From the NCBI RefSeq assembly GCF_030551875.1, contig NZ_JAUOZU010000017.1, forward strand, positions 62,001 to 126,000: a stretch of DNA of 64,000 nt. The letters run 5' to 3'. Position 1 is the stretch's first letter. Each line of letters opens with the position of its first letter. The notes below the pieces were generated by a model. That model was not told where the DNA came from and ran no database searches. It was given only the letters and a program-made list of their open reading frames with translations. Below are positions 1 to 64,000 of this stretch, in pieces. The position numbers and the translations under genes were made by a program. This stretch comes from Fluviirhizobium alvei (GTDB lineage Bacteria; Pseudomonadota; Alphaproteobacteria; Rhizobiales; Rhizobiaceae).

Positions 1-107
1 ATAGCGGCTATCGGAAACGGCAATGGCAAGCCGGCGGTCATGCATCGCCTTTACGATTTGGAAACCAGCCTTGCGCTATCGTTGATGCTGCTTTGCAAAA
101 AGCGCAT
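1..107. other. Upstream flank, no supported gene
   Basis: I see no supported gene here. On the minus strand an ATG at position 45 opens a frame that runs 15 codons to the window edge, but only a weak AAAGG precedes it and the stretch is too short to judge. The rest is plain intergenic sequence in front of the sRNA promoter. Confidence 0.4.
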
Positions 108-136
108 TTGCGTTATGTGCGATGCAGCAATATAAA
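108..136 (+). promoter_or_regulatory. Sigma70-type promoter of sRNA A
   Basis: TTGCGT (108-113) and TATAAA (131-136) are separated by exactly 17 bases, a good housekeeping-type promoter. Transcription would start near 143, immediately before the first hairpin of the small RNA. No coding start follows, which supports an RNA gene. The assignment rests on hexamers and spacing only. Confidence 0.6.
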
Positions 137-142
137 TGACGT

Positions 143-258
143 CAAGAAGTCGATACTCCTCCTCCCAATCGGCTTCTGGCGACCACCGGCACTCCTCCTC
201 CCAGCCGTTGGTCAATATCAAAAGCCCGGTGCATCCTCCTCCCGCACCGGGCTTTTTT
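143..258 (+). ncRNA. Small RNA A with three anti-Shine-Dalgarno hairpin loops (alpha-r14/cuckoo type)
   Basis: A transcript of about 116 nt can be drawn with three consecutive hairpins, each exposing a CUCCUCC run in its loop. Hairpin 1 pairs 145-154 with 168-177 (one U-G pair). Hairpin 2 pairs 181-190 with 204-213 (one mismatch). Hairpin 3 pairs 221-232 with 244-255 perfectly and ends in six Ts, so it is also the intrinsic terminator. CUCCUCCC is complementary to GGGAGGAG, that is, to ribosome-binding sites. This layout matches the rhizobial alpha-r14 (NfeR1-like) and Rhodobacter CcsR/cuckoo small RNAs, which carry CCUCCUCCC loops. Seen directly: promoter, hairpins, motif repeats and terminator. 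Inferred: trans-acting repression of translation by masking Shine-Dalgarno sequences. A second copy lies at 13956-14112. Confidence 0.82.
221..258 (+). terminator. Intrinsic terminator of sRNA A with the anti-SD motif in its loop
   Basis: A perfect 12-bp stem (221-232 with 244-255) encloses the loop ATCCTCCTCCC and runs into TTTTTT (253-258). The terminator loop itself carries the anti-Shine-Dalgarno motif, so terminator and target-binding element are one structure. Confidence 0.85.
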
Positions 259-301
259 GTGTCTTTCGGTCAGCCATGCTGTCGAATTCGAGCCGCGCCT
301 T

Positions 302-1606
302 TCAGCGCGGCCGGCCCTCGTAGAGCGGTACGAAATCGCGGCCGCCATCGATCGAAGAGGGGCGTCCATCAAGAAAGAGTTCGCCGATCCTGGGTGCTGT
401 GCGGGCAATCACCTTGCCACGGCGGATCACGGCGAGCCGGTTCGGCTTCAGCCGCAGCGCTTCATAGACATCTTCAGCTTGCAGGATCACAAGATCGGCG
501 TTGCAGCCCTTGGCGAGACCATAATTCTCAAGCCCCATCGTCCTGGCCGAGTTGACCGTCAGTGCATCGAAGATCTTCCGTTTGTCCTCAAGCCCGGCCA
601 TCTGTGCAACATGGATCGCCATATGGCCGACTTCCAGCATGTCGCCCGATCCCATCGAATACCAGGGGTCCATCACGCAGTCATGGCCGAAGGAGACGTT
701 GAGGCCTGCCGCCATCAGTTCCTTCACCCGCGTCATGCCGCGCCGCTTGGGATAGGTGTCGTGGCGGCCCTGCAGCATGATGTTGATCAGCGGATTGGGA
801 ATCACATTGATCTCGGCTTCCGCCATCAGCGGAATGAGCTTCGAGACATAATAATTGTCCATCGAATGCATCGAAGTGAGATGCGAGCCCGCCACGCGGC
901 CTTGAAGACCGAAGCGGATCGTCTGGGCGGCGAGCGTTTCGATATGGCGCGACATCGGATCGTCGGTCTCGTCGCAATGCATGTCGACCGGCAGGCCGCG
1001 ATCGGCGGCGATGCGGCAGAGCGCTTCGACCGACAGCCGCCCATCCTCCATCGTGCGTTCGAAATGGGGAATGCCGCCGACAATGTCGACGCCCATGTCG
1101 AGTGCACGTTCCAGTGATGCGACCCCATCGGCGGCGCGATAATAGCCGTCTTGCGGGAAGGCGACGAGCTGCAGGTCGATATAGGGTTTGACCTTCTCGC
1201 GTACCTCGATCATCGCTTCGACCGTCACCAGTCGCGGATCGGACGTATCGACATGGCTGCGGATATGCAGAAGGCCCTGGGTGACTGCGAGATCGCAATA
1301 ACGCAGCGCCCGCTCGACCAGTTCTTCCTTCGTTACGATCGGACGCAGTTCGCCCCAGAGTGCGATGCCTTCGAGAAGCGTGCCGGAGACATTCATGCGC
1401 GGCAAGCCAAGCGAGAGCGTCGCATCCATATGAAAATGCGGATCGACGAAGGAGGTCGAGACGAGCCTGCCGGTCGCATCGATCGTCTCGGCCGCTTCGG
1501 CGGTGATGTTGGCCTCGATCGCTTCGATTATCCCGTTGCGGATGGCGATATCGACGCCCTTGCGACCATCCGGCAGGTTGCCGTTCTTGAGGATGAGATC
1601 GAACAT
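302..1606 (-). CDS. CodA-like amidohydrolase (cytosine deaminase family) with altered specificity residue
   Basis: A 434-residue metal-dependent amidohydrolase expected to deaminate a nucleobase or cyclic amidine in the cytoplasm. The family's metal and catalytic residues are visible: H57 and H59 (HFHMD), H209 and E212 (HCDE), H241 (GSH) and D308 (GHD). Length and spacing match E. coli CodA. The residue after the catalytic Asp is Cys309, whereas CodA has Asp314, a position known to control substrate choice, so the substrate may not be cytosine. The start has AAGGAA a few bases upstream. It is the last gene of a minus-strand operon with a BMP-type ABC transporter and an amidase, so it probably acts on the imported compound. 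Creatinine, isoguanine or another cyclic urea derivative is possible. Confidence 0.82.
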   Translation of the reverse strand: MFDLILKNGNLPDGRKGVDIAIRNGIIEAIEANITAEAAETIDATGRLVSTSFVDPHFHMDATLSLGLPRMNVSGTLLEGIALWGELRPIVTKEELVERALRYCDLAVTQGLLHIRSHVDTSDPRLVTVEAMIEVREKVKPYIDLQLVAFPQDGYYRAADGVASLERALDMGVDIVGGIPHFERTMEDGRLSVEALCRIAADRGLPVDMHCDETDDPMSRHIETLAAQTIRFGLQGRVAGSHLTSMHSMDNYYVSKLIPLMAEAEINVIPNPLINIMLQGRHDTYPKRRGMTRVKELMAAGLNVSFGHDCVMDPWYSMGSGDMLEVGHMAIHVAQMAGLEDKRKIFDALTVNSARTMGLENYGLAKGCNADLVILQAEDVYEALRLKPNRLAVIRRGKVIARTAPRIGELFLDGRPSSIDGGRDFVPLYEGRPR

Positions 1607-1622
1607 GGTGGGTTCCTTTCGG

Positions 1623-2564
1623 TCAGCGTTCGCCGCGGCGATAGGGTTGCATCAGCGCCTGCGGCACCCGGGCCCGGCGGGCCATGATGGCAAGAGCTGC
1701 AATCGAGAGAATGTAGGGCGTCATCAGGAAGATCTGGTAGGGCACGCCCTCGATGGCGGTTTGAAGCCGGAGCTGGAAAGCATCGAAGAAGGCGAACAGA
1801 AGCGCGCCGAACAGGGCGCGACCCGGCCTCCAGGAGGCGAAGACGACGAGCGCGATGCAGATCCAGCCGCGACCCTGCACCATGGTCGGAAAGAAGGAGT
1901 TGAAGGCCGACAACGTCAGGAAGGCGCCGCCCATGGCCATCAGCGCCGAGCCTGCGAGCACCGCGCCATAGCGCACGACCATCGGATTGACACCCTGGGC
2001 TTCTGCCGCATGCGGATTTTCGCCCGTCATCCGGACGGCGAGCCCGAGCGGTGTCCGAAACAGGATATAGGCCATCAGAACCGCAAGGAGGATCGCCAGA
2101 TAGGTCGGCATGGTCTGGGTAAAGAGCGCCGGCCCGATGAAGGGCAGATCGGAAAGGCCTGGAATGGCGATCGGCTGAAACGGCTCGATAGTCGGCGGCG
2201 TTCCGGCCACCGGCACGATGAGCCGGAACACATAATAGCTGAAGCTCGAGGCAAACAGCGTCACGCCAAGGCCGGAGACATGCTGCGACAGGCCGAGCGT
2301 GACAGTCAATGCTGCATGCAATAACCCGAAGATCGCGCCGGAGAGGGCGGCGACGGCCAGTCCGGTCCAGAGATCGGCGCCATGGAATACCGCGAGCCAG
2401 CCGATCATGGCGCCAAAGGTCATGATGCCTTCGATACCGAGATTGAGAACGCCCGCCCGTTCGCACAGAAGCGCGCCCAGCGTGCCGAAAATCAATGGCG
2501 TGGCGATGCGCAGGACGGCTGCCCAGAGGCCGACGGAGGCTAGGATATCGATCAGCGTGCTCAT
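1623..2564 (-). CDS. ABC transporter permease, BMP/nucleoside type (NupQ-like)
   Basis: A 313-residue integral membrane protein of the BPD_transp_2 family, the permease type used by BMP-family nucleoside and simple-sugar importers. It is strongly hydrophobic with repeated helices. The GLGVTLFASSFSYYVFRL segment and the central ENPHAAEAQGVN loop are typical of the shorter permease of a NupPQ/YufPQ pair. The ATG overlaps the stop of the longer permease gene, implying translational coupling. With its neighbours it forms a complete importer: substrate-binding protein, ATPase and two permeases. Specificity cannot be read from the sequence. The CodA-like deaminase downstream suggests a nucleobase or a related heterocycle. 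Confidence 0.88.
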   Translation of the reverse strand: MSTLIDILASVGLWAAVLRIATPLIFGTLGALLCERAGVLNLGIEGIMTFGAMIGWLAVFHGADLWTGLAVAALSGAIFGLLHAALTVTLGLSQHVSGLGVTLFASSFSYYVFRLIVPVAGTPPTIEPFQPIAIPGLSDLPFIGPALFTQTMPTYLAILLAVLMAYILFRTPLGLAVRMTGENPHAAEAQGVNPMVVRYGAVLAGSALMAMGGAFLTLSAFNSFFPTMVQGRGWICIALVVFASWRPGRALFGALLFAFFDAFQLRLQTAIEGVPYQIFLMTPYILSIAALAIMARRARVPQALMQPYRRGER

Positions 2565-3610
2565 CGGCGGATCCTGTATTGGGCGAAGAACAGTGCCACC
2601 AGCATGGTGATCAGCGACAGCGCCACGGTCACATCGGCAATGTAGGTGGGAATGCCCATCGAGCGGCTCATGCCATCGGCACCGACGAACATGGTGGCCG
2701 TGAAAAGGGCGGCAAGAATGACGCCGAGCGGATTGAGATTGGCAAGCATCGCGACCACGATGCCGGAATAGCCGAAGCCGGGCGAAAGATCGGTGGTGAC
2801 ATAGCCCTTGACCCCCATCACCTCGACGGCACCGGCAAGGCCGGCAAGACCACCCGAAATGCAGGCGACCTTGATGAGGGTGGAGGCGAGCGGGACCCCG
2901 GCGAAGACCGCCGCCCCCGGATTGAGCCCCGCTGCGCGCGACTGCAGGCCGAAGACGGTGCGCGACTGCACGAGATGGACGAGGATGGCGATGATGACCG
3001 CAATCGCGAGCCCGATATGCAGCCGCGACCGTTCAATGAGTTTCGGCAGCATTGCCGCATCCGGGACCGATTGCGATTGCGGCCAGCCGAAGGCGAGCGG
3101 GTCCTTCAGCACCCCATCGATCAGCATCGAAACGATCAGGACCGCGACGAAATTCATCAACAGGCTCGTGACGACCTCGTCGACCGAGAATTTCAGCCTG
3201 AGCCACAGCGGAATGAGGATCAGCACCATGCCGGCGATGGCGCCGACCACGAACAGGATCGGGATCGACAGATAGCCCGGAACGCCATTGAGGACCTGCG
3301 AGCCGACAGCGGCGACCGCTATCGCGCCGAGATAGAACTGGCCTTCGGCACCGATGTTCCACAGCCGGGCCCGGAAGGCGACGGCGGCGGCCAGTCCGGT
3401 CAGCATCAGCGGCGTGGCGCGGGTCAGGGTTTCGGTCGCCGACAGGCGCGACCCGAACGCGCCGGTGATGATCTTGCCATAGGCCTCGAAAACGGGAGCA
3501 CCGGCAATGGCAATCAGGATGCCGGCGATCAGCAATGCAGCGATCACCGCGATCAGCGGTGTCAGCACCAGTAGCGCCAGCGAGCGATGTTCCCGACGTT
3601 CAAACCGCAT
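2561..3610 (-). CDS. ABC transporter permease, BMP/nucleoside type (NupP-like)
   Basis: A 349-residue permease, the longer partner of the heterodimeric pair. Multiple hydrophobic helices and the motif AEGQFYLGAIAVAAVGS (around residue 95) are characteristic of this family. The ATG at 3610 is preferred because GGGGGAG lies seven bases upstream on the coding strand; an upstream ATG at 3628 has no such site. The gene overlaps the end of the ATPase gene by 11 bases and the start of the next permease by 4, so the three are probably translated in concert. Imported substrate is unknown and inferred to be a nucleobase, nucleoside or similar ring compound. Confidence 0.88.
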   Translation of the reverse strand: MRFERREHRSLALLVLTPLIAVIAALLIAGILIAIAGAPVFEAYGKIITGAFGSRLSATETLTRATPLMLTGLAAAVAFRARLWNIGAEGQFYLGAIAVAAVGSQVLNGVPGYLSIPILFVVGAIAGMVLILIPLWLRLKFSVDEVVTSLLMNFVAVLIVSMLIDGVLKDPLAFGWPQSQSVPDAAMLPKLIERSRLHIGLAIAVIIAILVHLVQSRTVFGLQSRAAGLNPGAAVFAGVPLASTLIKVACISGGLAGLAGAVEVMGVKGYVTTDLSPGFGYSGIVVAMLANLNPLGVILAALFTATMFVGADGMSRSMGIPTYIADVTVALSLITMLVALFFAQYRIRR

Positions 3611-5129
3611 GGGCGGTCTCCCCCTCATGCCAGTCGCCAGCCATCATCAATCCCAGTCGTCGCGCATCGGCGGTTTCGGTTGCCACCGGCGGTGACAGGC
3701 GCCCCCCGACAATAGCCTGGATACGATCGGACAGCGCGATCACCTCATCGAGATCTTCCGAAATCAAAAGCACGGCGGTTCCCGCCTTGCGGGCGGCGAG
3801 AATCCGTTCATGCACGGCTGCGACAGCCCCCTCGTCGAGCCCGCGCGCAGGCTGGGCCGCAATCAGGATCTTCGGCCGGTCATGCAGGTTGCGCCCAAGA
3901 ATGAGCTTCTGCATGTTGCCGCCGGAAAGAAGCCGCGTACGGGTGGCCGGCCCGCCGCCGCGGACATCGAATTCTTCAATGATTTCGCGGGTGAAATCCA
4001 TGCCGGCCTTGCGATCGACGATACCGTTGCGGGCAAAGCGCGGTGAGGCGATCCGCTCCAGCACTGCATTTTCCCACAGCGCCATGTCGCCGATTGCGCC
4101 CTCATGGTTGCGGTCTTCCGGAATGCGGCCGATACCGGCTTCGACAACCTCGGCCACCGAAAGATCGCCAACTGCTTCGCCGAACAGCAGCAGATCGCCG
4201 GAAGTGCGGGCGATTGTTCCCGACAGGAGATGCGCAAGCACCGCCTGCCCATTGCCGGAAACGCCGATAATGCCGAGCACTTCGCCGGCATGGAGGCGAA
4301 AGTTGATGGCCTTCAGCCGGTCGACACCGGCCTGATGCACGGTGATGTTGGCGGCTTCCAGAACCACGGCGCCGGGGGTAGAGGCCTCGCGCACCGGTCG
4401 GGCAACGCGGCGGCCGACCATCAGTTCGGCGAGATCGGCCTTGCTGGTTTCGGCGACTTTGCGTTCGGCTACCAGTTTGCCGCCGCGCAGGACGATGATG
4501 CGATCGGCAGCCGACATGACCTCATCGAGCTTGTGGGAAATGAAGATCAGCGACAGACCCTGCCGCGCCATTTCCTTCAGCGTTGCAAACAGCTTTTCCG
4601 CCTCGATATTGGTCAAGACCGCCGTTGGCTCGTCGAGGATCAGAATGCGGGCGTCATTGTAGAGCGCCTTGAGGATTTCCACCCGCTGCTGCTCGCCAAC
4701 CGACAGATCGCCCAGCCGTGCATCCGGATCGACTCGGAGGCCGAACCGTTCGGCGATCGTCAATAGCTTGGCGCGGGCGCGCACCGTATCCGATTTCAGC
4801 GACCAGAGGCTTTCGGTGCCGGTCATGACACTTTCGAGCACGGTCAGATTGGGCGCCAGCGAGAAATGCTGATGCACCATGCCGATGCCGGCGCGAATGG
4901 CCGCGCGCGGCTTGCCCGGCGGCAGATCCTGCCCCTCGATGCGGATATGGCCGGTATCCGGCATGTAATGGCCGAACAGGATGCTCATCAGCGTCGTCTT
5001 GCCGGCGCCGTTCTCACCGAGCAGTGCCATGATCTCGCCCTTGGCGAGGGTGAGCGAGATATCGTCATTGGCGAGATTGTCGCCGAACCGTTTGCTGATG
5101 CCGGAAATCTCGAGCACTGGCTGCGTCAT
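3600..5129 (-). CDS. ABC transporter ATP-binding protein, two nucleotide-binding domains (NupO-like)
   Basis: A 509-residue cytoplasmic ATPase made of two fused ABC domains, as usual for BMP and sugar importers. The first half has the Walker A GENGAGKTTL (about residues 38-47), the atypical signature LSVGEQQRVEILKAL, and the Walker B ILILDEPTAVL. The second half has a degenerate Walker A (GVSGNGQAVLA) and the signature LSGGNMQKLILGR. The degenerate second site is normal for this family and implies one fully active site. It overlaps the amidase stop by 4 bases upstream and the permease start by 11 bases downstream. It energises the transporter formed with the two permeases and the lipid- or periplasm-associated BMP protein. 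Confidence 0.92.
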   Translation of the reverse strand: MTQPVLEISGISKRFGDNLANDDISLTLAKGEIMALLGENGAGKTTLMSILFGHYMPDTGHIRIEGQDLPPGKPRAAIRAGIGMVHQHFSLAPNLTVLESVMTGTESLWSLKSDTVRARAKLLTIAERFGLRVDPDARLGDLSVGEQQRVEILKALYNDARILILDEPTAVLTNIEAEKLFATLKEMARQGLSLIFISHKLDEVMSAADRIIVLRGGKLVAERKVAETSKADLAELMVGRRVARPVREASTPGAVVLEAANITVHQAGVDRLKAINFRLHAGEVLGIIGVSGNGQAVLAHLLSGTIARTSGDLLLFGEAVGDLSVAEVVEAGIGRIPEDRNHEGAIGDMALWENAVLERIASPRFARNGIVDRKAGMDFTREIIEEFDVRGGGPATRTRLLSGGNMQKLILGRNLHDRPKILIAAQPARGLDEGAVAAVHERILAARKAGTAVLLISEDLDEVIALSDRIQAIVGGRLSPPVATETADARRLGLMMAGDWHEGETAHAV

Positions 5130-6538
5130 GCGTCTAACCCCGCGATCGGAAAGGGATGCTGCCAGCGCTCTTCGCGCTCCAGCCGCTCGGCAAGCGCCAA
5201 GAGCAGCGGTTCGTGGCCGAAGGGCGCAATCATCTGCACCGGCAGCGGCAATCCATCGGCATCAGCCCCGAAGGGAAGCGTGATGGCGGGGAAACCGGCA
5301 ATGTTGGCGAGTGCCGCGAGCGGCGCAAAAGCGCTCATGCGCTTCAGTTGCAGCTCGGGATCGGCATGGTCGGACGGAAACGAGCCGATCGGCAAGGGCG
5401 GTCCCGACAGCATCGGCGCCAGGATGACATCGACGGACTGGAACAGCTGCCAGAGATCGCGGCTCACCAGCACGGCAGCATTGAGGGAATTCCACAGCAT
5501 CGCGGCGGAAAGCGCCCTGCCCCGCTCAAGAAAAGCGCGTGTCAGCGGCTCGGCAAGCGTCTCGTCGAGGGCCGGGCTTTTCAGCGCGAGCGCAAGATTG
5601 GCGGCGATGATATCGCCGAAGATCCGGCCCGAAGCAGATTGCATCGCCGCAAATTGCGACCAGTCGAGCGGTGTCAGCCGATGGCCGGCCGCCTCGAGGC
5701 TGCGGGCGGCGGCCAGAACGGCTTCGCTGCGCTGCGATTCGGTGGGAAAATCCGTGCCGGTTTCGCACAGGAGCCCGATCTTGAGCACACCGTCCGGCAT
5801 CGAAATGAGTGACGGTTCAGGCCCCGGCCCCTGAACGTTTCCGGCAAGGCAGGCGAAAGCGGTCGCCGCATCGCGCACGCTCCGGGTGACGGCAAGTTCG
5901 CTGGCGATGCCGCCCAGATGATTACCGAAATTGGGGCCGCCCGGCATGATGCCGCGGCTGGGTTTGAGGCCGACCAGTCCGCAGCAGGCAGCCGGCACCC
6001 GGATCGAACCGCCGGCATCGGTCGCATGCGCGATCGCCACCAGGCCAGCTGCCACGGCGGCCGCCGAACCGCCCGACGAACCACCGGGCGTGCGTGACGG
6101 ATCGAGCGGATTGCGGCAGATCGGTCCCGCCATCGGTTCGCTCGCCAGCGACAGTCCGAGTTCAGGCACGGTGGTGAGGCCAAAGGGAATGAGGCCCGAA
6201 TCGCGAAAACGTTGCGCGAGTTCCGAATCGGGTAGCCCGCTCTGGCGGTCGATCATGCGGGAACCTGCGGCCACCGGCAGCCCTCGGAACGGTCCGCCGA
6301 GATCCTTGGCGAGTGTCGGCACGCCGCCGAAAGGGCGCTGGGCAAAACTGTCCGGTTCGCGTGCGCGTTCCAAATCCATGGCGCTCGCGCCCGCCCGGCC
6401 GAGCTCGGGATCGCAATAGGTAACAGCGCCGAGATCGGCACGCCTGTCGATCGCGGCCAGCGAGGCCTCCATGGCCTCAAGCGATGTCAGGCGACCCGTC
6501 CGGATCGCCTGTGCGAGTTCCGTTGCATCCTGCTGCAT
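5126..6538 (-). CDS. Amidase signature family hydrolase
   Basis: A 470-residue amidase signature enzyme. The Ser-cisSer-Lys machinery is visible: Lys in PTLAKDLGG (about residue 78), the Gly/Ser stretch GGSSGGSAAAVAAGL (about 153-167) and the nucleophile in TDAGGSIRVPAACCGLVGLKPS. Family members hydrolyse linear amides or carbamoyl groups, with no substrate predictable from the motif alone. It sits between the BMP substrate-binding protein and the ATPase inside the operon, with 12 bases before it and a 4-base overlap after it. This suggests that it opens or trims the imported compound or a product of the CodA-like deaminase. The ribosome-binding site is weak, so expression may rely on read-through translation from the upstream gene. 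Confidence 0.85.
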   Translation of the reverse strand: MQQDATELAQAIRTGRLTSLEAMEASLAAIDRRADLGAVTYCDPELGRAGASAMDLERAREPDSFAQRPFGGVPTLAKDLGGPFRGLPVAAGSRMIDRQSGLPDSELAQRFRDSGLIPFGLTTVPELGLSLASEPMAGPICRNPLDPSRTPGGSSGGSAAAVAAGLVAIAHATDAGGSIRVPAACCGLVGLKPSRGIMPGGPNFGNHLGGIASELAVTRSVRDAATAFACLAGNVQGPGPEPSLISMPDGVLKIGLLCETGTDFPTESQRSEAVLAAARSLEAAGHRLTPLDWSQFAAMQSASGRIFGDIIAANLALALKSPALDETLAEPLTRAFLERGRALSAAMLWNSLNAAVLVSRDLWQLFQSVDVILAPMLSGPPLPIGSFPSDHADPELQLKRMSAFAPLAALANIAGFPAITLPFGADADGLPLPVQMIAPFGHEPLLLALAERLEREERWQHPFPIAGLDA

Positions 6539-6550
6539 GATGGCGGCAGG

Positions 6551-7537
6551 TTACTTCGGCTCTTCCATCATCTTCGGCACTTCGAAGGCACCCGACTTGA
6601 TGTCGGCACGCACCTTTTCCATCGCCGCTTCCGCATCGGCGGGGGCAACGCCCTTCACATAAGCGATATCGCTGCCGCCTTCCTTCATCAGGCCATAGGC
6701 GGTGTAGTTGCGGCCGACCGGCTTGCCGGCGGCGACATCGGCGATCGCGGCGTTCAGGATTGGGCGGAAGCCCCAGAGCGCATTGGCAAATACGGTGTCC
6801 GGATAACGCGGAGAATAATCGATCAGCGAGCCGACTGCCTTGATGCCGCGCTCCTTGGCGGCATCGGCCGTGCCGATACGCTCGCCGAACAGAATGTCGG
6901 CGCCCGCATCGATCTGCGCCAGGCCTGCTTCGCGGGCCTTCGGCGGATCGAAAAAGGTGCCGATGAAGGAAACGAGATGCTTGGCATCCGGATTAACGGC
7001 CTTCACGCCGGCCGCAAAGGCATTGATCAGCATGTTGACTTCCGGAATCGGGATCGCACCGACCGAGCCGACGATGTTCGACTTGGTCATCTTGCCGGCC
7101 AGCATGCCGGCGAGATAGGCCCCGTCATGGTTCCAGGTGCCGAAGACGCCGAAATTGGAGCCTTCCTCATTGCCGCTCGAGCCGAGAACGAAGGCAGTGT
7201 CCGGATAGTCGGCGGCAACCTGGCGGGCTTCCTTCTCGACCGCATAGGCTTCGCCGATGATCAGCTTGTTGCCCTGTTCGGCATATTCGCGCATGGCGCG
7301 GGGATAATCGGTGCCGGAAACGCCTTCGGAAAAGACATACTCGATCACACCTTCGGCTGCAGCATCCTGCAGCGCCTTGTGGAGACAGGAATTCCACGCA
7401 TTTTCGACCGGCGAGGCATGAATGCCGGCGACCTTCATCGGCGTTGCGGCGCGCGCGAACGGCGCCAGACCGCTCACACCCAGCGCCAGGCCGGAGGCGA
7501 GAACGGTGCGGCGGGAAATCAGGAATTCCTTGGTCAT
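6551..7537 (-). CDS. BMP-family ABC transporter substrate-binding protein, Tat-exported
   Basis: A 328-residue periplasmic binding protein of the Bmp/PnrA (Med) family, which bind purine nucleosides or related ligands. The N-terminus carries a twin-arginine signal (SRRTVL followed by a hydrophobic stretch ending FARA), so export is probably by Tat in a folded state. The ATG at 7537 is chosen because AAGGGGAA lies just upstream on the coding strand; a longer frame upstream would spoil the signal peptide. It is the first gene of the operon and has its own promoter at 7573-7600. The family motif GTWNHDGAYLAGMLAGKM and the conserved NALWGFRP region support the call. The ligand is not determined. 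Confidence 0.88.
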   Translation of the reverse strand: MTKEFLISRRTVLASGLALGVSGLAPFARAATPMKVAGIHASPVENAWNSCLHKALQDAAAEGVIEYVFSEGVSGTDYPRAMREYAEQGNKLIIGEAYAVEKEARQVAADYPDTAFVLGSSGNEEGSNFGVFGTWNHDGAYLAGMLAGKMTKSNIVGSVGAIPIPEVNMLINAFAAGVKAVNPDAKHLVSFIGTFFDPPKAREAGLAQIDAGADILFGERIGTADAAKERGIKAVGSLIDYSPRYPDTVFANALWGFRPILNAAIADVAAGKPVGRNYTAYGLMKEGGSDIAYVKGVAPADAEAAMEKVRADIKSGAFEVPKMMEEPK

Positions 7538-7572
7538 TGTGCAGTTCCCCTTTTTTACCTTTTGGTTCAAAA

Positions 7573-7600
7573 ACCATAGCAGTGCCCAAAAAGGTGTCAA
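7573..7600 (-). promoter_or_regulatory. Sigma70-type promoter for the first BMP transporter operon
   Basis: On the minus strand a perfect TTGACA (7595-7600) is followed after 16 bases by TATGGT (7573-7578). Transcription would begin near 7566, giving a leader of about 29 bases that includes the AAGGGGAA ribosome-binding site of the BMP gene. It diverges from the ugpB promoter region. Confidence 0.6.
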
Positions 7601-7679
7601 GCAACCCCTGGGCCTAAAAAGCATGCAAGGCTTTGGTGTTCATAGCTTTTCGCGTTCGATGACAAAATGCGGGCCTCTG

Positions 7680-7719
7680 CTATCATCGAACGGTCATCCC
7701 AAAGACATGCGCCTGTCAT
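7680..7719 (+). promoter_or_regulatory. PHO box with four half-sites upstream of ugpB
   Basis: Four heptamers repeat with an exact 11-base period: CTATCAT (7680-7686), CGGTCAT (7691-7697), AAGACAT (7702-7708) and CTGTCAT (7713-7719). PhoB binds CTGTCAT-like heptamers spaced by four bases, so this is a tandem PHO box of two dimer sites. It lies about 55 bases before the ugpB start, where it would replace the -35 element. Phosphate-starvation control of ugp operons is established in enteric bacteria and rhizobia; its use here is inferred from the repeat phase. Confidence 0.75.
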
Positions 7720-7775
7720 CTGATCTCCTTAGGTAGCTCCGCGAACCAAGCCACGCCAACCTTCGGGAGACTATG

Positions 7776-9116
7776 ATGAACAGAAAATGGCTGCTTTCCA
7801 CCGCGCTGACGATCGGCGCCCTCGCCCTCGGTGCAACGAGCGGCGAAGCCCGCACGAAGTTCGAATTCTGGTACGGCCTCAGCGGCGACCTGAGCGAGCG
7901 CATCCAGGACATGTGCAAGACCTTTAACGACTCGCAGGCAGACTACGAGATCGTCTGCGTCAGCCAGGAAACCTATGAGAACAACCTGCAGAACACGATC
8001 GCTGCCTTCCGCGCCCAGAAGCATCCGACCGTGACGCAGATCTCCGATGGCGGCACGCTCGACCTCATGCTCTCCGGCGCCTATGTTCCGGTGCGCGAGC
8101 TGATGGAAAAGAACGGCTACCAGATCGACTGGAAGAACTATTTCTCCGGTATCGCCTCGTACTATTCCTCGCCGTCGGGCGAACTGCTCTCGATGCCGTT
8201 CAACTCCTCGACCGCAATGATCTATTACAACACCGACGCGCTGAAGGCCGTGGGCTTTGAAGGCCTGCCGAAGACCTGGAGCGAAGTCGAGACCGTTGCC
8301 CGCGCCATGAAGGCCAAGGGCTACGAATGCCCGGTTGCGTTCGACCCGACCGGTGTCTGGCAGTGGTTCGAACAGTTCTCGGCGATCCACAACCAGCCGA
8401 TCGCTACCAAGGGCAACGGTTACGAAGGTCTCGATGCCGAAGTCACCTTCAACAAGACCAAGTTCGTCGACCAGCTGACCTGGATCAAGAAGATGTATGA
8501 CGAAGGTCTCTTCGTCCACAAGAGCAAGGCCGTCGGCGAAACCGCCAACGATGCCTTCGTCAATGCCAAGTGCCAGATCACCTCGTCGTCGATCGCCGAT
8601 CACGGCACGTTCGGCAAGCAGGCCAAGGAAGGCATGCATTGGGACGTCTCCATGCTACCGCTCCTCGATGGCTTCACCCGTACCAACTCGCTCGTGGGCG
8701 GCGCTTCGCTCTGGACGCTGAAGGGCAAGTCGGAAGAAGAATACAAGGGCGCTGCCGCCTTCTACGCCTTCCTCGCCAAGCCGGAACAGGCTGAATGGTG
8801 GTCAACCGTGACCGGCTACATCCCGGTGACCAACAGCGGTTTCGAAGCCATGAAGGCCAAGGGCTTCTACGACAAGGCTCCCTACAAGGGCCGCGAACTG
8901 GCCATCGCCAGCCTGACCGCCACCCCGCCGACCGAATATACCCGCGGCGTGCGTCTCGGCAATTTCAATGCCATCCGCAAGGAAATCGCCAATGCCATGC
9001 AGGAAGTGGTGTTCAACAACAAGCCGGTCCAGCAGGCGCTTGACGAAGCCGCTGCCCGCTCGAACGAAATCCTGCGTCGTTTCGAAAAGACCTATCAGGG
9101 CAAGGCCCTGAACTGA
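7776..9116 (+). CDS. ugpB: sn-Glycerol-3-phosphate ABC transporter substrate-binding protein UgpB
   Basis: A 446-residue periplasmic binding protein with a cleavable signal peptide (hydrophobic stretch ending GATSGEA). It aligns along its length with E. coli UgpB (438 residues), sharing FNSSTAMIYYN, GGASLW, TGYIPVTN, TRGVRLGN and the C-terminal LRRFEK. It binds glycerol-3-phosphate or glycerophosphodiesters such as glycerophosphocholine. Two ATGs overlap at 7773 and 7776; the second is six bases after GGGAG and is preferred. It heads the ugp operon behind a four-half-site PHO box and is followed by a hairpin before ugpA, which probably sets its higher expression. Confidence 0.93.
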   Translation: MNRKWLLSTALTIGALALGATSGEARTKFEFWYGLSGDLSERIQDMCKTFNDSQADYEIVCVSQETYENNLQNTIAAFRAQKHPTVTQISDGGTLDLMLSGAYVPVRELMEKNGYQIDWKNYFSGIASYYSSPSGELLSMPFNSSTAMIYYNTDALKAVGFEGLPKTWSEVETVARAMKAKGYECPVAFDPTGVWQWFEQFSAIHNQPIATKGNGYEGLDAEVTFNKTKFVDQLTWIKKMYDEGLFVHKSKAVGETANDAFVNAKCQITSSSIADHGTFGKQAKEGMHWDVSMLPLLDGFTRTNSLVGGASLWTLKGKSEEEYKGAAAFYAFLAKPEQAEWWSTVTGYIPVTNSGFEAMKAKGFYDKAPYKGRELAIASLTATPPTEYTRGVRLGNFNAIRKEIANAMQEVVFNNKPVQQALDEAAARSNEILRRFEKTYQGKALN

Positions 9117-9130
9117 TCGCACCGTCTTTC

Positions 9131-9162
9131 GGGCAGCCTTCGGGCTGCCCGTTTCCCTTTTT
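9131..9162 (+). terminator. Hairpin between ugpB and ugpA (attenuating terminator or mRNA end)
   Basis: GGGCAGCC and GGCTGCCC pair around a short TTCG-type loop (9131-9150), followed after a few bases by a short run of Ts (9157-9162). Such a structure after a binding-protein gene commonly lets only part of transcription continue and protects the 3' end of the binding-protein mRNA. It lies in the 64-base gap before ugpA. Confidence 0.7.
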
Positions 9163-9180
9163 CAAGATTGGCATAAATTC

Positions 9181-10065
9181 ATGGAACGGCGCGCTTACTA
9201 TCGCAACCGGGTCCTGCCCTGGCTGCTGGTTGCTCCCCAGCTGCTTCTGGTCCTGGTGTTCTTCTACTGGCCGACATCGCAGGCGCTCTACTGGGCCTTC
9301 ACGCTCGAACAGCCCTGGGGTGGCGGCAACGAATGGGTCGGTTTCGACAATTTCTCAGCCGTCTTTTCCGACAGCCGCTATTGGGCCACCGTCGTGCGCT
9401 CCGCCGTCTATGGCGTGTCGGCAACCGCAATCTCGATGGTGATCGCGCTGACGCTGGCGCTGTTCGTCGATCGCGGTCTGCGTGGAACCAAGCTGTTCCA
9501 GTCTGTTTTCATCTGGCCCTATGCACTCGCCGCGCCGGTCGTTGGCGTCGCCTTCCGCTTCATCCTCTCGCCCGAAGCCGGGATGGTGGGCGCAGTCAAT
9601 CTGGTCTGGCCCGGCATCTGGGACCCGGCGACCAACGGCACGCATGCGCTGATCATGGTCATCATCTGCCATGCCTGGCTGTCGATCGGCTACAATTTCG
9701 TGTTCTTTCTGGCCGGCCTGCAGATGATCCCGCGCTCGATCTCGGAAGCAGGTGCCATGGATGGTGCTCGCCCCGCCCGTCGCATGCTTGATCTGCAATT
9801 GCCGCTGATCGCACCGACGACCTTCTTCCTGCTGATCATGAACATCATCTCCACCTTCACCGACAGTTTCGCCCTCATCGACACGATGACGGAAGGCGGG
9901 CCGATCGGCTCGACGGAGGTCATGGTCTACAAAATCTATGAAAACGGCTTCAAGGGCCTCGATTATTCGGGCGCGGCTGCCCAGTCGATCGTGCTCATGC
10001 TCATTGTCATCGCGCTGACCTTCGTCCAGTTCAAATGGGTCGAGCGCCGCATCCATTATGCGTGA
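9181..10065 (+). CDS. ugpA: sn-Glycerol-3-phosphate ABC transporter permease UgpA
   Basis: A 294-residue MalF-type inner-membrane permease with six predicted transmembrane helices. The EAA loop that contacts the ATPase is at ISEAGAMDGARPARRMLDLQLPLI (about residues 194-217; quoted only in part here: EAGAMDGA...LPLI). Length equals E. coli UgpA (295). It pairs with UgpE and is energised by UgpC. No strong ribosome-binding site precedes the ATG, and the hairpin downstream of ugpB lies directly upstream, consistent with lower expression of the membrane components than of UgpB. Confidence 0.92.
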   Translation: MERRAYYRNRVLPWLLVAPQLLLVLVFFYWPTSQALYWAFTLEQPWGGGNEWVGFDNFSAVFSDSRYWATVVRSAVYGVSATAISMVIALTLALFVDRGLRGTKLFQSVFIWPYALAAPVVGVAFRFILSPEAGMVGAVNLVWPGIWDPATNGTHALIMVIICHAWLSIGYNFVFFLAGLQMIPRSISEAGAMDGARPARRMLDLQLPLIAPTTFFLLIMNIISTFTDSFALIDTMTEGGPIGSTEVMVYKIYENGFKGLDYSGAAAQSIVLMLIVIALTFVQFKWVERRIHYA

Positions 10066-10073
10066 GGATCGTC

Positions 10074-10991
10074 ATGATCGAACGTTCGCCGCTCTTTGAC
10101 TACATCACCTACGGGGTCATGATCCTCGGCCTCGTCATCATCGTCATGCCGTTCTGGATCGTCTTCGTCGGCGCATCGCTGTCGCTGCCGGAAGTCTCGC
10201 GGGTGCCGATGGCTCTCTGGCCCTCGGACCATCTGTGGGAAAATCTCACCAAGGCCTGGACGCGGGCCGATCTCGGACCCAAGCTCATCAATACGCTGAT
10301 CGTCGCCACCTGCGTGACGATCGGCAAGATCACGATCGCCGCGTTTACGGCCTTTTCGATCGTCTTCTTCAACTACCGTTCTCGGATGGTGGTGTTCTGG
10401 CTCATCTTCATCACGCTCATGCTGCCGCTCGAAGTCCGCATCGTGCCGACCTATTCGATCGCGGCCAATGCGCTGCAGCCGTTCCAGTCCATTCTGGACT
10501 GGCTCGGCATCACGGGCCTCGTCGAAACTGTGTCCGGCATCCGCATCGCGATGAACTGGAACCTTCTGAATTCCTATTCCGGCCTTATCCTGCCGCTGGT
10601 GGCCACCGCTACGGGTACCTTCCTTTACCGCCAGTTCTTCATGACGGTACCGGATGAGCTGGTGGAAGCTTCCAAGATGGACGGGTCGGGGCCGATGCGT
10701 TTCTTCTTCGACGTGCTCATTCCGCTCTCGCGTACCAACATGCTGGCGCTCGCCACCATCATGTTCGTCTCCTCCTGGAACCAGTATCTCTGGCCGCTGC
10801 TCGTGACTACCGACCGGCCCAATTACGGCACGGTGATGATGGAACTGAAAAGCCTCATCCCCGCGCAGAACGGTATGCCCGAATGGAACGTCACCATGGC
10901 GGGCGCCCTCATCGTCATGCTGCCGCCGCTCCTCGTCGTTGCCTTCATGCAACGCTGGTTCGTGCGCGGCCTGATTTCGAAAGACAAGTGA
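10074..10991 (+). CDS. ugpE: sn-Glycerol-3-phosphate ABC transporter permease UgpE
   Basis: A 305-residue MalG-type permease, partner of UgpA. The sequence has hydrophobic helices throughout and an EAA-type loop (ELVEASKMDGSGPMRF) about two-thirds along, followed by the conserved FVSSWNQYLWPLL segment. It is longer than E. coli UgpE (281), with the extra residues in a periplasmic loop around residues 125-165. The ATG at 10074 lies eight bases after the ugpA stop with GTGAGGA just upstream; a longer frame starting inside ugpA is not supported. UgpC follows after 12 bases. Confidence 0.92.
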   Translation: MIERSPLFDYITYGVMILGLVIIVMPFWIVFVGASLSLPEVSRVPMALWPSDHLWENLTKAWTRADLGPKLINTLIVATCVTIGKITIAAFTAFSIVFFNYRSRMVVFWLIFITLMLPLEVRIVPTYSIAANALQPFQSILDWLGITGLVETVSGIRIAMNWNLLNSYSGLILPLVATATGTFLYRQFFMTVPDELVEASKMDGSGPMRFFFDVLIPLSRTNMLALATIMFVSSWNQYLWPLLVTTDRPNYGTVMMELKSLIPAQNGMPEWNVTMAGALIVMLPPLLVVAFMQRWFVRGLISKDK

Positions 10992-11003
10992 ACGGGGGAA
11001 CCC

Positions 11004-12116
11004 ATGTCAGCCATCAGTCTCAGAAATGTTCGCAAGCGTTACGGCAAGAACGACATCATCCATGGCGTCGATCTCGAGATCGAGGCCGGAGAATTCATCG
11101 TCATTCTCGGCCCGTCGGGCTGCGGAAAATCCACGCTCCTGCGCATGATCGCCGGCCTTGAAGAAATCTCCGGCGGCGAGATCGCCATCGGCGACCGTGT
11201 CGTCAACAAGCTCGAGCCGCGCGAGCGCGGCTGCGCCATGGTGTTCCAGAATTATGCGCTCTATCCGCATATGACGGTGGCCGCCAATATCGGCTATTCA
11301 CTCAAGGTGGCCGGCGTTCCGAAGGCCGAGCGCGACGAGCGTGTACAGAAAGTCGCCCAATCTGTCGGCCTCGGCGATTATCTCGACCGTCGCCCGGCGG
11401 CCCTTTCCGGCGGTCAGCGCCAGCGCGTGGCGATGGCGCGCGCCATGGTGCGCGAGCCGAAGGTCTTCCTGTTTGATGAACCTTTCTCCAACCTCGATGC
11501 CAAGCTGCGCGTCGCCATGCGGGCGGAAGTGCGCCGCCTGCATCGCCAGCTCGGCGTCACCTCCATCTTCGTGACGCATGACCAGGTCGAAGCCATGACG
11601 CTCGCCGATCGGCTCGTAATCATGAATGGCGGCCATGTCGAACAGGTTGGCCGCCCGGCCGATATCTATGATCGTCCCGTCAGCCGTTTCGTTGCCGATT
11701 TCATCGGATCGCCGGCGATGAACCTGCTCGAAGGCACGTTCGACGAGAATGGCCATTTCGTTCACGGCGCGGGCGGTCGCATTGCCGTCTCGTCGCTCAA
11801 CGGCCAGCGCGTGCCCGGCCGCAAGATCGTGCTCGGTATCCGACCGGAATCGGTCCGGCGCACCAACGAGGCCACCGAAGGCGCCATCCCCGGCGTGGTC
11901 GACTATGTGGAAGAGCTCGGCTCCGCTCGCCTCATTCATGCCGATGTCGCCGGCAGCCGCCTCGTCGCGCTCGATACCGAAGGCCGCGAACTGGCCTCCG
12001 GTACGCCTATTCATCTCACGCTTGACGATGCCTTGCATGCCTTCTCGATCGAGGACGGCAAGCGCATCGATGTCCACGCCCCCGTCAACAAGACCCATAC
12101 TGGAGACACTCAATGA
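11004..12116 (+). CDS. ugpC: sn-Glycerol-3-phosphate ABC transporter ATPase UgpC
   Basis: A 370-residue MalK-type ATPase. Walker [10 protein letters not shown] (36-44), Q-loop [10 protein letters not shown], signature LSGGQRQ (134-140), Walker B FLFDEP (155-160) and H-loop His192 are all present. The C-terminal 130 residues form the OB-fold regulatory (TOBE) region typical of MalK/UgpC proteins ([12 protein letters not shown] region). It drives UgpAE. In E. coli this domain mediates inhibition by phosphate, which may hold here. Its stop overlaps the start of the next gene in ATGA, so translation is coupled. Confidence 0.93.
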
Positions 12117-13027
12117 GCAATATCATCGGAACCGGCTTCAATGCCGCTTCGGCCGATGGCGAAATCGCCAGCCTTGAAGCCGATCTGCGTGCACTCGCCG
12201 ATATCGGCTGCGACACGGTCGAACTCGGCATCACCACGGTCGATCTGATCTCTGGCGGCCGCATCATCGAAGAGCGCGCCTCGCGTCTCGTGCCGATGCT
12301 GAAGCAGTTCGATTTCCGCTACACGGTCCACGGCCTCGTCTCGTCGAATTTCATGGATCCGGTTACCCAGCGTTACCAGATCGATGCCGCCAAGGCGCTG
12401 GTCGAAATCTGCGACCGCATCGACGCCCGCATCCTCGTCCAGCATGGCGGCTGCCTGCGTGCCGACCAGATCTTCGATCGTGCCGAGACCGATGCCCGCG
12501 AACGGGAAGCGTTGGTGGAACTCGGCGATTTTGCCCGTCCCTATGGTGTCCGCATCGCGCTCGAAAACATCTTCACCACCGAACCGGGCCAATATCGCCA
12601 GACCCCAGCCGAAGTGGCGGAGACTGTCAAGGCGGTCAACCACCCCAACATCGTGGCCCTGATCGATTTCAGCCACGCCTATATCGAATCGACCTATCGC
12701 GGGCTCGATTTCCTCGAGCAGCTGCGCGCCATGGCGCCGGTCGCAGGTCATCTGCATGTGCATGATTCCTTCGGTCGGCCGCAGGGTTTCTATCGCGGCT
12801 TCCATCCGCAGGAAAATACAGCCATGGGCGTCGGCGATCTCCATATGCCGCTCGGCTGGGGCGATATTGCCTGGGAAGAGATCTTTGCCGAACTGACCTT
12901 CCTGCCCGAGACCGTTCTGATGATGGAAATCGGTGCGCGCTATCGCAGCGAACAGCCTGCTAGCCTCGAACGTGCCCGTCGTCTCATCGAGATCAACAAT
13001 GGCCAGCGGGCGCTGGCTGCCGAATAA
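12113..13027 (+). CDS. Sugar phosphate isomerase/epimerase family TIM-barrel protein
   Basis: A 304-residue member of the xylose-isomerase-like/AP-endonuclease-2 TIM-barrel fold. Metal-binding positions are suggested by the [11 protein letters not shown] segment (Glu about residue 155), the [12 protein letters not shown] segment (Asp/His about 184-187), HLHVHDSFG (about 217-225) and the terminal MMEIGAR (Glu). The reaction cannot be named from sequence. Its place inside the ugp operon, with a 4-base overlap to ugpC, suggests that it acts on the alcohol or sugar moiety released from glycerophosphodiesters such as glycerophosphoinositol or another polyol. A hairpin follows the gene. Confidence 0.72.
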
Positions 13028-13034
13028 CCCCGCC

Positions 13035-13056
13035 GGCGGCGGGTTCGCCCGCCGCC
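13035..13056 (+). terminator. GC-rich hairpin between the isomerase and phosphodiesterase genes
   Basis: GGCGGCGGG (13035-13043) pairs with CCCGCCGCC (13048-13056) around TTCG. Only three Ts follow, so it is more likely an mRNA-stabilising or partial terminator structure than a strong terminator. Confidence 0.55.
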
Positions 13057-13075
13057 CTTTCAAACTGGAAAAGAC

Positions 13076-13873
13076 ATGTTGAAATTCATTGTTCTGAGCG
13101 ATCTCCACCTCGTGCCGGAAGGGCGCGTGTCCAATGGTCTCGATACGGCAGAGCGTCTTGCGCTCGCCATCGAAAGCATCAACCGTGATCATGCCGATGC
13201 CGACTTCTGCCTCCTGGCCGGCGATCTCGCTGACCGCGGCGAAGCCGATGCCTATCGTCGGCTGCAGACGATTCTTGCACCTCTTGGCGTGCCGCATCAC
13301 ATCACACTCGGCAACCATGACAACCGGCCGGTGTTTCTCGATGTGTTCGGGACCGACGAGGCTGATGAAAACGGCTTCATCAACAAGGTGATCGATGCGA
13401 AGGGCTATCGGGTGATCCTGCTCGACAGTTCCGAGCCCGGCAAGGTTTCCGGCATTCTCTGCGACAAGCGTCTCGACTGGTTGAAGGCACGGCTTGCCGA
13501 AGCTTCCGATCGTCCGGTCATTGTCGTGCTGCATCATCACGCCAATGATCTTGCACTGCCGGTCGATGTGATCAAGCTCGAAGAGGCAGAGCGGTTCCTC
13601 GCCGTTCTCAAGACCCATCCGGACATTCGCCAGGTGATCGCGGGTCATGTGCACATCACCACCACCGGCGTCTGGCACGGCATTCCGTTCACCACGCTAG
13701 CCGGCAGTCACTACAATGTCTCGCTGCATCTCGAAAGCGTTGGCGGCGAACAGAAGCGGCTTGAAGGACCGGCGCAATATGCGGTGGTGCTGGCCGACGA
13801 GCAGTCAACGCTCGTCCATTTCAACGACTATATCGACCGGCATCTGCAGATGGCGCCGGCGCTTTTCGGCTGA
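13076..13873 (+). CDS. Class III cyclic-nucleotide/glycerophosphodiester phosphodiesterase (GpdQ/CpdA-like metallophosphoesterase)
   Basis: A 265-residue calcineurin-like metallophosphoesterase. The five metal motifs are in order: SDLHL (D8, H10), GDLADRG, GNHDNR, HHHAN and GHVH. The length and the DSS motif after the second strand resemble Enterobacter GpdQ and the CpdA family. As last gene of the PHO-box-controlled ugp operon it most likely hydrolyses glycerophosphodiesters taken up by UgpBAEC to glycerol-3-phosphate and an alcohol, in place of the GDPD-fold UgpQ used in E. coli. No signal peptide is visible, so it acts in the cytoplasm. Activity on cyclic AMP is an alternative. It ends shortly before sRNA B. 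Confidence 0.8.
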   Translation: MLKFIVLSDLHLVPEGRVSNGLDTAERLALAIESINRDHADADFCLLAGDLADRGEADAYRRLQTILAPLGVPHHITLGNHDNRPVFLDVFGTDEADENGFINKVIDAKGYRVILLDSSEPGKVSGILCDKRLDWLKARLAEASDRPVIVVLHHHANDLALPVDVIKLEEAERFLAVLKTHPDIRQVIAGHVHITTTGVWHGIPFTTLAGSHYNVSLHLESVGGEQKRLEGPAQYAVVLADEQSTLVHFNDYIDRHLQMAPALFG

Positions 13874-13920
13874 AAAAGGAAGCTACCCGCTCAGCGCATA
13901 GCTGGCCTGCAGAAATCTGC

Positions 13921-13949
13921 CTAGAATATGGGCGTGATTAATGTATAGT
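13921..13949 (+). promoter_or_regulatory. Putative promoter of sRNA B
   Basis: TATAGT (13944-13949) is a good -10 element. At 17 bases upstream the hexamer is CTAGAA (13921-13926), unlike the housekeeping -35 but similar to the CT-G-A pattern of heat-shock sigma factors. Related Rhodobacter sRNAs depend on RpoH, so an alternative sigma factor is possible here; this is inference. Confidence 0.4.
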
Positions 13950-13955
13950 CAGATT

Positions 13956-14112
13956 CATCGAAGCACTGCACCTCCTCCCGCGGAGCTTCGGATTTGCAGA
14001 CGGGTTACTCCTCCTCCCAAACCCTCTGCGGGAACAGTAGCACTCCTCCTCCCAGCTGCTGTTCGGTTCTTTCGGAAAAGCCTGCCGCACCTCCTCCCGC
14101 GGCAGGCTTTTT
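13956..14112 (+). ncRNA. Small RNA B with four anti-Shine-Dalgarno hairpin loops (alpha-r14/cuckoo type)
   Basis: A transcript of about 157 nt contains four successive hairpins, each with CCTCCTCCC or CTCCTCCTCCC in its loop: stems 13959-13969/13980-13990, 13996-14006/14020-14029 (one bulge), 14032-14041/14055-14064 (one U-G pair) and 14076-14088/14099-14111. The last is a perfect terminator stem running into TTTTT. The stems of sRNA A and sRNA B differ in sequence but the loops are the same, which is the mark of a selected loop motif. The predicted role is base-pairing with GGAGG-type ribosome-binding sites or with structured decoys. It lies between the convergent phosphodiesterase and TetR genes. 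Confidence 0.82.
14076..14112 (+). terminator. Intrinsic terminator of sRNA B
   Basis: AAAAGCCTGCCGC (14076-14088) pairs perfectly with the segment from 14099, leaving the loop ACCTCCTCCC, and ends in TTTTT (14108-14112). As in sRNA A, the terminator loop carries the anti-Shine-Dalgarno motif. Confidence 0.85.
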
Positions 14113-14136
14113 CAGTTCTGGAGGAGAATCTCCCGC

Positions 14137-14745
14137 TCAGGATCGCGGCAGGATCACCGACTGAAAGATCAGGACCATGTTCTTCGCCAGTCGTGGCGCA
14201 AAGACGTTCACGGCATTCGGTCCGGTGAAATCCGATTTCAGCCAGCGGACGACCAGGGTCACGAAACCGCCCGCGATGAAAGCAGGGTCGATTCGCCCTG
14301 AGAGCGCCGCCTCACGGATTTTGTGGCGGATTGGCGAGCGGGTCATAAGCTCCGCTTCGATGAAATCGCAAAGGTCATCATAGAGCGGAAAAGAGCCGGC
14401 ACCATGCAGCACCCGGCGATAGAACGCGCTGTGAAGAACGATGTGGCTGAGGATTCCGGTGATCGTCTGTTCAAGTTCCCATCCGGAAGGATCCAGTTCT
14501 TCCCATTCACGGATTTCATGCTGTGCCGGAAACGAGGATTGCAATCGTTCGATCAAAGCTGCGCGGGCGGCGGCGTTGATATCCGGAAAATGCTGGTAGA
14601 AGGTCGGGCGCGTCACCTGGGCGCGCCGAACCAGATCCGAAATGGTGATCTCGCTCACCGGACGTTCGTCCAGAAGCCCGGTTATTGCATCGACGAGCGC
14701 GGCTCGTGTGCGAATGAGCCGCGCATCTGGACTGCGGTCAGCCAT
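14137..14745 (-). CDS. TetR-family regulator of the RND efflux operon
   Basis: A 202-residue TetR-type repressor. The N-terminal helix-turn-helix is in ISDLVRRAQVTRPTFYQHFPD (about residues 33-53; the family's hallmark T-x-x-TFYxHF is TRPTFYQHF). The remainder is a helical ligand-binding and dimerisation domain with no recognisable specificity. It is the last gene of a minus-strand operon and its start overlaps the RND pump stop by 8 bases. It probably represses its own operon through the perfect palindrome at 20068-20085, with relief by a pump substrate. That pairing is inferred from operon membership and operator type. Confidence 0.85.
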   Translation of the reverse strand: MADRSPDARLIRTRAALVDAITGLLDERPVSEITISDLVRRAQVTRPTFYQHFPDINAAARAALIERLQSSFPAQHEIREWEELDPSGWELEQTITGILSHIVLHSAFYRRVLHGAGSFPLYDDLCDFIEAELMTRSPIRHKIREAALSGRIDPAFIAGGFVTLVVRWLKSDFTGPNAVNVFAPRLAKNMVLIFQSVILPRS

Positions 14746-17700
14746 GCGCCGGCGTTTCTGCTGCCGGGATTGCGCCGGGCGTCAGGTCGTCTTGCGTCCC
14801 ATCGCCACCCTTTTCCGGTTCCTTGATCCGGAACCAGGCGATGTAGAGCGCCGGAAGGAAGAGCAGCGTGATCGCTGTGCCGGCAATGATGCCGCCCATC
14901 ATGGCATAGGCCATCGGGCCCCAGAACACTTCGCGGGCAATCGGAATCAGTGCCAGGCTGGCCGCCGCCGCTGTCAGCGCAATCGGCCTTGTTCTGCCCT
15001 CTGTTGCTTCAAGCACGGCATCCCACCGCGCCTTGCCTTCCCGGATCAGATCCTCGATCTGCACGATCAGGATGACCGAGTTGCGGATCAGAATGCCGAT
15101 CAGCGCAAGAACACCGAGCAAAGCCACGAAGCCCAGCGGCGCACCGCTCGGCAGCAGAGCCGCAACGACGCCGATCAATCCGAGCGGAGCCACCGCTACT
15201 ACCAGGAAAAGGCGCTGGAAGCTCTGCAGCTGGAACATCAGGATCGTCGTCATCGTGAGCAACATCAGCGGCATGACAGCAAAGATCGGTGCCTGACTCT
15301 TGGCGCTTTCTTCCGCCGCACCTGCGGTGAAGACCTGATAGCCATCGGGAAACTTGGCAATGAATGCATCCACCGAAGGCTTCAGTTCCTTGACGACGGT
15401 CGCCGGCAGACTGCTGTCGACGATGCCCGCGCGAACGGTAATGGTCGGAAGGCGTCCGCGCCGCCAAACTGTTGGTTGTTCGAGCGTATAGTCGATGTTG
15501 GCCAGGCTCGCGAGCGGGGTGGACTCACCGTTGCCGGTGGGAATCTGCATGTTGCGCAGAGTTTCCACAGAACCGCGTTCGCTCTTCTCCGAACGCGCCA
15601 CGACATTGATCAGATAGGTCGCATCACGCACTTGAGTGATGGCGACACCACCGACGATGCCATTCAGGGCATTGGAAATGTCCTGCGACGTCACACCCAG
15701 CTGGCGCGCCTTGTCCTGCAGGACATCGACGCGAACCACGCGCTGGGGTTCGTTCCAGTCAAAGGTCGGCGAACCCACTTTGGGATTGGCCGATATGACC
15801 TGCGAGAAATCGAGCGCGAGCGTGCGGACCTGTTCGGGATCGGGTCCGCTGACACGGTACTGCAGCGGTCGACCAACCGGCGGGCCAAGTTCGAGCAGTT
15901 TCACGAAAGCGTCGAGGCCGACGTAATCCTTGCGCAATATCTGCTCAAGTTGTGCCTTCACGCGGTCGCGGGCTTCCACGCTCTTGGTGACGATGATCGT
16001 CTGGCCGAAATAGGGATTTTCGGGCTGAACGTCAAAGGTCAGCACGAAACGAACGGCGCCGCGTCCCGCATAGGAACTCCAGTGGGCGATATCCGGGTTG
16101 CCTTCAAGCGCCTGCCTCTCAAATCGGGCAATCGTGTCACGCGTCTCCTTGATCGAGGAATTCTGCGGCAAGCTCCAGTCGATCACCAGTTCCGGCCGAT
16201 CCGACGGAGGAAAGAACTGTTGCTGCACAAATTGCATGCCGAAGACAGAGGTGGCGAACAGCAGGATCGTCGTAAAGATGGTGATCCAGCGATGCCGCAT
16301 GGCAGCCAGAATGATACTGCGCAACGCCAACATCAGCTTGCTGGGACCATGATGGTGGCCCTTGATCTGAGCTGGCAGGATCGCCACACCGAGCAGAGGG
16401 GCAAAAAGTACGGCGACCAGCCAGGAGACTGTCAGCGAAACCCCGATCACGACGAACAGGGTGAAGGTGTATTCGCCGGCGGCGCTGTTGTTGAGGCCGA
16501 TCGGGATGAAGCCGGCGACCGTTACCAGAGTGCCTGTCAGCATCGGGAAGGCGGTCGAGGTATAGACATAGGTTGCGGCCTTGCGGAGACTGTCGCCCAG
16601 TTCGAGCCGTGCGACCATCATTTCCACCGCGATCATGGCGTCATCGACCAGAAGCCCGAGTGCGATGATTAGAGCCCCCAGCGAAATGCGTTGCAAGGAA
16701 ATATCGGCGTAAAGCATCACCACAAAGGTGATGGCGAGAACCAGCGGAATCGACAGCGCAACGACAAGACCTGCGCGCATGCCGAGGCTGACGAAGGAGA
16801 CGGCAAGAACGATTGCCACGGCTTCGAACAGGGCCTTGGTGAAGCCTGAAACGGCCTCCTCGACGATGACCGGCTGGTCGGCCACAAGATGGATACCAAC
16901 ACCGACGGGAAGGTCTGCTACGACCTTTTCCATCTCGGCTTCCAGCGCATGGCCGAATTCCAGGAGGTTGCCCTTCGGTTTCATGCCGATTGCGAGCGCG
17001 ATCGCTTCCTGGCCATTGTAACGGAACAGGCTCGAGGGTGGGTCGCTATAGCCGCGGCGGATCGTGGCGACATCGCTCAGACGGAAGAAGCGGCCGTTGA
17101 CCCGGAGATTGACCGCCTTGAGGCTCTCTTCCGAGGTGAACTGACCGGTAACACGGATGCTGACCCGCTCCGGGCCGGTCTCGATGACGCCTGAAGGCGT
17201 GATGGCGTTCTGCGCCTGGAGACTAGCGACGATCGCCTGCTGGTTGAGACCCATTGCAGACACTTGCCGGGTCGAGAATTCGAGATAGATCACCTCGTCC
17301 TGGGCTCCGATGATCTCGACGCGGCCTGCATTGGGCACGGTCAGCACGCGCGCGCGCACATCCTCGACATAGTCGCGCAATTGCCGATGAGAAAGCCCAT
17401 CGGAGGTGAAGGCATAGACATTGCCGAACACATCTCCGAAGCGGTCATTGAAGAACGGGCCACGCACGCCATCCGGAAACTGTGTCCGGATGTCATCGAG
17501 CATGTTGCGCACCTGCGTCCAGTTGTCGGTCACTTCGGAGGCCTTCGTGGAGGCCTTGAGGTTGACGAAGACGATTGTCTTTCCGGCTGTTGTAACGGAG
17601 CGGGTGAAATCGAGCGCATCGAGTTCCTCGAGTTTCTTCTCGATGCGGTCGGTCACCTGCTTCAATGTTTCATCCACAGAAGCACCCGGCCAGTTGGCCT

Positions 17701-17851
17701 GGACAACCATTGTCTTGATGGTGAAGGCCGGGTCTTCCTCGCGGCCCAGATTGACGTAGGACATGACGCCTGCGACCATGAAGATCAGCATGAAGTACCA
17801 GACCAGCGAGCGATGCTCGAGCGCCCAGTCGGAGAGATTGAAGTCCTTCAC
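14738..17851 (-). CDS. RND efflux pump inner-membrane transporter (TriC/AcrB-like)
   Basis: A 1037-residue RND permease of the expected length, with one N-terminal transmembrane helix, a large periplasmic domain, a central block of helices, a second periplasmic domain and a last helical block. The proton-relay acidic pair is visible in LLVDDAMIAVEMM (about residues 405-417) in the fourth helix. The N-terminal segment (NLSDWALEHRSLVWY) and the motif NLGREEDPAF are typical of the TriC/VexF-like subgroup. It exports small toxic or hydrophobic compounds by proton antiport. Two adaptor genes lie immediately upstream and a TetR gene overlaps its end. There is no outer-membrane channel gene, so it must borrow a TolC-like protein encoded elsewhere. 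Confidence 0.92.
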   Translation of the reverse strand: MKDFNLSDWALEHRSLVWYFMLIFMVAGVMSYVNLGREEDPAFTIKTMVVQANWPGASVDETLKQVTDRIEKKLEELDALDFTRSVTTAGKTIVFVNLKASTKASEVTDNWTQVRNMLDDIRTQFPDGVRGPFFNDRFGDVFGNVYAFTSDGLSHRQLRDYVEDVRARVLTVPNAGRVEIIGAQDEVIYLEFSTRQVSAMGLNQQAIVASLQAQNAITPSGVIETGPERVSIRVTGQFTSEESLKAVNLRVNGRFFRLSDVATIRRGYSDPPSSLFRYNGQEAIALAIGMKPKGNLLEFGHALEAEMEKVVADLPVGVGIHLVADQPVIVEEAVSGFTKALFEAVAIVLAVSFVSLGMRAGLVVALSIPLVLAITFVVMLYADISLQRISLGALIIALGLLVDDAMIAVEMMVARLELGDSLRKAATYVYTSTAFPMLTGTLVTVAGFIPIGLNNSAAGEYTFTLFVVIGVSLTVSWLVAVLFAPLLGVAILPAQIKGHHHGPSKLMLALRSIILAAMRHRWITIFTTILLFATSVFGMQFVQQQFFPPSDRPELVIDWSLPQNSSIKETRDTIARFERQALEGNPDIAHWSSYAGRGAVRFVLTFDVQPENPYFGQTIIVTKSVEARDRVKAQLEQILRKDYVGLDAFVKLLELGPPVGRPLQYRVSGPDPEQVRTLALDFSQVISANPKVGSPTFDWNEPQRVVRVDVLQDKARQLGVTSQDISNALNGIVGGVAITQVRDATYLINVVARSEKSERGSVETLRNMQIPTGNGESTPLASLANIDYTLEQPTVWRRGRLPTITVRAGIVDSSLPATVVKELKPSVDAFIAKFPDGYQVFTAGAAEESAKSQAPIFAVMPLMLLTMTTILMFQLQSFQRLFLVVAVAPLGLIGVVAALLPSGAPLGFVALLGVLALIGILIRNSVILIVQIEDLIREGKARWDAVLEATEGRTRPIALTAAAASLALIPIAREVFWGPMAYAMMGGIIAGTAITLLFLPALYIAWFRIKEPEKGGDGTQDDLTPGAIPAAETPAHG

Positions 17852-18924
17852 TGCGCAGCTCCCTTGAGGAAACGGATTTTCTGCCCTTCGGCAAGACTGT
17901 GAACGCCGGCTGTGACAACGCGGGTCCCCGGCTTCAGTCCATCGACCGTGACGATGTCGCCGGCCTTGGCGACTACGGTCACGGGCTGGGCCTTGACGGT
18001 GCGCGAACCCGGATCGACGATCCAGACCTGCGCTCCCTTTTCGGATTCAAGCAAGGCGGAGGCCGGCAGTTCGATTGTCGGAGGCCGGGTAATCACCCGC
18101 CATGCGGTGATCGTCGAGCCGATGCGGAAAGCATCCGTCGGATTTTCGAGCGTCAGACGCACACGGCGCGTCCGCGTGGTGCCTTCGGATTGCGGCGCCA
18201 CTTCGCGCAGCACGCCGCGAATCTTCAGCGACGGTAGCGATTGCAGCGTCACATCGAACTCGGTGCCGATGGCAAGGTCTGCCACCAGCGTATCGGGCAC
18301 GTCCAGAACCGCTTCGCGCTGGTCGGTCTTGGCGACTGTGACGACGGTTTGTCCCGGTGATACGGTCTGGCCGACTTCGGCCGAGACGCCGACGACGATG
18401 CCGTCGAAATCCGAAAAGAGCCGGGCGTAGCCCAGCTGTTCTTCAGCCTTCGTCAGTTCGGCATGGGCGCGTTCGGAATTGGCTTTGGCGGTCTCCAGCC
18501 CCTGCTGCACGGAATCGTAAGTCGCCTGCGAAATCGTGTTGCCGGCCAGCAGCTGGCGCATGCGTTCTTCGCTCGCCGTGGCATTGGCCATCTGCGCATC
18601 GGCCGCAGCGGCATCGGCGCGGGCTGCCTGCACAGCCAGCGTCAGTGCGGTCGGATCGAGGGTGGCAATCGTGGCCCCTCTCTGGATCATGTCACCGATA
18701 TCAACGTTACGGGCGGTAATACGGCCCAGAACCCGGAAAGCGAGACCGGCGCTGAACCGGGGCTCGATCACGCCGGCGAACGAATCGGTCGCATTAGCCT
18801 TCGGTGCCACGATCATCGACAGGACCGGCCGGACCGGTTCGGGCTTGGGTTCGGCATCCTCGGCGAAAGCGGGGCGGATGAAGGTTGTGGCCAGAAGTAT
18901 GGCCAGGGCAGCGTTCCGCATCAT
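17848..18924 (-). CDS. RND efflux periplasmic adaptor subunit (second adaptor, TriB-like)
   Basis: A 358-residue membrane-fusion protein with a signal peptide (hydrophobic stretch ending in PAFAE). The order is a beta-barrel/lipoyl half-motif, a coiled-coil hairpin rich in Ala, Glu and Gln (about residues 95-160, ADAQMANATASEERM region), a second lipoyl half (DGIVVGVSAEVGQTVSPGQT, about 170-190) and a beta-barrel. It bridges the RND pump to an outer-membrane channel. It overlaps the upstream adaptor and the downstream pump by 4 bases each. Two different adaptors for one pump is the TriABC arrangement of Pseudomonas aeruginosa, where both are needed. Confidence 0.9.
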   Translation of the reverse strand: MMRNAALAILLATTFIRPAFAEDAEPKPEPVRPVLSMIVAPKANATDSFAGVIEPRFSAGLAFRVLGRITARNVDIGDMIQRGATIATLDPTALTLAVQAARADAAAADAQMANATASEERMRQLLAGNTISQATYDSVQQGLETAKANSERAHAELTKAEEQLGYARLFSDFDGIVVGVSAEVGQTVSPGQTVVTVAKTDQREAVLDVPDTLVADLAIGTEFDVTLQSLPSLKIRGVLREVAPQSEGTTRTRRVRLTLENPTDAFRIGSTITAWRVITRPPTIELPASALLESEKGAQVWIVDPGSRTVKAQPVTVVAKAGDIVTVDGLKPGTRVVTAGVHSLAEGQKIRFLKGAAQ

Positions 18925-20012
18925 GCACCTTCCTCCGCAAGTTCGACTGCCGTGCCGTTACCAAGCATCTGCACTCCGGACGTCACGACGAGATCCCCGG
19001 GCACCAGGCCTGAAGAAACAACGATCGTATCTGTCTCGTAGGCACTGATCCGCACCTCGCGCAGCGATACCGTTTTCGAATGGGGGTCGATCACCCAGAC
19101 TGCCGGCTTGTCGCCCTTGGCGGTCAGGGCGGACCAGGGCAAGACCACCGCCTTTTCTGCGTGGCCGCTGACCGTGCCGATTACCGTCGAACCGAGAGGC
19201 ATGGCTGCGGGCGTATTCTTGACCTCGACCTTGACGCGGATAGAGCCGGTCTGTTGTTCGACGACCGGCGAGATTTCCCGGATATGTCCCTGCGCCGAGA
19301 CGGAAGGATCAGACAGAAGGGCGATCGCGATGTCGGGCGAAACGGTTTTTTCGGCCATGACGGCTTCCTGCACGTTGAAGATCGCATCGCGATCTCCGTC
19401 GTCAGCCACCGTCACGATCGTCTGGGCAGCCTGTACCACCTGGCCGACTTCCGCCTGGACGGCGGTCACGATGCCGGAAGATGTGGCGCGGAGTGTGGAG
19501 AAGGACAGGTTCTGCTCCGCATTGGCGAGCATGGAGCGGGTCGCATCGACATTGCTTTTGGCGACCGAGAAGCCCTGCTCGGCCTGGTCATATTGGCGGC
19601 GGGTGGTGAAACCCTTGTCGAGCAGCGCCTTCTGCCGCTCGAGCGTCGCTGTCGCTTCGGTCAGCTGTGCCTCGGCTGCAGAAACGTTCGCACGGGCGGC
19701 AACGACGTCAGATTCCAGCGTCTTGCTGTCGATTTTCGCCAGCACGTCTCCGGTCTTCACATGCTGGCCGACATCGATCAGCCGTTCCGTCACCCGGCCA
19801 CCGATGCGGAAGGAGAGGTTGCTGGCACTGCGGGCGGCAATGACCCCTGTGAGAGCGGCCTTGTGGATATGCTCGGTCAATGAAACCGTTTCATAGTTCA
19901 CCCGCACCGGCGCACGTGCGGCCGGCGGCGCCTGCTCGCCGCAGCCGGCGGCGAGCAGCGTCATTGCCAGTATCGGCGCCGACAAAAACCGTTTGATCAT
20001 AGTGGACCCCAT
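18921..20012 (-). CDS. RND efflux periplasmic adaptor lipoprotein (first adaptor, TriA-like)
   Basis: A 363-residue membrane-fusion protein with a lipoprotein signal (lipobox LLAAGC), so it is likely anchored in the inner membrane. It shows the lipoyl halves, a coiled-coil hairpin (about residues 90-165) and the SGIVTAVQAEVGQVVQAAQT segment of the second lipoyl half. It is only distantly like the second adaptor. The ATG at 20012 has AAGG five bases upstream; another ATG follows at 20000. It is the first gene of the RND operon, 100 bases after the LysR gene, and its promoter overlaps a TetR-type palindrome. Confidence 0.88.
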   Translation of the reverse strand: MGSTMIKRFLSAPILAMTLLAAGCGEQAPPAARAPVRVNYETVSLTEHIHKAALTGVIAARSASNLSFRIGGRVTERLIDVGQHVKTGDVLAKIDSKTLESDVVAARANVSAAEAQLTEATATLERQKALLDKGFTTRRQYDQAEQGFSVAKSNVDATRSMLANAEQNLSFSTLRATSSGIVTAVQAEVGQVVQAAQTIVTVADDGDRDAIFNVQEAVMAEKTVSPDIAIALLSDPSVSAQGHIREISPVVEQQTGSIRVKVEVKNTPAAMPLGSTVIGTVSGHAEKAVVLPWSALTAKGDKPAVWVIDPHSKTVSLREVRISAYETDTIVVSSGLVPGDLVVTSGVQMLGNGTAVELAEEGA

Positions 20013-20067
20013 CCGCGCCTTGACTTGACGGCCCCTGCCGGCGAAACGACGCAATCGATGGCAAAAT

Positions 20068-20085
20068 AATTTACAAGTGTAAATT
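20068..20085. promoter_or_regulatory. Perfect palindromic operator of the RND operon (TetR-type)
   Basis: AATTTACA and TGTAAATT form perfect 8-base arms around AG. It resembles the TTTACA...TGTAAA operators of AcrR/TtgR-type repressors. On the minus strand TTGACT (20089-20094) lies just before it, so a bound repressor would cover the promoter spacer of the adaptor-adaptor-pump-tetR operon. The link to the TetR protein encoded at the end of this operon is inferred. Confidence 0.7.
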
Positions 20086-20112
20086 AAAAGTCAAGATGCC
20101 GATTTGATAAAA

Positions 20113-21036
20113 CTAAAGTCCCGTACCCGGTCGCCGGTCCGGCAGAAACAGGTTGCCGGCCTGCTGCACCTGCCTGAGAATGAAGGCGCTGGTGGCGCTG
20201 ATGCGCGGCAGGCTGCGCATGTCGGAATGGATGATCATCCAGAATGTACGCACCAGTCTCACCTCTTCTGGCAATATGCGAACAAGGCGTGCATCCCGGC
20301 CCGCTAGAAAGCAGGGCAGCACACACAGTCCGGCACCGGTTGCGGCTGCCTCCAACTGGGCAATCAGGCTCGAAGAGCGGATATGCGGCACGATCGAACG
20401 CGCGATCGTCGGCAGATAATCCAGTTCCGGCGCGAAGATGAGATCATCGATGTAGCTGATGAACGGATGACGGGCCAAATCATCCGCAGACCGGATTGCG
20501 GACCAGTGTTCCGATTTCGAAGCGGCGCCATAGACGCCGAGCTCATAGTCGGTGAGCTTGCGGGCATGCAGCCTTCCCTGTTGCGGTGGCGAAAGCCCGA
20601 TTGCGATATCGGCTTCGCGTTTCGACAGGCTGAAACTGCGCGGCATGGCAACCAGTTCGATATCCAGATCGGGATGGGCCTCCGCGAGCGCACCGATCCT
20701 GGGAGCGAGAAAGGCGGTCCCGAAACCATCGGGCGATCCGACGCGCACGGTGCCGGAAACGTCACTGCCTTCCGAAGCGACATCCGTCTGGATGCCGAAG
20801 ACGCTGCTTTCCATATCCTCGGCGCGCGCCAGCAACCGTTCGCCCTGCACCGTCAGCACATATCCGGAGAGCAGCCGGTCGAACAGCTTGGTGTCGAGTG
20901 CCGTTTCCAGCGCCTGGATGCGGCGGCTCAAGGTCGCATGGTTGATCTTCAGCCGTCGCGCAGCAATCGTCAGCTTGCCTGCACGGGCGACGGCCAGAAA
21001 CGAGCGGAGCAAATCCCAGTCGATTGTCTTTTGCAT
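20113..21036 (-). CDS. LysR-family transcriptional regulator
   Basis: A 307-residue LysR-type regulator. The N-terminal winged helix-turn-helix is clear (LRSFLAVARAGKLTIAARRL, then INHATLSRRIQALE, about residues 9-45). A ligand-binding domain follows (SGTVRVGSPDGFG, about residue 91 onwards). It is transcribed away from the acyl-CoA dehydrogenase operon from a 101-base shared region containing an inverted repeat at 21081-21096, so it probably controls isobutyryl-CoA/valine degradation in response to an intermediate. The RND operon lies downstream on the same strand, but a separate promoter serves it. Confidence 0.88.
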   Translation of the reverse strand: MQKTIDWDLLRSFLAVARAGKLTIAARRLKINHATLSRRIQALETALDTKLFDRLLSGYVLTVQGERLLARAEDMESSVFGIQTDVASEGSDVSGTVRVGSPDGFGTAFLAPRIGALAEAHPDLDIELVAMPRSFSLSKREADIAIGLSPPQQGRLHARKLTDYELGVYGAASKSEHWSAIRSADDLARHPFISYIDDLIFAPELDYLPTIARSIVPHIRSSSLIAQLEAAATGAGLCVLPCFLAGRDARLVRILPEEVRLVRTFWMIIHSDMRSLPRISATSAFILRQVQQAGNLFLPDRRPGTGL

Positions 21037-21080
21037 GCGAATTTCTGCACAGCCAAAGTGGAAAATTACCCGTATCCCGG

Positions 21081-21096
21081 TGCGAAATTTCGTGCA
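21081..21096. promoter_or_regulatory. Inverted repeat in the LysR/acyl-CoA dehydrogenase divergent region
   Basis: TGCGAAATTTCGTGCA contains the perfect 10-base palindrome CGAAATTTCG. It lies 41 bases before the acyl-CoA dehydrogenase start and 44 bases from the LysR start, a suitable place for a LysR regulatory site, although the exact T-N11-A spacing is not met. Confidence 0.4.
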
Positions 21097-21137
21097 ACCA
21101 TGAATTCAGACAGGGCCGAAATGGTCCGGGAGGAAAA

Positions 21138-22277
21138 ATGGATTTCGAACTGAACGAGGAACAGGCGGCGATCTATGATATGGCGCGCGCCTTTGCGGCC
21201 GATGAAATTGCCCCCCATGCGCTCGACTGGGACCAGACCAAGCATTTCCCGGTGGATGTGCTGAAGCGTGCCGCAGCACTCGGCATGGGCGCGATCTATG
21301 TGCGGGAAGATATGGGCGGATCGGCCCTCGGGCGGCTTGAGACGGCGCTGATCATCGAGGGTCTGGCAACCGGCTGCCCGTCGATCGCGTCCTTCGTCTC
21401 GATCCACAATATGTGCGCCGGCATGATCGACAAATTCGGCTCTGACGCACAGCGAAAGCGCTACCTGCCGGATCTGGTTTCGATGCAGACGCTCGCGAGC
21501 TACTGCCTCACAGAACCGGGTTCGGGCTCGGATGCGGCAGCGCTTGCAACGAGGGCCGAGCGCCAGGGCGACTTTTATGTCCTCAATGGTCAGAAACAGT
21601 TCATTTCCGGAGCCGGCGCGTCCGAGCTTTATCTCGTCATGGTGCGGACCGGCGGTCCCGGCCCGTCCGGTATTTCGACGTTGATCGTGCCGCGCGACAC
21701 CGAGGGCCTCTCCTTCGGAGCCAATGAGCGCAAGATGGGCTGGAATGCCCAGCCTACCCGTACCGTGATGTTTGAAAATGCCCGCGTTCCGGTGGAAAAT
21801 CTTCTCGGCAGCGAAGGTCAGGGCTTCAAGATTGCCATGACCGGGCTTGATGGCGGCCGTCTCAACATCGCTGCTGCCTCGCTCGGCGGCGCTCAGAGTG
21901 CTTTCGACAAGGCCGTCGCCTACATGGCGGATCGCAAGGCGTTCGGCCAGCGGCTCGATGCTTTCCAGGCGCTGCAATTTCGCCTGGCGGATATGGCGAC
22001 GGATCTCGAAGTTGCTCGCACCTTTCTCTGGCGGGCCGCCACCGCGCTCGATGCGGGTTCGGCTGATGCGACGCGGCTCTGCGCCATGGCCAAGCGGGTC
22101 GTGACTGATTCCTGCTTTGAGGTGGCCAATCAGGCGCTGCAATTGCATGGCGGCTACGGCTATCTTGCCGAATACGGGCTTGAGAAGATCGTGCGCGACC
22201 TCCGGGTTCACCAGATCCTCGAAGGCACCAACGAAATCATGCGACTGATCATCGCCCGGAGCATTGTCGGACGCTGA
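21138..22277 (+). CDS. Acyl-CoA dehydrogenase, probable isobutyryl-CoA dehydrogenase
   Basis: A 379-residue FAD-dependent acyl-CoA dehydrogenase, the standard length. The flavin/substrate motifs YCLTEPGSGSDAA (about residues 120-132), the QLHGGYGYL segment and the catalytic Glu in EGTNEIM near the C-terminus are present. Position first in an operon with methacrylyl-CoA hydratase, 3-hydroxyisobutyryl-CoA hydrolase and 3-hydroxyisobutyrate dehydrogenase genes points to isobutyryl-CoA to methacrylyl-CoA in valine catabolism. The ATG at 21138 has GGGAGG upstream; an upstream frame has no such site. Specificity among short branched acyl-CoAs is inferred from context. Confidence 0.88.
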   Translation: MDFELNEEQAAIYDMARAFAADEIAPHALDWDQTKHFPVDVLKRAAALGMGAIYVREDMGGSALGRLETALIIEGLATGCPSIASFVSIHNMCAGMIDKFGSDAQRKRYLPDLVSMQTLASYCLTEPGSGSDAAALATRAERQGDFYVLNGQKQFISGAGASELYLVMVRTGGPGPSGISTLIVPRDTEGLSFGANERKMGWNAQPTRTVMFENARVPVENLLGSEGQGFKIAMTGLDGGRLNIAAASLGGAQSAFDKAVAYMADRKAFGQRLDAFQALQFRLADMATDLEVARTFLWRAATALDAGSADATRLCAMAKRVVTDSCFEVANQALQLHGGYGYLAEYGLEKIVRDLRVHQILEGTNEIMRLIIARSIVGR

Positions 22278-22292
22278 CCCCGGAAGGACATC

Positions 22293-23366
22293 ATGACAGA
22301 TTTGACGAACAACGAGGCCGAAGTGCTGGTCGAGCGCAGGGGCGCCCTTGGCATACTGACGCTCAACCGGCCGCGTGCCCTCAACAGCCTGACGCTCGGG
22401 ATGGTGCGCATCATCGATGCGGCTCTTGATGATTTTGCGGCCGATCCGGCAATCGCTGCGGTGCTTCTGCAGGGTGCTGGCGATCGCGGCCTGTGCGCCG
22501 GCGGCGATATCCGCATGGTGCATGACAGCGGCAAGGCCGGCGATGGTATGGGTGAGACGTTCTGGCGCGAGGAATATCGGCTGAATGCCCGCATCGCCCA
22601 CTATGCCAAACCCTATATCGCCATCATGGATGGGATCACCATGGGGGGCGGCGTGGGGCTTTCGGCCCATGGCAGCCATCGCATCACCACCGAACGTTTG
22701 CGGCTTGCCATGCCCGAAACCGGCATCGGCTTTTTCCCGGATGTCGGTGCCACCTGGCTTCTGGCCCATGCGCCGGGTGAACTCGGAACCTATCTCGGCC
22801 TGACGGGCGCGATTGTCGGTGCGGCAGATGCGATCCTTGCCAATCTCGCCGATGTTGCGGTCGAATCGACCCGGCTGCCCGAGCTGATTGCCGCGCTCGC
22901 TGCGCTGAGTGCCGGGGCAGATGCCGAGGCTGTCACGAGCGTAATCGCGGAGCATCGGTTCGAAACATCCGCTCCGTCGCTTGCCGCGCATCGGTCCGTG
23001 ATCGACCGAGCCTTCGCGCATGATACTGTCGAGGCGATCTTTGAGGCGCTTGCGGGCGAAGGCGGTGACTTTGCCGCCCAGACGCTGCAAACACTCAAAT
23101 CCAAATCGCCGACAGCGCTCATGATCGCGTTGCGCATGCTGCGAGAGGCCCGCGCGAGCCAGGATCTCGAAACCTGCCTCAATCGCGAATTCGCGGGAGC
23201 AGCGATGATCCTGACGCTCGCCGATTTCTATGAGGGTGTGCGCGCAGCGGTCATCGACAAGGATCGCAATCCGCGCTGGTCGCCAGCCTCGCTCGCCGAG
23301 GTGGCCGCATCCGACCTCGAGCGCTTCTTCAGACCGCACAAGGCACCGCCATTCGGCGCCATCTGA
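22293..23366 (+). CDS. 3-Hydroxyisobutyryl-CoA hydrolase (crotonase superfamily)
   Basis: A 357-residue crotonase-fold enzyme. The oxyanion-hole segments GDRGLCAGGDIRM and ITMGGGVGLSAHG and the distinctive MPETGIGFFPDVGATW motif identify the HIBCH/CoA-hydrolase branch rather than an ordinary hydratase. The length (about 350) also matches HIBCH. It releases CoA from 3-hydroxyisobutyryl-CoA, giving 3-hydroxyisobutyrate. It lies 15 bases after the acyl-CoA dehydrogenase gene and 14 before 3-hydroxyisobutyrate dehydrogenase, its pathway successor. Confidence 0.9.
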   Translation: MTDLTNNEAEVLVERRGALGILTLNRPRALNSLTLGMVRIIDAALDDFAADPAIAAVLLQGAGDRGLCAGGDIRMVHDSGKAGDGMGETFWREEYRLNARIAHYAKPYIAIMDGITMGGGVGLSAHGSHRITTERLRLAMPETGIGFFPDVGATWLLAHAPGELGTYLGLTGAIVGAADAILANLADVAVESTRLPELIAALAALSAGADAEAVTSVIAEHRFETSAPSLAAHRSVIDRAFAHDTVEAIFEALAGEGGDFAAQTLQTLKSKSPTALMIALRMLREARASQDLETCLNREFAGAAMILTLADFYEGVRAAVIDKDRNPRWSPASLAEVAASDLERFFRPHKAPPFGAI

Positions 23367-23380
23367 TCCGGGAGGGATCC

Positions 23381-24268
23381 ATGACTGAGACAATCGCATT
23401 CATCGGTTTGGGCAATATGGGCGGTCCCATGGCGGCAAACCTCGTCAAGGCCGGCCATGCCGTTTCTGGTTTCGACCTGTCGGAGGCAAGCCGGTCGGCG
23501 GCGGCCGCACAGGGTGTCAAGCCGGTCACCAGCCTCGCTGACGCGGTCGCAGGCGCCGGTATCGTCGTCACTATGCTGCCGGCCGGTCGCCATGTTCTTT
23601 CGGTCTGGACGGAGCTGATGGCGCTCGTGAAGCCGGGCACGCTTTTGATCGACAGTTCCACCATTGATGTCGAAAGTGCTCGCAAGGCGCATCAGATGGC
23701 GGCAGACAATGGCTGCAAATCGGTCGATGCACCGGTCTCCGGCGGCATCGGCGGCGCGGCTGCCGGCACGCTGACCTTCATGGTAGGCGGCTCGGCGGAC
23801 AGTTTCGCCCAGGCACAGCCGATTCTCGAAGCGATGGGGCGCAAAATCGTCCATTGCGGCGATGCGGGATCGGGTCAGGCGGCCAAGATCTGCAACAACA
23901 TGATCCTCGGCGTCACAATGGCCGCCGTCGGCGAGGCTTTTGCGCTTGGTGAGCGGCTCGGCCTTTCGCATCAGGCTCTGTTCGATGTCGCCTCGACCTC
24001 GTCGGGTCAATGCTGGTCGATCAACAGCTATTGCCCGGTGCCGGGACCGGTTCCCACCTCGCCCGCCAACAATGACTACAAGCCGGGCTTTGCCACCGCG
24101 CTGATGCTGAAGGACCTGCGTCTGGCACAGGAAGCAGCACTGGCCAGCGGTGCCTCTACGCCGCTCGGCGCCGAGGCCGCCCAGCTTTACGGCCTGTTTG
24201 ACAAGCTCGGCCATGGCGGCGAAGATTTCTCCGCCATCATCAAATTCTTCCGCGACAAGGCTGCCTGA
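23381..24268 (+). CDS. mmsB: 3-Hydroxyisobutyrate dehydrogenase
   Basis: A 295-residue NAD-dependent beta-hydroxyacid dehydrogenase. The Rossmann motif [13 protein letters not shown] (about residues 8-20), the substrate motif [16 protein letters not shown] (about 117-132) and the catalytic Lys in [10 protein letters not shown] (about 167) are all visible. Length and the [12 protein letters not shown] segment match MmsB. It oxidises 3-hydroxyisobutyrate to methylmalonate semialdehyde. The next gene starts one base after its stop. No methylmalonate-semialdehyde dehydrogenase (mmsA) is in the window, so the last step must be encoded elsewhere. Confidence 0.92.
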
Positions 24269-24269
24269 C

Positions 24270-25043
24270 ATGACCGAGCCAACCATTCTCACCGAAACCC
24301 ATGGCCGCGTCGGCCTCGTCCGCCTCAACCGGCCCGATGCGCTCAATGCCATCAATGCCCAGCTGACGCGCGAACTGATCGCAGCCGTCGAGGCCTTCGA
24401 TGCCGACGAAGCGATCGGCGCCATCGTCATCACCGGGTCGGAAAAGGCCTTTGCCGCCGGTGCCGACATCAAGGAGATGGAGGCTGACAGCTATCTTTCC
24501 AATCTCATCACCAACAAGTTCTCGCCCTGGGACCGGATGCTTTCGGTGCGCAAGCCGATGATCGCCGCCGTCAGCGGTTATGCGCTCGGTGGCGGCTGCG
24601 AGCTTGCCATGATGTGCGATTTCATTCTTGCCGGTGACAATGCCCGTTTCGGACAGCCGGAAATCAAGCTCGGCCTCATTCCCGGCATGGGCGGCACCCA
24701 GCGTCTAACCCGCCTGATCGGGACGGCGAAGGCGATGGACATGTGCCTGACCGGCCGCATGATGGACGCGGTGGAAGCCGAACGGTCCGGTCTCGTCGCC
24801 CGCATCGTGCCAGCTGCCGAACTGCTGGCCGAAGCGCTGAAGACGGCCGAGACGATCGCCTCCATGTCGCTGCCCGCCGTGCTCCTCGCCAAGGAAGCGG
24901 TCCATCGTTGCAACGAAGTCGGCCTCAGCGAAGGGCTGCTCTTCGAACGCCGCGTCTTCCATTCGCTCTTCGCGCTCGAAGACCAGAAGGAAGGCCGCGC
25001 CGCCTTCGTCGAGAAGCGCAAGCCGGAATTCAAGAACCGGTGA
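24270..25043 (+). CDS. Enoyl-CoA hydratase, probable methacrylyl-CoA hydratase
   Basis: A 257-residue crotonase, the usual hydratase length. Both catalytic Glu residues of enoyl-CoA hydratase are in place: [11 protein letters not shown] (first Glu) and [20 protein letters not shown] (second Glu), plus the oxyanion segment AGADIKEM. In this operon it would hydrate methacrylyl-CoA to 3-hydroxyisobutyryl-CoA, completing the set between isobutyryl-CoA and methylmalonate semialdehyde. Wider short-chain enoyl-CoA activity is likely. The ATG at 24270 is one base after the mmsB stop. Confidence 0.88.
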
Positions 25044-25067
25044 CGATCAGCAATCCGGTCGCGGCGT

Positions 25068-26012
25068 TTAATCCGCCGCGACCAGCCGTCGGGCCCGCAT
25101 CGCCCGGTAGCTGAACAGGAAGAGCGCCAGCACCGTCACCACGAACGGGATCGAGACGATCATTTCGGCCGGGATCCAGGCAAACAGGCCGGGCATGACG
25201 ATCGACAAAGCTTCGAAGACGCCGAACAGGAGCGCTGCCAGCATGGCGCCGACCGGATGGCGCGCGCCCAGCAAAACGGCACCGAGCGCGATGAAGCCGC
25301 GCCCCGCCGTCATGTCGCGGGTAAAGCCGATATAGTTGAACATCGCAAGCTGGGCGCCGCCGAGACCGGCTAGTCCGCCGGAGGCGACAAGCGCCCAAAC
25401 CCGGATCTTGCCGACCGGAATGCCGGCAGCTTCCGGAGCGGCCGGATATTCGCCGACGCCGCGCAGCCAGAGACCCTGCGGCGTATGGTAGAGGAAAAAC
25501 CAGATGCCGATGACCGTCAGTACCGCAAGCCAGCTCAGGATCGAATGGCCGGAGAGAAGACCGGACAGGAAGGGTCCGATCAATGGAATGGCGCTGAGGA
25601 AGGAAAGATCCAGAACCGGCACCGCCTTTGAAGCGAGGTTGATCGAGGTGCCCTTGTCGCCACCGGTGGCGAGCGACAGCACGAACACCGTGCCGCCGGC
25701 GGCCAGAATGTTGATGGCAAAACCGGCGAGGATGATGTCCGCCTTAAGCTTCAGGTGGAAGAAGGCGATCGCCGCACCGAAAAGCGAGCCCATCAGGACT
25801 GCCGCCAAAACGGCGATATACCAGGGTGTGTAGACCGAGACGATGACCGCTGTCAGGGCGGCGATCAGCATCATGCCTTCGAGCGCGACATTGAGGGCGC
25901 CGGAGAGATCGGAGATCAGGCCGCCCAGCGTTGCGAACAGCAGCGGTGTCGTCGCCCGAACGATGGTGACGAAAAAGGCGAAGGAGAAGACCGCGTCGAG
26001 GAGATCGATCAT
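25068..26012 (-). CDS. ABC transporter permease, BMP/nucleoside type (second operon, NupQ-like)
   Basis: A 314-residue hydrophobic permease, last gene of the second BMP-type operon and paralogous to the permease at 1623-2564. Family signatures include GALNVALEGMMLIAA (about residues 36-50) and the GVGEYPAAPEAAGI loop (about 200). With the longer permease at 26009 it builds the membrane channel. It converges with the valine operon, whose last gene ends 24 bases away. Purine or nucleoside import is suggested by the nucleoside hydrolase in the same operon. Confidence 0.9.
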   Translation of the reverse strand: MIDLLDAVFSFAFFVTIVRATTPLLFATLGGLISDLSGALNVALEGMMLIAALTAVIVSVYTPWYIAVLAAVLMGSLFGAAIAFFHLKLKADIILAGFAINILAAGGTVFVLSLATGGDKGTSINLASKAVPVLDLSFLSAIPLIGPFLSGLLSGHSILSWLAVLTVIGIWFFLYHTPQGLWLRGVGEYPAAPEAAGIPVGKIRVWALVASGGLAGLGGAQLAMFNYIGFTRDMTAGRGFIALGAVLLGARHPVGAMLAALLFGVFEALSIVMPGLFAWIPAEMIVSIPFVVTVLALFLFSYRAMRARRLVAAD

Positions 26013-27103
26013 GTGCGGGCCTCCGCAACCGTACCGGATGTGTCCGATGGCCCGAACAGACGGGCGAGAAGCTTCTTGCCGCCGAAGGAGAAGGAGGAGG
26101 CCACAAGCAGGATGATGACCGCCTGCACCACCGAGATCACCTCGGTCGGCACATCGGTGCGGATGCCCATGATGAGCGCACCCTGCCTCAGATAGCCGTA
26201 GAAGAAGGCGACAACCGGAACTGCGAGCGGCCGCGCCTTGGCAACGATGGCGATCAGGATGCCTTCGAAGGCGAGGTTGCCTTCGAACATCACGATCAGC
26301 TTGCCGTAGGACTGGCCCTGCACGAACATGGCACCCAGCAGGCCGCCAAGGGCGCCCGATGCCGTCATGGCCGAGACCATGATGAAGGTGGCCTTGATGC
26401 CGGCATATTCGGCAAAACGGGCATTATGGCCAACCAGCCGAAGCTTGAGCCCCCAGCTGGTGCGGTAAAGCGCAAACCAGGTGGCAATGACGGCAACGGC
26501 GGCGAGAATGAGGCCGAGATCGATGCGCGTGCGGGGGACAAGCGCCGGGAAGATCACGTTGGGCGGAAAGTTGGGTGTCGCCAGCAGGCCCGGTCCGGCC
26601 ACCAGCGGCTCGCGCACCAGATAGGTCACGAGGTTGATGGCGATATAGTTCAGCATCAGCGAGGAGACGATTTCATTGGCACCGAGACGAGCTTTGGCAT
26701 AACCGGGAATGAAGCCGTAGAAGGCGCCCGCCGCCATGCCGGCAAGAACCGCCAGCGGCATGCCGAGCCAGGTGCTGCCGACCGGCGACAGCGCCACCAG
26801 TGCGGAAAAGAGCCCGCCCATATAGACCTGCCCCTGCACGCCCATGGCAAATTGCCTTGCCTGGAAGACAAGGCTGAAGGCGAGACCGGTGATCGTCAGT
26901 TTCGCGACATCATCGATCCAGAGCCCGACCGTTCGTTTGGAGGTCAGGGGCCCGCTCAGAAGCGTCGTGAAAGTTTCGAATGGCGTTTTGGAGGTTGCGA
27001 GCACGATCGCAAAGGCCACGACGAGCGCGATGGCCAGGGCCGTCAATGCGCGGGCGCCTTCGGTGCGGAGCATTTTCCAACGTTCGCTGCTGCGCGTGCT
27101 CAT
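26009..27103 (-). CDS. ABC transporter permease, BMP/nucleoside type (second operon, NupP-like)
   Basis: A 364-residue permease, the longer of the pair. Recognisable parts are the cytoplasmic N-terminus, many hydrophobic helices, GVQGQVYMGGLFSAL (about residue 93) and LRLVGHNARFAEYAGI (about 227-242), the loop that contacts the ATPase in this family. It overlaps by 4 bases with both neighbours. It is a paralogue of the permease at 2561-3610 but clearly diverged, so the two operons probably import different ligands. Confidence 0.9.
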   Translation of the reverse strand: MSTRSSERWKMLRTEGARALTALAIALVVAFAIVLATSKTPFETFTTLLSGPLTSKRTVGLWIDDVAKLTITGLAFSLVFQARQFAMGVQGQVYMGGLFSALVALSPVGSTWLGMPLAVLAGMAAGAFYGFIPGYAKARLGANEIVSSLMLNYIAINLVTYLVREPLVAGPGLLATPNFPPNVIFPALVPRTRIDLGLILAAVAVIATWFALYRTSWGLKLRLVGHNARFAEYAGIKATFIMVSAMTASGALGGLLGAMFVQGQSYGKLIVMFEGNLAFEGILIAIVAKARPLAVPVVAFFYGYLRQGALIMGIRTDVPTEVISVVQAVIILLVASSFSFGGKKLLARLFGPSDTSGTVAEART

Positions 27104-28647
27104 AGGGACCCTGCCTTGATCTGTTCCGGGCTCTGGCGATCAAGCCCGAGCATGTAGGCGCCGAGTTGCGATGGCGTCACGGCTGCGTCATTATCGAGCG
27201 CCGCAACGATTTCTCCGTGATAAAAAACCAGAAAGCGATCCGAAAGCGCCATCAGTTCGGAAAGATCGGCGGAACTCAGGAGAACCGCAGCACCGGCATC
27301 GCGCGCCTCGGTGATCGTCTTCCAGATGAACTGCGTGGCGCCAAGGTCAACACCTCGGGTGGGCTGCGATACCAGGAGCACTTTCGGCTGTTCGGACAGT
27401 TCGCGTGCGACCACCACTTTCTGCATGTTGCCGCCCGAAAGGGTGCCGGCTGCCGCCTGCGGCCCGGCGGCGCGGATCGCGAACTTGTCGATCAGCGCCT
27501 GTGCATTCCGGCTCATGGCCTTGAGATCGAGAATGCCGTGGCGCACGAAGCTCGGGTCCGAAAGCCGGGTCGCGGCCATGTTTTCGGAAAGCGGTGCGCC
27601 GACCGCCAGACCTTCGGCGATACGGTCCTGCGGAATATTGGCGAGCCCCGCCTCGCGGCGCGCCAGCACCGGCAGGGGCAGGATATCGTCGCCATCGAGA
27701 AGCGCGCTGCCCGACTGGGCGGTGCGCATGCCGGCGATCGCTTCCATCAGTTCCTGCTGGCCATTGCCTTCGACGCCGACGAGACCAACGATTTCGCCGG
27801 CGCGCAGCCGGAAATCGACATTGTGGCAGGCTGGTTTGCCATTCTCCTTGTTGACCGAAACATCGGCCACTTCGAGCATGACCTTCGACTTGTCGGTTGG
27901 CGCCCGATCGACCTTCAGCGCCACTTCGCGACCGACCATCATGGTCGCGAGCGAATGTTCGGTCACATCCTTCGACCGCACCTGACCGACCGTCTTGCCG
28001 CCGCGCATGACCGTGATCGAATCCGAGATTTCCAGCACTTCGGGCAGCTTATGGGCGATGAAGATCACCGTACGGCCCTGCGCCACCAGCGAGCGGACGG
28101 CCACGAACAGTTCCTCGACTTCCTGCGGCGCCAGCACCGCAGTCGGCTCATCCAGAATGAGAATGCGCGCGTCGCGATAGAGCGCTTTGAGGATTTCGAC
28201 ACGCTGCTGCTGGCCGACCGGAATGGAGGCGACCGAAGGCATCGGATCGACGAACAGGCGGAATTTTTCCGACAGCGCCCGCACCTCCTCGATCGCCCGC
28301 TTGCGATCGAAGCGAATGCCGGATTTTGGCTCCGAACCCATCACGACATTTTCATAGACGGAGAAGGACGGCACCAGCGAGAAATGCTGGAACACCATGC
28401 CGATGCCTGCGGAAATCGCCGCTTTCGGATTGGGAAACTCAACCGGCTTGCCATCGAGTATCAGTTCGCCGGCATTGGGCTGTTCTATCCCGAACAGGAT
28501 CTTCATCAGCGTCGATTTTCCGGCACCGTTTTCGCCCACCACGGCATGCACTTCGCCCGGCTGGACGATGAGATTGACGCCGTCGTTGGCGACGGTTCCG
28601 CCCGGATAGATCTTGGATATCCCGCGCGCTTCCAGCAAGGCTGCCAT
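27100..28647 (-). CDS. ABC transporter ATP-binding protein, two nucleotide-binding domains (second operon)
   Basis: A 515-residue double ABC ATPase. The first domain has Walker A GENGAGKSTL, a divergent signature IPVGQQQRVEILKAL and Walker B ILILDEPTAVL. The second has the degenerate Walker A GVEGNGQQELM and signature LSGGNMQKVVVAREL. The ATG at 28647 is preferred because GGGGAC precedes it by three bases; an ATG at 28662 lacks a site. It follows the substrate-binding gene after a strong hairpin (28680-28707), which would lower its expression relative to that gene. Confidence 0.9.
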   Translation of the reverse strand: MAALLEARGISKIYPGGTVANDGVNLIVQPGEVHAVVGENGAGKSTLMKILFGIEQPNAGELILDGKPVEFPNPKAAISAGIGMVFQHFSLVPSFSVYENVVMGSEPKSGIRFDRKRAIEEVRALSEKFRLFVDPMPSVASIPVGQQQRVEILKALYRDARILILDEPTAVLAPQEVEELFVAVRSLVAQGRTVIFIAHKLPEVLEISDSITVMRGGKTVGQVRSKDVTEHSLATMMVGREVALKVDRAPTDKSKVMLEVADVSVNKENGKPACHNVDFRLRAGEIVGLVGVEGNGQQELMEAIAGMRTAQSGSALLDGDDILPLPVLARREAGLANIPQDRIAEGLAVGAPLSENMAATRLSDPSFVRHGILDLKAMSRNAQALIDKFAIRAAGPQAAAGTLSGGNMQKVVVARELSEQPKVLLVSQPTRGVDLGATQFIWKTITEARDAGAAVLLSSADLSELMALSDRFLVFYHGEIVAALDNDAAVTPSQLGAYMLGLDRQSPEQIKAGSL

Positions 28648-28669
28648 GAAGTCCCCGTTCATTGAGCAG

Positions 28670-28707
28670 TCAAAACAAAGGCCGCCGGACGCACACGCCC
28701 GGCGGCC
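28670..28707 (-). terminator. Attenuating terminator between binding-protein and ATPase genes
   Basis: On the minus strand a perfect 9-bp stem (GGCCGCCGG, 28680-28688 with its complement 28699-28707) is followed by CTTTGTTTTG. It lies just after the stop of the BMP binding-protein gene and before the ATPase gene. The likely result is partial termination, giving much more binding protein than membrane components. Confidence 0.7.
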
Positions 28708-28714
28708 CGGATGC

Positions 28715-29761
28715 TTACTTCATCGACGTATCGACGGCGATTTCGCCATCCACGATCTTCTTTTCGATCGCATCGACTTCGGCGCGCACATCAGCCGGGA
28801 CCAGCTTTTCGTAGTAGGCATTCTTGGAGATGCCGACGGCGCCATCCTTGAGGCCGAGCAGAAGGGCCGTGCCATAGGGAGCCTTGCCGTCGATCGTCTG
28901 TTCGAGCGCGGTATAGAGCGACTGGCCGACCTTCTTTTCCACCGAGGTGAAGATCACATCGGCCTGGGCGGCATCGGTCGGCGCGAAGATGGTTGCCTGG
29001 TCGGAATCGACGCCGACGGCGAGCTTCTTGGCATCGCGGACGGCCTGGAGCGCACCGATGCCGGTGCCGCCGGCGATCGGGAAAATCACGTCAGCGCCCT
29101 GGCCCATCTGGGCGAGTGCGAGTTCCTTGCCCTTGGCCGGGTCGGAGAAGGTGTTGGCCACGGCCTTCAGGATCTTGATATCCGGCTTGGCGGCCTTCGC
29201 ACCCTGGTCGAAGCCGACAGCGAAATCGGTCACGGTCTTGAATTCCATGCCGAGGATTTCGCCAAGCGTTCCGGTGGTCGAAAGCTTGGCAGATGCGTAG
29301 CCGGCGAGGTAGCCGGCGGTCGAGGTCAGATACTGGATGCCGAGAACGTTGGCGCAGCAGCCGGTCGAGTAATCCGGAGCGTCATCGAACACGATGAACT
29401 TCTTGTCGGAATAGTCCTTCGCCATTTCGGAAACGAAGCCGGTCATTTCGAAGGTGCCGGCGATGATCACGTCGTAGTCGCTGTCGGCGGCATCGGCGAG
29501 TGCTGGCTGCCAGCGGTCCTTCTGGTAGCCTGCCTCGATGATCTTGACGGTCACCGGCAGCTTCACTTCGGCGAGCTTCATGCCGGCGGCAGCCGAATCG
29601 AAAAAGCTCTTGTCGCCGAGCGTGCCGTGCAGCACCAGCGCGACCTTCAACGGATTGTCCTTGGAATAGTCGGCAGCGAAGCCCGGAAGGGTCGCAGCAC
29701 CGGTAAAGGCCACGAAGGCCACGGCTGCCGTGGCGGATTTCAGAAGGCTGATGCGGGACAT
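28715..29761 (-). CDS. BMP-family ABC transporter substrate-binding protein (second operon)
   Basis: A 348-residue periplasmic protein with a Sec signal peptide (hydrophobic stretch ending PGFAAD). The fold is the Bmp/PnrA family: LHGTLGDKSFFDSAAAGM near the start, GTFEMTGFVSEMA, a FPIAGGTGIGALQA segment and the GVDSDQATIFAP motif near residue 245. The ATG at 29761 has AGGAGA ten bases before it. It probably binds a nucleoside: the next gene upstream is a nucleoside hydrolase. It is unlike the binding protein at 6551 in sequence, so the two systems differ in ligand. Confidence 0.9.
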   Translation of the reverse strand: MSRISLLKSATAAVAFVAFTGAATLPGFAADYSKDNPLKVALVLHGTLGDKSFFDSAAAGMKLAEVKLPVTVKIIEAGYQKDRWQPALADAADSDYDVIIAGTFEMTGFVSEMAKDYSDKKFIVFDDAPDYSTGCCANVLGIQYLTSTAGYLAGYASAKLSTTGTLGEILGMEFKTVTDFAVGFDQGAKAAKPDIKILKAVANTFSDPAKGKELALAQMGQGADVIFPIAGGTGIGALQAVRDAKKLAVGVDSDQATIFAPTDAAQADVIFTSVEKKVGQSLYTALEQTIDGKAPYGTALLLGLKDGAVGISKNAYYEKLVPADVRAEVDAIEKKIVDGEIAVDTSMK

Positions 29762-29808
29762 TGTGGTTCTCCTGTGGGGGTTGTTTTTCATGCTAATTTA
29801 TCTGGTTT

Positions 29809-30759
29809 TCAGGGAGCATAGGCGATCGAACGCCGGAAAAGCTCCGCCAGTTTTCGGTTATCCACCGATTCGACGATTCGGACGTTCGAGGCCCGGATGC
29901 GGCCCGCCGGATCGATGATCGACATGCCGCGCGCCGGACCGGCCGAGAGCTCGATCTCGATTGCGGCATCGGTTGCGGTCTCGATCATGGACGGATCGAG
30001 CATCACGGCAGAGGCAAGCGGGTCGACGAACAGCATCACGTCACCCCTGCCCCGCGACTGCGCGTTGCGGCGCAGATGCTGCGACAGCGCCAGCGAAAAG
30101 CCCGGTGCGCCGATGGTCGGAAGGCCCGCAAAGGCATCATCGAGCTCAGTGCCCGTCATCATATGCTCGGTGCAGCTTTCCCAGGGCACCAGAACGGTGG
30201 CAATGCCCGCCGAGAGCACAATGCTGGCGCTTTCCGGATCGGCATAGAAGTTGAATTCCGCCGCCGGTGTCACATTGCCGCGACCCTTGACGGTGCCGCC
30301 CATGATGTAGAGCGTGCCGATACCTTTGGCGCAATCGGGATCGAGCCTGAGAGCCAGCGCCAGATTGGTGAGCGGCCCGATCATCAGGAGATCGACCGGT
30401 TCAGTCCGGGTGGCTTGCGCGAGTTCAGTGCGCAGGAAATCAACCGCATGCATCGCTTGCGGTTCATCCTGCCTCTCGGGTCGCGGTGCGCCACCAAGCC
30501 CATCGTCGCCATGGACATATTTTGCGTCGATCGCATCGCCGATCAGGGGCCGGTCAGCGCCGCGATAGACGGGAACCGATGCCTTGAGCGTGGCGAGAAT
30601 GGCAAGGATGTTGTCGGTTGCGCTCTGAAGCGAGACATTTCCGAACACGGTGGTGATCGCCGCCGGAACCCAGCCATTGCCGATCAGCATCACGAGCGCC
30701 TGCGCATCATCGACGCCGCCATCCGTATCGACGATCAATCGGTTGCGGTTCATGCTCAT
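29809..30759 (-). CDS. Nucleoside hydrolase (inosine/uridine-preferring family)
   Basis: A 316-residue nucleoside hydrolase. The N-terminal calcium-binding motif is DTDGGVDDAQAL (about residues 10-21; the family usual form is DTDPGxDD). NLALALRLDP and the EFNFYADPESASIVL segment (about 170) fit the active site of the IunH family. It splits a ribonucleoside to base and ribose. It is co-transcribed with a BMP-type importer and an amidohydrolase, so imported nucleosides are probably hydrolysed and the base deaminated. The 4-base overlap with the amidohydrolase gene upstream shows coupling. Confidence 0.9.
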   Translation of the reverse strand: MSMNRNRLIVDTDGGVDDAQALVMLIGNGWVPAAITTVFGNVSLQSATDNILAILATLKASVPVYRGADRPLIGDAIDAKYVHGDDGLGGAPRPERQDEPQAMHAVDFLRTELAQATRTEPVDLLMIGPLTNLALALRLDPDCAKGIGTLYIMGGTVKGRGNVTPAAEFNFYADPESASIVLSAGIATVLVPWESCTEHMMTGTELDDAFAGLPTIGAPGFSLALSQHLRRNAQSRGRGDVMLFVDPLASAVMLDPSMIETATDAAIEIELSAGPARGMSIIDPAGRIRASNVRIVESVDNRKLAELFRRSIAYAP

Positions 30760-32099
30760 GCTGCGGCCTTCCTGGCTTTAACGCGCGACCAGAAGCTGCG
30801 ATAGGCTTCCGAATAGCGGTTACGGATTTCATGATAGGGCTGGCGGACCAGTTGGCGATTGATGACCAGCCGTTCGCCGGCGACCCAGACGTCGCGCACA
30901 TCGCGTCCGCTGCCGGAATAGACCAGCAATGCTGCGAGATCCGGACAATCCGAATAGCCGGGACCGGAGAGATCCAGTGTAATCAGGTCGGCCGCCTTGC
31001 CGATCTCGAGCGAACCGATGTCATGGTCGAGCCCAAGCGCGCGGGCGCCGTCGATGGTTGCCATCCGCACCAGTTCACGGCTCGAAATGACCTGTGCCAC
31101 GCCTTCGCGGTGCGTGGCAAGCAGGCCCGCGATGCGCATTTCGGCGATCATGTCATAGGAATTGTTGGCGGCGACATTGTCAGTGCCGAGCGAAACCGTC
31201 ACGCCCGCCTTGCGCAGATCGTGAACCGGGCAGATGCCCGGTTTGCCCGACCGCAGCGACGCACTGGCGCAATGGGCGACGGAGGCCGCGGGCGAGCGGG
31301 CGAAAATGGCGATGTCATTGTCGGAGAGATCAAGACAATGGGCGGCATGAACCCTCGCCTTGAAGAAACCGTCGCGCTCCAGCGCTTCGGTCGCGGTCAA
31401 CCCGTAACGGGCCATGGTTTCTTCATTGTCCTCGGGCCCGGCCGCCATATGCAGGTGCAGGCCCGAACCATAGGCGAGTGCAATTTCCGTCTCGGCCTTC
31501 AGCAAAGCCTCGCTATTGTCGACATAGGGCGCATGCGGTCCGAACCAGGGAATGATGCGGCCATCCGCCGAGCGCTGGCGCTCAAGAAAGGCGGTCGCCT
31601 TTGCGAGTTCCTCGACTCCCTTTTCCTCGTCGCCCAACTGCACGATGCCATAGGCGATGACGGCGCGAAGGCCGGATTGCGCGGCGGCTTCGGCAATCTC
31701 CTCGGCAAAGAAATACTGGTCGCAGAAGGTCGTGGTGCCCGAAAGCGCCATCTCGGCGCAGGATAGGGCCACGGCGGGCGCCATGTCGTCGGCAACCATG
31801 GCCAGTTCCGGTTCCCGGATGGCATTGTACCAGCCATCCATCGTCAGCAGGCTCTGGCCTTCCGCATGGCCGCGAAACAGGATCATCGCCGAATGGGTAT
31901 GGGCATTGACGAGACCCGGCATCAGAAGCTTGCCGGCCATGTCCAGCGCAGCGTCGAAATCGCCGCGCGGCGGGCAGTCGACTGCCTCCCCGAGGCCGGT
32001 GATCCGCCCGTCTTCAAAGGACAACCAGCCGCCGTCAAGGATGCGATCCCTGCTGTCGACCGTCATGATCGTTGCGCCATAAATCAGCGTGGAAGCCAT
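30756..32099 (-). CDS. Amidohydrolase of the TRZ/ATZ-SsnA family, probable purine or related deaminase
   Basis: A 447-residue metal-dependent hydrolase of the chlorohydrolase/guanine deaminase/SAH deaminase group. Metal ligands are visible as HTHSAM (about residues 66-71), HLHMAAGPED (about 221), HAAHCLDL (about 258) and LGTDNVAANN (about 311). The enzyme deaminates an amino-substituted ring. First gene of the second BMP operon, it works with the nucleoside hydrolase and importer. Guanine, a methylthio- or hydroxy-adenosine and a pterin are candidate substrates; none can be chosen from sequence. Its start lies 13 bases from a LacI-type operator. Confidence 0.8.
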   Translation of the reverse strand: MASTLIYGATIMTVDSRDRILDGGWLSFEDGRITGLGEAVDCPPRGDFDAALDMAGKLLMPGLVNAHTHSAMILFRGHAEGQSLLTMDGWYNAIREPELAMVADDMAPAVALSCAEMALSGTTTFCDQYFFAEEIAEAAAQSGLRAVIAYGIVQLGDEEKGVEELAKATAFLERQRSADGRIIPWFGPHAPYVDNSEALLKAETEIALAYGSGLHLHMAAGPEDNEETMARYGLTATEALERDGFFKARVHAAHCLDLSDNDIAIFARSPAASVAHCASASLRSGKPGICPVHDLRKAGVTVSLGTDNVAANNSYDMIAEMRIAGLLATHREGVAQVISSRELVRMATIDGARALGLDHDIGSLEIGKAADLITLDLSGPGYSDCPDLAALLVYSGSGRDVRDVWVAGERLVINRQLVRQPYHEIRNRYSEAYRSFWSRVKARKAAA

Positions 32100-32111
32100 T
32101 CAAATAGCCAA

Positions 32112-32125
32112 GTAAAGCGATTTAC
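32112..32125. promoter_or_regulatory. LacI-type operator between divergent purine operons
   Basis: GTAAAGCGATTTAC is palindromic except for one mismatched base pair and has CG exactly at its centre, as LacI-family operators do. It lies just upstream of the amidohydrolase start and downstream of a TATAGT-like -10 on the minus strand (32148-32153), a blocking position. The LacI regulator encoded at 35849 is the natural candidate. Inference from form and place only. Confidence 0.55.
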
Positions 32126-32159
32126 AAATCCGTTGCGCTCGTACTAGACTATAGCAGGA

Positions 32160-32171
32160 TGACAGCTGTCA
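32160..32171. promoter_or_regulatory. 12-base perfect palindrome in the divergent region
   Basis: TGACAGCTGTCA is a perfect palindrome centred between the minus-strand amidohydrolase and the plus-strand cytidine deaminase-like gene. It includes a TTGACA on the minus strand. Its form suits a GntR- or MarR-type dimer; which regulator uses it is unknown. Confidence 0.4.
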
Positions 32172-32245
32172 ACTGGCTTCAGGCTGTAATCTGCACAAAA
32201 ATATTGCGCCTCTCATGGTCGGTGAAAAACTGGGCAGGAGGTAAC

Positions 32246-32263
32246 GTGAGAGCTTTGCCATGA
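32246..32263 (+). CDS. Five-codon leader minicistron before the cytidine deaminase-like gene
   Basis: AGGAGG (32236-32241) is the best ribosome-binding site near this start. It is four bases from a GTG opening a five-codon frame (V/M-R-A-L-P) that stops at TGA (32261-32263), overlapping the ATG of the next gene (32260). AGGAGG is 18 bases from that ATG, too far to serve it directly, and an in-frame stop at 32242 excludes a longer start. This looks like a minicistron coupling ribosomes into the deaminase gene, though chance is possible. Confidence 0.4.
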   Translation: MRALP

Positions 32264-33186
32264 GTGCCAATCCCTTTGCCGCCGATAAAAGGATCGCGCG
32301 TAGATGCGAGGAAATCCTGTCCCAATCTTCGCCCGCCCTGTTCGAAAGAGCCGGTGCGATGGCCTTCGCCGATGGCGTGATTTCGGCGGCGGATTGCACC
32401 CACCTCATCGATGAATTCGGCCTTGAAGACAAGATCGAGCTGATGCGACTTTTGCCGCAACTCGCACGCCGCTATGCGCGTCCTGTCATCTCGGGTTTCG
32501 AGGTTGGTGCCGTAGGTCTCGAACGCGAAACGGGCAGCCTGCTTCTTGGCGGCAACATGGAATTTTCCGGCACCCATCTCAGGCTGACGATCCATGGCGA
32601 GACCTGTCTTGCAGCGCGCGCCTTCAGCCGGGGCACGACGCTTGTAGCAATCGCGCTGGGCGAGGCGCATCCCTGCGGCCATTGCCGGCAGTTCCTGTCG
32701 GAATTTGCCGGCGCACCTTCCTTGCGGCTCATCGATCCCCTTGGCCATGACCTTGCCCTCGCCGATTTGCTGCCCTGGCCATTCGATCCTGCCTATCTCG
32801 GCGACGAAGGGGCTGTGGCCGGGCGCATCTGCTGGCCAGACCTCGTTCTGGCGGATGGAATCGCCTGCCGGGCGGAACTTCTTGCAGCCGGCCGGCTCGC
32901 CCATGCGCCCTATACGAAAAACCCGGCTGCAGCCGCACTCCGGCTGGCCGATGGGCGGATCATCAGCGGAGCGGCGATCGAAAGCGTTGCCTATAATCCG
33001 TCGATGGACCCGCTCGAGGTCGCGATCATCAATCTCGTCGCTCTCGGGGGCAAGGGTGACGATGTTGTCGAGATCCATCTTGCCGAGCGGCGCGATCGGC
33101 CTGTAAGCCATGCGCGGCGTGCTGTGCTTCTGGCGGAAGCCTTTGCGCCGCAAGCACGGTTCGCAAGCCATTTCTGGAAGGATTGA
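32260..33186 (+). CDS. Cytidine deaminase-like protein (E. coli Cdd type) with variant HGE motif
   Basis: A 308-residue protein of the two-domain E. coli Cdd type (294 residues). Zinc ligands are visible: His in IHGE (about residue 109) and the two Cys of PCGHC (about 136-139). The catalytic Glu is in HGE, where most family members have HAE. The nucleoside-binding residues of GGNMEFSG, matching Asn89 and Glu91 of E. coli Cdd, are present. The second, catalytically idle domain follows. It should deaminate cytidine or a similar nucleoside. It heads an operon with a creatininase-family protein, an adenine deaminase-like protein and a LacI regulator, and is read divergently from the second BMP operon. 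Confidence 0.82.
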   Translation: MSANPFAADKRIARRCEEILSQSSPALFERAGAMAFADGVISAADCTHLIDEFGLEDKIELMRLLPQLARRYARPVISGFEVGAVGLERETGSLLLGGNMEFSGTHLRLTIHGETCLAARAFSRGTTLVAIALGEAHPCGHCRQFLSEFAGAPSLRLIDPLGHDLALADLLPWPFDPAYLGDEGAVAGRICWPDLVLADGIACRAELLAAGRLAHAPYTKNPAAAALRLADGRIISGAAIESVAYNPSMDPLEVAIINLVALGGKGDDVVEIHLAERRDRPVSHARRAVLLAEAFAPQARFASHFWKD

Positions 33187-33188
33187 TC

Positions 33189-33947
33189 ATGCTCGACGCC
33201 GCCAAATGCAGCTGGCTCGATATCCGGGATGCTGTCGCCTCCCGGCCGGTGCTTGCCTTTCTCGCGGTCGGCGCGGTCGAACAGCATGGCGCCCATCTCC
33301 CGCTTCTGACCGACACGGTGATGGCAAATGGCGTCGCCCGCCGTCTTGCCGAAGCGGAAGCTGGTTTCCTGCTGCCACCGCTCGCGTTTGGCGAATGCTG
33401 GACGACCGAGAGTTTCCCGGGAACGATTTCGATTTCGCCCCAGACCCTGAAAGCGCTGGTGCTCGATATCGGCCGCAGTCTGAAGCGGACGGGCGTCGCC
33501 GGGCTTGTGCTGGTCAACGGCCATTTCGGCAATCGCGAACCGATCGGGCTTGCGGCGCGCGCGCTTTTCTCGGAACACGGCTTGCCGGTTCTCTGCCTCG
33601 ACTATCCGGGGCTTGTGGAAACGGCAGAAGAGATCTGTGACAGCAAGCCGGCCGCCCCGCATTTCTACCATGCTGACGAGGTGGAGACCGCCTTCATGCT
33701 TGCGCTGGCCCCCGAGACAGTGCGGATGGAACTCGCTGCGCCGGAATATCCGGTCTTTCCAGCCACCTTCGGCCAGGAGCCGATCGAGCTTTCAAGCTTC
33801 AACGAAAGCGGGGTGTTCGGCGATCCACGTCCGGCGACCGCTGAAAAAGGCGAGATCTTCCTCGCCCGGATCACCGAACAGAGCCGTCGGGCCATCGCTG
33901 CCTTCCGCAAGAACCATGGCATCGCAGAGAGGGAGATGACCGTTTGA
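33189..33947 (+). CDS. Creatininase-family protein
   Basis: A 252-residue member of the creatininase (Mpg/ArfB-like) amidohydrolase family, which covers creatinine, formamidopyrimidine and related amide hydrolases. Metal ligands fit AVEQHGAHLPLLTDT (Glu, His, Asp, about residues 31-44), NGHFGNREP (His, about 118) and HADEVET (Glu, about 163). The ATG at 33189 has AAGGA eight bases upstream. It lies between deaminases, suggesting hydrolysis of a ring-opened or cyclic intermediate of nucleobase breakdown. Creatinine itself is possible but not supported beyond family. Confidence 0.82.
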   Translation: MLDAAKCSWLDIRDAVASRPVLAFLAVGAVEQHGAHLPLLTDTVMANGVARRLAEAEAGFLLPPLAFGECWTTESFPGTISISPQTLKALVLDIGRSLKRTGVAGLVLVNGHFGNREPIGLAARALFSEHGLPVLCLDYPGLVETAEEICDSKPAAPHFYHADEVETAFMLALAPETVRMELAAPEYPVFPATFGQEPIELSSFNESGVFGDPRPATAEKGEIFLARITEQSRRAIAAFRKNHGIAEREMTV

Positions 33948-35824
33948 CCCTGCCCGAAACCAAGCCGCTGCCCGAGGATCTGTTCATCAATGGCGCCGAT
34001 GAGGTGGCAATCCGCCAGGATCTCGTCCTCGTCGCACTCGGCAAACGTCCGGCCGACCGGCTGGTCCGCGTCGGACGCCTTCTCGATGTCCATACGCGCA
34101 CCTGGCTCGAGGATCAGGAGATCGTCATCCGTGGCCGCCGCATTGCCTATACGGGACCGGCAGGCAGCTACACGGGCGCGGTCGAAGAACGGGTGCATCT
34201 GCCGCATCTGGCCGCCGTTCCCGGTTTCGGCGAGGTGCACAAGCATATCGAGAGCTCGCATCTGACGCCCGAATGGGAAGCCTCGCTGGTGCTGCCGCGC
34301 GGCAATACCTGGACCTGCGAGGCGAGCCACGAATTTTCCAATGTCGATGGACCGAACAATCTCGAATTCTGGCTGACGGCCCGCAAACATGGCTCGCCGC
34401 TCAAGATCTTCCCGCTGCCCGGCTCGGCGGTGCCCCCGACCGCCTATGAATGGGGCGGCGGCTATTTCGGCCATGACGAGCAGGCCTCCTTCCTCAAATC
34501 CTCGCTGATGGTGGCGGGCCTTGACGAGGTGATGGACTGGCCGTCGGTCTGGAATCCCGACAATCCCTCGCATGACCGGCTCTGGGGCATGATCGGCGCC
34601 ACCTTCGCGCAACGGGGTGTGGTGGAGGGGCATGGCGCCGGCCTGCGCGAAGCCCACGAGATCAATGCCTTTGCCGCTGCCGGGCTCGCGTCCGATCACG
34701 AAGCCTGGACGCCGGAAGAAGTGTTCGACAAGCTGCGGCGCGGTATCTTCATCGAAATCCGCCCGCATTCGCTGCCCGATATCATCAAGGCGCTGCTGGC
34801 GTCCGGTCTGCAGGACTGGTCTCAGATCGCCTTCACCACCGATGACCGTTCCTGCTCGGATACGCTGAAGCTTGGCGCCACCGACTATAATGCGCGTCTG
34901 GCGATCGAAAACGGGCTGGCGCAGGAAATCGCCATCCAGTGCGTCACGATCAACCCGGCCCGTCATATGCGGCTCACGCCCTGGGTCGGTTCGATCGCAC
35001 CGGGACGGTTTGCCGACTTCGTGCTGCTCGATGATATCGCCACGCTCTCGATCGCGTCGGTCTGGGCCGATGGCAAGCCGGTCTCGGAGGGCAAGACCTA
35101 TCTGCCGCCGGTGCCGACGATCGACTGGCCGGACTGGGCGACGAAAACGGTCAATATCCAGCGCCGCATGGTGGCCGAGGATTTTGCGATTGCCGCCGCA
35201 CCCGGCCGCAAGACGATGCAGGCAGCCCTTTTGCGGCCCTTCCACTGGTCGGACGAATTCATCACCGCGGAGCTGCCTGTCGAAAACGGCTGCGTCCAGC
35301 GCGACAGCAGCCGCAACATCACGAAATTCGCCATCGTCGACCGGTTCTCCGGCGAGGGGCGGACGGCAAAAATGTTCTGGCTCGGCACGGGACCCGCGAC
35401 CGAGGATTGCGCGCTTGCCTGCTCGATGGGGCATGACAAGCACAATATCTGGGTCGTCGGCTCCTCGGATTCCGCAATGGCCATGGCCGTCAATGCGCTG
35501 ATCGACAATCAGGGTGGCTGGGCGCTGGTCGATCGCGGGGTGGTGACCGCGACCGTTCGCTACGAGGTTGGTGGCCTGATGACCTGCCGCCCGGCCGAGG
35601 CCCTTCACGCCGAGATGCTGAACCTCTACAAAGCGGGCGAAAAGATCGAATGGATGTATGAGCCGACCTTTTCGCCGCGATGGTGGCCGGGATTCCCCGA
35701 AAGGCTTGCCTTTGCAACCTTGACCTGCGCACCCTGGCGCTGGGTGCTCGTCGCACCGGGGCCGCGGGCGCCGGAAGGTTTCGTCAATGTCCAGAACGGA
35801 CAGGTGCATCCGATCGTCTGGTGA
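33944..35824 (+). CDS. Adenine deaminase-like amidohydrolase
   Basis: A 626-residue amidohydrolase related to adenine deaminase (Ade, 588 residues in E. coli). Matching motifs are VHKHIESSHLTPEW (where Ade has HLHIESS, about residues 97-110), LPRGNTW, SDHEAW (Ade: CHESY), TTDDRS (Ade: CTDDRN) and the C-terminal MGHDKHNIWVVGSSD (Ade: SHDSHNIVVIGRS). It starts at TTG, seven bases after GGGAGA, in a TTGA overlap with the creatininase stop. The divergence from true Ade and the added length leave the substrate open; adenine or another aminopurine is likely. A LacI gene follows after 24 bases. Confidence 0.82.
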   Translation: MTLPETKPLPEDLFINGADEVAIRQDLVLVALGKRPADRLVRVGRLLDVHTRTWLEDQEIVIRGRRIAYTGPAGSYTGAVEERVHLPHLAAVPGFGEVHKHIESSHLTPEWEASLVLPRGNTWTCEASHEFSNVDGPNNLEFWLTARKHGSPLKIFPLPGSAVPPTAYEWGGGYFGHDEQASFLKSSLMVAGLDEVMDWPSVWNPDNPSHDRLWGMIGATFAQRGVVEGHGAGLREAHEINAFAAAGLASDHEAWTPEEVFDKLRRGIFIEIRPHSLPDIIKALLASGLQDWSQIAFTTDDRSCSDTLKLGATDYNARLAIENGLAQEIAIQCVTINPARHMRLTPWVGSIAPGRFADFVLLDDIATLSIASVWADGKPVSEGKTYLPPVPTIDWPDWATKTVNIQRRMVAEDFAIAAAPGRKTMQAALLRPFHWSDEFITAELPVENGCVQRDSSRNITKFAIVDRFSGEGRTAKMFWLGTGPATEDCALACSMGHDKHNIWVVGSSDSAMAMAVNALIDNQGGWALVDRGVVTATVRYEVGGLMTCRPAEALHAEMLNLYKAGEKIEWMYEPTFSPRWWPGFPERLAFATLTCAPWRWVLVAPGPRAPEGFVNVQNGQVHPIVW

Positions 35825-35848
35825 GCGCGATCGGACTTCGGAGGGGGC

Positions 35849-36850
35849 ATGAGCAAACCACCATCATTGCAGGATGTTGCGCGAGCCGCCAACCTGTCGC
35901 CGGCAACCGTATCGCGCTATCTGAACGGGTCTCTGGCCCTGCCGGCCGATACGTCGGCGCGCATCGATCGGGCGATTGCCGAGCTCCGGTATCAGCCCAA
36001 TCCGCATGCGCGCAGCCTCAGTCGGGGCCGGTCGGATACGATCGGGCTGGTGATTCCCGAGATCGACAATCCGTTTTTCGCCAAGCTGGCCGCCGCCATC
36101 GAGCGCCAGGCCGATGCCACGGGGCTGGCGCTGATGCTCTGTTCCAGTCTCAACCGCAAGGAACGCGAACTGCATTACATCGAACGGTTGCGTCGCAATT
36201 TCGTCGATGGGCTCCTGTTTGCCACCAACCATGTCGATACGGGTGAGCTGGTTCGCGCCATCGGCGCCAATTCCAACGTGGTGATCGTCGATGAGGATGT
36301 CGACGGGCTCGTTGCGCCGAAAGTGTTTTCGGACAATCGCGAAGGCGGGCGACTGGCGGCGGAGCATCTTCTTGCTCATGGCCACAGGAGGATGGCTTTC
36401 ATCGGCGGGCCGCAGACGATCATGAGCACGCGCGAGCGATCGGCCGGCTTCCGCGAGACTGCGATTGCCGGCGGTGCCACGGTTGCGGCAGAGTATTTCG
36501 GCTCCTATTCGATCGCCTTCGGCCGCGAGGCGGCACGCCGCTTCCTTGCCGAGCAGGAAGGCATTACCGCACTTTTCGTAGCCAGCGACGAGATTCTTTA
36601 CGGCGTGCTGGATGTGATGCGCGAAAGCGGCCTGTCGGTCGGCGATGACCTCTCGATCATCACCTATGACGATGCCGGACCGCTGGCCTTCCTCGATCCG
36701 CCGATCACGGCTGTTCGCCAGCCGATCGAAGAGATGGGGCGCAAGGCGTTCGAGGTATTGCGTGACCGGCTGAATGGAATGACCGATAATCCGGTCATTC
36801 TGCTTCCGGTCGAGTTGATCGAGCGAAAATCGGTCAAACAGCTGGTTTGA
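35849..36850 (+). CDS. LacI-family transcriptional regulator
   Basis: A 333-residue LacI-type repressor. The N-terminal helix-turn-helix is in SLQDVARAANLSPATVSRYL (about residues 5-24), with the hinge helix at RYQPNPHARSLS (about 48-59), then a periplasmic-binding-protein-like effector domain (IGLVIPEIDNPFFAKLA). The final LPVELIERKSV is typical of the family end. As last gene of the deaminase operon it probably senses a nucleobase or nucleoside and acts at the CG-centred palindrome at 32112-32125. Confidence 0.9.
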   Translation: MSKPPSLQDVARAANLSPATVSRYLNGSLALPADTSARIDRAIAELRYQPNPHARSLSRGRSDTIGLVIPEIDNPFFAKLAAAIERQADATGLALMLCSSLNRKERELHYIERLRRNFVDGLLFATNHVDTGELVRAIGANSNVVIVDEDVDGLVAPKVFSDNREGGRLAAEHLLAHGHRRMAFIGGPQTIMSTRERSAGFRETAIAGGATVAAEYFGSYSIAFGREAARRFLAEQEGITALFVASDEILYGVLDVMRESGLSVGDDLSIITYDDAGPLAFLDPPITAVRQPIEEMGRKAFEVLRDRLNGMTDNPVILLPVELIERKSVKQLV

Positions 36851-36858
36851 AAGAAGAG

Positions 36859-37356
36859 TCAGGACAGCCGAATGTTCGGCGGCGGTGAGCTGATCGAACC
36901 GAGAATGGCGAGTGCGGCCAGAGGCACTTCCTCACGGATCTGACGCAGGCTTTCCGGATCGAAATGGTGTGCAGCCCCCATCATGTTGATGAGCCCGATC
37001 GTCTGGCCCGCAAACACCACCGGCAGGTTCAGGAGCGAATAATAGTTCTGTTCGATGAAGATCTGGTAGTCGACCGGAAGCCAGACGCTGATCTCTTCCA
37101 TCGTGTTGGCAACGATCGGCTCCTGGTTCCGGAACAGTTGGCGGAACCAGACATCGTCCTTCACCTCGTCGGCGGGGCCGAGCGGATACTGTTCCTGATT
37201 GGTGGAATAGAGCCGTTCCAGACGGTTGCCGCTCTCATGCGGCGCAAGTACCGTAAAGAGATCATAGCCCGGCGATTGTTTCAGGCGTTCGGCGATCTGT
37301 TCCAGAATAGCCTGGGTGCCTTCGGCAATGACGCCGGTCCTGTCCTGTACGCTCAT
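36859..37356 (-). CDS. Stand-alone GAF-domain protein A
   Basis: A 165-residue protein that consists almost only of one GAF domain, a small-molecule sensing fold. Visible features are LFTVLAPHESGNRLERLYS, VANTMEEI, YSLLNLPVVFAGQTIGLINM and a helical end. It has a paralogue at 52954 (LFT...R.YS, VANTIEDI, NVPI...IGTLN), and each lies next to a HyuA/HyuB plus M24 module. It is co-directional with and downstream of the GntR gene, 25 bases away, so the two are probably co-transcribed. The ATG at 37356 has AAGGA upstream. A sensory or enzyme-modulating role is likely; no output domain is present. Confidence 0.78.
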   Translation of the reverse strand: MSVQDRTGVIAEGTQAILEQIAERLKQSPGYDLFTVLAPHESGNRLERLYSTNQEQYPLGPADEVKDDVWFRQLFRNQEPIVANTMEEISVWLPVDYQIFIEQNYYSLLNLPVVFAGQTIGLINMMGAAHHFDPESLRQIREEVPLAALAILGSISSPPPNIRLS

Positions 37357-37381
37357 GATGCGTCGTCCTTTTTCATGCCAA

Positions 37382-38146
37382 TCAGACCCGCGCCGAAGGC
37401 GCGAGCGCAAAACGGGTTCCGACCTTCGGTTCGAGAGAGCGCTGCACCACCCGAAGTTCCGCCATCACATGTTCGCCGGCGAGTTCTTCTGCGCGGTCGC
37501 CGTCTCCGGCGGCAATGGCTGCGGTCAGCGCTGCATGCTGGCGGATGCAATCCTGTTTCTCGGCCTCGCCGAAGATCGGGTAGTAATGAAGGAGGTGCAT
37601 GCGCCGGCCGTAATCGAGCGACAGGCGGTAGAATTTGCCAAGGAAGGCATTGCCCGAGGCGAACGATACGGCCCTGTGGAAGGCAAGATCGGCGACATTG
37701 ATGGCGGTGATATCGCCGGTTGCCGCTGCCGTTTCGTAAGCCAGCCGCTGGCGCTCGATTTCAGCGAGCGATTCCGTGTTGCGCGTCTCGGCGGCGAGCC
37801 GGGCGATCGCGCGCGACAGCAGCATCAGCGTGTCCATATATTCGTGCGAATTGCTCATCGTATGCGGGGTCACAATGGCGCTGCGGCCCGGCAGGAAGGT
37901 CACGAGATCCTCGCCGGCCAGCATCAACAGCGCTTCACGCACCGGTGTGCGCGACAGTCCGAACCGTTCGGCAAGTGCCACCTCGTCCAGCGCCGAACCC
38001 TGTTCGATCCGCAGCGACAGAATATCCTCGCGGAGATCCTCATAGACAGCGGTTGAGCCGCGGCCGCGGCGCTTTCCCGCACCTGCATCCTCGGTGTCGT
38101 CGACCGGTGTTTTGCCAACACGACTGCGCTTGCCTGCCTTGACCAT
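37382..38146 (-). CDS. GntR-family (FCD subfamily) transcriptional regulator
   Basis: A 254-residue GntR regulator. The winged helix-turn-helix is near the N-terminus (LDEVALAERFGLSRTPVREALLML, about residues 53-76; the signature part is FGLSRTPVREAL). An all-helical FCD effector domain follows with metal-site-like residues (DLAFHRAV, HAALTAAIAAGD, AGEHVMAE). The ATG at 38146 has GGAGAG eight bases upstream. It diverges from the sugar-type ABC/Hyu operon and likely represses it, with the transported compound or its product as inducer. Confidence 0.86.
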   Translation of the reverse strand: MVKAGKRSRVGKTPVDDTEDAGAGKRRGRGSTAVYEDLREDILSLRIEQGSALDEVALAERFGLSRTPVREALLMLAGEDLVTFLPGRSAIVTPHTMSNSHEYMDTLMLLSRAIARLAAETRNTESLAEIERQRLAYETAAATGDITAINVADLAFHRAVSFASGNAFLGKFYRLSLDYGRRMHLLHYYPIFGEAEKQDCIRQHAALTAAIAAGDGDRAEELAGEHVMAELRVVQRSLEPKVGTRFALAPSARV

Positions 38147-38238
38147 TATGGCTCTCCGAAATCCGTCCGGCCCCTGTTCCGGACGCATGCTTTTAAGTGT
38201 CGCGAATGCGTATTTCAACGCTCATTTCCAACACAAAA

Positions 38239-38262
38239 ATACATGTTGCATAAAGTTTGTAT
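38239..38262. promoter_or_regulatory. Possible GntR operator in the divergent region
   Basis: ATACA (38239-38243) and TGTAT (38258-38262) form an inverted repeat with 14 bases between, overlapping TATTAT (38260-38265), a likely -10 for the sugar-type ABC operon. FCD-type GntR proteins bind such short AT-rich inverted repeats. Low-complexity arms make this tentative. Confidence 0.35.
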
Positions 38263-38328
38263 TATGCCTAGGATCAATCGTCCAGAGGGAAGCCGAAAAA
38301 AATCGGCGCGGAATTAAGGAGCAGTTCA

Positions 38329-39330
38329 ATGAACAGGAAGGTTAGTCATTTCTTGGCGTCCGCAGCTGTCGCGGTGGCCGGAATTTCCGCAGCGAGCGCT
38401 GCCTATGCCGCTGATTACAAAGTCGCTTTCTTCGCATCGTCGGCGCAGAACGGCTTCAACCAGGCTATCTATGAAGGCATCGAGAAGAAGGCCAAGGAAC
38501 TCGGCGTCGAAGTCTCCATCTATGACGGTCAGTTCGATGCCGCCCTGCAGTACAGCCAGATCGAGGATGTGCTGGCCGGCAACAAGTTCGACGCCTTTAT
38601 CGTGGTGCCGAACGACACCGTCGGTATCGCCGGAGCGGTCGAGGAAGTCGGCAAGGCCGGCAAGCCGCTCGCAACCGCCCTATTCCCGATCGGTCCCGAT
38701 CTTGCCAAGCTCGAGCCGCAGGTACCGGGCGTCACTGTGACGGTCGCAAGCCCGCCGGCCGTTGGCGCCAAGGCGCAGGCTGAAAAGGTCGTCGAATTCT
38801 GCAAGGACAAGGATCCCTGCAATGTCGTCATCCTGATCGGCCAGAAGATCTATCCGTTCGACAATCTGCGTTACGAATCCTATCTCGAAGTGCTCAATGC
38901 ACAGAAGAACATCAAGGTCGTGGCAACCGGCGAAGGCAATTACGATCCGGACAAGTCGCTGACGGTGATGCAGGATATCCTGCAGGCCAACAAGGATATC
39001 CATGTCGTGCTCTCCAATGCCGACCAGCATCTCGTTGGCGCCGAAATCGCGCTCAACAATGCCGGCATCAATGTGCCCGATCTTTTCCTCTCGGGCGGCG
39101 GCGCTGCCTCGATCGCGATCGAGGCGATCCGCGAAGGCCGCTGGGACAACACGCTCGCATCCTATCCCGTGACCATGGGCAGCCTCTCGCTTGAAGCTGT
39201 CGTCAAGGCGCTCAAGAAGGAAGCCGGCCCGAGCTTCGTGAACATGGATGAAGTCGGCCCGCTGCCGGCAATCATCGACAAGGCGGTTCTCGACAAGAAC
39301 CCCGATTTCAAGGGCGAATGGGCGCAGTAA
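38329..39330 (+). CDS. Sugar-type ABC transporter substrate-binding protein (RbsB-like)
   Basis: A 333-residue periplasmic binding protein of the peripla_BP_4/RbsB family with a Sec signal (hydrophobic stretch ending AYAAD). Recognisable are SAQNGFNQAIYEGIEKKA near the start, FIVVPNDTVGIAGAVEE (about residue 90) and a two-lobe fold; Cys pairs in FCKDKDPC are unusual. It is the first gene of an operon with HyuA, HyuB, a double ATPase and a permease. The ligand is probably the substrate of the Hyu enzyme rather than ribose. A hairpin follows directly. Confidence 0.88.
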   Translation: MNRKVSHFLASAAVAVAGISAASAAYAADYKVAFFASSAQNGFNQAIYEGIEKKAKELGVEVSIYDGQFDAALQYSQIEDVLAGNKFDAFIVVPNDTVGIAGAVEEVGKAGKPLATALFPIGPDLAKLEPQVPGVTVTVASPPAVGAKAQAEKVVEFCKDKDPCNVVILIGQKIYPFDNLRYESYLEVLNAQKNIKVVATGEGNYDPDKSLTVMQDILQANKDIHVVLSNADQHLVGAEIALNNAGINVPDLFLSGGGAASIAIEAIREGRWDNTLASYPVTMGSLSLEAVVKALKKEAGPSFVNMDEVGPLPAIIDKAVLDKNPDFKGEWAQ

Positions 39331-39343
39331 GCAGCCCCGCTCC

Positions 39344-39366
39344 GATGGCCGCCATCGGCGGCCATC
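39344..39366 (+). terminator. Hairpin after the sugar-type binding-protein gene
   Basis: GATGGCCGCC (39344-39353) and GGCGGCCATC (39357-39366) form a perfect 10-bp stem around ATC, 14 bases after the stop. Few Ts follow, so it probably protects the binding-protein mRNA or causes partial termination before hyuA. Confidence 0.65.
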
Positions 39367-39407
39367 CCTTCCCGACATTTTCATGATCTGATGCTGGAGG
39401 TATGCCC

Positions 39408-41441
39408 GTGGCAGGCACGTCCTATCGCGTTTCCGCGGATATTGGCGGAACGTTCACCGACCTTGTTTTCCAGGAGGCCGAAAGCGGCCGCTGCTTTGCC
39501 TACAAGGTGCTTTCAACGCCGAAGAACCCGGCTCTCGCAGTCATCGAAGGGCTCGACAAGGCGCTTCCCGATGGTTCCGAGGCTGCCTTCTTCATTCATG
39601 GCACCACGGTCGGTCTCAACGCGGTGCTGACGCGCCGCGGTGCCAAGGTCGCGCTCCTGACCACCAAGAATTATCGCGACGTCTATACGATCCAGGGCAA
39701 TGACCGCGGTGAGATCTTCTCGATCCATTGGCGCAAGCCGAAGCCGCTGGCCGAAATCCCGGACACTTTCGTCGTCGATGAGCGGATCAGCGCCAAGGGC
39801 GAGATCGAAACCGCGCTCGATACGGCCGAGCTCGATGGTTTCATCGAAACTGTCAAGGCGCGCGCCTATGAGGCGATCGCCATCTGCTTCCTGTTCTCCT
39901 TCAAGAACCCCGCCCATGAGCTCGCAGCCGAAGCCTATCTGCGCGATCGTCTTCCGGGTGTCTCGATCACCCTGTCCCACCGCGTTTCGCCGGAATGGCG
40001 CGAATATGCCCGCACCTCGACGACGGTGATGGATGCCTATGCCGCCCCCGTCGTACGCCGCTATCTCGATACGCTGGTCGGCGAACTGAGTGGCCGGTTG
40101 GCCGGCGACAGCCAGATCCATGTGATGAAATCCAACGGCGGGGCGATGACAGCCGCTGCTGCTTCGGAAATCCCGCTGCAGACGCTCTTGTCCGGCCCGG
40201 TCGGCGGCACGATCGGCGGCCGTACGCTCTCGGAAGTCACGGGCCGCCCAAACCTCATCTGCGTCGATATGGGCGGCACCTCCTTCGATGCCTCTCTGAT
40301 CATCGACGGCCAGCCCTCATTTTCCAACGAAGCCGAGCTTGAAGGCCTGCCGATCCAGATGTCGGTGGTCGATATCCATGTCATCGGCGCCGGTGGCGGC
40401 TCGATCGCCTGGGAAGAAGCCGGGGCCGTGCGCGTCGGCCCACAATCGGCCGGTTCGGTTCCGGGCCCGGCCTGCTACGGTCGCGGCGGCGTGCAGCCGA
40501 CGGTCTCCGATGCCAATCTGGTGCTCGGGCGGCTCGATTCCGCCAATTTCGCCGGCGGTACCATGACACTCGATGTCGAAAAGGCGCGGACGGCGGTCAA
40601 GTCGCTCGGCGACCGTTTCGGCCTTTCCACCGAAGCCATGGCGCAAGGCATCATCGATATCATCAACGCCAAGATGGCCGATGCCATCCGCACGATCACG
40701 ATCCGCCGTGGCATCGATCCGCGCGATTTTGCGCTGGTTGCCTATGGCGGTGCGGGCCCTGCGCAGGCAGCGGCACTCGCCGAACAACTCGATATCGGCG
40801 AAGTCATCATTCCGGTGCTTCCGGGTGCCTTTTCGGCCTGGGGCATGCTGCAGACCGATGTGCGGCACGATTTCAAGATGACCTTCTATGGCTACTGGGA
40901 CGAGGTCGCGCCGGATGCGCTGGCCGCAGCCTTCGGCGACCTCGAGCAGAAGGGCCGCGACTTCCTGCTCAAGGAAGGGCTGGACGAGAAGGAGATCAGC
41001 TTCCAGCGCTATGCGGATTTCCGCTACCATGGCCAGGAATATGTGCTGACCATTCCGGTCACGAATGATCCGGTTGACATGCTCGGCGTGCGCAAGGCTT
41101 TCGATGAAGCCTATGATCGCCAGTACGGCCATTCGGCTCCGGAATCGCGGATGGAAGTGGCCAATCTCCGGGTCGCGGCTGTCGGTCGCCTTGTGCGTCC
41201 GGGTCTTGCCGATCCGTCCGTCAGTCCGGCATCGGCCGCGCGCAGCCGCAAGGTCTATTTCGGCGGCAAGGAGTTCGACACCGCGATCATCGACCGCGAC
41301 ACGCTCGCCATCGGCACGATCATCTCCGGTCCGGCCATCATCGAGGAAGCCACCGCGACCACGCTCGTTCCAGACGACTGGCAGGCCGAGATCATCACCG
41401 GCGGCCATATGACCCTGAACCGCAAGAAGAAGGAGGCCTGA
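39408..41441 (+). CDS. hyuA: Hydantoinase/oxoprolinase subunit A (first module)
   Basis: A 677-residue ATP-dependent HyuA subunit. The ASKHA-type phosphate-binding motif ADIGGTFTDLVF is at the N-terminus, followed by HGTTVGLNAVLTRRGAK, a second glycine motif DMGGTSFDASL (about residue 288) and VIGAGGGSIAWE. The family hydrolyses or carboxylates cyclic amides and ketones (N-methylhydantoin, 5-oxoproline, caprolactam, acetophenone). The GTG at 39408 is seven bases from GGAGG; the ATG at 39402 is too close. HyuB follows after 3 bases. No gamma subunit is present, so a carboxylase role is less likely than amide hydrolysis. Confidence 0.88.
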   Translation: MAGTSYRVSADIGGTFTDLVFQEAESGRCFAYKVLSTPKNPALAVIEGLDKALPDGSEAAFFIHGTTVGLNAVLTRRGAKVALLTTKNYRDVYTIQGNDRGEIFSIHWRKPKPLAEIPDTFVVDERISAKGEIETALDTAELDGFIETVKARAYEAIAICFLFSFKNPAHELAAEAYLRDRLPGVSITLSHRVSPEWREYARTSTTVMDAYAAPVVRRYLDTLVGELSGRLAGDSQIHVMKSNGGAMTAAAASEIPLQTLLSGPVGGTIGGRTLSEVTGRPNLICVDMGGTSFDASLIIDGQPSFSNEAELEGLPIQMSVVDIHVIGAGGGSIAWEEAGAVRVGPQSAGSVPGPACYGRGGVQPTVSDANLVLGRLDSANFAGGTMTLDVEKARTAVKSLGDRFGLSTEAMAQGIIDIINAKMADAIRTITIRRGIDPRDFALVAYGGAGPAQAAALAEQLDIGEVIIPVLPGAFSAWGMLQTDVRHDFKMTFYGYWDEVAPDALAAAFGDLEQKGRDFLLKEGLDEKEISFQRYADFRYHGQEYVLTIPVTNDPVDMLGVRKAFDEAYDRQYGHSAPESRMEVANLRVAAVGRLVRPGLADPSVSPASAARSRKVYFGGKEFDTAIIDRDTLAIGTIISGPAIIEEATATTLVPDDWQAEIITGGHMTLNRKKKEA

Positions 41442-41444
41442 GCC

Positions 41445-43160
41445 ATGACGGTCGCCACTGCCGATCCGATTACAACCGAAGTGATCCGCAATTTCGTGAT
41501 CTCCTGCGCCCAGGACATGAATGCGGCTCTCTGGCGCTCGGCCTTCTCCTCGATCATCTATGAAGGTCGCGACAGTGCCGTCGCCCTGCTTGATGAAAAG
41601 GGCAATATGCTGGGCCAGTCCACCGGCGTGCCCTTGTTCGTCGGCGCCATCGATGCCTGCGTCCGGCTGGTGCTCGAGCGCTATGGCGAGGATATCCATC
41701 CCGGCGATATCTTCATCCTCAACGACAGCTACCTGCAGGGCACCCATCTGCACGACGTGACCGCCGTCGGCCCGATGTTCTACAAGGGCGAACTCGTCGG
41801 TTTCGGCGCCGCCCGTGCGCATTGGCAGGATATCGGCGCCATCGATCCCGGCTCGACCATGGGCTCGACCTCGATCTATCACGAAGGCATCCGCCTCGGT
41901 CCGACCCGCATCGTGACCAGGGGCAAGCCGATCCCGGAATGGTACGACCTCCTGACCCGCAACACGCGCCTCAAGGAAATGACGATTGGCGATCTCAATG
42001 CCCAGATCACCTCGATCCGCACCGGCGAGCGCCGTCTGAGCCAGGTGCTCGACCGCATCGGCCCCGCGACCTATCGCGCCGCCTGCGCCAACATCTTCGA
42101 ACAGGCGCGCCTGCTCGACCGGGCCGCGATCGGCGCGCTCAAGGATGGCAGCTACTATCGCGAAGGCTATCTCGACAATGACGGTGTCACCAGCGATCCG
42201 GTCAAGGTCGCCTGCCGCATCACCATCGATGGCGAGCGCATGATCATCGATCTCACCGGCTCGTCCAGGCCGGTCCAGGGCTCGATCAATTGCGGTGCGG
42301 TGCAGACGGAATCGCTGCTGCGTCTCGCCTACAAGACCATGATCAGCCCGGAACGCGCCATCACCGGCGGCTCCTTCTCCACCATGGAGGTGGTGATCCC
42401 GGACGATTGCATGTTCAACGCTCGCGAACCCTATGCCTGCGAATGGTATTTCACCGGTCTCGGCCTTCTCGCCGACCTGATGATTTCCTGCCTCGGCGAA
42501 GCGATGCCGGAAAAGGCAACCGCTGCCCATTACGGCGATTCCATGGTGGCGGCCTTCTTCAACATGGACCCGGAAAAGGGCCAGTGGATTGCCGTGGAAC
42601 CGACTGCCGGCGGCTGGGGCGGTACCGTTGGAGCGGATGGCGAAAGCGCGCTCATCAACCTCGTCAATGGCGGTTTCCGCAACATTCCGGCCGAAGTTTA
42701 CGAGACCAAATTCCCGGTCCGCGTCGAGGAATTCTCGCTTCGGAAGGATTCCGGCGGTCCCGGCCGCTGGCGCGGCGGCCTCGGCGTCGTCCGTTCCTAT
42801 CGCTTGCTGGATGAAGCTTTCGGCGCGCTCTGGTTCGAACGGTCGCGCACGCCCGGTTGGGGCATTTCCGGTGGCCAGTCCGGCCAGGGGCCGTTCAACG
42901 AGGTCGTGCTGCCGGACGGAACCGTGGAAACGCCGCTCAAGATGCGGGCCAAGCCCTTCCCGAAGGGAACGCTCTTCATCACCCGCACCGGTGGCGGCGG
43001 TGGCTATGGCGATCCGCTCGCACGTCCCTTCGATGAAGTTCGCGACGATGTGATCCGTGGCCTTGTTTCCCGCGAGCAGGCTCTGGCACAGTATGGCGTG
43101 GCCTTCACCGATGCGCTGGATGTCGATATGGCCGCCAGCAAGCCGCGAACGGCTGCCTGA
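41445..43160 (+). CDS. hyuB: Hydantoinase/oxoprolinase subunit B (first module)
   Basis: A 571-residue HyuB subunit, partner of HyuA. Family motifs include SSIIYEGRDSAVALLD, GDIFILNDSYLQGTHLHDV (about residues 86-104), and a glycine-rich C-terminus (TRTGGGGGYGDP). It forms the ring-opening active site with HyuA-bound ATP. The start has GGAGG eight bases upstream. The ATPase gene of the sugar-type transporter follows 35 bases after its stop. Substrate unknown; a cyclic amide delivered by the RbsB-like importer is the simplest reading. Confidence 0.88.
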   Translation: MTVATADPITTEVIRNFVISCAQDMNAALWRSAFSSIIYEGRDSAVALLDEKGNMLGQSTGVPLFVGAIDACVRLVLERYGEDIHPGDIFILNDSYLQGTHLHDVTAVGPMFYKGELVGFGAARAHWQDIGAIDPGSTMGSTSIYHEGIRLGPTRIVTRGKPIPEWYDLLTRNTRLKEMTIGDLNAQITSIRTGERRLSQVLDRIGPATYRAACANIFEQARLLDRAAIGALKDGSYYREGYLDNDGVTSDPVKVACRITIDGERMIIDLTGSSRPVQGSINCGAVQTESLLRLAYKTMISPERAITGGSFSTMEVVIPDDCMFNAREPYACEWYFTGLGLLADLMISCLGEAMPEKATAAHYGDSMVAAFFNMDPEKGQWIAVEPTAGGWGGTVGADGESALINLVNGGFRNIPAEVYETKFPVRVEEFSLRKDSGGPGRWRGGLGVVRSYRLLDEAFGALWFERSRTPGWGISGGQSGQGPFNEVVLPDGTVETPLKMRAKPFPKGTLFITRTGGGGGYGDPLARPFDEVRDDVIRGLVSREQALAQYGVAFTDALDVDMAASKPRTAA

Positions 43161-43195
43161 TACCCTCGCCCGTCCCCGATGAGGAAGTTGCCCGG

Positions 43196-44722
43196 ATGAA
43201 TGACGAAGAGATCTATGTACGGCTGATCGATGTCGGCAAGGAATTCTCCGGCGTCCGGGTGCTGCGCAACATCAACCTCGATTTCCGCAAGGGCGAGATC
43301 CACGCCCTTGTCGGCGAGAATGGCGCAGGCAAATCGACCGTCGGCAAGATTGCCGGCGGCTACTATTCGCGGTCGTCGGGCGATCTCGAGATTTTCGGCG
43401 AGGCGGTCAGCCATTGGGACCCCGCCGCAGCGCTCAAAAGCGGCATCGCCATGATGCATCAGGAACTGCAACTGGTGCCGGAACTGACGGTAGCGCAGAA
43501 TGTGTTTCTCGGCATCGAGAACAATCGCGGCTCCTTTCTCACCAATGACGAACCGGCCCGGCTTGCTGCCGTCATCGAGGTTTGTGGCTTCCAGCTCGAT
43601 CCGAATGCGCGCGCCGGTTCGCTGTCGCTTGCCGACCAGCAGAAGATCGAGATCATGCGGGCAATCGCCCGCGATGCCAAGGTCATCGTCATGGACGAGC
43701 CGACCTCGTCGCTGACCGCCGACGAGGCCGACCGGCTGCATGCGACGATGCGGCGCCTGCGTGCCATGGGCCGCACGATCATCTATGTCTCGCATTTCCT
43801 CGATCATGTCCTGTCGATCGCCGACCGTGTGACGATCATGCGCGAGGGAGCAGTGGTCCGCACCGGATCGATTGCCGAAGAAACCAAGGCAAGCCTCGTT
43901 GCCGGCATGCTGGGCGATGCGGGCGCCGATGTCTCCTATCTCGACAAGACGCCGCCGGTGCGTGGTGCGCCCCCGCTTCTGAGCGTTCGTGGCCTTGTGT
44001 CCGACAATGGGGTCAAGGGTGCGGATCTTGAAATCCATCCCGGCGAAATCGTCGGCCTTATCGGTCTGGTCGGCTCCGGTCGGACCGAGATCGCGCGCGC
44101 CATCTTCGGCGCCGACAAGACGACCGCAGGCGCGGTGATGTTTGATGGCAAGGACTATGACGACCGGTCTCCAAGGGAATCGGTGGCGCGCGGTCTTGCC
44201 ATGGTGCCGGAAGATCGGCGCAAGCAGGGGCTCGTGCTCAGCCAGACTGTACGACCCAACATGACGCTGCCGCATCTCGGCATCTTTTCGGCCGGTGGCT
44301 TCATGAAAACGGGTGCCGAACGCAATGCGGTGCGGTCGCTGATCGATTATTTCGGTGTCAGCCCGCGCCATGTCGATGGCGATGTGGTCCACTATTCGGG
44401 CGGCAACCAGCAGAAGGTGCTGCTCGCCAAATGGATCATGGAGGAACCGAAGCTGGTGATCCTCGATGAGCCGAGCCGCGGCGTCGATCTTGGCGCGCGC
44501 CGACGCATCCATGAATTCATCGTCGAACTGGCGCGCAAGGGCGCGGGCGTGCTCTTGATCTCATCGGAAATCGAGGAGGTTCTGGGGCTGGCCCATCGCG
44601 CCTACCTGGTCCGCGAGGGCCGGACCTTCCGCGAAATCGTGCCGGAGGAACAGGGCATGGACCAGATCCTCTGGGCCCTCTTCCACGACGAACAGAGTAA
44701 AACTGCAAGGAGCCATTCATGA
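43196..44722 (+). CDS. Sugar-type ABC transporter ATP-binding protein (RbsA-like, two domains)
   Basis: A 508-residue double ABC ATPase. First domain: GENGAGKSTVGK, LSLADQQKIEIMRAI, VIVMDEPTSSL. Second domain: GLVGSGRTEIARAI, YSGGNQQKVLLAKW, LVILDEPSRGVD. Such proteins serve monosaccharide and autoinducer importers (CUT2). Its stop overlaps the permease ATG by 4 bases. Together with the binding protein at 38329 and the permease at 44719 it forms a complete importer that is interrupted by hyuAB, so transport and catabolism are transcribed as a unit. Confidence 0.92.
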   Translation: MNDEEIYVRLIDVGKEFSGVRVLRNINLDFRKGEIHALVGENGAGKSTVGKIAGGYYSRSSGDLEIFGEAVSHWDPAAALKSGIAMMHQELQLVPELTVAQNVFLGIENNRGSFLTNDEPARLAAVIEVCGFQLDPNARAGSLSLADQQKIEIMRAIARDAKVIVMDEPTSSLTADEADRLHATMRRLRAMGRTIIYVSHFLDHVLSIADRVTIMREGAVVRTGSIAEETKASLVAGMLGDAGADVSYLDKTPPVRGAPPLLSVRGLVSDNGVKGADLEIHPGEIVGLIGLVGSGRTEIARAIFGADKTTAGAVMFDGKDYDDRSPRESVARGLAMVPEDRRKQGLVLSQTVRPNMTLPHLGIFSAGGFMKTGAERNAVRSLIDYFGVSPRHVDGDVVHYSGGNQQKVLLAKWIMEEPKLVILDEPSRGVDLGARRRIHEFIVELARKGAGVLLISSEIEEVLGLAHRAYLVREGRTFREIVPEEQGMDQILWALFHDEQSKTARSHS

Positions 44723-45690
44723 GCGGCCCAACGACGACTTCAGCCACGGCACCCTTCAACTGGGCGTCGGCGATGCGCTTCCTGCAGCGCTATGCGATCG
44801 CCGTGATGGTGCTGATCCTGATGGTGGCGCTGACGATCCTGAGCGACTCCTTCCTGACGGTGCAGAACCTCATCAACATCCTCAACCAGAACGCGCCGCT
44901 GGCGATCGTTGCCTCGGCGATGACGCTGGTGATCATCTGCGGCAGTTTCGATCTCTCGGTCGGCGCGATCTTTGCGGTTGCAGGCGTTTCGGCGGCCTGG
45001 CTGGCGCTCAATGTCGATCCCTATCTCGGGCTGATCGCAGCACCCTTCGTCGGTCTCCTGCTCGGCACCGTCAATGGCGCGGTGATCACCGGCCTGCGCA
45101 TCCATTCCTTTCTGGCAACGCTCGCCACGGGTCTGATGTTTCGCGGCATCGCGATCCTGATCACCGGCGGCAAGCTCATTCCCGTCCGCATTCCCGAATT
45201 CACCTGGCTCGGGCGCGAACGGATCGGCCCGGTCTATATCGCGATCATCGTCATGCTGATTTTCGCCGTCGCCATCATGGTGCTGCTCAACCGCACCACC
45301 ATCGGCCGCAAGATCCTTGCTGTCGGCGGCAACGAGGAAGCCGCCATTCTCTCGGGCATCCGCACCAACCGCATCAAGGTGCTGACCTTCGCGATCGCCG
45401 GTTTTTCGGCCGGCCTCGCCTCGGCAATTGCGGTGTCGCGGATCTCGATGGGTCAGGCAACCGCCGGCACCGGCATCGAACTGGAAGCGATCGCCGCCGT
45501 CATCATCGGCGGCACCTCGATCTATGGCGGCAAGGGCGCCATCTGGCGGTCGCTCGCCGGCGTCATCATGCTGGCGCTGATCAACAATGGCTTCAACATC
45601 CTGAACGCCGATCCCTTCTTCAAGGATTTCACTACCGGACTCATCATCGTGGCCGCCGTCGCCATCAGCGCGATGGGCAACCGCCGCTAA
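44719..45690 (+). CDS. Sugar-type ABC transporter permease (RbsC-like)
   Basis: A 323-residue CUT2-family permease with about ten hydrophobic segments. Family motifs are IICGSFDLSVGAIFAVAGV (about residues 72-90) and GTGIELEAIAAVIIGGTSIYGG (about 250-271), the latter the ATPase-coupling and gate region. It completes the importer with the ATPase that overlaps it. An M24 peptidase gene follows after 19 bases. Confidence 0.92.
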   Translation: MSGPTTTSATAPFNWASAMRFLQRYAIAVMVLILMVALTILSDSFLTVQNLINILNQNAPLAIVASAMTLVIICGSFDLSVGAIFAVAGVSAAWLALNVDPYLGLIAAPFVGLLLGTVNGAVITGLRIHSFLATLATGLMFRGIAILITGGKLIPVRIPEFTWLGRERIGPVYIAIIVMLIFAVAIMVLLNRTTIGRKILAVGGNEEAAILSGIRTNRIKVLTFAIAGFSAGLASAIAVSRISMGQATAGTGIELEAIAAVIIGGTSIYGGKGAIWRSLAGVIMLALINNGFNILNADPFFKDFTTGLIIVAAVAISAMGNRR

Positions 45691-45709
45691 GGTATCGAGA
45701 GGAAACGCC

Positions 45710-46855
45710 ATGTCCTGGAACCATCCCGTCCCCCGCATCACCAATGCCGAACGGCTGGAACGGCTCGATCGCCTGCGCCAGTCGATGGAGGCAACCGGTG
45801 TGGAAGGGTTGCTGCTCGGTTCGACGGAGAGCCTGAACTACTTCACCGGTCTCGTCTGGCATCCGAGCGAGCGGCTGGTGGGCGCGCTCGTGACGCGTGA
45901 CAGGCTCGTCTATATCTGCCCCGGTTTCGAGCGCAGCCGGCTCGAGACGCTTCCCTGCCTTCCAGCCGAAATCGCCATCTGGGAAGAGGAGGAAAGCAGT
46001 GCGGCGCTCGTCTCTCGTCTTCTTGGCCCCAATGGCATCCTGGCACTCGATGATGAGCTACCGCTGTTCGTCCATTCGCAGCTCGCCGGTGCGCTGGGAG
46101 TCGATCGGCTCGAAGATGGCGGGCGCCTGATCCGCGATCTTCGCGCACGCAAGTCCGATGCCGAAATCGCCCTCATCCGACATGCCATGGGCATGACGCT
46201 CGAGGTCCATAAACGGGCGCATGCGATGCTGAAGCCGGGCATCCGAGCCTCCGAAGTGGCGCGCTTCATTGATGAGCAACATCGCGCCATGGGTGCCGAT
46301 GGTGGCTCGACTTTCTGTATTGTTTCCTTTGGTGTCGCCACATCGCTACCCCATGGTGCGGATGGCGATCAGATTCTCGCAGAGGACGATGTTATTCTCG
46401 TCGATACCGGTTGCCGGCTCGATGGCTATCATTCCGACCTGACGCGGACCTACAAGCTCAAGGCGGGCGATCGCGATTTTGAAAATGCCTGGGCGATCGA
46501 GCGGGCGGCGCAGCAGGCCGTCTTTGATGCAGCCAAGCTCGGCGCCCCTTGTTCAAGCCTTGATGACGCCGCCAGAGCACTGTTGGCGAAGCATGGGCTG
46601 GGGCCCGATTACATTCTGCCCGGCCTGCCACACCGTGCAGGCCACGGGCTCGGGCTGCAAATTCACGAGGAGCCCTATATTGTCCGCGGCAACCGGCAGC
46701 CGCTGGCCGTCGGCATGTGCTTCTCCAACGAGCCGATGCTGGTCTATCCCGGTCGATTCGGCATTCGCCTCGAAGACCATATCTACATGAGCGAAGATGG
46801 TCCGGTATTTTTCACGCAACCGCAGGAAAGTCCGACGTCTCCATTCGGCATCTGA
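45710..46855 (+). CDS. M24-family metallopeptidase, Xaa-Pro dipeptidase type (first module)
   Basis: A 381-residue pita-bread metallopeptidase. All five metal ligands are visible: the two Asp of ILVDTGCRL and YHSDLTRT, the His of AGHGLGLQIHE, and the Glu residues of FSNEPML and RLEDHIY. The creatinase N-terminal domain precedes (LLLGSTESLNYFTGL, about residues 28-42). Because the ligands are complete it is a true metallopeptidase, not creatinase. It probably cleaves an amino-acid-proline or related amide produced by the Hyu enzyme. GAGGAAA lies before the ATG. Confidence 0.85.
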   Translation: MSWNHPVPRITNAERLERLDRLRQSMEATGVEGLLLGSTESLNYFTGLVWHPSERLVGALVTRDRLVYICPGFERSRLETLPCLPAEIAIWEEEESSAALVSRLLGPNGILALDDELPLFVHSQLAGALGVDRLEDGGRLIRDLRARKSDAEIALIRHAMGMTLEVHKRAHAMLKPGIRASEVARFIDEQHRAMGADGGSTFCIVSFGVATSLPHGADGDQILAEDDVILVDTGCRLDGYHSDLTRTYKLKAGDRDFENAWAIERAAQQAVFDAAKLGAPCSSLDDAARALLAKHGLGPDYILPGLPHRAGHGLGLQIHEEPYIVRGNRQPLAVGMCFSNEPMLVYPGRFGIRLEDHIYMSEDGPVFFTQPQESPTSPFGI

Positions 46856-46895
46856 GAATTGCGATATTGCGGCGTCACCCTTCCGGGCGAAAAAA

Positions 46896-46912
46896 TTTTA
46901 GCATAGCTAAAA
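46896..46912. promoter_or_regulatory. Palindrome upstream of the XRE-cupin regulator promoter
   Basis: TTTTAGC and GCTAAAA form perfect 7-base arms around ATA, directly upstream of TTGACT (46921-46926), a likely -35. The XRE-cupin regulator encoded 66 bases downstream may bind here to control itself and the dipeptide/Hyu operon; inferred. Confidence 0.5.
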
Positions 46913-46977
46913 AATCTTTCTTGACTCTTGTCAGGCCTCTCGCTTCTATTGAAGTAATACTAAAAAGAGGGCCGGGC

Positions 46978-47679
46978 TTGAGCAAGAGCCAAATCACAGA
47001 AAACGAGGATGATGTGACGCCGGCCATCGCGCCGCTCGGCGAACGGTTGCGGCAGCGTCGCAAGGCATTGAAGCTGACGCTGCAGGACGTGGCGGATGGC
47101 GCCGGCTTCTCGGTCGGCTTCATTTCCCAGATCGAGCGCGGCATCACGGTTCCCTCGCTCACCTCGCTGGTGGCGGTCTGCAGGGTTCTCAAGGAAGATG
47201 TCGGCACCTTCTTCCAGCAGCCGCGGGTCGATGATCCGGTGACGCGCCGCGAAACGCGTCCCGTCTACGGGCTCGGCATTCCTGGCCATGGCGTAACCTA
47301 CGAGCGGCTTTCGGCTTCCTTCCCCGGCAATGTGCTGCGGTCGACGCTGATCCACGAGCCGCCGGGCTATCGGTCCGAGCCGATGTCGCACGAGGGCGAG
47401 GAGATTTTCTACATCGTCTCCGGCGCCCTGACCCTGGAACTCGACGGACAACGCACCATTCTTGAAGCCGGTGATGCGGCCCATTTTCCATCCACCCGGG
47501 TGCATGTCACCTGGAACCATACGACCGAACCGGCCACGATCTTCCATACCTGCACGATGGATGTGTTCGGCGAAGGCGAGCCGAAAGGCGATCCCAATAC
47601 CAGCCTGGTCGTGACCAGGGCTGTGAACAGGCGCAATGCGCCGAAGAAGCCCAAAGTAACCAAGGGGAATTCGACATGA
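46978..47679 (+). CDS. XRE-family regulator with cupin sensor domain
   Basis: A 233-residue regulator. An N-terminal XRE helix-turn-helix (LGERLRQRRKALKLTLQDVA then GFSVGFISQIERG, about residues 17-55) is followed by a C-terminal cupin (MSHEGEEIFYIVSGALTLEL, about 140-160). No ATG is available: TTG at 46978 (AGAGG seven bases upstream) or GTG at 47014 (GAGG five bases upstream) is the start. It overlaps the next gene by 4 bases (ATGA), so it leads the dipeptide-type transporter and second Hyu operon and probably regulates it. Similar proteins (SutR/PuuR-like) respond to small amines or sulfur compounds. Confidence 0.82.
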   Translation: MSKSQITENEDDVTPAIAPLGERLRQRRKALKLTLQDVADGAGFSVGFISQIERGITVPSLTSLVAVCRVLKEDVGTFFQQPRVDDPVTRRETRPVYGLGIPGHGVTYERLSASFPGNVLRSTLIHEPPGYRSEPMSHEGEEIFYIVSGALTLELDGQRTILEAGDAAHFPSTRVHVTWNHTTEPATIFHTCTMDVFGEGEPKGDPNTSLVVTRAVNRRNAPKKPKVTKGNST

Positions 47680-49259
47680 AACCGCTTCTCAAGACGATTG
47701 CGGCCGCCCTTCTCGCGGCAGCCTCCATCCATTCCTATGCTGCTGCCGAAACCGTGCTGCGCCTCGATGAATCGCCGGTTGGCGAAATCGATCCGGCGAA
47801 AGCGTCCGACTATGCGGACTCGGTGCTGATGTTCAACCTTTACGATGCGCTGGTCGCGCCGACCGCCGGCAAGCCGGGTTTCGAACCGCTGCTCGCGTCC
47901 GGTTGGGAAAGCGATGGCAAGACCTACACGTTCAAGCTCCGCGACGGCGTGAAGTTCCAGAGCGGCAATGCGCTGACCGCCGAAGATGTCGTCTTCTCCT
48001 ATGATCGCATGAAGGCGCTCGGACAGGGCCTGTCCTATCTCTTCACCAATGTCGAAAAGGCCGAAGCGGTCGATGCCGCTACGGTAAAATTCACCCTCAA
48101 GGAAGCCTATGCGCCCTTCATCTCGGCGCTGACCCGCCTGCCGATCCTCGACAAGAAGACCGTGATGGCGAACCTCGGTGCAGGCGATGGCGACATGAAG
48201 GATTGGGGCCAGGCCTGGCTTTCGACCCATTCGGCCGGCACCGGTGCCTACAAGCTCGTCTCGCACAATCCGCAGGAAGAAACGGTCATGGCCAAGAATG
48301 GCGACTATTTCCTCGGCGTGCCGGCCAAGGCGCCCGATACGGTGCGTTATCGCTACGGGCTTGAAGCCGCGACCGTTCGCACGCTAATCGCGCAGGGCGA
48401 GCATGACATTTCCTCGCAGTGGCTGCCGCCGGAAGTCTTGAAGTCGCTGGCTGGCGATGGCGCCCAGCTTCTGACCGAAAAGGGCTCGACCGAATTCTAC
48501 ATCAAGCTCAACACCGCCAAGGCGCCGTTCGATGACGTCAATTGCCGTCTCGCCGTCACCTATGCCTTCGATTATGACGCCGGCATCAAGATGGTTGCCG
48601 TCACCGATACCGTCTCGCAGGGCAGCATGGCCACCGGTGCGCTGCCGGTCGGCATGCTCGGTTCGCTGCCGGCGGATCAGGCGGTCAAGAAGGATATCGA
48701 CAAGGCCAAGGACTATCTCTCCAAGTGCAAGTACAAGCCGGAAGAGATGAAGGTGGATCTGTCCTGGATCGGCGAAGTACCGCTCGAAGAGCGTTTCGCA
48801 CTCCTGATGCAGGCCAACTTCGCCGAGATCGGCATCAAGGCGGAAGTGAAGAAGGTTCCGTGGGCGCTGTTCACCGAAATGGTCACCAAGCCGGAAAACA
48901 CACCCTCCGTCAGCCAGGTCTTCGTCAACACCATGACGGGCGATCCCGATACGCTGCTCTATGGCATGTATCATTCCTCGGCCGCCGGCACCTGGATGTC
49001 GCCTGAATATCTCAAGGACAAGGATGTCGATGCGCTGCTCGAAAAGGGTCGCGTGGCTCCGGAGGCAGAACGCGCCGCCATCTACGAGGAACTGAACAAG
49101 AAGCTCAAGGACCTGGCGCCATCGATCTATGCCCAGGACCAGACGGCTGTGTTCGCCGCCTCCAAGCGGGTCTCGGTGCCGGCCTTTGCCGATCCGTCCA
49201 AGGCTTACGCGCTCGCCGGCTTCGGCTTCAGCTTCCGCCTGATGGAAATGAACGAATAG
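47676..49259 (+). CDS. Dipeptide/oligopeptide-type ABC transporter substrate-binding protein
   Basis: A 527-residue SBP_bac_5 protein with a signal peptide (hydrophobic stretch ending SYAAAE). The family region KDWGQAWLSTHSAGTGAYKL and the TYTFKLRDGVKFQSG motif (about residues 86-100) are clear. Such proteins deliver peptides, nickel or other amphipathic ligands. It overlaps the XRE regulator gene and is followed by a 156-base gap with inverted repeats before the permeases. The ligand is likely that of the second HyuAB/M24 module. Confidence 0.9.
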   Translation: MKPLLKTIAAALLAAASIHSYAAAETVLRLDESPVGEIDPAKASDYADSVLMFNLYDALVAPTAGKPGFEPLLASGWESDGKTYTFKLRDGVKFQSGNALTAEDVVFSYDRMKALGQGLSYLFTNVEKAEAVDAATVKFTLKEAYAPFISALTRLPILDKKTVMANLGAGDGDMKDWGQAWLSTHSAGTGAYKLVSHNPQEETVMAKNGDYFLGVPAKAPDTVRYRYGLEAATVRTLIAQGEHDISSQWLPPEVLKSLAGDGAQLLTEKGSTEFYIKLNTAKAPFDDVNCRLAVTYAFDYDAGIKMVAVTDTVSQGSMATGALPVGMLGSLPADQAVKKDIDKAKDYLSKCKYKPEEMKVDLSWIGEVPLEERFALLMQANFAEIGIKAEVKKVPWALFTEMVTKPENTPSVSQVFVNTMTGDPDTLLYGMYHSSAAGTWMSPEYLKDKDVDALLEKGRVAPEAERAAIYEELNKKLKDLAPSIYAQDQTAVFAASKRVSVPAFADPSKAYALAGFGFSFRLMEMNE

Positions 49260-49274
49260 TTACGGGTTTCGCAG

Positions 49275-49300
49275 GCCCCTCCCCCACGAGGGGGAGGGGC
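49275..49300. repeat. Perfect GC-rich inverted repeat after the peptide-binding-protein gene
   Basis: GCCCCTCCCCC (49275-49285) pairs perfectly with GGGGGAGGGGC (49290-49300) around ACGA. A second, looser set of GCCCC/GGGGC arms lies at 49352-49388. The form resembles the dispersed palindromic elements common in rhizobial intergenic spaces. Either they attenuate transcription or they are a mobile short repeat; a genome search would tell. Confidence 0.6.
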
Positions 49301-49415
49301 TAGCCCAAGGCGCCCCGGCGCAGATTTCTGCAACGGCGATTGCAGCAAGTTATGCCTGCCCCTTGTCGGGGGTGGGACGGGGCTTGCCCCCCGCAACCGA
49401 GAGAAAGACCTTGAA

Positions 49416-50441
49416 ATGCCCCCTGTCGTCCGCCTCCTTGCGAAGCGGCTTGGGACCTCTCTGATCGTTCTGATCGGGGTATCCCTGCTGATATTCGCCA
49501 TTGCCCGGGTCATTCCCGGCGATCCGGCCCGCATCGCGCTCGGACCGAACGCCACGGCGGAGGCTGTCGCGGCCCTCAGGGAGCGTCTGCATCTCAACGA
49601 TTCCTTCTTCGCCCAGTATGGCTATTTCATCGCCGATCTCTTCGGCGGCGATCTTGGTATCTCGCTCTATACCAATCGTCCGGTGATGGACGATATCGCC
49701 CAGTTCCTGCCGGCAACGCTGGAGCTGGTGATCGTGTCCGGCATCATGATGGTTCTGTTCGGCCTGCCGCTCGGCGTGCTTTCGGCCCGCTATCGCGGCA
49801 CCTGGATCGATCATGGCGTCCGCCTCATCACCCTTCTCGGCGTTTCGGCTCCCGGCTTTGTCTGGGCGGTCATCCTGATGCTCGTCTTTGCCTTCTTCCT
49901 GCCGATCTTCCCGATCGCCGGCCGCATTGCCGACAGCTATTCCATCCCTTCCGTCAGCGGTTTCCTGCTCATCGATACGCTTCTGGCCGGTAACATGGCC
50001 GCCTTTGTCGATGCGCTGCGCCATCTCATCCTGCCGGCCTTTGCGCTCGCGCTTTCGGGCATCGGCCAGGCGGCGCGGCTCGTGCGCTCCAACATGGTCG
50101 AGACCTACGACAAGCCCTATATCGAGATGGCGGAAGCCTATGGCTATCCGGCGCGCCGTATCGCCTGGCGCTATGCCTTCCGGCCGTCGCTCATTCCATC
50201 GCTCACCATCATCGGGCTCGATTTCGCCGCCATGCTCGGCAATGCCTTCCTGGTGGAAGCCGTCTATGCCTGGCCGGGCCTGTCGCGCTACGGCGTTGCG
50301 GTGATCCTGCGCAAGGATCTCAACGCCATCGTCGGCACGGTGCTGATCATTTCCGCCATGTTCCTGCTGGTCAACCTGATCGTCGATCTGCTCGTCTCGG
50401 TCATCAACCCGCGCATCCGCCTGTCGCAGAGGGCGTCATGA
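49416..50441 (+). CDS. Dipeptide-type ABC transporter permease (DppB-like)
   Basis: A 341-residue permease of the DppB/OppB type, with an N-terminal helix, a periplasmic loop (RIALGPNATAEAVAALRERL) and five further helices. The EAA loop (ETYDKPYIEMAEAYGYPARRI, about residues 229-249; core AEAYGYPARRI) precedes the conserved GNAFLVEAVYAWPGL segment. It overlaps DppC by 4 bases. It forms the channel with DppC. Confidence 0.92.
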   Translation: MPPVVRLLAKRLGTSLIVLIGVSLLIFAIARVIPGDPARIALGPNATAEAVAALRERLHLNDSFFAQYGYFIADLFGGDLGISLYTNRPVMDDIAQFLPATLELVIVSGIMMVLFGLPLGVLSARYRGTWIDHGVRLITLLGVSAPGFVWAVILMLVFAFFLPIFPIAGRIADSYSIPSVSGFLLIDTLLAGNMAAFVDALRHLILPAFALALSGIGQAARLVRSNMVETYDKPYIEMAEAYGYPARRIAWRYAFRPSLIPSLTIIGLDFAAMLGNAFLVEAVYAWPGLSRYGVAVILRKDLNAIVGTVLIISAMFLLVNLIVDLLVSVINPRIRLSQRAS

Positions 50442-51271
50442 AGAAAACGCTTCTCATCCTGACCCGCAATCCGCTGTCGCTGATCGGCCTCATCCTCGTG
50501 GCGATCGTGGTCCTGTCGGCCATCTTCGCCGACCTGATCACGCCCTTCCCCGAACATGCCGGCGCCGTGGTCGATTTCGCCAATTTCAACAAGGCGCCGG
50601 AATGGCCCTATCTGTTCGGCACCGATCTTGTCGGCCGCGATCTCTTCACGCGCGTCATCTATGCCTACCGGATCTCGCTGATCCTTGGCATCGTCGTCTT
50701 GGTGATTGCGGTTCCGATCGGCGTGGCGATCGGGCTGGCCGCCGGCTATCTCGGCGGCTGGACCGAATTCGTGCTGATGCGGATCACCGATGTGTTCCTG
50801 TCGATCCCGCCGCTCGTGCTCGCGATGTCGATGATGGGCCTGCTCGAACCGACGCTGACCAACGGCATGATCGCGGTCACCGCCATGTGGTGGCCCTGGT
50901 ACACGCGTCTCGTCTACAACATCGCCCGCTCCGAGAAGGAAGAGGGCTATGTGCTGGCCGCCGAAGTGATCGGTGCCTCGCGCCTGCACATCATGTTCCG
51001 TGAGATCCTGCCCAACTGCGTGCCCTCGATCATCACCAAGATGACGCTCGATTTCGGCTTCGTCATCCTCATTGCCTCTTCGCTTTCCTTCCTCGGCCTT
51101 GGTGTACAGCCGCCGACGCCCGATCTCGGTTCGATGGTCGCCGAAGGCGCCAAATATCTGCCCGACAGCTGGTGGCTGACCGTGTTTCCGGGCCTCGCCA
51201 TTCTGATTGCCGTCTTCGGCTTCAACCTGATCGGCGATGCGCTGCGGGAAATCCTGGGGGTCGACCAATGA
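50438..51271 (+). CDS. Dipeptide-type ABC transporter permease (DppC-like)
   Basis: A 277-residue permease. GTDLVGRDLFTRVIYAYR (about residues 63-80) is the DppC signature and the EAA loop is VIGASRLHIMFREILPN (about 176-192), followed by SLSFLGLGVQPPTPDLG. It overlaps the DppB and DppD-like genes by 4 bases each. Confidence 0.92.
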   Translation: MKKTLLILTRNPLSLIGLILVAIVVLSAIFADLITPFPEHAGAVVDFANFNKAPEWPYLFGTDLVGRDLFTRVIYAYRISLILGIVVLVIAVPIGVAIGLAAGYLGGWTEFVLMRITDVFLSIPPLVLAMSMMGLLEPTLTNGMIAVTAMWWPWYTRLVYNIARSEKEEGYVLAAEVIGASRLHIMFREILPNCVPSIITKMTLDFGFVILIASSLSFLGLGVQPPTPDLGSMVAEGAKYLPDSWWLTVFPGLAILIAVFGFNLIGDALREILGVDQ

Positions 51272-52158
51272 GCGCACCGACACTTCGCATCGATAATCTG
51301 AGGCTCGGCTTCAAGACCTGGTCAGGCATGGTGGAGGTACTGCATGGCATTGCCCTCCATATCCGCCCCGGCGAACGGGTGGCGCTGGTCGGCGAAAGCG
51401 GTTCCGGCAAGTCGGTCACTGCCCGCATCGTGCTCGGGCTCTTGCAATCGATCCGCACTGCCCGCATCGACGGCACCGTCGAGTTCGAAGGCATCAATCT
51501 GCAATCGCTGAAGCCGAAATCACGCCATGCGCTGCGCGGAACGCGGATGTCGATGATCTTTCAGGATCCGACCTCGTCGCTCAATCCGGTCTATACGATC
51601 TTTGACCAGTTCCGCGAGGTGCTGGCGCGTGCCGATGCGGCAATCACCGCCGAACAGGCGCGCGAAAAAGCGATCGTGGCGCTGGCCGATGTGGCGATTT
51701 CCGAACCCGAGCGGGTGCTCGATTCCTATGCTTTCCAGCTGTCAGGCGGCATGAACCAGCGCGTGATGATCGCCATGGCGCTTGCCAACAATCCCGCCCT
51801 GCTTCTGGCCGACGAGCCGGGCACGGCGCTCGATGTGACCGTGCAGGCGCAGACCCTGAAACTGATGAGCGAGCTTGTTGAAAAGCACCGGACCTCGGTT
51901 CTGTTCATCTCGCACAATCTCGGCGTGGTGCGCGAGTTCGCCGATCGGGTCTATGTCATCTACAAGGGCAACATCGTCGAGCAGGGGCCGACGGCCGCAC
52001 TCTTCGACAATCCGCTCCATCCCTATACGAAGGCCCTGCTTTCGGCGGTGCCGCGCATCACCGGCGGCGGCATCCCCGATCTCGATGAGGACATGGCTGC
52101 CTTCCGCGCGCCGCTGGTCGCCCATCCCGGCTATTCCGAACGGGAGCTTCTGGCATGA
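51268..52158 (+). CDS. Dipeptide-type ABC transporter ATP-binding protein (DppD-like)
   Basis: A 296-residue ABC ATPase. Walker A GESGSGKSVTAR (about residues 40-51), signature LSGGMNQRVMIAMAL, Walker B LLLADEPGTALD and H-loop FISHNLGVV are present, with the C-terminal peptide-transporter extension (NPLHPYTKALLSAVP). It is about 30 residues shorter than E. coli DppD and lacks an iron-sulphur-type Cys cluster. It pairs with the DppF-like ATPase. The ATG at 51268 overlaps the DppC stop. Confidence 0.9.
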   Translation: MSAPTLRIDNLRLGFKTWSGMVEVLHGIALHIRPGERVALVGESGSGKSVTARIVLGLLQSIRTARIDGTVEFEGINLQSLKPKSRHALRGTRMSMIFQDPTSSLNPVYTIFDQFREVLARADAAITAEQAREKAIVALADVAISEPERVLDSYAFQLSGGMNQRVMIAMALANNPALLLADEPGTALDVTVQAQTLKLMSELVEKHRTSVLFISHNLGVVREFADRVYVIYKGNIVEQGPTAALFDNPLHPYTKALLSAVPRITGGGIPDLDEDMAAFRAPLVAHPGYSERELLA

Positions 52159-52967
52159 GCACGCTTCTTTCCGTCTCAAACGTTTCCAAGAGTTTCGAGG
52201 TCAATGGCCGCCGCGTGCAGGCGCTCGACAACGTTTCCTTCGATGTCGAAAAGGGCGAGTGCCTGGCGATCGTTGGCGAAAGCGGTTCCGGCAAATCGAC
52301 CATCGCCAACATCATTCTCGGAATCTATGGCGCCAGCGAAGGTCAATTGCGGTTCAAGGATGAGCCGCTGCCGGCCAAGCGGGTGCTGAAGCATCGCCAG
52401 GCGATCCAGCTCGTGCAGCAGAACCCGCTCTCCTCGCTCAATCCTCGTCGTTCGATCGGCGCCTCGCTTCGCCTCGCGCTCGATGTCCACAAGATCGGCG
52501 AGCCGTCCGGCCGGGTGAAGAGGACGGGCGAACTGCTCGAAGAGGTCGGGCTGCCGGCGGAATTCCGGACGCGCAATCCCTCGGCGCTGTCCGGTGGTCA
52601 GCGCCAGCGCGTGGCGATTGCCCGCGCGCTGGCCTGCCAGTCCGAACTCGTGGTGCTCGACGAGCCGACCTCGGCGCTCGATGTTCTGGTGCAGGCGCGG
52701 GTGCTGCGTCTTCTCAAGGACCTCAAGGACAGCCGCGGCCTCACCTACATCTTCATCACGCATGATCTCAGCGTCGTGCGCAACATCGCCGACCGGGTGG
52801 CCGTTTTCGAAAAGGGTCGTCTGGTCGAACTCGGCTCGACGGAGGCGATCTTCGCCTCGCCGCAACACGAATACACACGCAGATTGATCGCCGCCGTGCC
52901 CGTCGTGGGCCGGGATGAGGCGGAGTTGCGTGCGCGCATCATGGAGGATCGCAATGCAAATGCCTGA
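52155..52967 (+). CDS. Dipeptide-type ABC transporter ATP-binding protein (DppF-like)
   Basis: A 270-residue ABC ATPase. Walker A GESGSGKSTIANII (about 40-53), Q-loop QLVQQNPLSSLNPR, signature [15 protein letters not shown], Walker B LVVLDEPTSALD and H-loop FITHDLSVV are complete. It ends short of the usual DppF length, with EYTRRLIAAVP near the end. The GAF gene starts 14 bases before its stop, so the next gene is translationally coupled. Confidence 0.9.
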   Translation: MSTLLSVSNVSKSFEVNGRRVQALDNVSFDVEKGECLAIVGESGSGKSTIANIILGIYGASEGQLRFKDEPLPAKRVLKHRQAIQLVQQNPLSSLNPRRSIGASLRLALDVHKIGEPSGRVKRTGELLEEVGLPAEFRTRNPSALSGGQRQRVAIARALACQSELVVLDEPTSALDVLVQARVLRLLKDLKDSRGLTYIFITHDLSVVRNIADRVAVFEKGRLVELGSTEAIFASPQHEYTRRLIAAVPVVGRDEAELRARIMEDRNANA

Positions 52968-53460
52968 TTTCCGGACATTCGTCGAGGCTGTCGCCGAGGC
53001 GGATGGCCAGCCGCAGAAAGCCTTCGCCGCACTGGAAGCGCTCGTTCGCGACCATGTCGGCGTCAAGCTCTTCACCATCATGACCTCCGACACGGTCAAT
53101 CGTATTTCCGAGCGGATCTATTCCAACATGCCGGAGGCCTATCCGGTCTCCGGAACCAAGCCCTATAACGAGTCGCGCTGGTCGGAGATCACGCTCAACC
53201 AGAAGCGCACCTTCGTCGCCAACACGATCGAGGATATCGCGACCGTTTTCGATGATCACCCGCTGATCCTGTCGCTCGGCTGCCAAAGCGTCATCAATGT
53301 GCCGATCATTGCCGATGGCCGTGTCATCGGCACGCTCAACTGCCTGCATGAGAGAGATTTCTACACCGCCGACCGCGTCGAGGCTGCCGAGGCACTGAAA
53401 CTGCCCGGTCTCGTCTGCATGCTGCTTCACGACAAGTTCAAGGGGGACGACCGAGCATGA
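52954..53460 (+). CDS. Stand-alone GAF-domain protein B
   Basis: A 168-residue single GAF domain, paralogue of the protein at 36859. Shared parts are the LFTIMTSD strand, RIYSNMPEAYPVSG, FVANTIEDI, VINVPIIADGRVIGTLN and a closing helix. Inside the GAF fold no output domain is visible. It is embedded between the transporter ATPase and hyuA, with GGAGG six bases before its ATG and a 4-base overlap with hyuA, so it is likely made with HyuA and may bind or modulate the Hyu enzyme or sense its substrate. The function is unknown. Confidence 0.8.
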   Translation: MQMPDFRTFVEAVAEADGQPQKAFAALEALVRDHVGVKLFTIMTSDTVNRISERIYSNMPEAYPVSGTKPYNESRWSEITLNQKRTFVANTIEDIATVFDDHPLILSLGCQSVINVPIIADGRVIGTLNCLHERDFYTADRVEAAEALKLPGLVCMLLHDKFKGDDRA

Positions 53461-55532
53461 GCTCCAAGACAATCCGCGTGGCCACCGATGTCGGCGGCAC
53501 CTTCACCGACCTCGTCTGCTTCGAAACCGATCTGGCGACCGGCGTGTCGAAGATCATCACCGCCAAGTCGGACACGACGCCGCCGAACTTCGAACAGGGC
53601 GTGCTCAACGTTCTCGAAAAGGGTGGCGTCGATCCCAAATCGGTCGATTTCCTTGCCCATGGCACCACGGTCGTCATCAACGCGCTGACCGAACGCAAGG
53701 GCGTCAAGGTCGGTCTCATCACCACCGAAGGCTTCCGCGATACGCTCGAAATCGCCCGCGGCAACCGGCCCGACTTCTTCAACCTGCATTATCGCAAGCC
53801 CGAACCCTTCGTTCCGCGCTATCTGCGCCGCGAAGTCCCCGGCCGCATGAACTATCATGGCGAGGAAATGGCGCCGCTCGACCTTTCGGGCCTGCCGGCG
53901 ATCGTCGCCGATTACAAGGCGGACGGGGTTGAGGCGATCGCGATTTCGTTTCTGCATTCCTATGCCAATCCGGCGCACGAACAGGCTGCACTCGCTGAAG
54001 TCCATCGCCTGTGGCCCGAAGTGTCGGTGGTGTCCTCCCACCAGATCACCCGCGAATGGCGTGAATATGAGCGCACCAACACGGCGGTGCTCTCGGCCTA
54101 TGTGCAGCCGGCTGCCGAGCGCTATCTCTCGCGGCTTGCCGGCGGCCTCGGCGAACGCGGCTTTTCCAAGAGCCTCTACATCATGCAGTCCAACTGCGGC
54201 GTGGATTCGCTGGAATCGGTCAAGCGCATTCCGATCACCATGGTCGAAAGCGGTCCGGCTTCCGGCTTCTGGGGCGCGGCCGAACTCGGCAAGCTGATCG
54301 GCGAGCCGAATGTGCTGGCGCTCGATATCGGCGGCACCACGGCGAAATGCTCGCTGATCGAGGATGGCCAGATCAAGATCATGACCGATTACTGGATCGA
54401 GCGCGACCGCACATCGGCCGGCTATCCGATCATGGTTCCGGTGGTCGATCTCGTCGAGATAGGCAATGGTGGCGGTTCGATCGCCTGGGTCGATGATTTC
54501 GGCAAATTGCATGTCGGTCCGCAATCGGCCGGCGCCAAGCCGGGCCCGGCCGCCTATGGTCGCGGCGGCACCAATGCGACTACCACCGATGCCAATCTCT
54601 GGCTTGGCCGCATCAACCGCGATTACTTCTGCGGTGGCGATGTGGTGGCCGATATGGCCGCGACCGAAAAGGCGCTTGAAGCCGTCGGTGCAAAGCTCGG
54701 CGTGTCGACCGATGAGGCTGCGCGCGGCATCATCCGCATTGCCAACAACAACATGGTCAATGCGCTGAAGCTCGTTTCGCTCAATCGCGGCCATGATCCG
54801 CGCGAGTTCACCCTCGTCGCTTTCGGCGGCGGCGGCGCCATGCATGCTGCGGCACTCGGGGCCGAACTCGGCGTCAAGAAGGTGGTGATCCCGGCTGGCG
54901 CTTCGGTCTTCTCGGCCTGGGGCATGATGATGAGCGACCTGCGTCGCGACTATTTCGTCACCAAGCTCGCCGACCTCAAGCCCGGTGCCGGTGCCGTGAT
55001 CGAAAGCCTGTTTGCCGAAACCGAAGCGCTGGCGCTCAAGCAGTTCGGCGAGGAAGGCATTGACGCGAGCAAGGTCAAGTTCCTGCGTTACGGCAAGTTC
55101 CGCTACCAGAACCAGGAACATACGACCGAGGTGCTGATTGCCGACGTTCCGGTGACCGATGCCAAACTCAGCGAGATCGAGGCGGCGTTCCACGAAGCCT
55201 ACGAAAAGGAATATACCTACCGGCTCGATGCGCCGGTCGAGATGGTCGGCATGCATCTGGTCGCATCGGCCGAAGTCGGCAAGCTGACCATGCAGGAAAA
55301 GCCGCTCGGTTCAAACGATGCCAGCCCGGCGATCAAGGGCAAGCGCGATGTCGACTATGCGCTCGAAGGCGTCCATGCAGCCGATATCTACGACGGCACG
55401 AAGCTCGAACCCGGCATGCAGTTCAAGGGTCCGGCGGTGATCGAGGATCCGGGCACCACGGTGGTCATCCATCCGGGCAGCGCGGTTGCAATCGACGGCT
55501 ACAACAACATTCACATCACGCTTGCAGGCTGA
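53457..55532 (+). CDS. hyuA: Hydantoinase/oxoprolinase subunit A (second module)
   Basis: A 691-residue HyuA. Motifs: ATDVGGTFTDLVCFE at the N-terminus, HGTTVVINALTERKG (about residue 65), LDIGGTTAKCSLI (about 289) and VEIGNGGGSIAWVDDFG. It also carries WREYERTNTAVL, a family landmark. It is distinctly diverged from the HyuA at 39408, with conserved spacing, so the two enzymes likely differ in substrate. It overlaps GAF protein B by 4 bases and is followed 10 bases later by HyuB. Confidence 0.88.
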   Translation: MSSKTIRVATDVGGTFTDLVCFETDLATGVSKIITAKSDTTPPNFEQGVLNVLEKGGVDPKSVDFLAHGTTVVINALTERKGVKVGLITTEGFRDTLEIARGNRPDFFNLHYRKPEPFVPRYLRREVPGRMNYHGEEMAPLDLSGLPAIVADYKADGVEAIAISFLHSYANPAHEQAALAEVHRLWPEVSVVSSHQITREWREYERTNTAVLSAYVQPAAERYLSRLAGGLGERGFSKSLYIMQSNCGVDSLESVKRIPITMVESGPASGFWGAAELGKLIGEPNVLALDIGGTTAKCSLIEDGQIKIMTDYWIERDRTSAGYPIMVPVVDLVEIGNGGGSIAWVDDFGKLHVGPQSAGAKPGPAAYGRGGTNATTTDANLWLGRINRDYFCGGDVVADMAATEKALEAVGAKLGVSTDEAARGIIRIANNNMVNALKLVSLNRGHDPREFTLVAFGGGGAMHAAALGAELGVKKVVIPAGASVFSAWGMMMSDLRRDYFVTKLADLKPGAGAVIESLFAETEALALKQFGEEGIDASKVKFLRYGKFRYQNQEHTTEVLIADVPVTDAKLSEIEAAFHEAYEKEYTYRLDAPVEMVGMHLVASAEVGKLTMQEKPLGSNDASPAIKGKRDVDYALEGVHAADIYDGTKLEPGMQFKGPAVIEDPGTTVVIHPGSAVAIDGYNNIHITLAG

Positions 55533-55542
55533 GGAGAGATCC

Positions 55543-57207
55543 ATGACTGAGATTGCAGACGATCCGATCACGCTCGAAATCATCCAGGCCTCGCTGCAGG
55601 CGACGGCGGACGAAATGTTCGCGGTTTTCAAGAAGACGGCGATGAGCTCGATCATCTACGAAGTGCTCGACATGGGCACCGGCATTACCGACGGCAAAGG
55701 CGCGCTCGCCTCCTCCGGCGCCGGCATTCCCGCCTTCATCGGCGTGCTCGACAAGGCGGTGAAGGTCATCGTCGACAAGTTCGACAAGCCGGGCGATATC
55801 GAACCCGGCGATGTGTTTGCCACCAACGACCCCTATTACGGTGGCGTGACCCATCTCAACGACATCGTCATCGCCATGCCGGTGTTTGCCGATGGCCGCA
55901 TCATCGCCTGGACGGCCAATATCGCCCATAATTCCGATGTCGGCGGCATGGCGCCGGGTTCGCTCACCGGCCTTGCCACGGAAATCTTCCAGGAAGGGCT
56001 CCGGCTGCCGGCAATCAAGATCATCTCGAAGGGCGAGCCGATCCGCTCGGTCATGGAGATCATCAAGGTCAATTCGCGCATGCCGGACGTGCTCGAGGGC
56101 GATGTCTGGGCGGCGATCGCCTCGGCCCGCATCGGCGCCCGCCGGCTGGTGGAAATCGCCGGCAAATACGGCGTTGCGACCTTCGAACGGGCGATGACGA
56201 AGTTCCTCGATTACGGCGAGCAGGTTTCGCTGCGCGAGCTGGCGAAACTGCCGAAAGGCACGTTCGAACTCTCCGAAGAGCAGGATGACGGCCGCATCTT
56301 CAACGTCAAGATCCGCATCACCGATACCGAATTCGAGGTCGATCTGCGCGACAATCCGGACCAGTCGAACAATCCGGTCAATACAAGCCGCGACGGCGTG
56401 ATGGTTTCGGCCCAGATGATTTTCAAGTCGCTGACCGATCCCTATTCGCCGGCCAACGAAGGGTCGTTCCGGCCGATCAAGCTCCTGACGCGCGAAGGTT
56501 CGGTCTTCCATGCCAAGGAGCCGGCGCCGATCGGCTTCTATTACGAGATCGAACTCCGGGTTTATGACATCATGTGGCGTTGCCTCGCCCCGCATATGCC
56601 CGATCGACTGGCCGCGGGCCATTTCGCTTCCGTTTGCGGCACCTTCATCGGCGGCACCCATCCCGATACCGGTCGCCAGTACACGATCATCGAACCGCAG
56701 ATCGGCGGCTGGGGCGCGAGCCGCCAGGGCGATGGCAATTCGGCAATCTTCTGCGGCTTCCATGGCGAGACCTACAATTGCCCGGCCGAGATCAACGAGG
56801 CACGCAACGGGCTGATCGTCGACCGTATGGAACTCAACATGGAACCGGGTGGCGAAGGCAGGCATACCGGCGGCCGCGGCATCGTGATGGATTACCGCAT
56901 CCGGGCCGACAATTCGTTCCTCACGGCCGGCTATACCCGCTCGAAGTTCCCGCCATGGGCCGTGGATGGTGCCCGCGAAGGCTCGCCGAACTATGTCAAG
57001 GTGATCCGGACCGATGGCAGCGAGGAGGATTACGCCTTCGTCTCCGGTCTTACGGTCAATGCGGGCGACGTGATCCGTGTTATCACCGCCAATGGTGGCG
57101 GTCTCGGCGATCCCAAGGACCGCGATCCGGAACTCGTTCATCGCGATATCCGCAACGGCCTGATTTCCGCCGAGCGTGCCGCCGAGATCTACGGCGTCGG
57201 CGCCTGA
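55543..57207 (+). CDS. hyuB: Hydantoinase/oxoprolinase subunit B (second module)
   Basis: A 554-residue HyuB. Motifs: SSIIYEVLDMGTGITDG (about residue 39), GDVFATNDPYYGGVTHLNDIV (about 90; core TNDPYYGGVTH) and VITANGGGLGDPKDRDPE near the end. The start ATG has GAGAGA upstream. It works with the HyuA above. The M24 gene follows after an 86-base gap that includes a hairpin. Confidence 0.88.
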   Translation: MTEIADDPITLEIIQASLQATADEMFAVFKKTAMSSIIYEVLDMGTGITDGKGALASSGAGIPAFIGVLDKAVKVIVDKFDKPGDIEPGDVFATNDPYYGGVTHLNDIVIAMPVFADGRIIAWTANIAHNSDVGGMAPGSLTGLATEIFQEGLRLPAIKIISKGEPIRSVMEIIKVNSRMPDVLEGDVWAAIASARIGARRLVEIAGKYGVATFERAMTKFLDYGEQVSLRELAKLPKGTFELSEEQDDGRIFNVKIRITDTEFEVDLRDNPDQSNNPVNTSRDGVMVSAQMIFKSLTDPYSPANEGSFRPIKLLTREGSVFHAKEPAPIGFYYEIELRVYDIMWRCLAPHMPDRLAAGHFASVCGTFIGGTHPDTGRQYTIIEPQIGGWGASRQGDGNSAIFCGFHGETYNCPAEINEARNGLIVDRMELNMEPGGEGRHTGGRGIVMDYRIRADNSFLTAGYTRSKFPPWAVDGAREGSPNYVKVIRTDGSEEDYAFVSGLTVNAGDVIRVITANGGGLGDPKDRDPELVHRDIRNGLISAERAAEIYGVGA

Positions 57208-57231
57208 TCCATCCTTCCTCCCCGGAGCGAT

Positions 57232-57251
57232 CCCCACCCATCCGGGTGGGG
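57232..57251 (+). terminator. Hairpin between second hyuB and M24 peptidase genes
   Basis: CCCCACCC (57232-57239) pairs with GGGTGGGG (57244-57251) around ATCC. No clear T-run follows, so partial termination or mRNA processing is more likely than full termination. Confidence 0.5.
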
Positions 57252-57293
57252 GTCGTTCAAGTTTTGCGAGCCCATTTTTCGAGGAATTCACCG

Positions 57294-58397
57294 ATGTCCG
57301 AACAGACCGAACGCCGTCTCAAATCCCTGCGCGAACGCATGAAATCGACAGGAACAGGTCTGGTGGCGATTGCACCCGGCTCGCATATGGACTGGGTGCT
57401 CGGCTTTCATCCGCATCCGGACGAACGTCCCTGCCTGTTGCTGATCGGTCCCGAAAAGGAGGCCTTTCTGATGCCGGCGCTCAATGCCGAGGGAACGCGC
57501 GAATTCACAGATATCGCCTTCTTCAACTGGTCGGATGCCGAAGGGCCAGCCAGGGCGCTATCTGAAGCGCTTTCCGCCATCGACGCGACGGCGCCGGGTC
57601 TGGTGGCGCTCGACGAAACCATGCGCGCCGATTTCGCGCTGCTGCTTCTCGATGCGCTGCCTGGGGATACGCGACGCAGCTTTACACCCGAGACGCTCGG
57701 CGGCCTGCGCATGCGCAAGGATGCGGCGGAATATCAGAAACTCAAGATGAATGCGGCGATCGCCGACCGTGCCATGCAGGCCGCCTTTGCCGGTATCAAG
57801 CCGGGCATGACCGAAAACCAGGTCGCCGATATCATAAAGGGTCATTTCTCTTCGGAAGGGGCGCAACCACAATTCTGGATCGTCGGCGCGGGTGGCAATG
57901 GGGCGTTCCCGCATCATTCGGCGAGCGAGCGGGTGATCGAGGAGGGGGATGCGATCGTCATCGATATTGGCGGCCGCAAGCAGGGCTTCCCCTCCGACAT
58001 CACCCGCATGGCCGTTGTCGGCATGCCACCCGAAGGCTATGGCGAAATCCATACGATCGTCGATAAGGCCGTGCAGGCGGCGCTCAAGGCAGCGCGGCCC
58101 GGCGTGCCGGCTCATGTGGTCGATGATGCGGCACGTGGCGTCATCACCGACGCTGGCTATGGAGAGTACTTCGTCCATCGCACCGGTCATGGCTTGGGGA
58201 TCGATATCCATGAGCCACCCTATATTACCGCGACATCCGATGTCATCCTCGATGAGGGCATGGTGTTTTCGATCGAGCCCGGGATCTATCTACCCGGCCG
58301 GTTCGGTATCCGGCTTGAGGAGATCGTCATCCTGCGGGCCGATGGACCGGAAATCCTCTCCGGCCTGCCGCGCAACGTTCATATCGTTGCAACCTGA
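57294..58397 (+). CDS. M24-family metallopeptidase, Xaa-Pro dipeptidase type (second module)
   Basis: A 367-residue M24 peptidase. The metal ligands are the Asp of IVIDIGGRK and FPSDITRM, the His of TGHGLGIDIHE and the Glu residues of FSIEPGIY and RLEEIVIL. A creatinase-type N-domain precedes it. It is a paralogue of the enzyme at 45710 and holds the same place after HyuAB. The GAGGAA before its ATG is good. It ends the second module. Confidence 0.85.
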   Translation: MSEQTERRLKSLRERMKSTGTGLVAIAPGSHMDWVLGFHPHPDERPCLLLIGPEKEAFLMPALNAEGTREFTDIAFFNWSDAEGPARALSEALSAIDATAPGLVALDETMRADFALLLLDALPGDTRRSFTPETLGGLRMRKDAAEYQKLKMNAAIADRAMQAAFAGIKPGMTENQVADIIKGHFSSEGAQPQFWIVGAGGNGAFPHHSASERVIEEGDAIVIDIGGRKQGFPSDITRMAVVGMPPEGYGEIHTIVDKAVQAALKAARPGVPAHVVDDAARGVITDAGYGEYFVHRTGHGLGIDIHEPPYITATSDVILDEGMVFSIEPGIYLPGRFGIRLEEIVILRADGPEILSGLPRNVHIVAT

Positions 58398-58460
58398 GGC
58401 CGCCGCGTCGGTCGGCAGTCGTTCGCGCCGGCCGCCAATATTATCCCTATCTTAAGTTTG

Positions 58461-58489
58461 TTGCGGGCTATGGACTGTCGCAGTACATA
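58461..58489 (+). promoter_or_regulatory. Possible promoter of the PAS/P450 region
   Basis: TTGCGG (58461-58466) and TACATA (58484-58489) are 17 bases apart in the 126-base gap before the PAS gene. Both hexamers are imperfect. Confidence 0.35.
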
Positions 58490-58523
58490 AGGCCAGGCGC
58501 TGCAGGGGTGCTTCGCCGAAGCA

Positions 58524-59252
58524 ATGAAGCAATATGGAAGCCGGGTCCTAGAATCGTTAGGCCCGGAGATGGGTGGGGCCATGCACGGGATCATCGTACT
58601 GGATCGAGACGAACTCGATGTGTTTCTCGATGAGTATCCCGCGGCAAAACTGCCCGAGGGGATCGAAGCAATCACGCTGGTTTTTGATGAGCATTCCGCG
58701 CTCGGAAAGATCGTTGAAGGCCGGGCCTGCGATGTTCCGTCGGCGGCCGCGACGCCCTTTGCCCGCATCGATGCCCAGACCGCTCTTCTGTTCGGGCGTT
58801 ACCTTGCGGGCCTGCGGCGGAGCGCCAAGCCGAGCACAGGATCGGCTCCGGTTGGGGGAGCTGCTTTGCCGGATCACGGTCCGGAACATCTGATCAAGGA
58901 AATCCTGTTTGCCTATTTCAAGGCGAACCCATCGGCATTGTCGATTTCAACGGCCGGCTTCAATACATCCCGTTACATCGCGGTGAACCGGGCCTATCTT
59001 GATCTTGTCGGCGACGACTGGGACAATCTCGAGCAGCAGGAAATGGTGTCGACCGAGCATGTCGTCGATGACGAAGGCCGTCTCCGGCGCCTCGAGCGAC
59101 TGATTCAGGCCGGCAGCTATGTCGGTGAGAAGGCAAATGTCCGGCATCTGTCGGGCGAGGTCGTTCCCGTGCGGCTTTCCGCCTGCCGTGTCTTTGCAAT
59201 CGACCAGCTCTATGATGTCGAGCTTCTCGAACCGCTCGCCGACCCTGAGTGA
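58524..59252 (+). CDS. PAS-domain protein upstream of the P450 regulator
   Basis: A 242-residue protein. Its C-terminal third (about residues 135-232) looks like a PAS sensor: STAGFNTSRYIAVNRAYLDLVGDDWDNL, then a helix and HLSGEVVPVRLSACRVF. The N-terminal part (1-85) is not recognised. It has no DNA-binding or kinase domain. The start is uncertain: the ATG at 58524 lacks a ribosome-binding site; ATGs at 58569 and 58581 are alternatives. It lies 94 bases before the MEDS/BTAD regulator, so it may supply a signal to it. Confidence 0.6.
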   Translation: MKQYGSRVLESLGPEMGGAMHGIIVLDRDELDVFLDEYPAAKLPEGIEAITLVFDEHSALGKIVEGRACDVPSAAATPFARIDAQTALLFGRYLAGLRRSAKPSTGSAPVGGAALPDHGPEHLIKEILFAYFKANPSALSISTAGFNTSRYIAVNRAYLDLVGDDWDNLEQQEMVSTEHVVDDEGRLRRLERLIQAGSYVGEKANVRHLSGEVVPVRLSACRVFAIDQLYDVELLEPLADPE

Positions 59253-59346
59253 AATGCATCTTTGTTGCTGTTGACCGGGCCGCCGTTCAGCACCATCTTC
59301 GGCTTCAAGTAGTTCCGCTTGATTGAACCACGGGTGGGAGAGGGTC

Positions 59347-60852
59347 TTGGCTGACGGTCGTGACCGCAATATTGCGATGTTTTCGGCTGGGCTCGAACGC
59401 CAGGCGAAAGATCTTACGACCGCTATCGGCCATCTTGCCGATGAGCCGGAAATCCTCGCCGTCTCCGATCATTGGCGCCCTATTCGCCGGAAAGGCAGCC
59501 GCGGCAAGGCCGCCGGCCAGCCGTTGCTTTCCTTCCAGGAAGCCGGTTTTCTGGATTCGCCGATTTCCTTCCGCACGGTCTATTCCCGCATTTCCAGCTG
59601 GGTCTCGACCGCAGGCAAAGACAAGAGCGGCCGAACCAAGGTGCTCGTGATCGACATGAGCTGGGCGCTGGCCACCAACTCGGCAACAGCCAATTTCGAG
59701 ACATGGGTGGAGATCGTCGACGTCTTGAGCCGGGAGACCGGGGTGGCCGTTCTATCGCTCTACAATCGCAATCTGATGATCGACGAACAGATGCTGACGG
59801 CGCTCAGGGGGCATCCCCGCATTCTGTCGACTGCTGGCATCCGCGAGAACCCGCATTGGCTGCCGCCGATGCTGCTGACCCGAGGGACCCTGCGCCAGCA
59901 GGTCGATCACTGGCTTACTGCACTTTCCCCCGATCTTGCGCCCGGAAGCGATGGGGCCCAGATTCATGCGGCGGAAGGTGCCGACCCGATGTGGCTTCTC
60001 AGGCGGGCGGCCGAGGAGCCGGCGATTGCCGGGCTTGAGGCCCGTGACCGCTGGAAGATCCGCTGTCTCGGACGATTACGGGTCTATCGCAACAACGGGT
60101 CGCAGATCATCTGGGATACGCCGGGCGGGGCAACGCGCAAGACCAAGACCCTGTTTGCCTATCTTCTGCAGAAGGGGGGCGATGGGGCGAGCGCCGACGA
60201 GCTGGCCGACCTGCTCTGGCCCGAGGCGGCCAGCGCCGAAGCGGCGCGCAACCGGCTCTATCACACGGTGCGCTATCTGCGCGAAGCACTCGGTCAGGGA
60301 GCGGAAAAATCGGGCTCCGGTTATCTGATCCGCGATTCATCGCGTTACGTGCTGGTGCCGCCGGACAAGAGCTGGCTCGACATTTCCACCTTCGAGCAAT
60401 TGTGCCGCCAGTCGACCACCCACATGAATGCCGGGGCGCCGGACGAAGCGATGATCTGTCTTCAGGCTGCCGACCGGCTCTATACCGGCGATCTCTTCGC
60501 CGATATTCCGGCCGAATATGCCGATGACAACGAGCGCGACTGGTGCTGGTCCAAGCGCTACTGGCTCCGGGAAATGTTCTTCAAGGTCCAGCGCAACGCC
60601 GCCTCAATCTATCGCCAGCGGCAGGATTATTCCGCCGCCCTCGCCCACTGCCAGAAGGCGCTTGCGATCGATCCACTCTGCGAGATCGCGCACGAAGAGG
60701 CGATGCGGATTTTCGCGGCCCAGGGCCGACAGGAAGCGATCGACCGCCAGTTCAAACTCTATATCGACTCGCTTTCGCATTTCGACGATCGTCCGAAAAG
60801 TGCAGGACTGAAGGCGACCTATCAGGCGCTGAAGGCGGGAAAGTCGGCCTGA
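59347..60852 (+). CDS. MEDS-like sensor plus winged-helix/BTAD transcriptional regulator
   Basis: A 501-residue regulator with unusual architecture. Residues about 5-190 resemble a MEDS/DcmR sensory domain (NIAMFSAGLERQAKDL, VLVIDMSWAL, VAVLSLYNRNLMIDEQML). After a linker comes an OmpR-like winged helix (about 235-330: LFAYLLQKGGDGASADELAD, LLWPEAASAEAARNRLYHTV) and a bacterial transcriptional activation domain with TPR-like helices to the end, as in SARP regulators. The start is TTG at 59347, six bases after GGGAG; a TTG at 59323 is an alternative with a poor site. It lies directly before the P450, whose promoter contains CTAAAG repeats, and is its probable activator. Confidence 0.75.
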   Translation: MADGRDRNIAMFSAGLERQAKDLTTAIGHLADEPEILAVSDHWRPIRRKGSRGKAAGQPLLSFQEAGFLDSPISFRTVYSRISSWVSTAGKDKSGRTKVLVIDMSWALATNSATANFETWVEIVDVLSRETGVAVLSLYNRNLMIDEQMLTALRGHPRILSTAGIRENPHWLPPMLLTRGTLRQQVDHWLTALSPDLAPGSDGAQIHAAEGADPMWLLRRAAEEPAIAGLEARDRWKIRCLGRLRVYRNNGSQIIWDTPGGATRKTKTLFAYLLQKGGDGASADELADLLWPEAASAEAARNRLYHTVRYLREALGQGAEKSGSGYLIRDSSRYVLVPPDKSWLDISTFEQLCRQSTTHMNAGAPDEAMICLQAADRLYTGDLFADIPAEYADDNERDWCWSKRYWLREMFFKVQRNAASIYRQRQDYSAALAHCQKALAIDPLCEIAHEEAMRIFAAQGRQEAIDRQFKLYIDSLSHFDDRPKSAGLKATYQALKAGKSA

Positions 60853-60882
60853 CGAAAGCCAAAAACCGCACGAAAACATAGG

Positions 60883-60933
60883 CCTAAAGACCTAAAGAAA
60901 AACCAAAGAAATGCCCCTATTCTGATCATGATC
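60883..60933 (+). promoter_or_regulatory. CTAAAG direct-repeat array and palindrome upstream of the P450 gene
   Basis: CCTAAAGA occurs at 60883-60890 and 60891-60898, and CCAAAGAA at 60903-60910. The AAAG core of the second and third copies is 11 bases apart, as in SARP/BTAD operators. GATCATGATC (60924-60933) is a perfect palindrome. The array ends about 58 bases before the P450 ATG, fitting an activator site. The regulator encoded just upstream is the candidate. Confidence 0.5.
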
Positions 60934-60967
60934 TTTGGCCATGAGGCCTCTGTCATGGGAGGAAACA

Positions 60968-62224
60968 ATGACAGCGACGATGACCGCAGCGCGGACCTGT
61001 CCCTATTCGAATGCATCCGCCGATTTCAACCCTTTCGACCTATCAAACCCGTTCCCGTTCTATGAATGGGCGCGTGCGGAAGCCCCGGTCTTCTATTCGG
61101 AAGAACTCGGCTACTATGTCGTGACCCGCTATGCCGATGTGAAGGCGACGTTCGAGAACTGGCAGGTCTTCGCCTCCGACAATGCCCAGGCGCCGCTGCG
61201 CCCGATGTGCGCGGAAGGCAAGGAAATCATGCGCCAGGGCGGGTTCACCGCCTATTCGGGCCTGTCGGCACGGGTGCCGCCGGATCACACCCGGATCCGC
61301 AAGCTCGCCCAGAGCTGCTTCGGGCCGCGTCGTTTCAAATCGATCGAGCCGAAGATCCGTGAAATCGTTACCCGCGCGATCGATGCTTTCGCCGAGCGTG
61401 GCAAGGCCAATTTCTTTGCCGAATTCGCCTATGACGTGCCGGCATTGGTGCTCTTCAAGCTTGTCGGTATTCCCGACAGCGACGTGCCGAAGGTCAAGCG
61501 CTGGGCCGTCAGCCGCGCGCTTCTGACCTGGGCCGATCTGACCGACGAAGAACAGCTGCCGCATGCCCGCAACATGGTCGAATACTGGAACTACTGCCAG
61601 GATCTCGTGCGCGATCGCTACGACAATCCGGCCGACGACCTGCCGGGCGACCTGGTGCGGTTGAAGCAGGAAGGCGCCGATATCACCAACGAGGAGATTG
61701 CCGGCGTCCTCTATAGCGTGCTTTTCGCAGGCCATGAGACGACGACGACGCTGATGGCCAATGGCGTTCGCGAACTTATGACCCATCGCAAGAACTGGGA
61801 CGCGATGGTGGCCGATCCGTCGCTCATCCCGGGCGCTGTCGATGAAATCCTGCGCTTCACCCCCTCGATCGTCACCTGGCGCCGTCGCGCCACCCAGGAT
61901 ACGGAAATCGGCGGCGTGAAGGTTCCGGCCAACTCGAATGTGCTGGTCATCATGGCATCGGCCAACCGCGACGACACGGTGTTCGATCATCCGAACGATT
62001 TCGACATCCAGCGTGCCAATGCCCGCAATCATCTGTCGTTCGGCTATGGCATCCATTTTTGCCTCGGCCAGCAGCTTGCCAAGCTCGAATTCTCGATCAT
62101 GCTCGAGGAACTGACACGGCGTCTGCCGAACATGCGCCTGTCGCCGGACCAGAAGTTCGAGTTTGTCCGCAACATTTCGTTCCGCGTGCCGACGGCACTG
62201 CATGTGGAGTGGCCGGTCGCTTAA
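60968..62224 (+). CDS. Cytochrome P450
   Basis: A 418-residue soluble bacterial P450. Landmarks are the I-helix AGHETT (254-259), the K-helix EILR (293-296) and the heme loop FGYGIHFCLG with Cys365 as axial ligand. The ATG at 60968 has GGGAGGAAAC upstream. It needs redox partners; none is in the window. It is followed by a split PEP-synthase-like pair, which suggests that its substrate is phosphorylated first or that it makes a phenol for phosphorylation. The family cannot be named without a database. Confidence 0.92.
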   Translation: MTATMTAARTCPYSNASADFNPFDLSNPFPFYEWARAEAPVFYSEELGYYVVTRYADVKATFENWQVFASDNAQAPLRPMCAEGKEIMRQGGFTAYSGLSARVPPDHTRIRKLAQSCFGPRRFKSIEPKIREIVTRAIDAFAERGKANFFAEFAYDVPALVLFKLVGIPDSDVPKVKRWAVSRALLTWADLTDEEQLPHARNMVEYWNYCQDLVRDRYDNPADDLPGDLVRLKQEGADITNEEIAGVLYSVLFAGHETTTTLMANGVRELMTHRKNWDAMVADPSLIPGAVDEILRFTPSIVTWRRRATQDTEIGGVKVPANSNVLVIMASANRDDTVFDHPNDFDIQRANARNHLSFGYGIHFCLGQQLAKLEFSIMLEELTRRLPNMRLSPDQKFEFVRNISFRVPTALHVEWPVA

Positions 62225-62266
62225 GAGGAGGCGACCGACCAAACCGGAAGCGAATTGTATAATAAG

Positions 62267-62292
62267 GGGGTCGGGCAAACGGTACCGACCCC
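62267..62292 (+). promoter_or_regulatory. Hairpin between P450 and ATP-binding subunit genes
   Basis: GGGGTCGG (62267-62274) pairs with CCGACCCC (62285-62292) directly before GGGAGAGAG, the ribosome-binding site of the next gene. It may stabilise the processed mRNA or limit access to that site. A TATAAT lies just upstream at 62258-62263. Confidence 0.45.
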
Positions 62293-62304
62293 GGGAGAGA
62301 GAAA

Positions 62305-63387
62305 ATGTCCACAGCCAACCACAATCACTATATCCTTGCCTTCGACCAGGCCACGGAAGCCGACCATCCTCGCATGGGTGGCAAATGCGCCAGCCTCGCC
62401 CGCATGATTGCAGCCGGCGTTTCGGTGCCTTCGGGATTTGCCGTGCTGACCGATGCCTATGGCGAGTTTCTCGAAACGCCGGGTCTTCGTGATGACCTTG
62501 CCGCCATGATCGCCAGCATCGATGTCGACAATGTCGCTGACGAAGCGCTGAAGGCCGCCGCGATCCGCGAGCGGATCTGCTCGACGCCGCTGCCGGCCCA
62601 TATCGAAACCGCCATCCGCGCTGCCTATCTCGAAATGTCGCCGGACAATGACCTGCCGGTTGCGGTGCGATCCTCGGCAACGGCGGAAGATCTGCCGGAT
62701 GCCTCCTTTGCCGGCCAGCAGGATACCTATCTCTGGGTGACCGGCGCCGATGATGTCGTGACCCAGGTTCGCGCCTGCTGGGCGAGCCTCTTCAACGCGC
62801 GGGCCATTTCCTATCGCGTCAAGAACAAGCTCGGCCAGCTCGATGTGCTGATGAGCGTCGCCGTGCAGAAGATGGTCAACGCCAAGGCCGCGGGTGTTGC
62901 GATGACGCTCGATCCGATCAATGGCGACCGCACCAAGATCGTCATCGACTCCGCCTTCGGTCTCGGTGAGCCGGTGGTTTCCGGTGAAATCACGCCCGAC
63001 AATTTCGTGGTCGAGAAGGTGATGATGCAGGTCACGAAACGCCGCATCGTCGAAAAGGATCATGAGTTGGTTGCAGACCGTGCGCTGCGCAAGACCGTCG
63101 ATCGCGTCATCGAGCCGGAACGCCGCACGCTGCCTTCGCTGACGGATGCCCAGGTGATCGAGGTGGCGCAACTCGCTAAGTCGCTCGAACGCAAAATGGG
63201 CTGCCCGCAGGACGTGGAATGGGCGATCGACGCCGACCTGCCGGACGGCGAAAACCTCGTGGCCCTGCAGAGCCGGCCGGAAACGGTCTGGAGCCAGAAG
63301 AAGGCGCCATCCGCATCCAAGACCTATTCGATGGGCATCGAAGGCGTTCTCGGAACGCTGCTTTCGCCCTTGACGGCCAAGAACTGA
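62305..63387 (+). CDS. PEP-synthase-like ATP-binding subunit (PpsB/CreH-like), stand-alone
   Basis: A 360-residue protein that equals only the N-terminal ATP-grasp (PPDK_N) domain of PEP synthase. Motifs: GGKCASLARMIAAGVSVPSG (about residues 21-40), VRSSATAEDLPDASFAGQQD (about 118-137), a GEPVVSGEITPDN segment and LVALQSRPET near the end. Full-length PEP synthase is about 790 residues, so this is a split subunit. The same size and split occur in phenylphosphate synthase subunit PpsB of Thauera. The next gene encodes the other part. Expected chemistry: ATP-dependent phosphorylation via a phosphohistidine on the partner. Confidence 0.85.
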   Translation: MSTANHNHYILAFDQATEADHPRMGGKCASLARMIAAGVSVPSGFAVLTDAYGEFLETPGLRDDLAAMIASIDVDNVADEALKAAAIRERICSTPLPAHIETAIRAAYLEMSPDNDLPVAVRSSATAEDLPDASFAGQQDTYLWVTGADDVVTQVRACWASLFNARAISYRVKNKLGQLDVLMSVAVQKMVNAKAAGVAMTLDPINGDRTKIVIDSAFGLGEPVVSGEITPDNFVVEKVMMQVTKRRIVEKDHELVADRALRKTVDRVIEPERRTLPSLTDAQVIEVAQLAKSLERKMGCPQDVEWAIDADLPDGENLVALQSRPETVWSQKKAPSASKTYSMGIEGVLGTLLSPLTAKN

Positions 63388-63422
63388 CGACAATTTCACA
63401 CGGTATTCAGGAGGAGAGATCC

Positions 63423-64000
63423 GTGACCAGCCATATGAAATTCCCAAGTCCCTATTCGCTCAAGGCCCCTGAGGGTGCTGAAGGTTGGGAGGACCTTTAC
63501 CCCTATTACCTGCTGTTCAACGACAAGGTCCGCGACAAGGAGGAGGCCAAGTTCTGGTTCTGCGATTCCCAGCATTGGCCAAGCCCGTTCAAGCCGTTCG
63601 ATACCGTCACCGTCGAATTCGCCGTCAAGTGTCTGGGCCAGTACAATACCCGGCACTATCTGATCCCGCCGGCCAACGGCGTCGATTACCGCATCCACAA
63701 TGGCTATTGCTACATGAGCCCGCTGGCGGTCCCGCCCGACCAGATTGCCGGCCGCGTGCCGCATTTCATGGAGCGGGCCGGCCACTATTTCCAGAACTGG
63801 GATGCGCTGCTCGACAACTGGATGAAGAAAGTTCGCGCCAACATCGCGGACATGGAAGCGCTGACATTCGAACCGCTTCCGGATGTGGTGCCGCTCGACT
63901 GGATCAAGGACGGCGTCGGCCTCGACAATACCTACCAGATGATGGAGACCTATGACCGGGCGATCCAGCTTCTCTACAAGACCTGGCAGTATCACTTCGA
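63423..64000 (+). CDS. PEP-utilising enzyme partner subunit (PpsA/CreI-like), partial
   Basis: The gene runs beyond the window; 192 complete codons are seen. It starts with GTG (GGAGGAGAG upstream) 35 bases after the ATP-binding subunit. The visible part is not the PEP-synthase core but matches the N-terminal region of PEP-utilising mobile-domain proteins: YYLLFNDKVRDKEEAKFWF, DSQHWPSPFKPFD, NGYCYMSPLAV, RAGHYFQNWDALLDNW and a conserved KTWQYHF at the end. The swivelling His domain would follow past the edge. It is expected to accept phosphate from the ATP-binding subunit and pass it to the substrate. Confidence 0.78.
   Translation, partial: MTSHMKFPSPYSLKAPEGAEGWEDLYPYYLLFNDKVRDKEEAKFWFCDSQHWPSPFKPFDTVTVEFAVKCLGQYNTRHYLIPPANGVDYRIHNGYCYMSPLAVPPDQIAGRVPHFMERAGHYFQNWDALLDNWMKKVRANIADMEALTFEPLPDVVPLDWIKDGVGLDNTYQMMETYDRAIQLLYKTWQYHF

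Follow-up and report, generated by a model that had tools for sequence, protein, structure and literature searches.

A candidate Cre-type operon for the oxidation of 4-alkylphenols through phosphate esters in Fluviirhizobium alvei

The end of the window, meaning the whole stretch of 64,000 nucleotides of Fluviirhizobium alvei DNA that was analysed, hosts the beginning of an operon which, by analogy with characterised relatives, is very probably a Cre-type catabolic unit, having 4-cresol or a closely related 4-alkylphenol as substrate. The operon opens with tightly packed genes for a cytochrome P450, an ATP-grasp subunit and a swivel subunit, and continues 6.3 kb further. The complete order is P450 (J), ATP-grasp (I), swivel (H), HD1, aldehyde dehydrogenase (ALDH), HD2, SDR, ferredoxin (Fdx) and ferredoxin reductase (FdR). 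An earlier note on this DNA had recognised a P450 followed by a 360-aa ATP-grasp subunit and a separate PEP-utiliser mobile-domain protein, and had proposed a system similar to CreJ with CreHI. The three assignments are confirmed by matches to PF00067, PF01326 and PF00391, and the proposal is supported, as the additional genes it predicted are all present in the extended sequence. Gene content, order and homology, the swivel histidine, the conserved partners and the genome context are read directly from the DNA; the reactions assigned to the operon are modelled on the characterised relatives.

The P450 gene (60968..62224, forward strand; 418 aa from the ATG; PF00067, E 3.3e-28) encodes a CreJ-type, CYP288-like protein. 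CreJ is the nearest of the solved chains, scoring 489 bits, while the next family reaches 305. Identity to CreJ 5gwe is 52% over 398 aa, and to CYP116B 35%. The top Foldseek matches are 5gwe and 5xjn, with the titles 'cytochrome P450 CREJ' and 'CREJ in complex with (4-ethylphenyl) dihydrogen phosphate'. The F. alvei P450 and CreJ agree at 43 positions that hardly vary among 79 Cre-type P450 rows and that differ in CYP116B. A docking-based list of residues for 5GWE, given in PMC10879549, was set aside because its numbering mismatched the chain.

The next gene (62305..63387, forward strand) encodes a protein of 360 aa, the CreI-type ATP-grasp subunit of a two-component aryl dikinase; PF01326 (PPDK_N) spans its residues 23-342 with 359.6 bits. 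The CreH-type substrate-binding/swivel subunit follows on the same strand at 63435..64000 in the window and, in the extended sequence, to 65231 (5435-7231 in the numbering of the extended locus, L003, used below). The 188 codons located within the window have no Pfam match. The full gene extends 1.2 kb past the window end and encodes 598 aa, with PF00391, the PEP-utiliser mobile domain, at residues 521-592. The protein also matches NF006150 with 1109 bits (cut-off 650), a family named 'hypothetical protein' in NCBIfam. It also has the swivel motif GGMMSHAA, carrying His556; lack of the swivelling histidine domain in the second gene, which the earlier note would have counted as a refutation, does not apply. 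The motif is conserved in 82 of 83 rows from Cre loci (the F. alvei row, 80 loci and two plasmids) and in none of 8 other rows. A serine preceding the swivel histidine is given for CreH and PpsA in PMC12167813. This residue was dropped as a distinguishing feature, as the Rhizobium leguminosarum row also has Ser, and L006, a member of the PpsA group, has Cys. The pair appears to be a split dikinase with the catalytic histidine in the swivel subunit, as in the Cre-type pathway.

All the other genes of the operon lie past the window end. HD1 (L003:7299-7901), ALDH (7914-9356), HD2 (9356-9973) and SDR (9970-10731) are followed by the [2Fe-2S] ferredoxin (10743-11060; PF00111) and the ferredoxin reductase (11057-12286; PF07992/PF14759). 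The ferredoxin/reductase pair expected by the earlier note, corresponding to CreF and CreE, is therefore in place, and the two HD-domain proteins provide the phosphatase-type genes that it also expected. The counterparts of the alcohol dehydrogenase CreG and the aldehyde dehydrogenase CreC are present as SDR and ALDH, respectively. HD1 groups (100/100, 26 selected HD rows) with the HD proteins that occupy the creD position in seven actinobacterial clusters; from this position, CreD itself would be an HD protein. The fold of the HD1 orthologue in L016 matches HD hydrolases best, only the first match having E < 0.001. Mixed-valent di-iron oxygenases of the PhnZ type were also considered for the HD proteins, and are unlikely, since PhnZ ranks 28 with TM 0.36, below the HD hydrolases. 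HD2 forms a separate, ancient paralogous group (100/100) with members in the alphaproteobacterial and Bacteroidota clusters and in some of the actinobacterial ones. The ALDH is not of the CreC type, and is 36-40% identical to actinobacterial ALDHs. Genome G255 has the same block, with an ALDH 78% identical, together with a UPF0261 protein and a two-subunit dikinase that is only remotely related (36% and 25%); the stretch read around the block has no P450. It may tentatively be suggested that HD1-ALDH-HD2-SDR is a general 'back end' for aryl-phosphate oxidation and dephosphorylation, and that the Cre pathway includes a second, unrecognised HD-enzyme step, an idea somewhat less likely to be right than wrong. 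If true, G255 would have a phosphorylation pathway that handles another aromatic without a P450.

Upstream of the P450, the gene at 59323..60852 (forward strand) encodes a BTAD-type transcriptional regulator (PF03704), likely the regulator of the operon. The earlier description as a MEDS/BTAD regulator holds for the BTAD part; no Pfam match to a MEDS domain was obtained in the regulator. The ORF at 58524-59252, formerly read as a PAS protein, has no PAS nor any other Pfam match, and no match in the flanks of related loci. The same ORF, the upstream ABC transporter, GAF protein, hydantoinase A/B and M24 peptidase genes, and the downstream saccharopine-dehydrogenase-like, GATase1-like, amidohydrolase and GMC genes were left out of the operon. 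In the flanks of 80 related loci and of L010, only two ABC ATPases weakly matched (22-38% identity) and one GMC match were found among these neighbours. A gap of 577 bp separates the ferredoxin reductase from the next gene.

In a scan of named genomes, 80 of 119 relatives were kept, corresponding to 20 alphaproteobacterial, 13 Bacteroidota and 47 actinobacterial loci; L026 and L027 lie at the two ends of a single contig, have the same H row and are probably one locus, and L010 and L025 look like one Kaistia locus. The P450 adjoins the kinase pair in 77 of the 80, and the association is therefore more than chance. Two architectures are found. In actinobacterial loci the genes are ordered as published for C. 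glutamicum cre, the creD place being taken by an HD protein; the ALDH is of the CreC type and, in 41/47, an IclR gene is present. Loci of alphaproteobacteria and Bacteroidota feature a BTAD regulator, the HD1-ALDH-HD2 block and another ALDH. BTAD genes are located near the cluster in 16/20 alphaproteobacterial and 9/13 Bacteroidota loci, and in none of the 47 actinobacterial ones. In a tree of H rows (59 of 91, most actinobacteria being thinned; quick method, with two very distant rows on long branches), the F. alvei subunit falls in a group of 51, split at SH-aLRT 95 from PpsA, R. leguminosarum-type and other rows. A P450 adjoins 49 members of the group; of the remaining two, L026 is cut by the contig end and L094 has no P450. 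Among the literature matches listed, none deals with a cre cluster outside actinobacteria.

Neighbour genes suggest where the pathway begins and ends. Toluene monooxygenase genes were found in the flanks of 9/20 alphaproteobacterial clusters and of both Rhodococcus plasmid clusters, and near none of the 13 Bacteroidota and 47 actinobacterial loci of the genome scan. Protocatechuate dioxygenase genes are near 8/13 Bacteroidota clusters. Overall, pcaH is in the flank of 13/80 loci and a pobA-like gene in 8/80, most loci having neither pca nor pobA there. The F. alvei genome encodes both PobA (671.8 bits) and PcaH (361.4 bits), over cut-off. A search of the same genome for toluene monooxygenase, run without a positive control, gave no match, and cresol would consequently have to come from outside.

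In the Cre pathway, the reported order of steps is addition of phosphate, side-chain oxidation by the P450 and removal of phosphate. By the same scheme, ATP would phosphorylate the swivel-domain histidine of the two-subunit dikinase, and the phosphate would then pass to the phenol oxygen. Electrons would flow from NAD(P)H through the reductase and the ferredoxin of the operon to the P450, which would oxidise the aryl phosphate at its para side chain. The SDR and the aldehyde dehydrogenase would convert the alcohol to the aldehyde and the acid, and the HD1 hydrolase, probably along with HD2, would take the phosphate off to yield 4-hydroxybenzoate. PobA and protocatechuate 3,4-dioxygenase, whose genes are located in other parts of the genome, would lead this to the beta-ketoadipate pathway, and the BTAD protein would control the operon. 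The most likely overall route leads from 4-cresol, or a 4-alkylphenol close to it, through phosphate esters to 4-hydroxybenzoate; the roles given to HD2 and to the regulator, and the exact substrate, are putative.

The same chemistry may serve another para-substituted phenol, such as 4-ethylphenol or a methoxylated alkylphenol, phosphorylated and then oxidised as ester by the P450. With no more than 52% identity to CreJ, the P450 could act on a different 4-alkylphenol and has room for a shifted pocket. CreJ itself was crystallised with 4-ethylphenyl phosphate, and the lack of a toluene monooxygenase match, in a search without positive control, points in the same direction. However, a route from cresol to 4-hydroxybenzoate is indicated by toluene monooxygenase genes near the cluster in close relatives (Rhizobium sp. 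C1, with 89% identity in H) together with pca and pobA-like neighbours elsewhere, and the 43 Cre-type positions are common to the F. alvei P450 and CreJ. A substrate of this kind is rather unlikely.

The pair could alternatively be a phenylphosphate synthase, PpsAB, feeding a carboxylase, with the P450 as a chance neighbour. PpsA-group subunits are indeed 48% identical over the full length, and the earlier note had seen a match to PpsAB. The fit is less good, because the swivel subunit falls outside the PpsA group in the tree. No carboxylase is among the genes read in L003, while Azoarcus KH32C has ppcB, D, A and G beside the pair. Moreover, the P450 found next to the pair in nearly all close relatives was not found around eight more distant pairs (L011-L014 and L108-L111, stretches of 18-20 kb, tblastn with the F. 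alvei P450, E 1e-15), and the reading is very improbable. An equally poor prospect is a hydroxyphenylethanone (Hpe/Acv) kinase for acetovanillone-like compounds. Among solved structures, the closest to the ATP-grasp subunit is HpeI of an aryl dikinase (9goj), with 269 bits, but biotin-dependent carboxylase and HAD phosphatase are not among the genes read in L003, and the R. leguminosarum pair that has both sits elsewhere in the tree. Least probable, and hardly to be credited, is a split PEP synthase active on pyruvate next to an unrelated P450. The domain names (PPDK_N, PEP-utilisers) would fit, a PEP synthase comes second among the solved relatives of the ATP-grasp subunit, narrowly behind HpeI (262 bits), and the best NCBIfam model is also PEP synthase, with 358.9 bits, below the cut-off of 598. 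The nearest homologues of this subunit are thus mixed. For the 598-aa subunit the outcome is clear: it resembles PEP synthase in the swivel part only and has no PEP-binding domain, so that of the single PEP synthase chain just the ATP-grasp and swivel parts align with the pair. The genome has, on C42, another gene, for a protein of 802 aa in which all three PEP synthase domains occur.

To our knowledge, few pathways of aerobic aromatic degradation use phosphate-ester chemistry. On the Cre-type reading, a P450-linked pathway of this kind would now be known in three phyla and in two clean architectures, tied in some carriers to toluene oxidation. Proteins now named 'hypothetical' or 'PEP-utilizing enzyme' would gain a likely function, and new CreJ-like P450s and kinases would be offered for the selective C-H oxidation of alkylphenols. 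The second HD enzyme is flagged, and its role is directly testable.

Homologous two-subunit dikinases are known in other systems. PpsAB of Thauera and Azoarcus forms a separate clade, and its genes are linked to the ppc carboxylase, with no P450 found. HpeHI of Rhodococcus rhodochrous GD02, whose HpeI is the nearest solved relative of the F. alvei ATP-grasp subunit, is associated with a carboxylase of the biotin type and a NagD-like phosphatase (PMC9618137) and, unlike the pair described here, not with a P450. The comparison with C. glutamicum cre rests on the CreJ chain, the published gene table and actinobacterial clusters. The cre list of PMC7764795 includes creC (ALDH), creD (phosphohydrolase), creE/F, creG (alcohol dehydrogenase), creH, creI and creJ, and the gene set of the F. 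alvei operon equals it as given there. Two-subunit dikinase, CreJ-family P450, ferredoxin and ferredoxin reductase are common to both, as are an HD protein matching the creD place, an SDR and an ALDH. In contrast, the order is J-I-H-HD1-ALDH-HD2-SDR-Fdx-FdR in F. alvei and J-I-H-G-F-E-D-C in C. glutamicum, the back end being rearranged, and the BTAD regulator, the different ALDH and the second HD protein inside the operon are unlike the Cre architecture. Gene order is taken as non-essential, and the operon is therefore counted as a Cre variant, plausibly a differently built form of the Corynebacterium-type pathway common to alphaproteobacteria and Bacteroidota.

The contig extends 14 kb beyond the window end. 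ORFs and domains were recovered as the earlier note had described them for the P450, for the ATP-grasp protein of 360 aa and for the beginning of a swivel-domain protein. The third gene encodes at full length 598 aa, and the His-containing swivel domain expected there corresponds to a PEP-utiliser mobile domain (residues 521-592, motif GGMMSHAA). Genes found 3' of it lie on the same strand, spaced by 115 bp at most or by short overlaps, and encode in turn the HD protein HD1 (200 aa), an aldehyde dehydrogenase (480 aa), a second HD protein, HD2 (205 aa), an SDR (253 aa), a [2Fe-2S] ferredoxin (105 aa) and, as last operon gene, a ferredoxin reductase (409 aa); the redox pair anticipated beyond the window is therefore part of the operon. 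The next gene on the same strand is 577 bp away. GC content is uniform across the region (0.60-0.64), and hence gives no sign of recent import. Where the contig ends, some 7 kb beyond the operon, lies a transposase-type ORF (rve integrase core; 19266-19994 of L003, the stretch that reaches past the window end). Upstream genes at window positions 49416-58397, encoding a peptide-type ABC transporter, a GAF protein, hydantoinases A and B and an M24 peptidase, are not conserved beside the cluster in relatives, and are therefore probably a separate catabolic unit.

Among solved structures the P450 best matches 5xjn and 5gwe (489 bits), CYP116B being the next family (305 bits); identity is 52% with CreJ, the P450 of the Corynebacterium glutamicum 4-cresol (Cre) pathway, and 35% with CYP116B. 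5gwe and 5xjn are also the first structural matches of its AlphaFold model (mean pLDDT 85), and carry the titles 'cytochrome P450 CREJ' and 'CREJ in complex with (4-ethylphenyl) dihydrogen phosphate'. CreJ is equated with CYP288A2 in a passage of PMC9357085. In an alignment of 79 Cre-type rows (F. alvei, CreJ and 77 loci), the F. alvei residue occupies at least 97% of the filled rows at 43 positions that are common to CreJ and differ in CYP116B; Arg102, Arg109, Lys177, Arg183 and His199 are among them. By sequence and predicted fold, the P450 is a CreJ-like enzyme.

The best solved relative of the ATP-grasp subunit is 9goj (269 bits), described in part of PMC12167813 as HpeI of hydroxyphenylethanone kinase. 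A PEP synthase follows closely (262 bits), and the top NCBIfam model, scoring below cut-off, is also PEP synthase. Alignment of the swivel subunit to PEP synthases is confined to the last ~110 residues, and NF006150 ('hypothetical protein') covers it at full length (1109 bits). Among ten further proteins scanned, four from Cre loci scored 923-1267, PpsA of Azoarcus and the L006 protein 692 and 721, and three others 619-685, and the swivel-type protein of genome G255 had no match at the 1e-100 limit, so that the cut-off of 650 by itself does not separate types; it was passed in one of 14 control genomes. The comparison with PpsA proposed in the earlier note was made with a tree of 59 swivel rows. 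The F. alvei protein falls outside the PpsA rows, in a group of 51 split from PpsA, R. leguminosarum, Thermomicrobium and other rows (SH-aLRT 95); 49 members have a P450 in view, L026 is cut by a contig end, and L094 lacks one. GGMMSHAA is found in 82 of 83 Cre-locus swivel rows and in none of eight others. By its sequences, the pair resembles a phenol dikinase.

Of 119 relatives confirmed in a scan of named genomes, the best 80 comprise 20 alphaproteobacterial, 13 Bacteroidota and 47 actinobacterial loci. The P450 adjoins the pair in 77 of the 80. L026 and L089 end at contig ends, and L094 (Streptomyces sp. NRRL WC-3618) had no P450 match within the 10 kb available on either side. The pair of L094 is a long-branched member of the Cre clade, has an HD2-like gene nearby and has perhaps been reassigned. 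Around eight pairs that are more distant, the search gave no P450. Among 397 genomes searched in the taxonomic order of F. alvei, five, F. alvei included, encode the swivel subunit (E 1e-40), and one other genome (G293) has the whole operon in identical gene order.

A 26-row HD tree places HD1 in one clade with seven actinobacterial proteins located at the creD place, and HD2 in a second with two upstream actinobacterial ones (100/100); an invariant His/Asp set is common to all rows. The model of the L016 HD1 (pLDDT 91) best matches HD hydrolases. HD1-like proteins (E 1e-15) were detected in 3 of the 397 genomes, each time with HD2 and a dikinase pair. Genome samples at class level (385) and at phylum level (398), both overlapping the first set, yielded F. 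alvei only, and F. alvei and G255 only, respectively; among 72,556 plasmids, only two Rhodococcus cre plasmids matched. G255 features an HD2-ALDH-HD1 block (L014:2433-10873; 60, 78 and 67% to the F. alvei counterparts), accompanied by UPF0261, an SDR, a 220-aa protein without Pfam match and a very distant two-subunit dikinase (36% and 25%); no P450 match was found in the 18.5 kb read.

According to parts of PMC9618137 and PMC12167813, 4-cresol breakdown begins with phosphorylation by CreHI. In the route proposed, toluene would in some carriers yield 4-cresol, to be converted to 4-cresol phosphate and 4-carboxyphenyl phosphate, and thence to 4-hydroxybenzoate and protocatechuate. The order of the steps after phosphorylation by CreHI follows the one reportedly described in Du 2016. 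On two Rhodococcus plasmids (L106, L107), one typed mobilizable and one conjugative, the cre cluster adjoins a toluene monooxygenase operon, possibly forming a transferable toluene-to-4-hydroxybenzoate route. Of the 20 alphaproteobacterial clusters, 9 are flanked by an enzyme of this class; they represent about four lineages (Rhizobium sp. C1 together with the AFS isolates, Bradyrhizobium, two MAGs). It flanks none of the 13 Bacteroidota and none of the 47 actinobacterial loci. Since the solved structures closest to this enzyme are toluene/o-xylene monooxygenase (646 bits) and then toluene 4-monooxygenase (614 bits), 4-cresol is only a putative product. Near the best 80 of 119 relatives, pcaH was found at 13 loci (8 of the 13 Bacteroidota) and a pobA-like gene at 8; L037 has pcaH, pcaG, a pcaB-like gene, a pcaDC fusion and a pobA-like gene. 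The F. alvei genome carries pobA and pcaH on contigs C44 and C4, and gave no toluene monooxygenase match.

Two architectures were recognized, some counts being depressed by contigs that end early. The 33 alphaproteobacterial and Bacteroidota loci have a BTAD regulator (25), the F. alvei type of aldehyde dehydrogenase (30), HD2 (28) and IclR (1), and none has a CreC-type dehydrogenase, defined as most similar to that of L106. The 47 actinobacterial loci have IclR (41), CreC-type dehydrogenase (45), the F. alvei type (1) and HD2 (14), and none has the BTAD regulator. Actinobacterial genes are ordered J-I-H-SDR-Fdx-FdR-HD-ALDH, neighbours being swapped in a few loci; this is the creC-D-E-F-G-H-I-J series tabulated for C. 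glutamicum in a section of PMC7764795, listed in reverse, and the HD protein accordingly occupies the creD place. The earlier reading of a phosphorylation-dependent aromatic pathway is supported, and the F. alvei system is a variant of Cre, for which we infer every reaction and the exact substrate; roles of HD2 and of the regulator are likewise putative. The system differs from Cre in that its back end is rearranged, its aldehyde dehydrogenase is a different one, a second HD enzyme is present and the regulator is of a different type.
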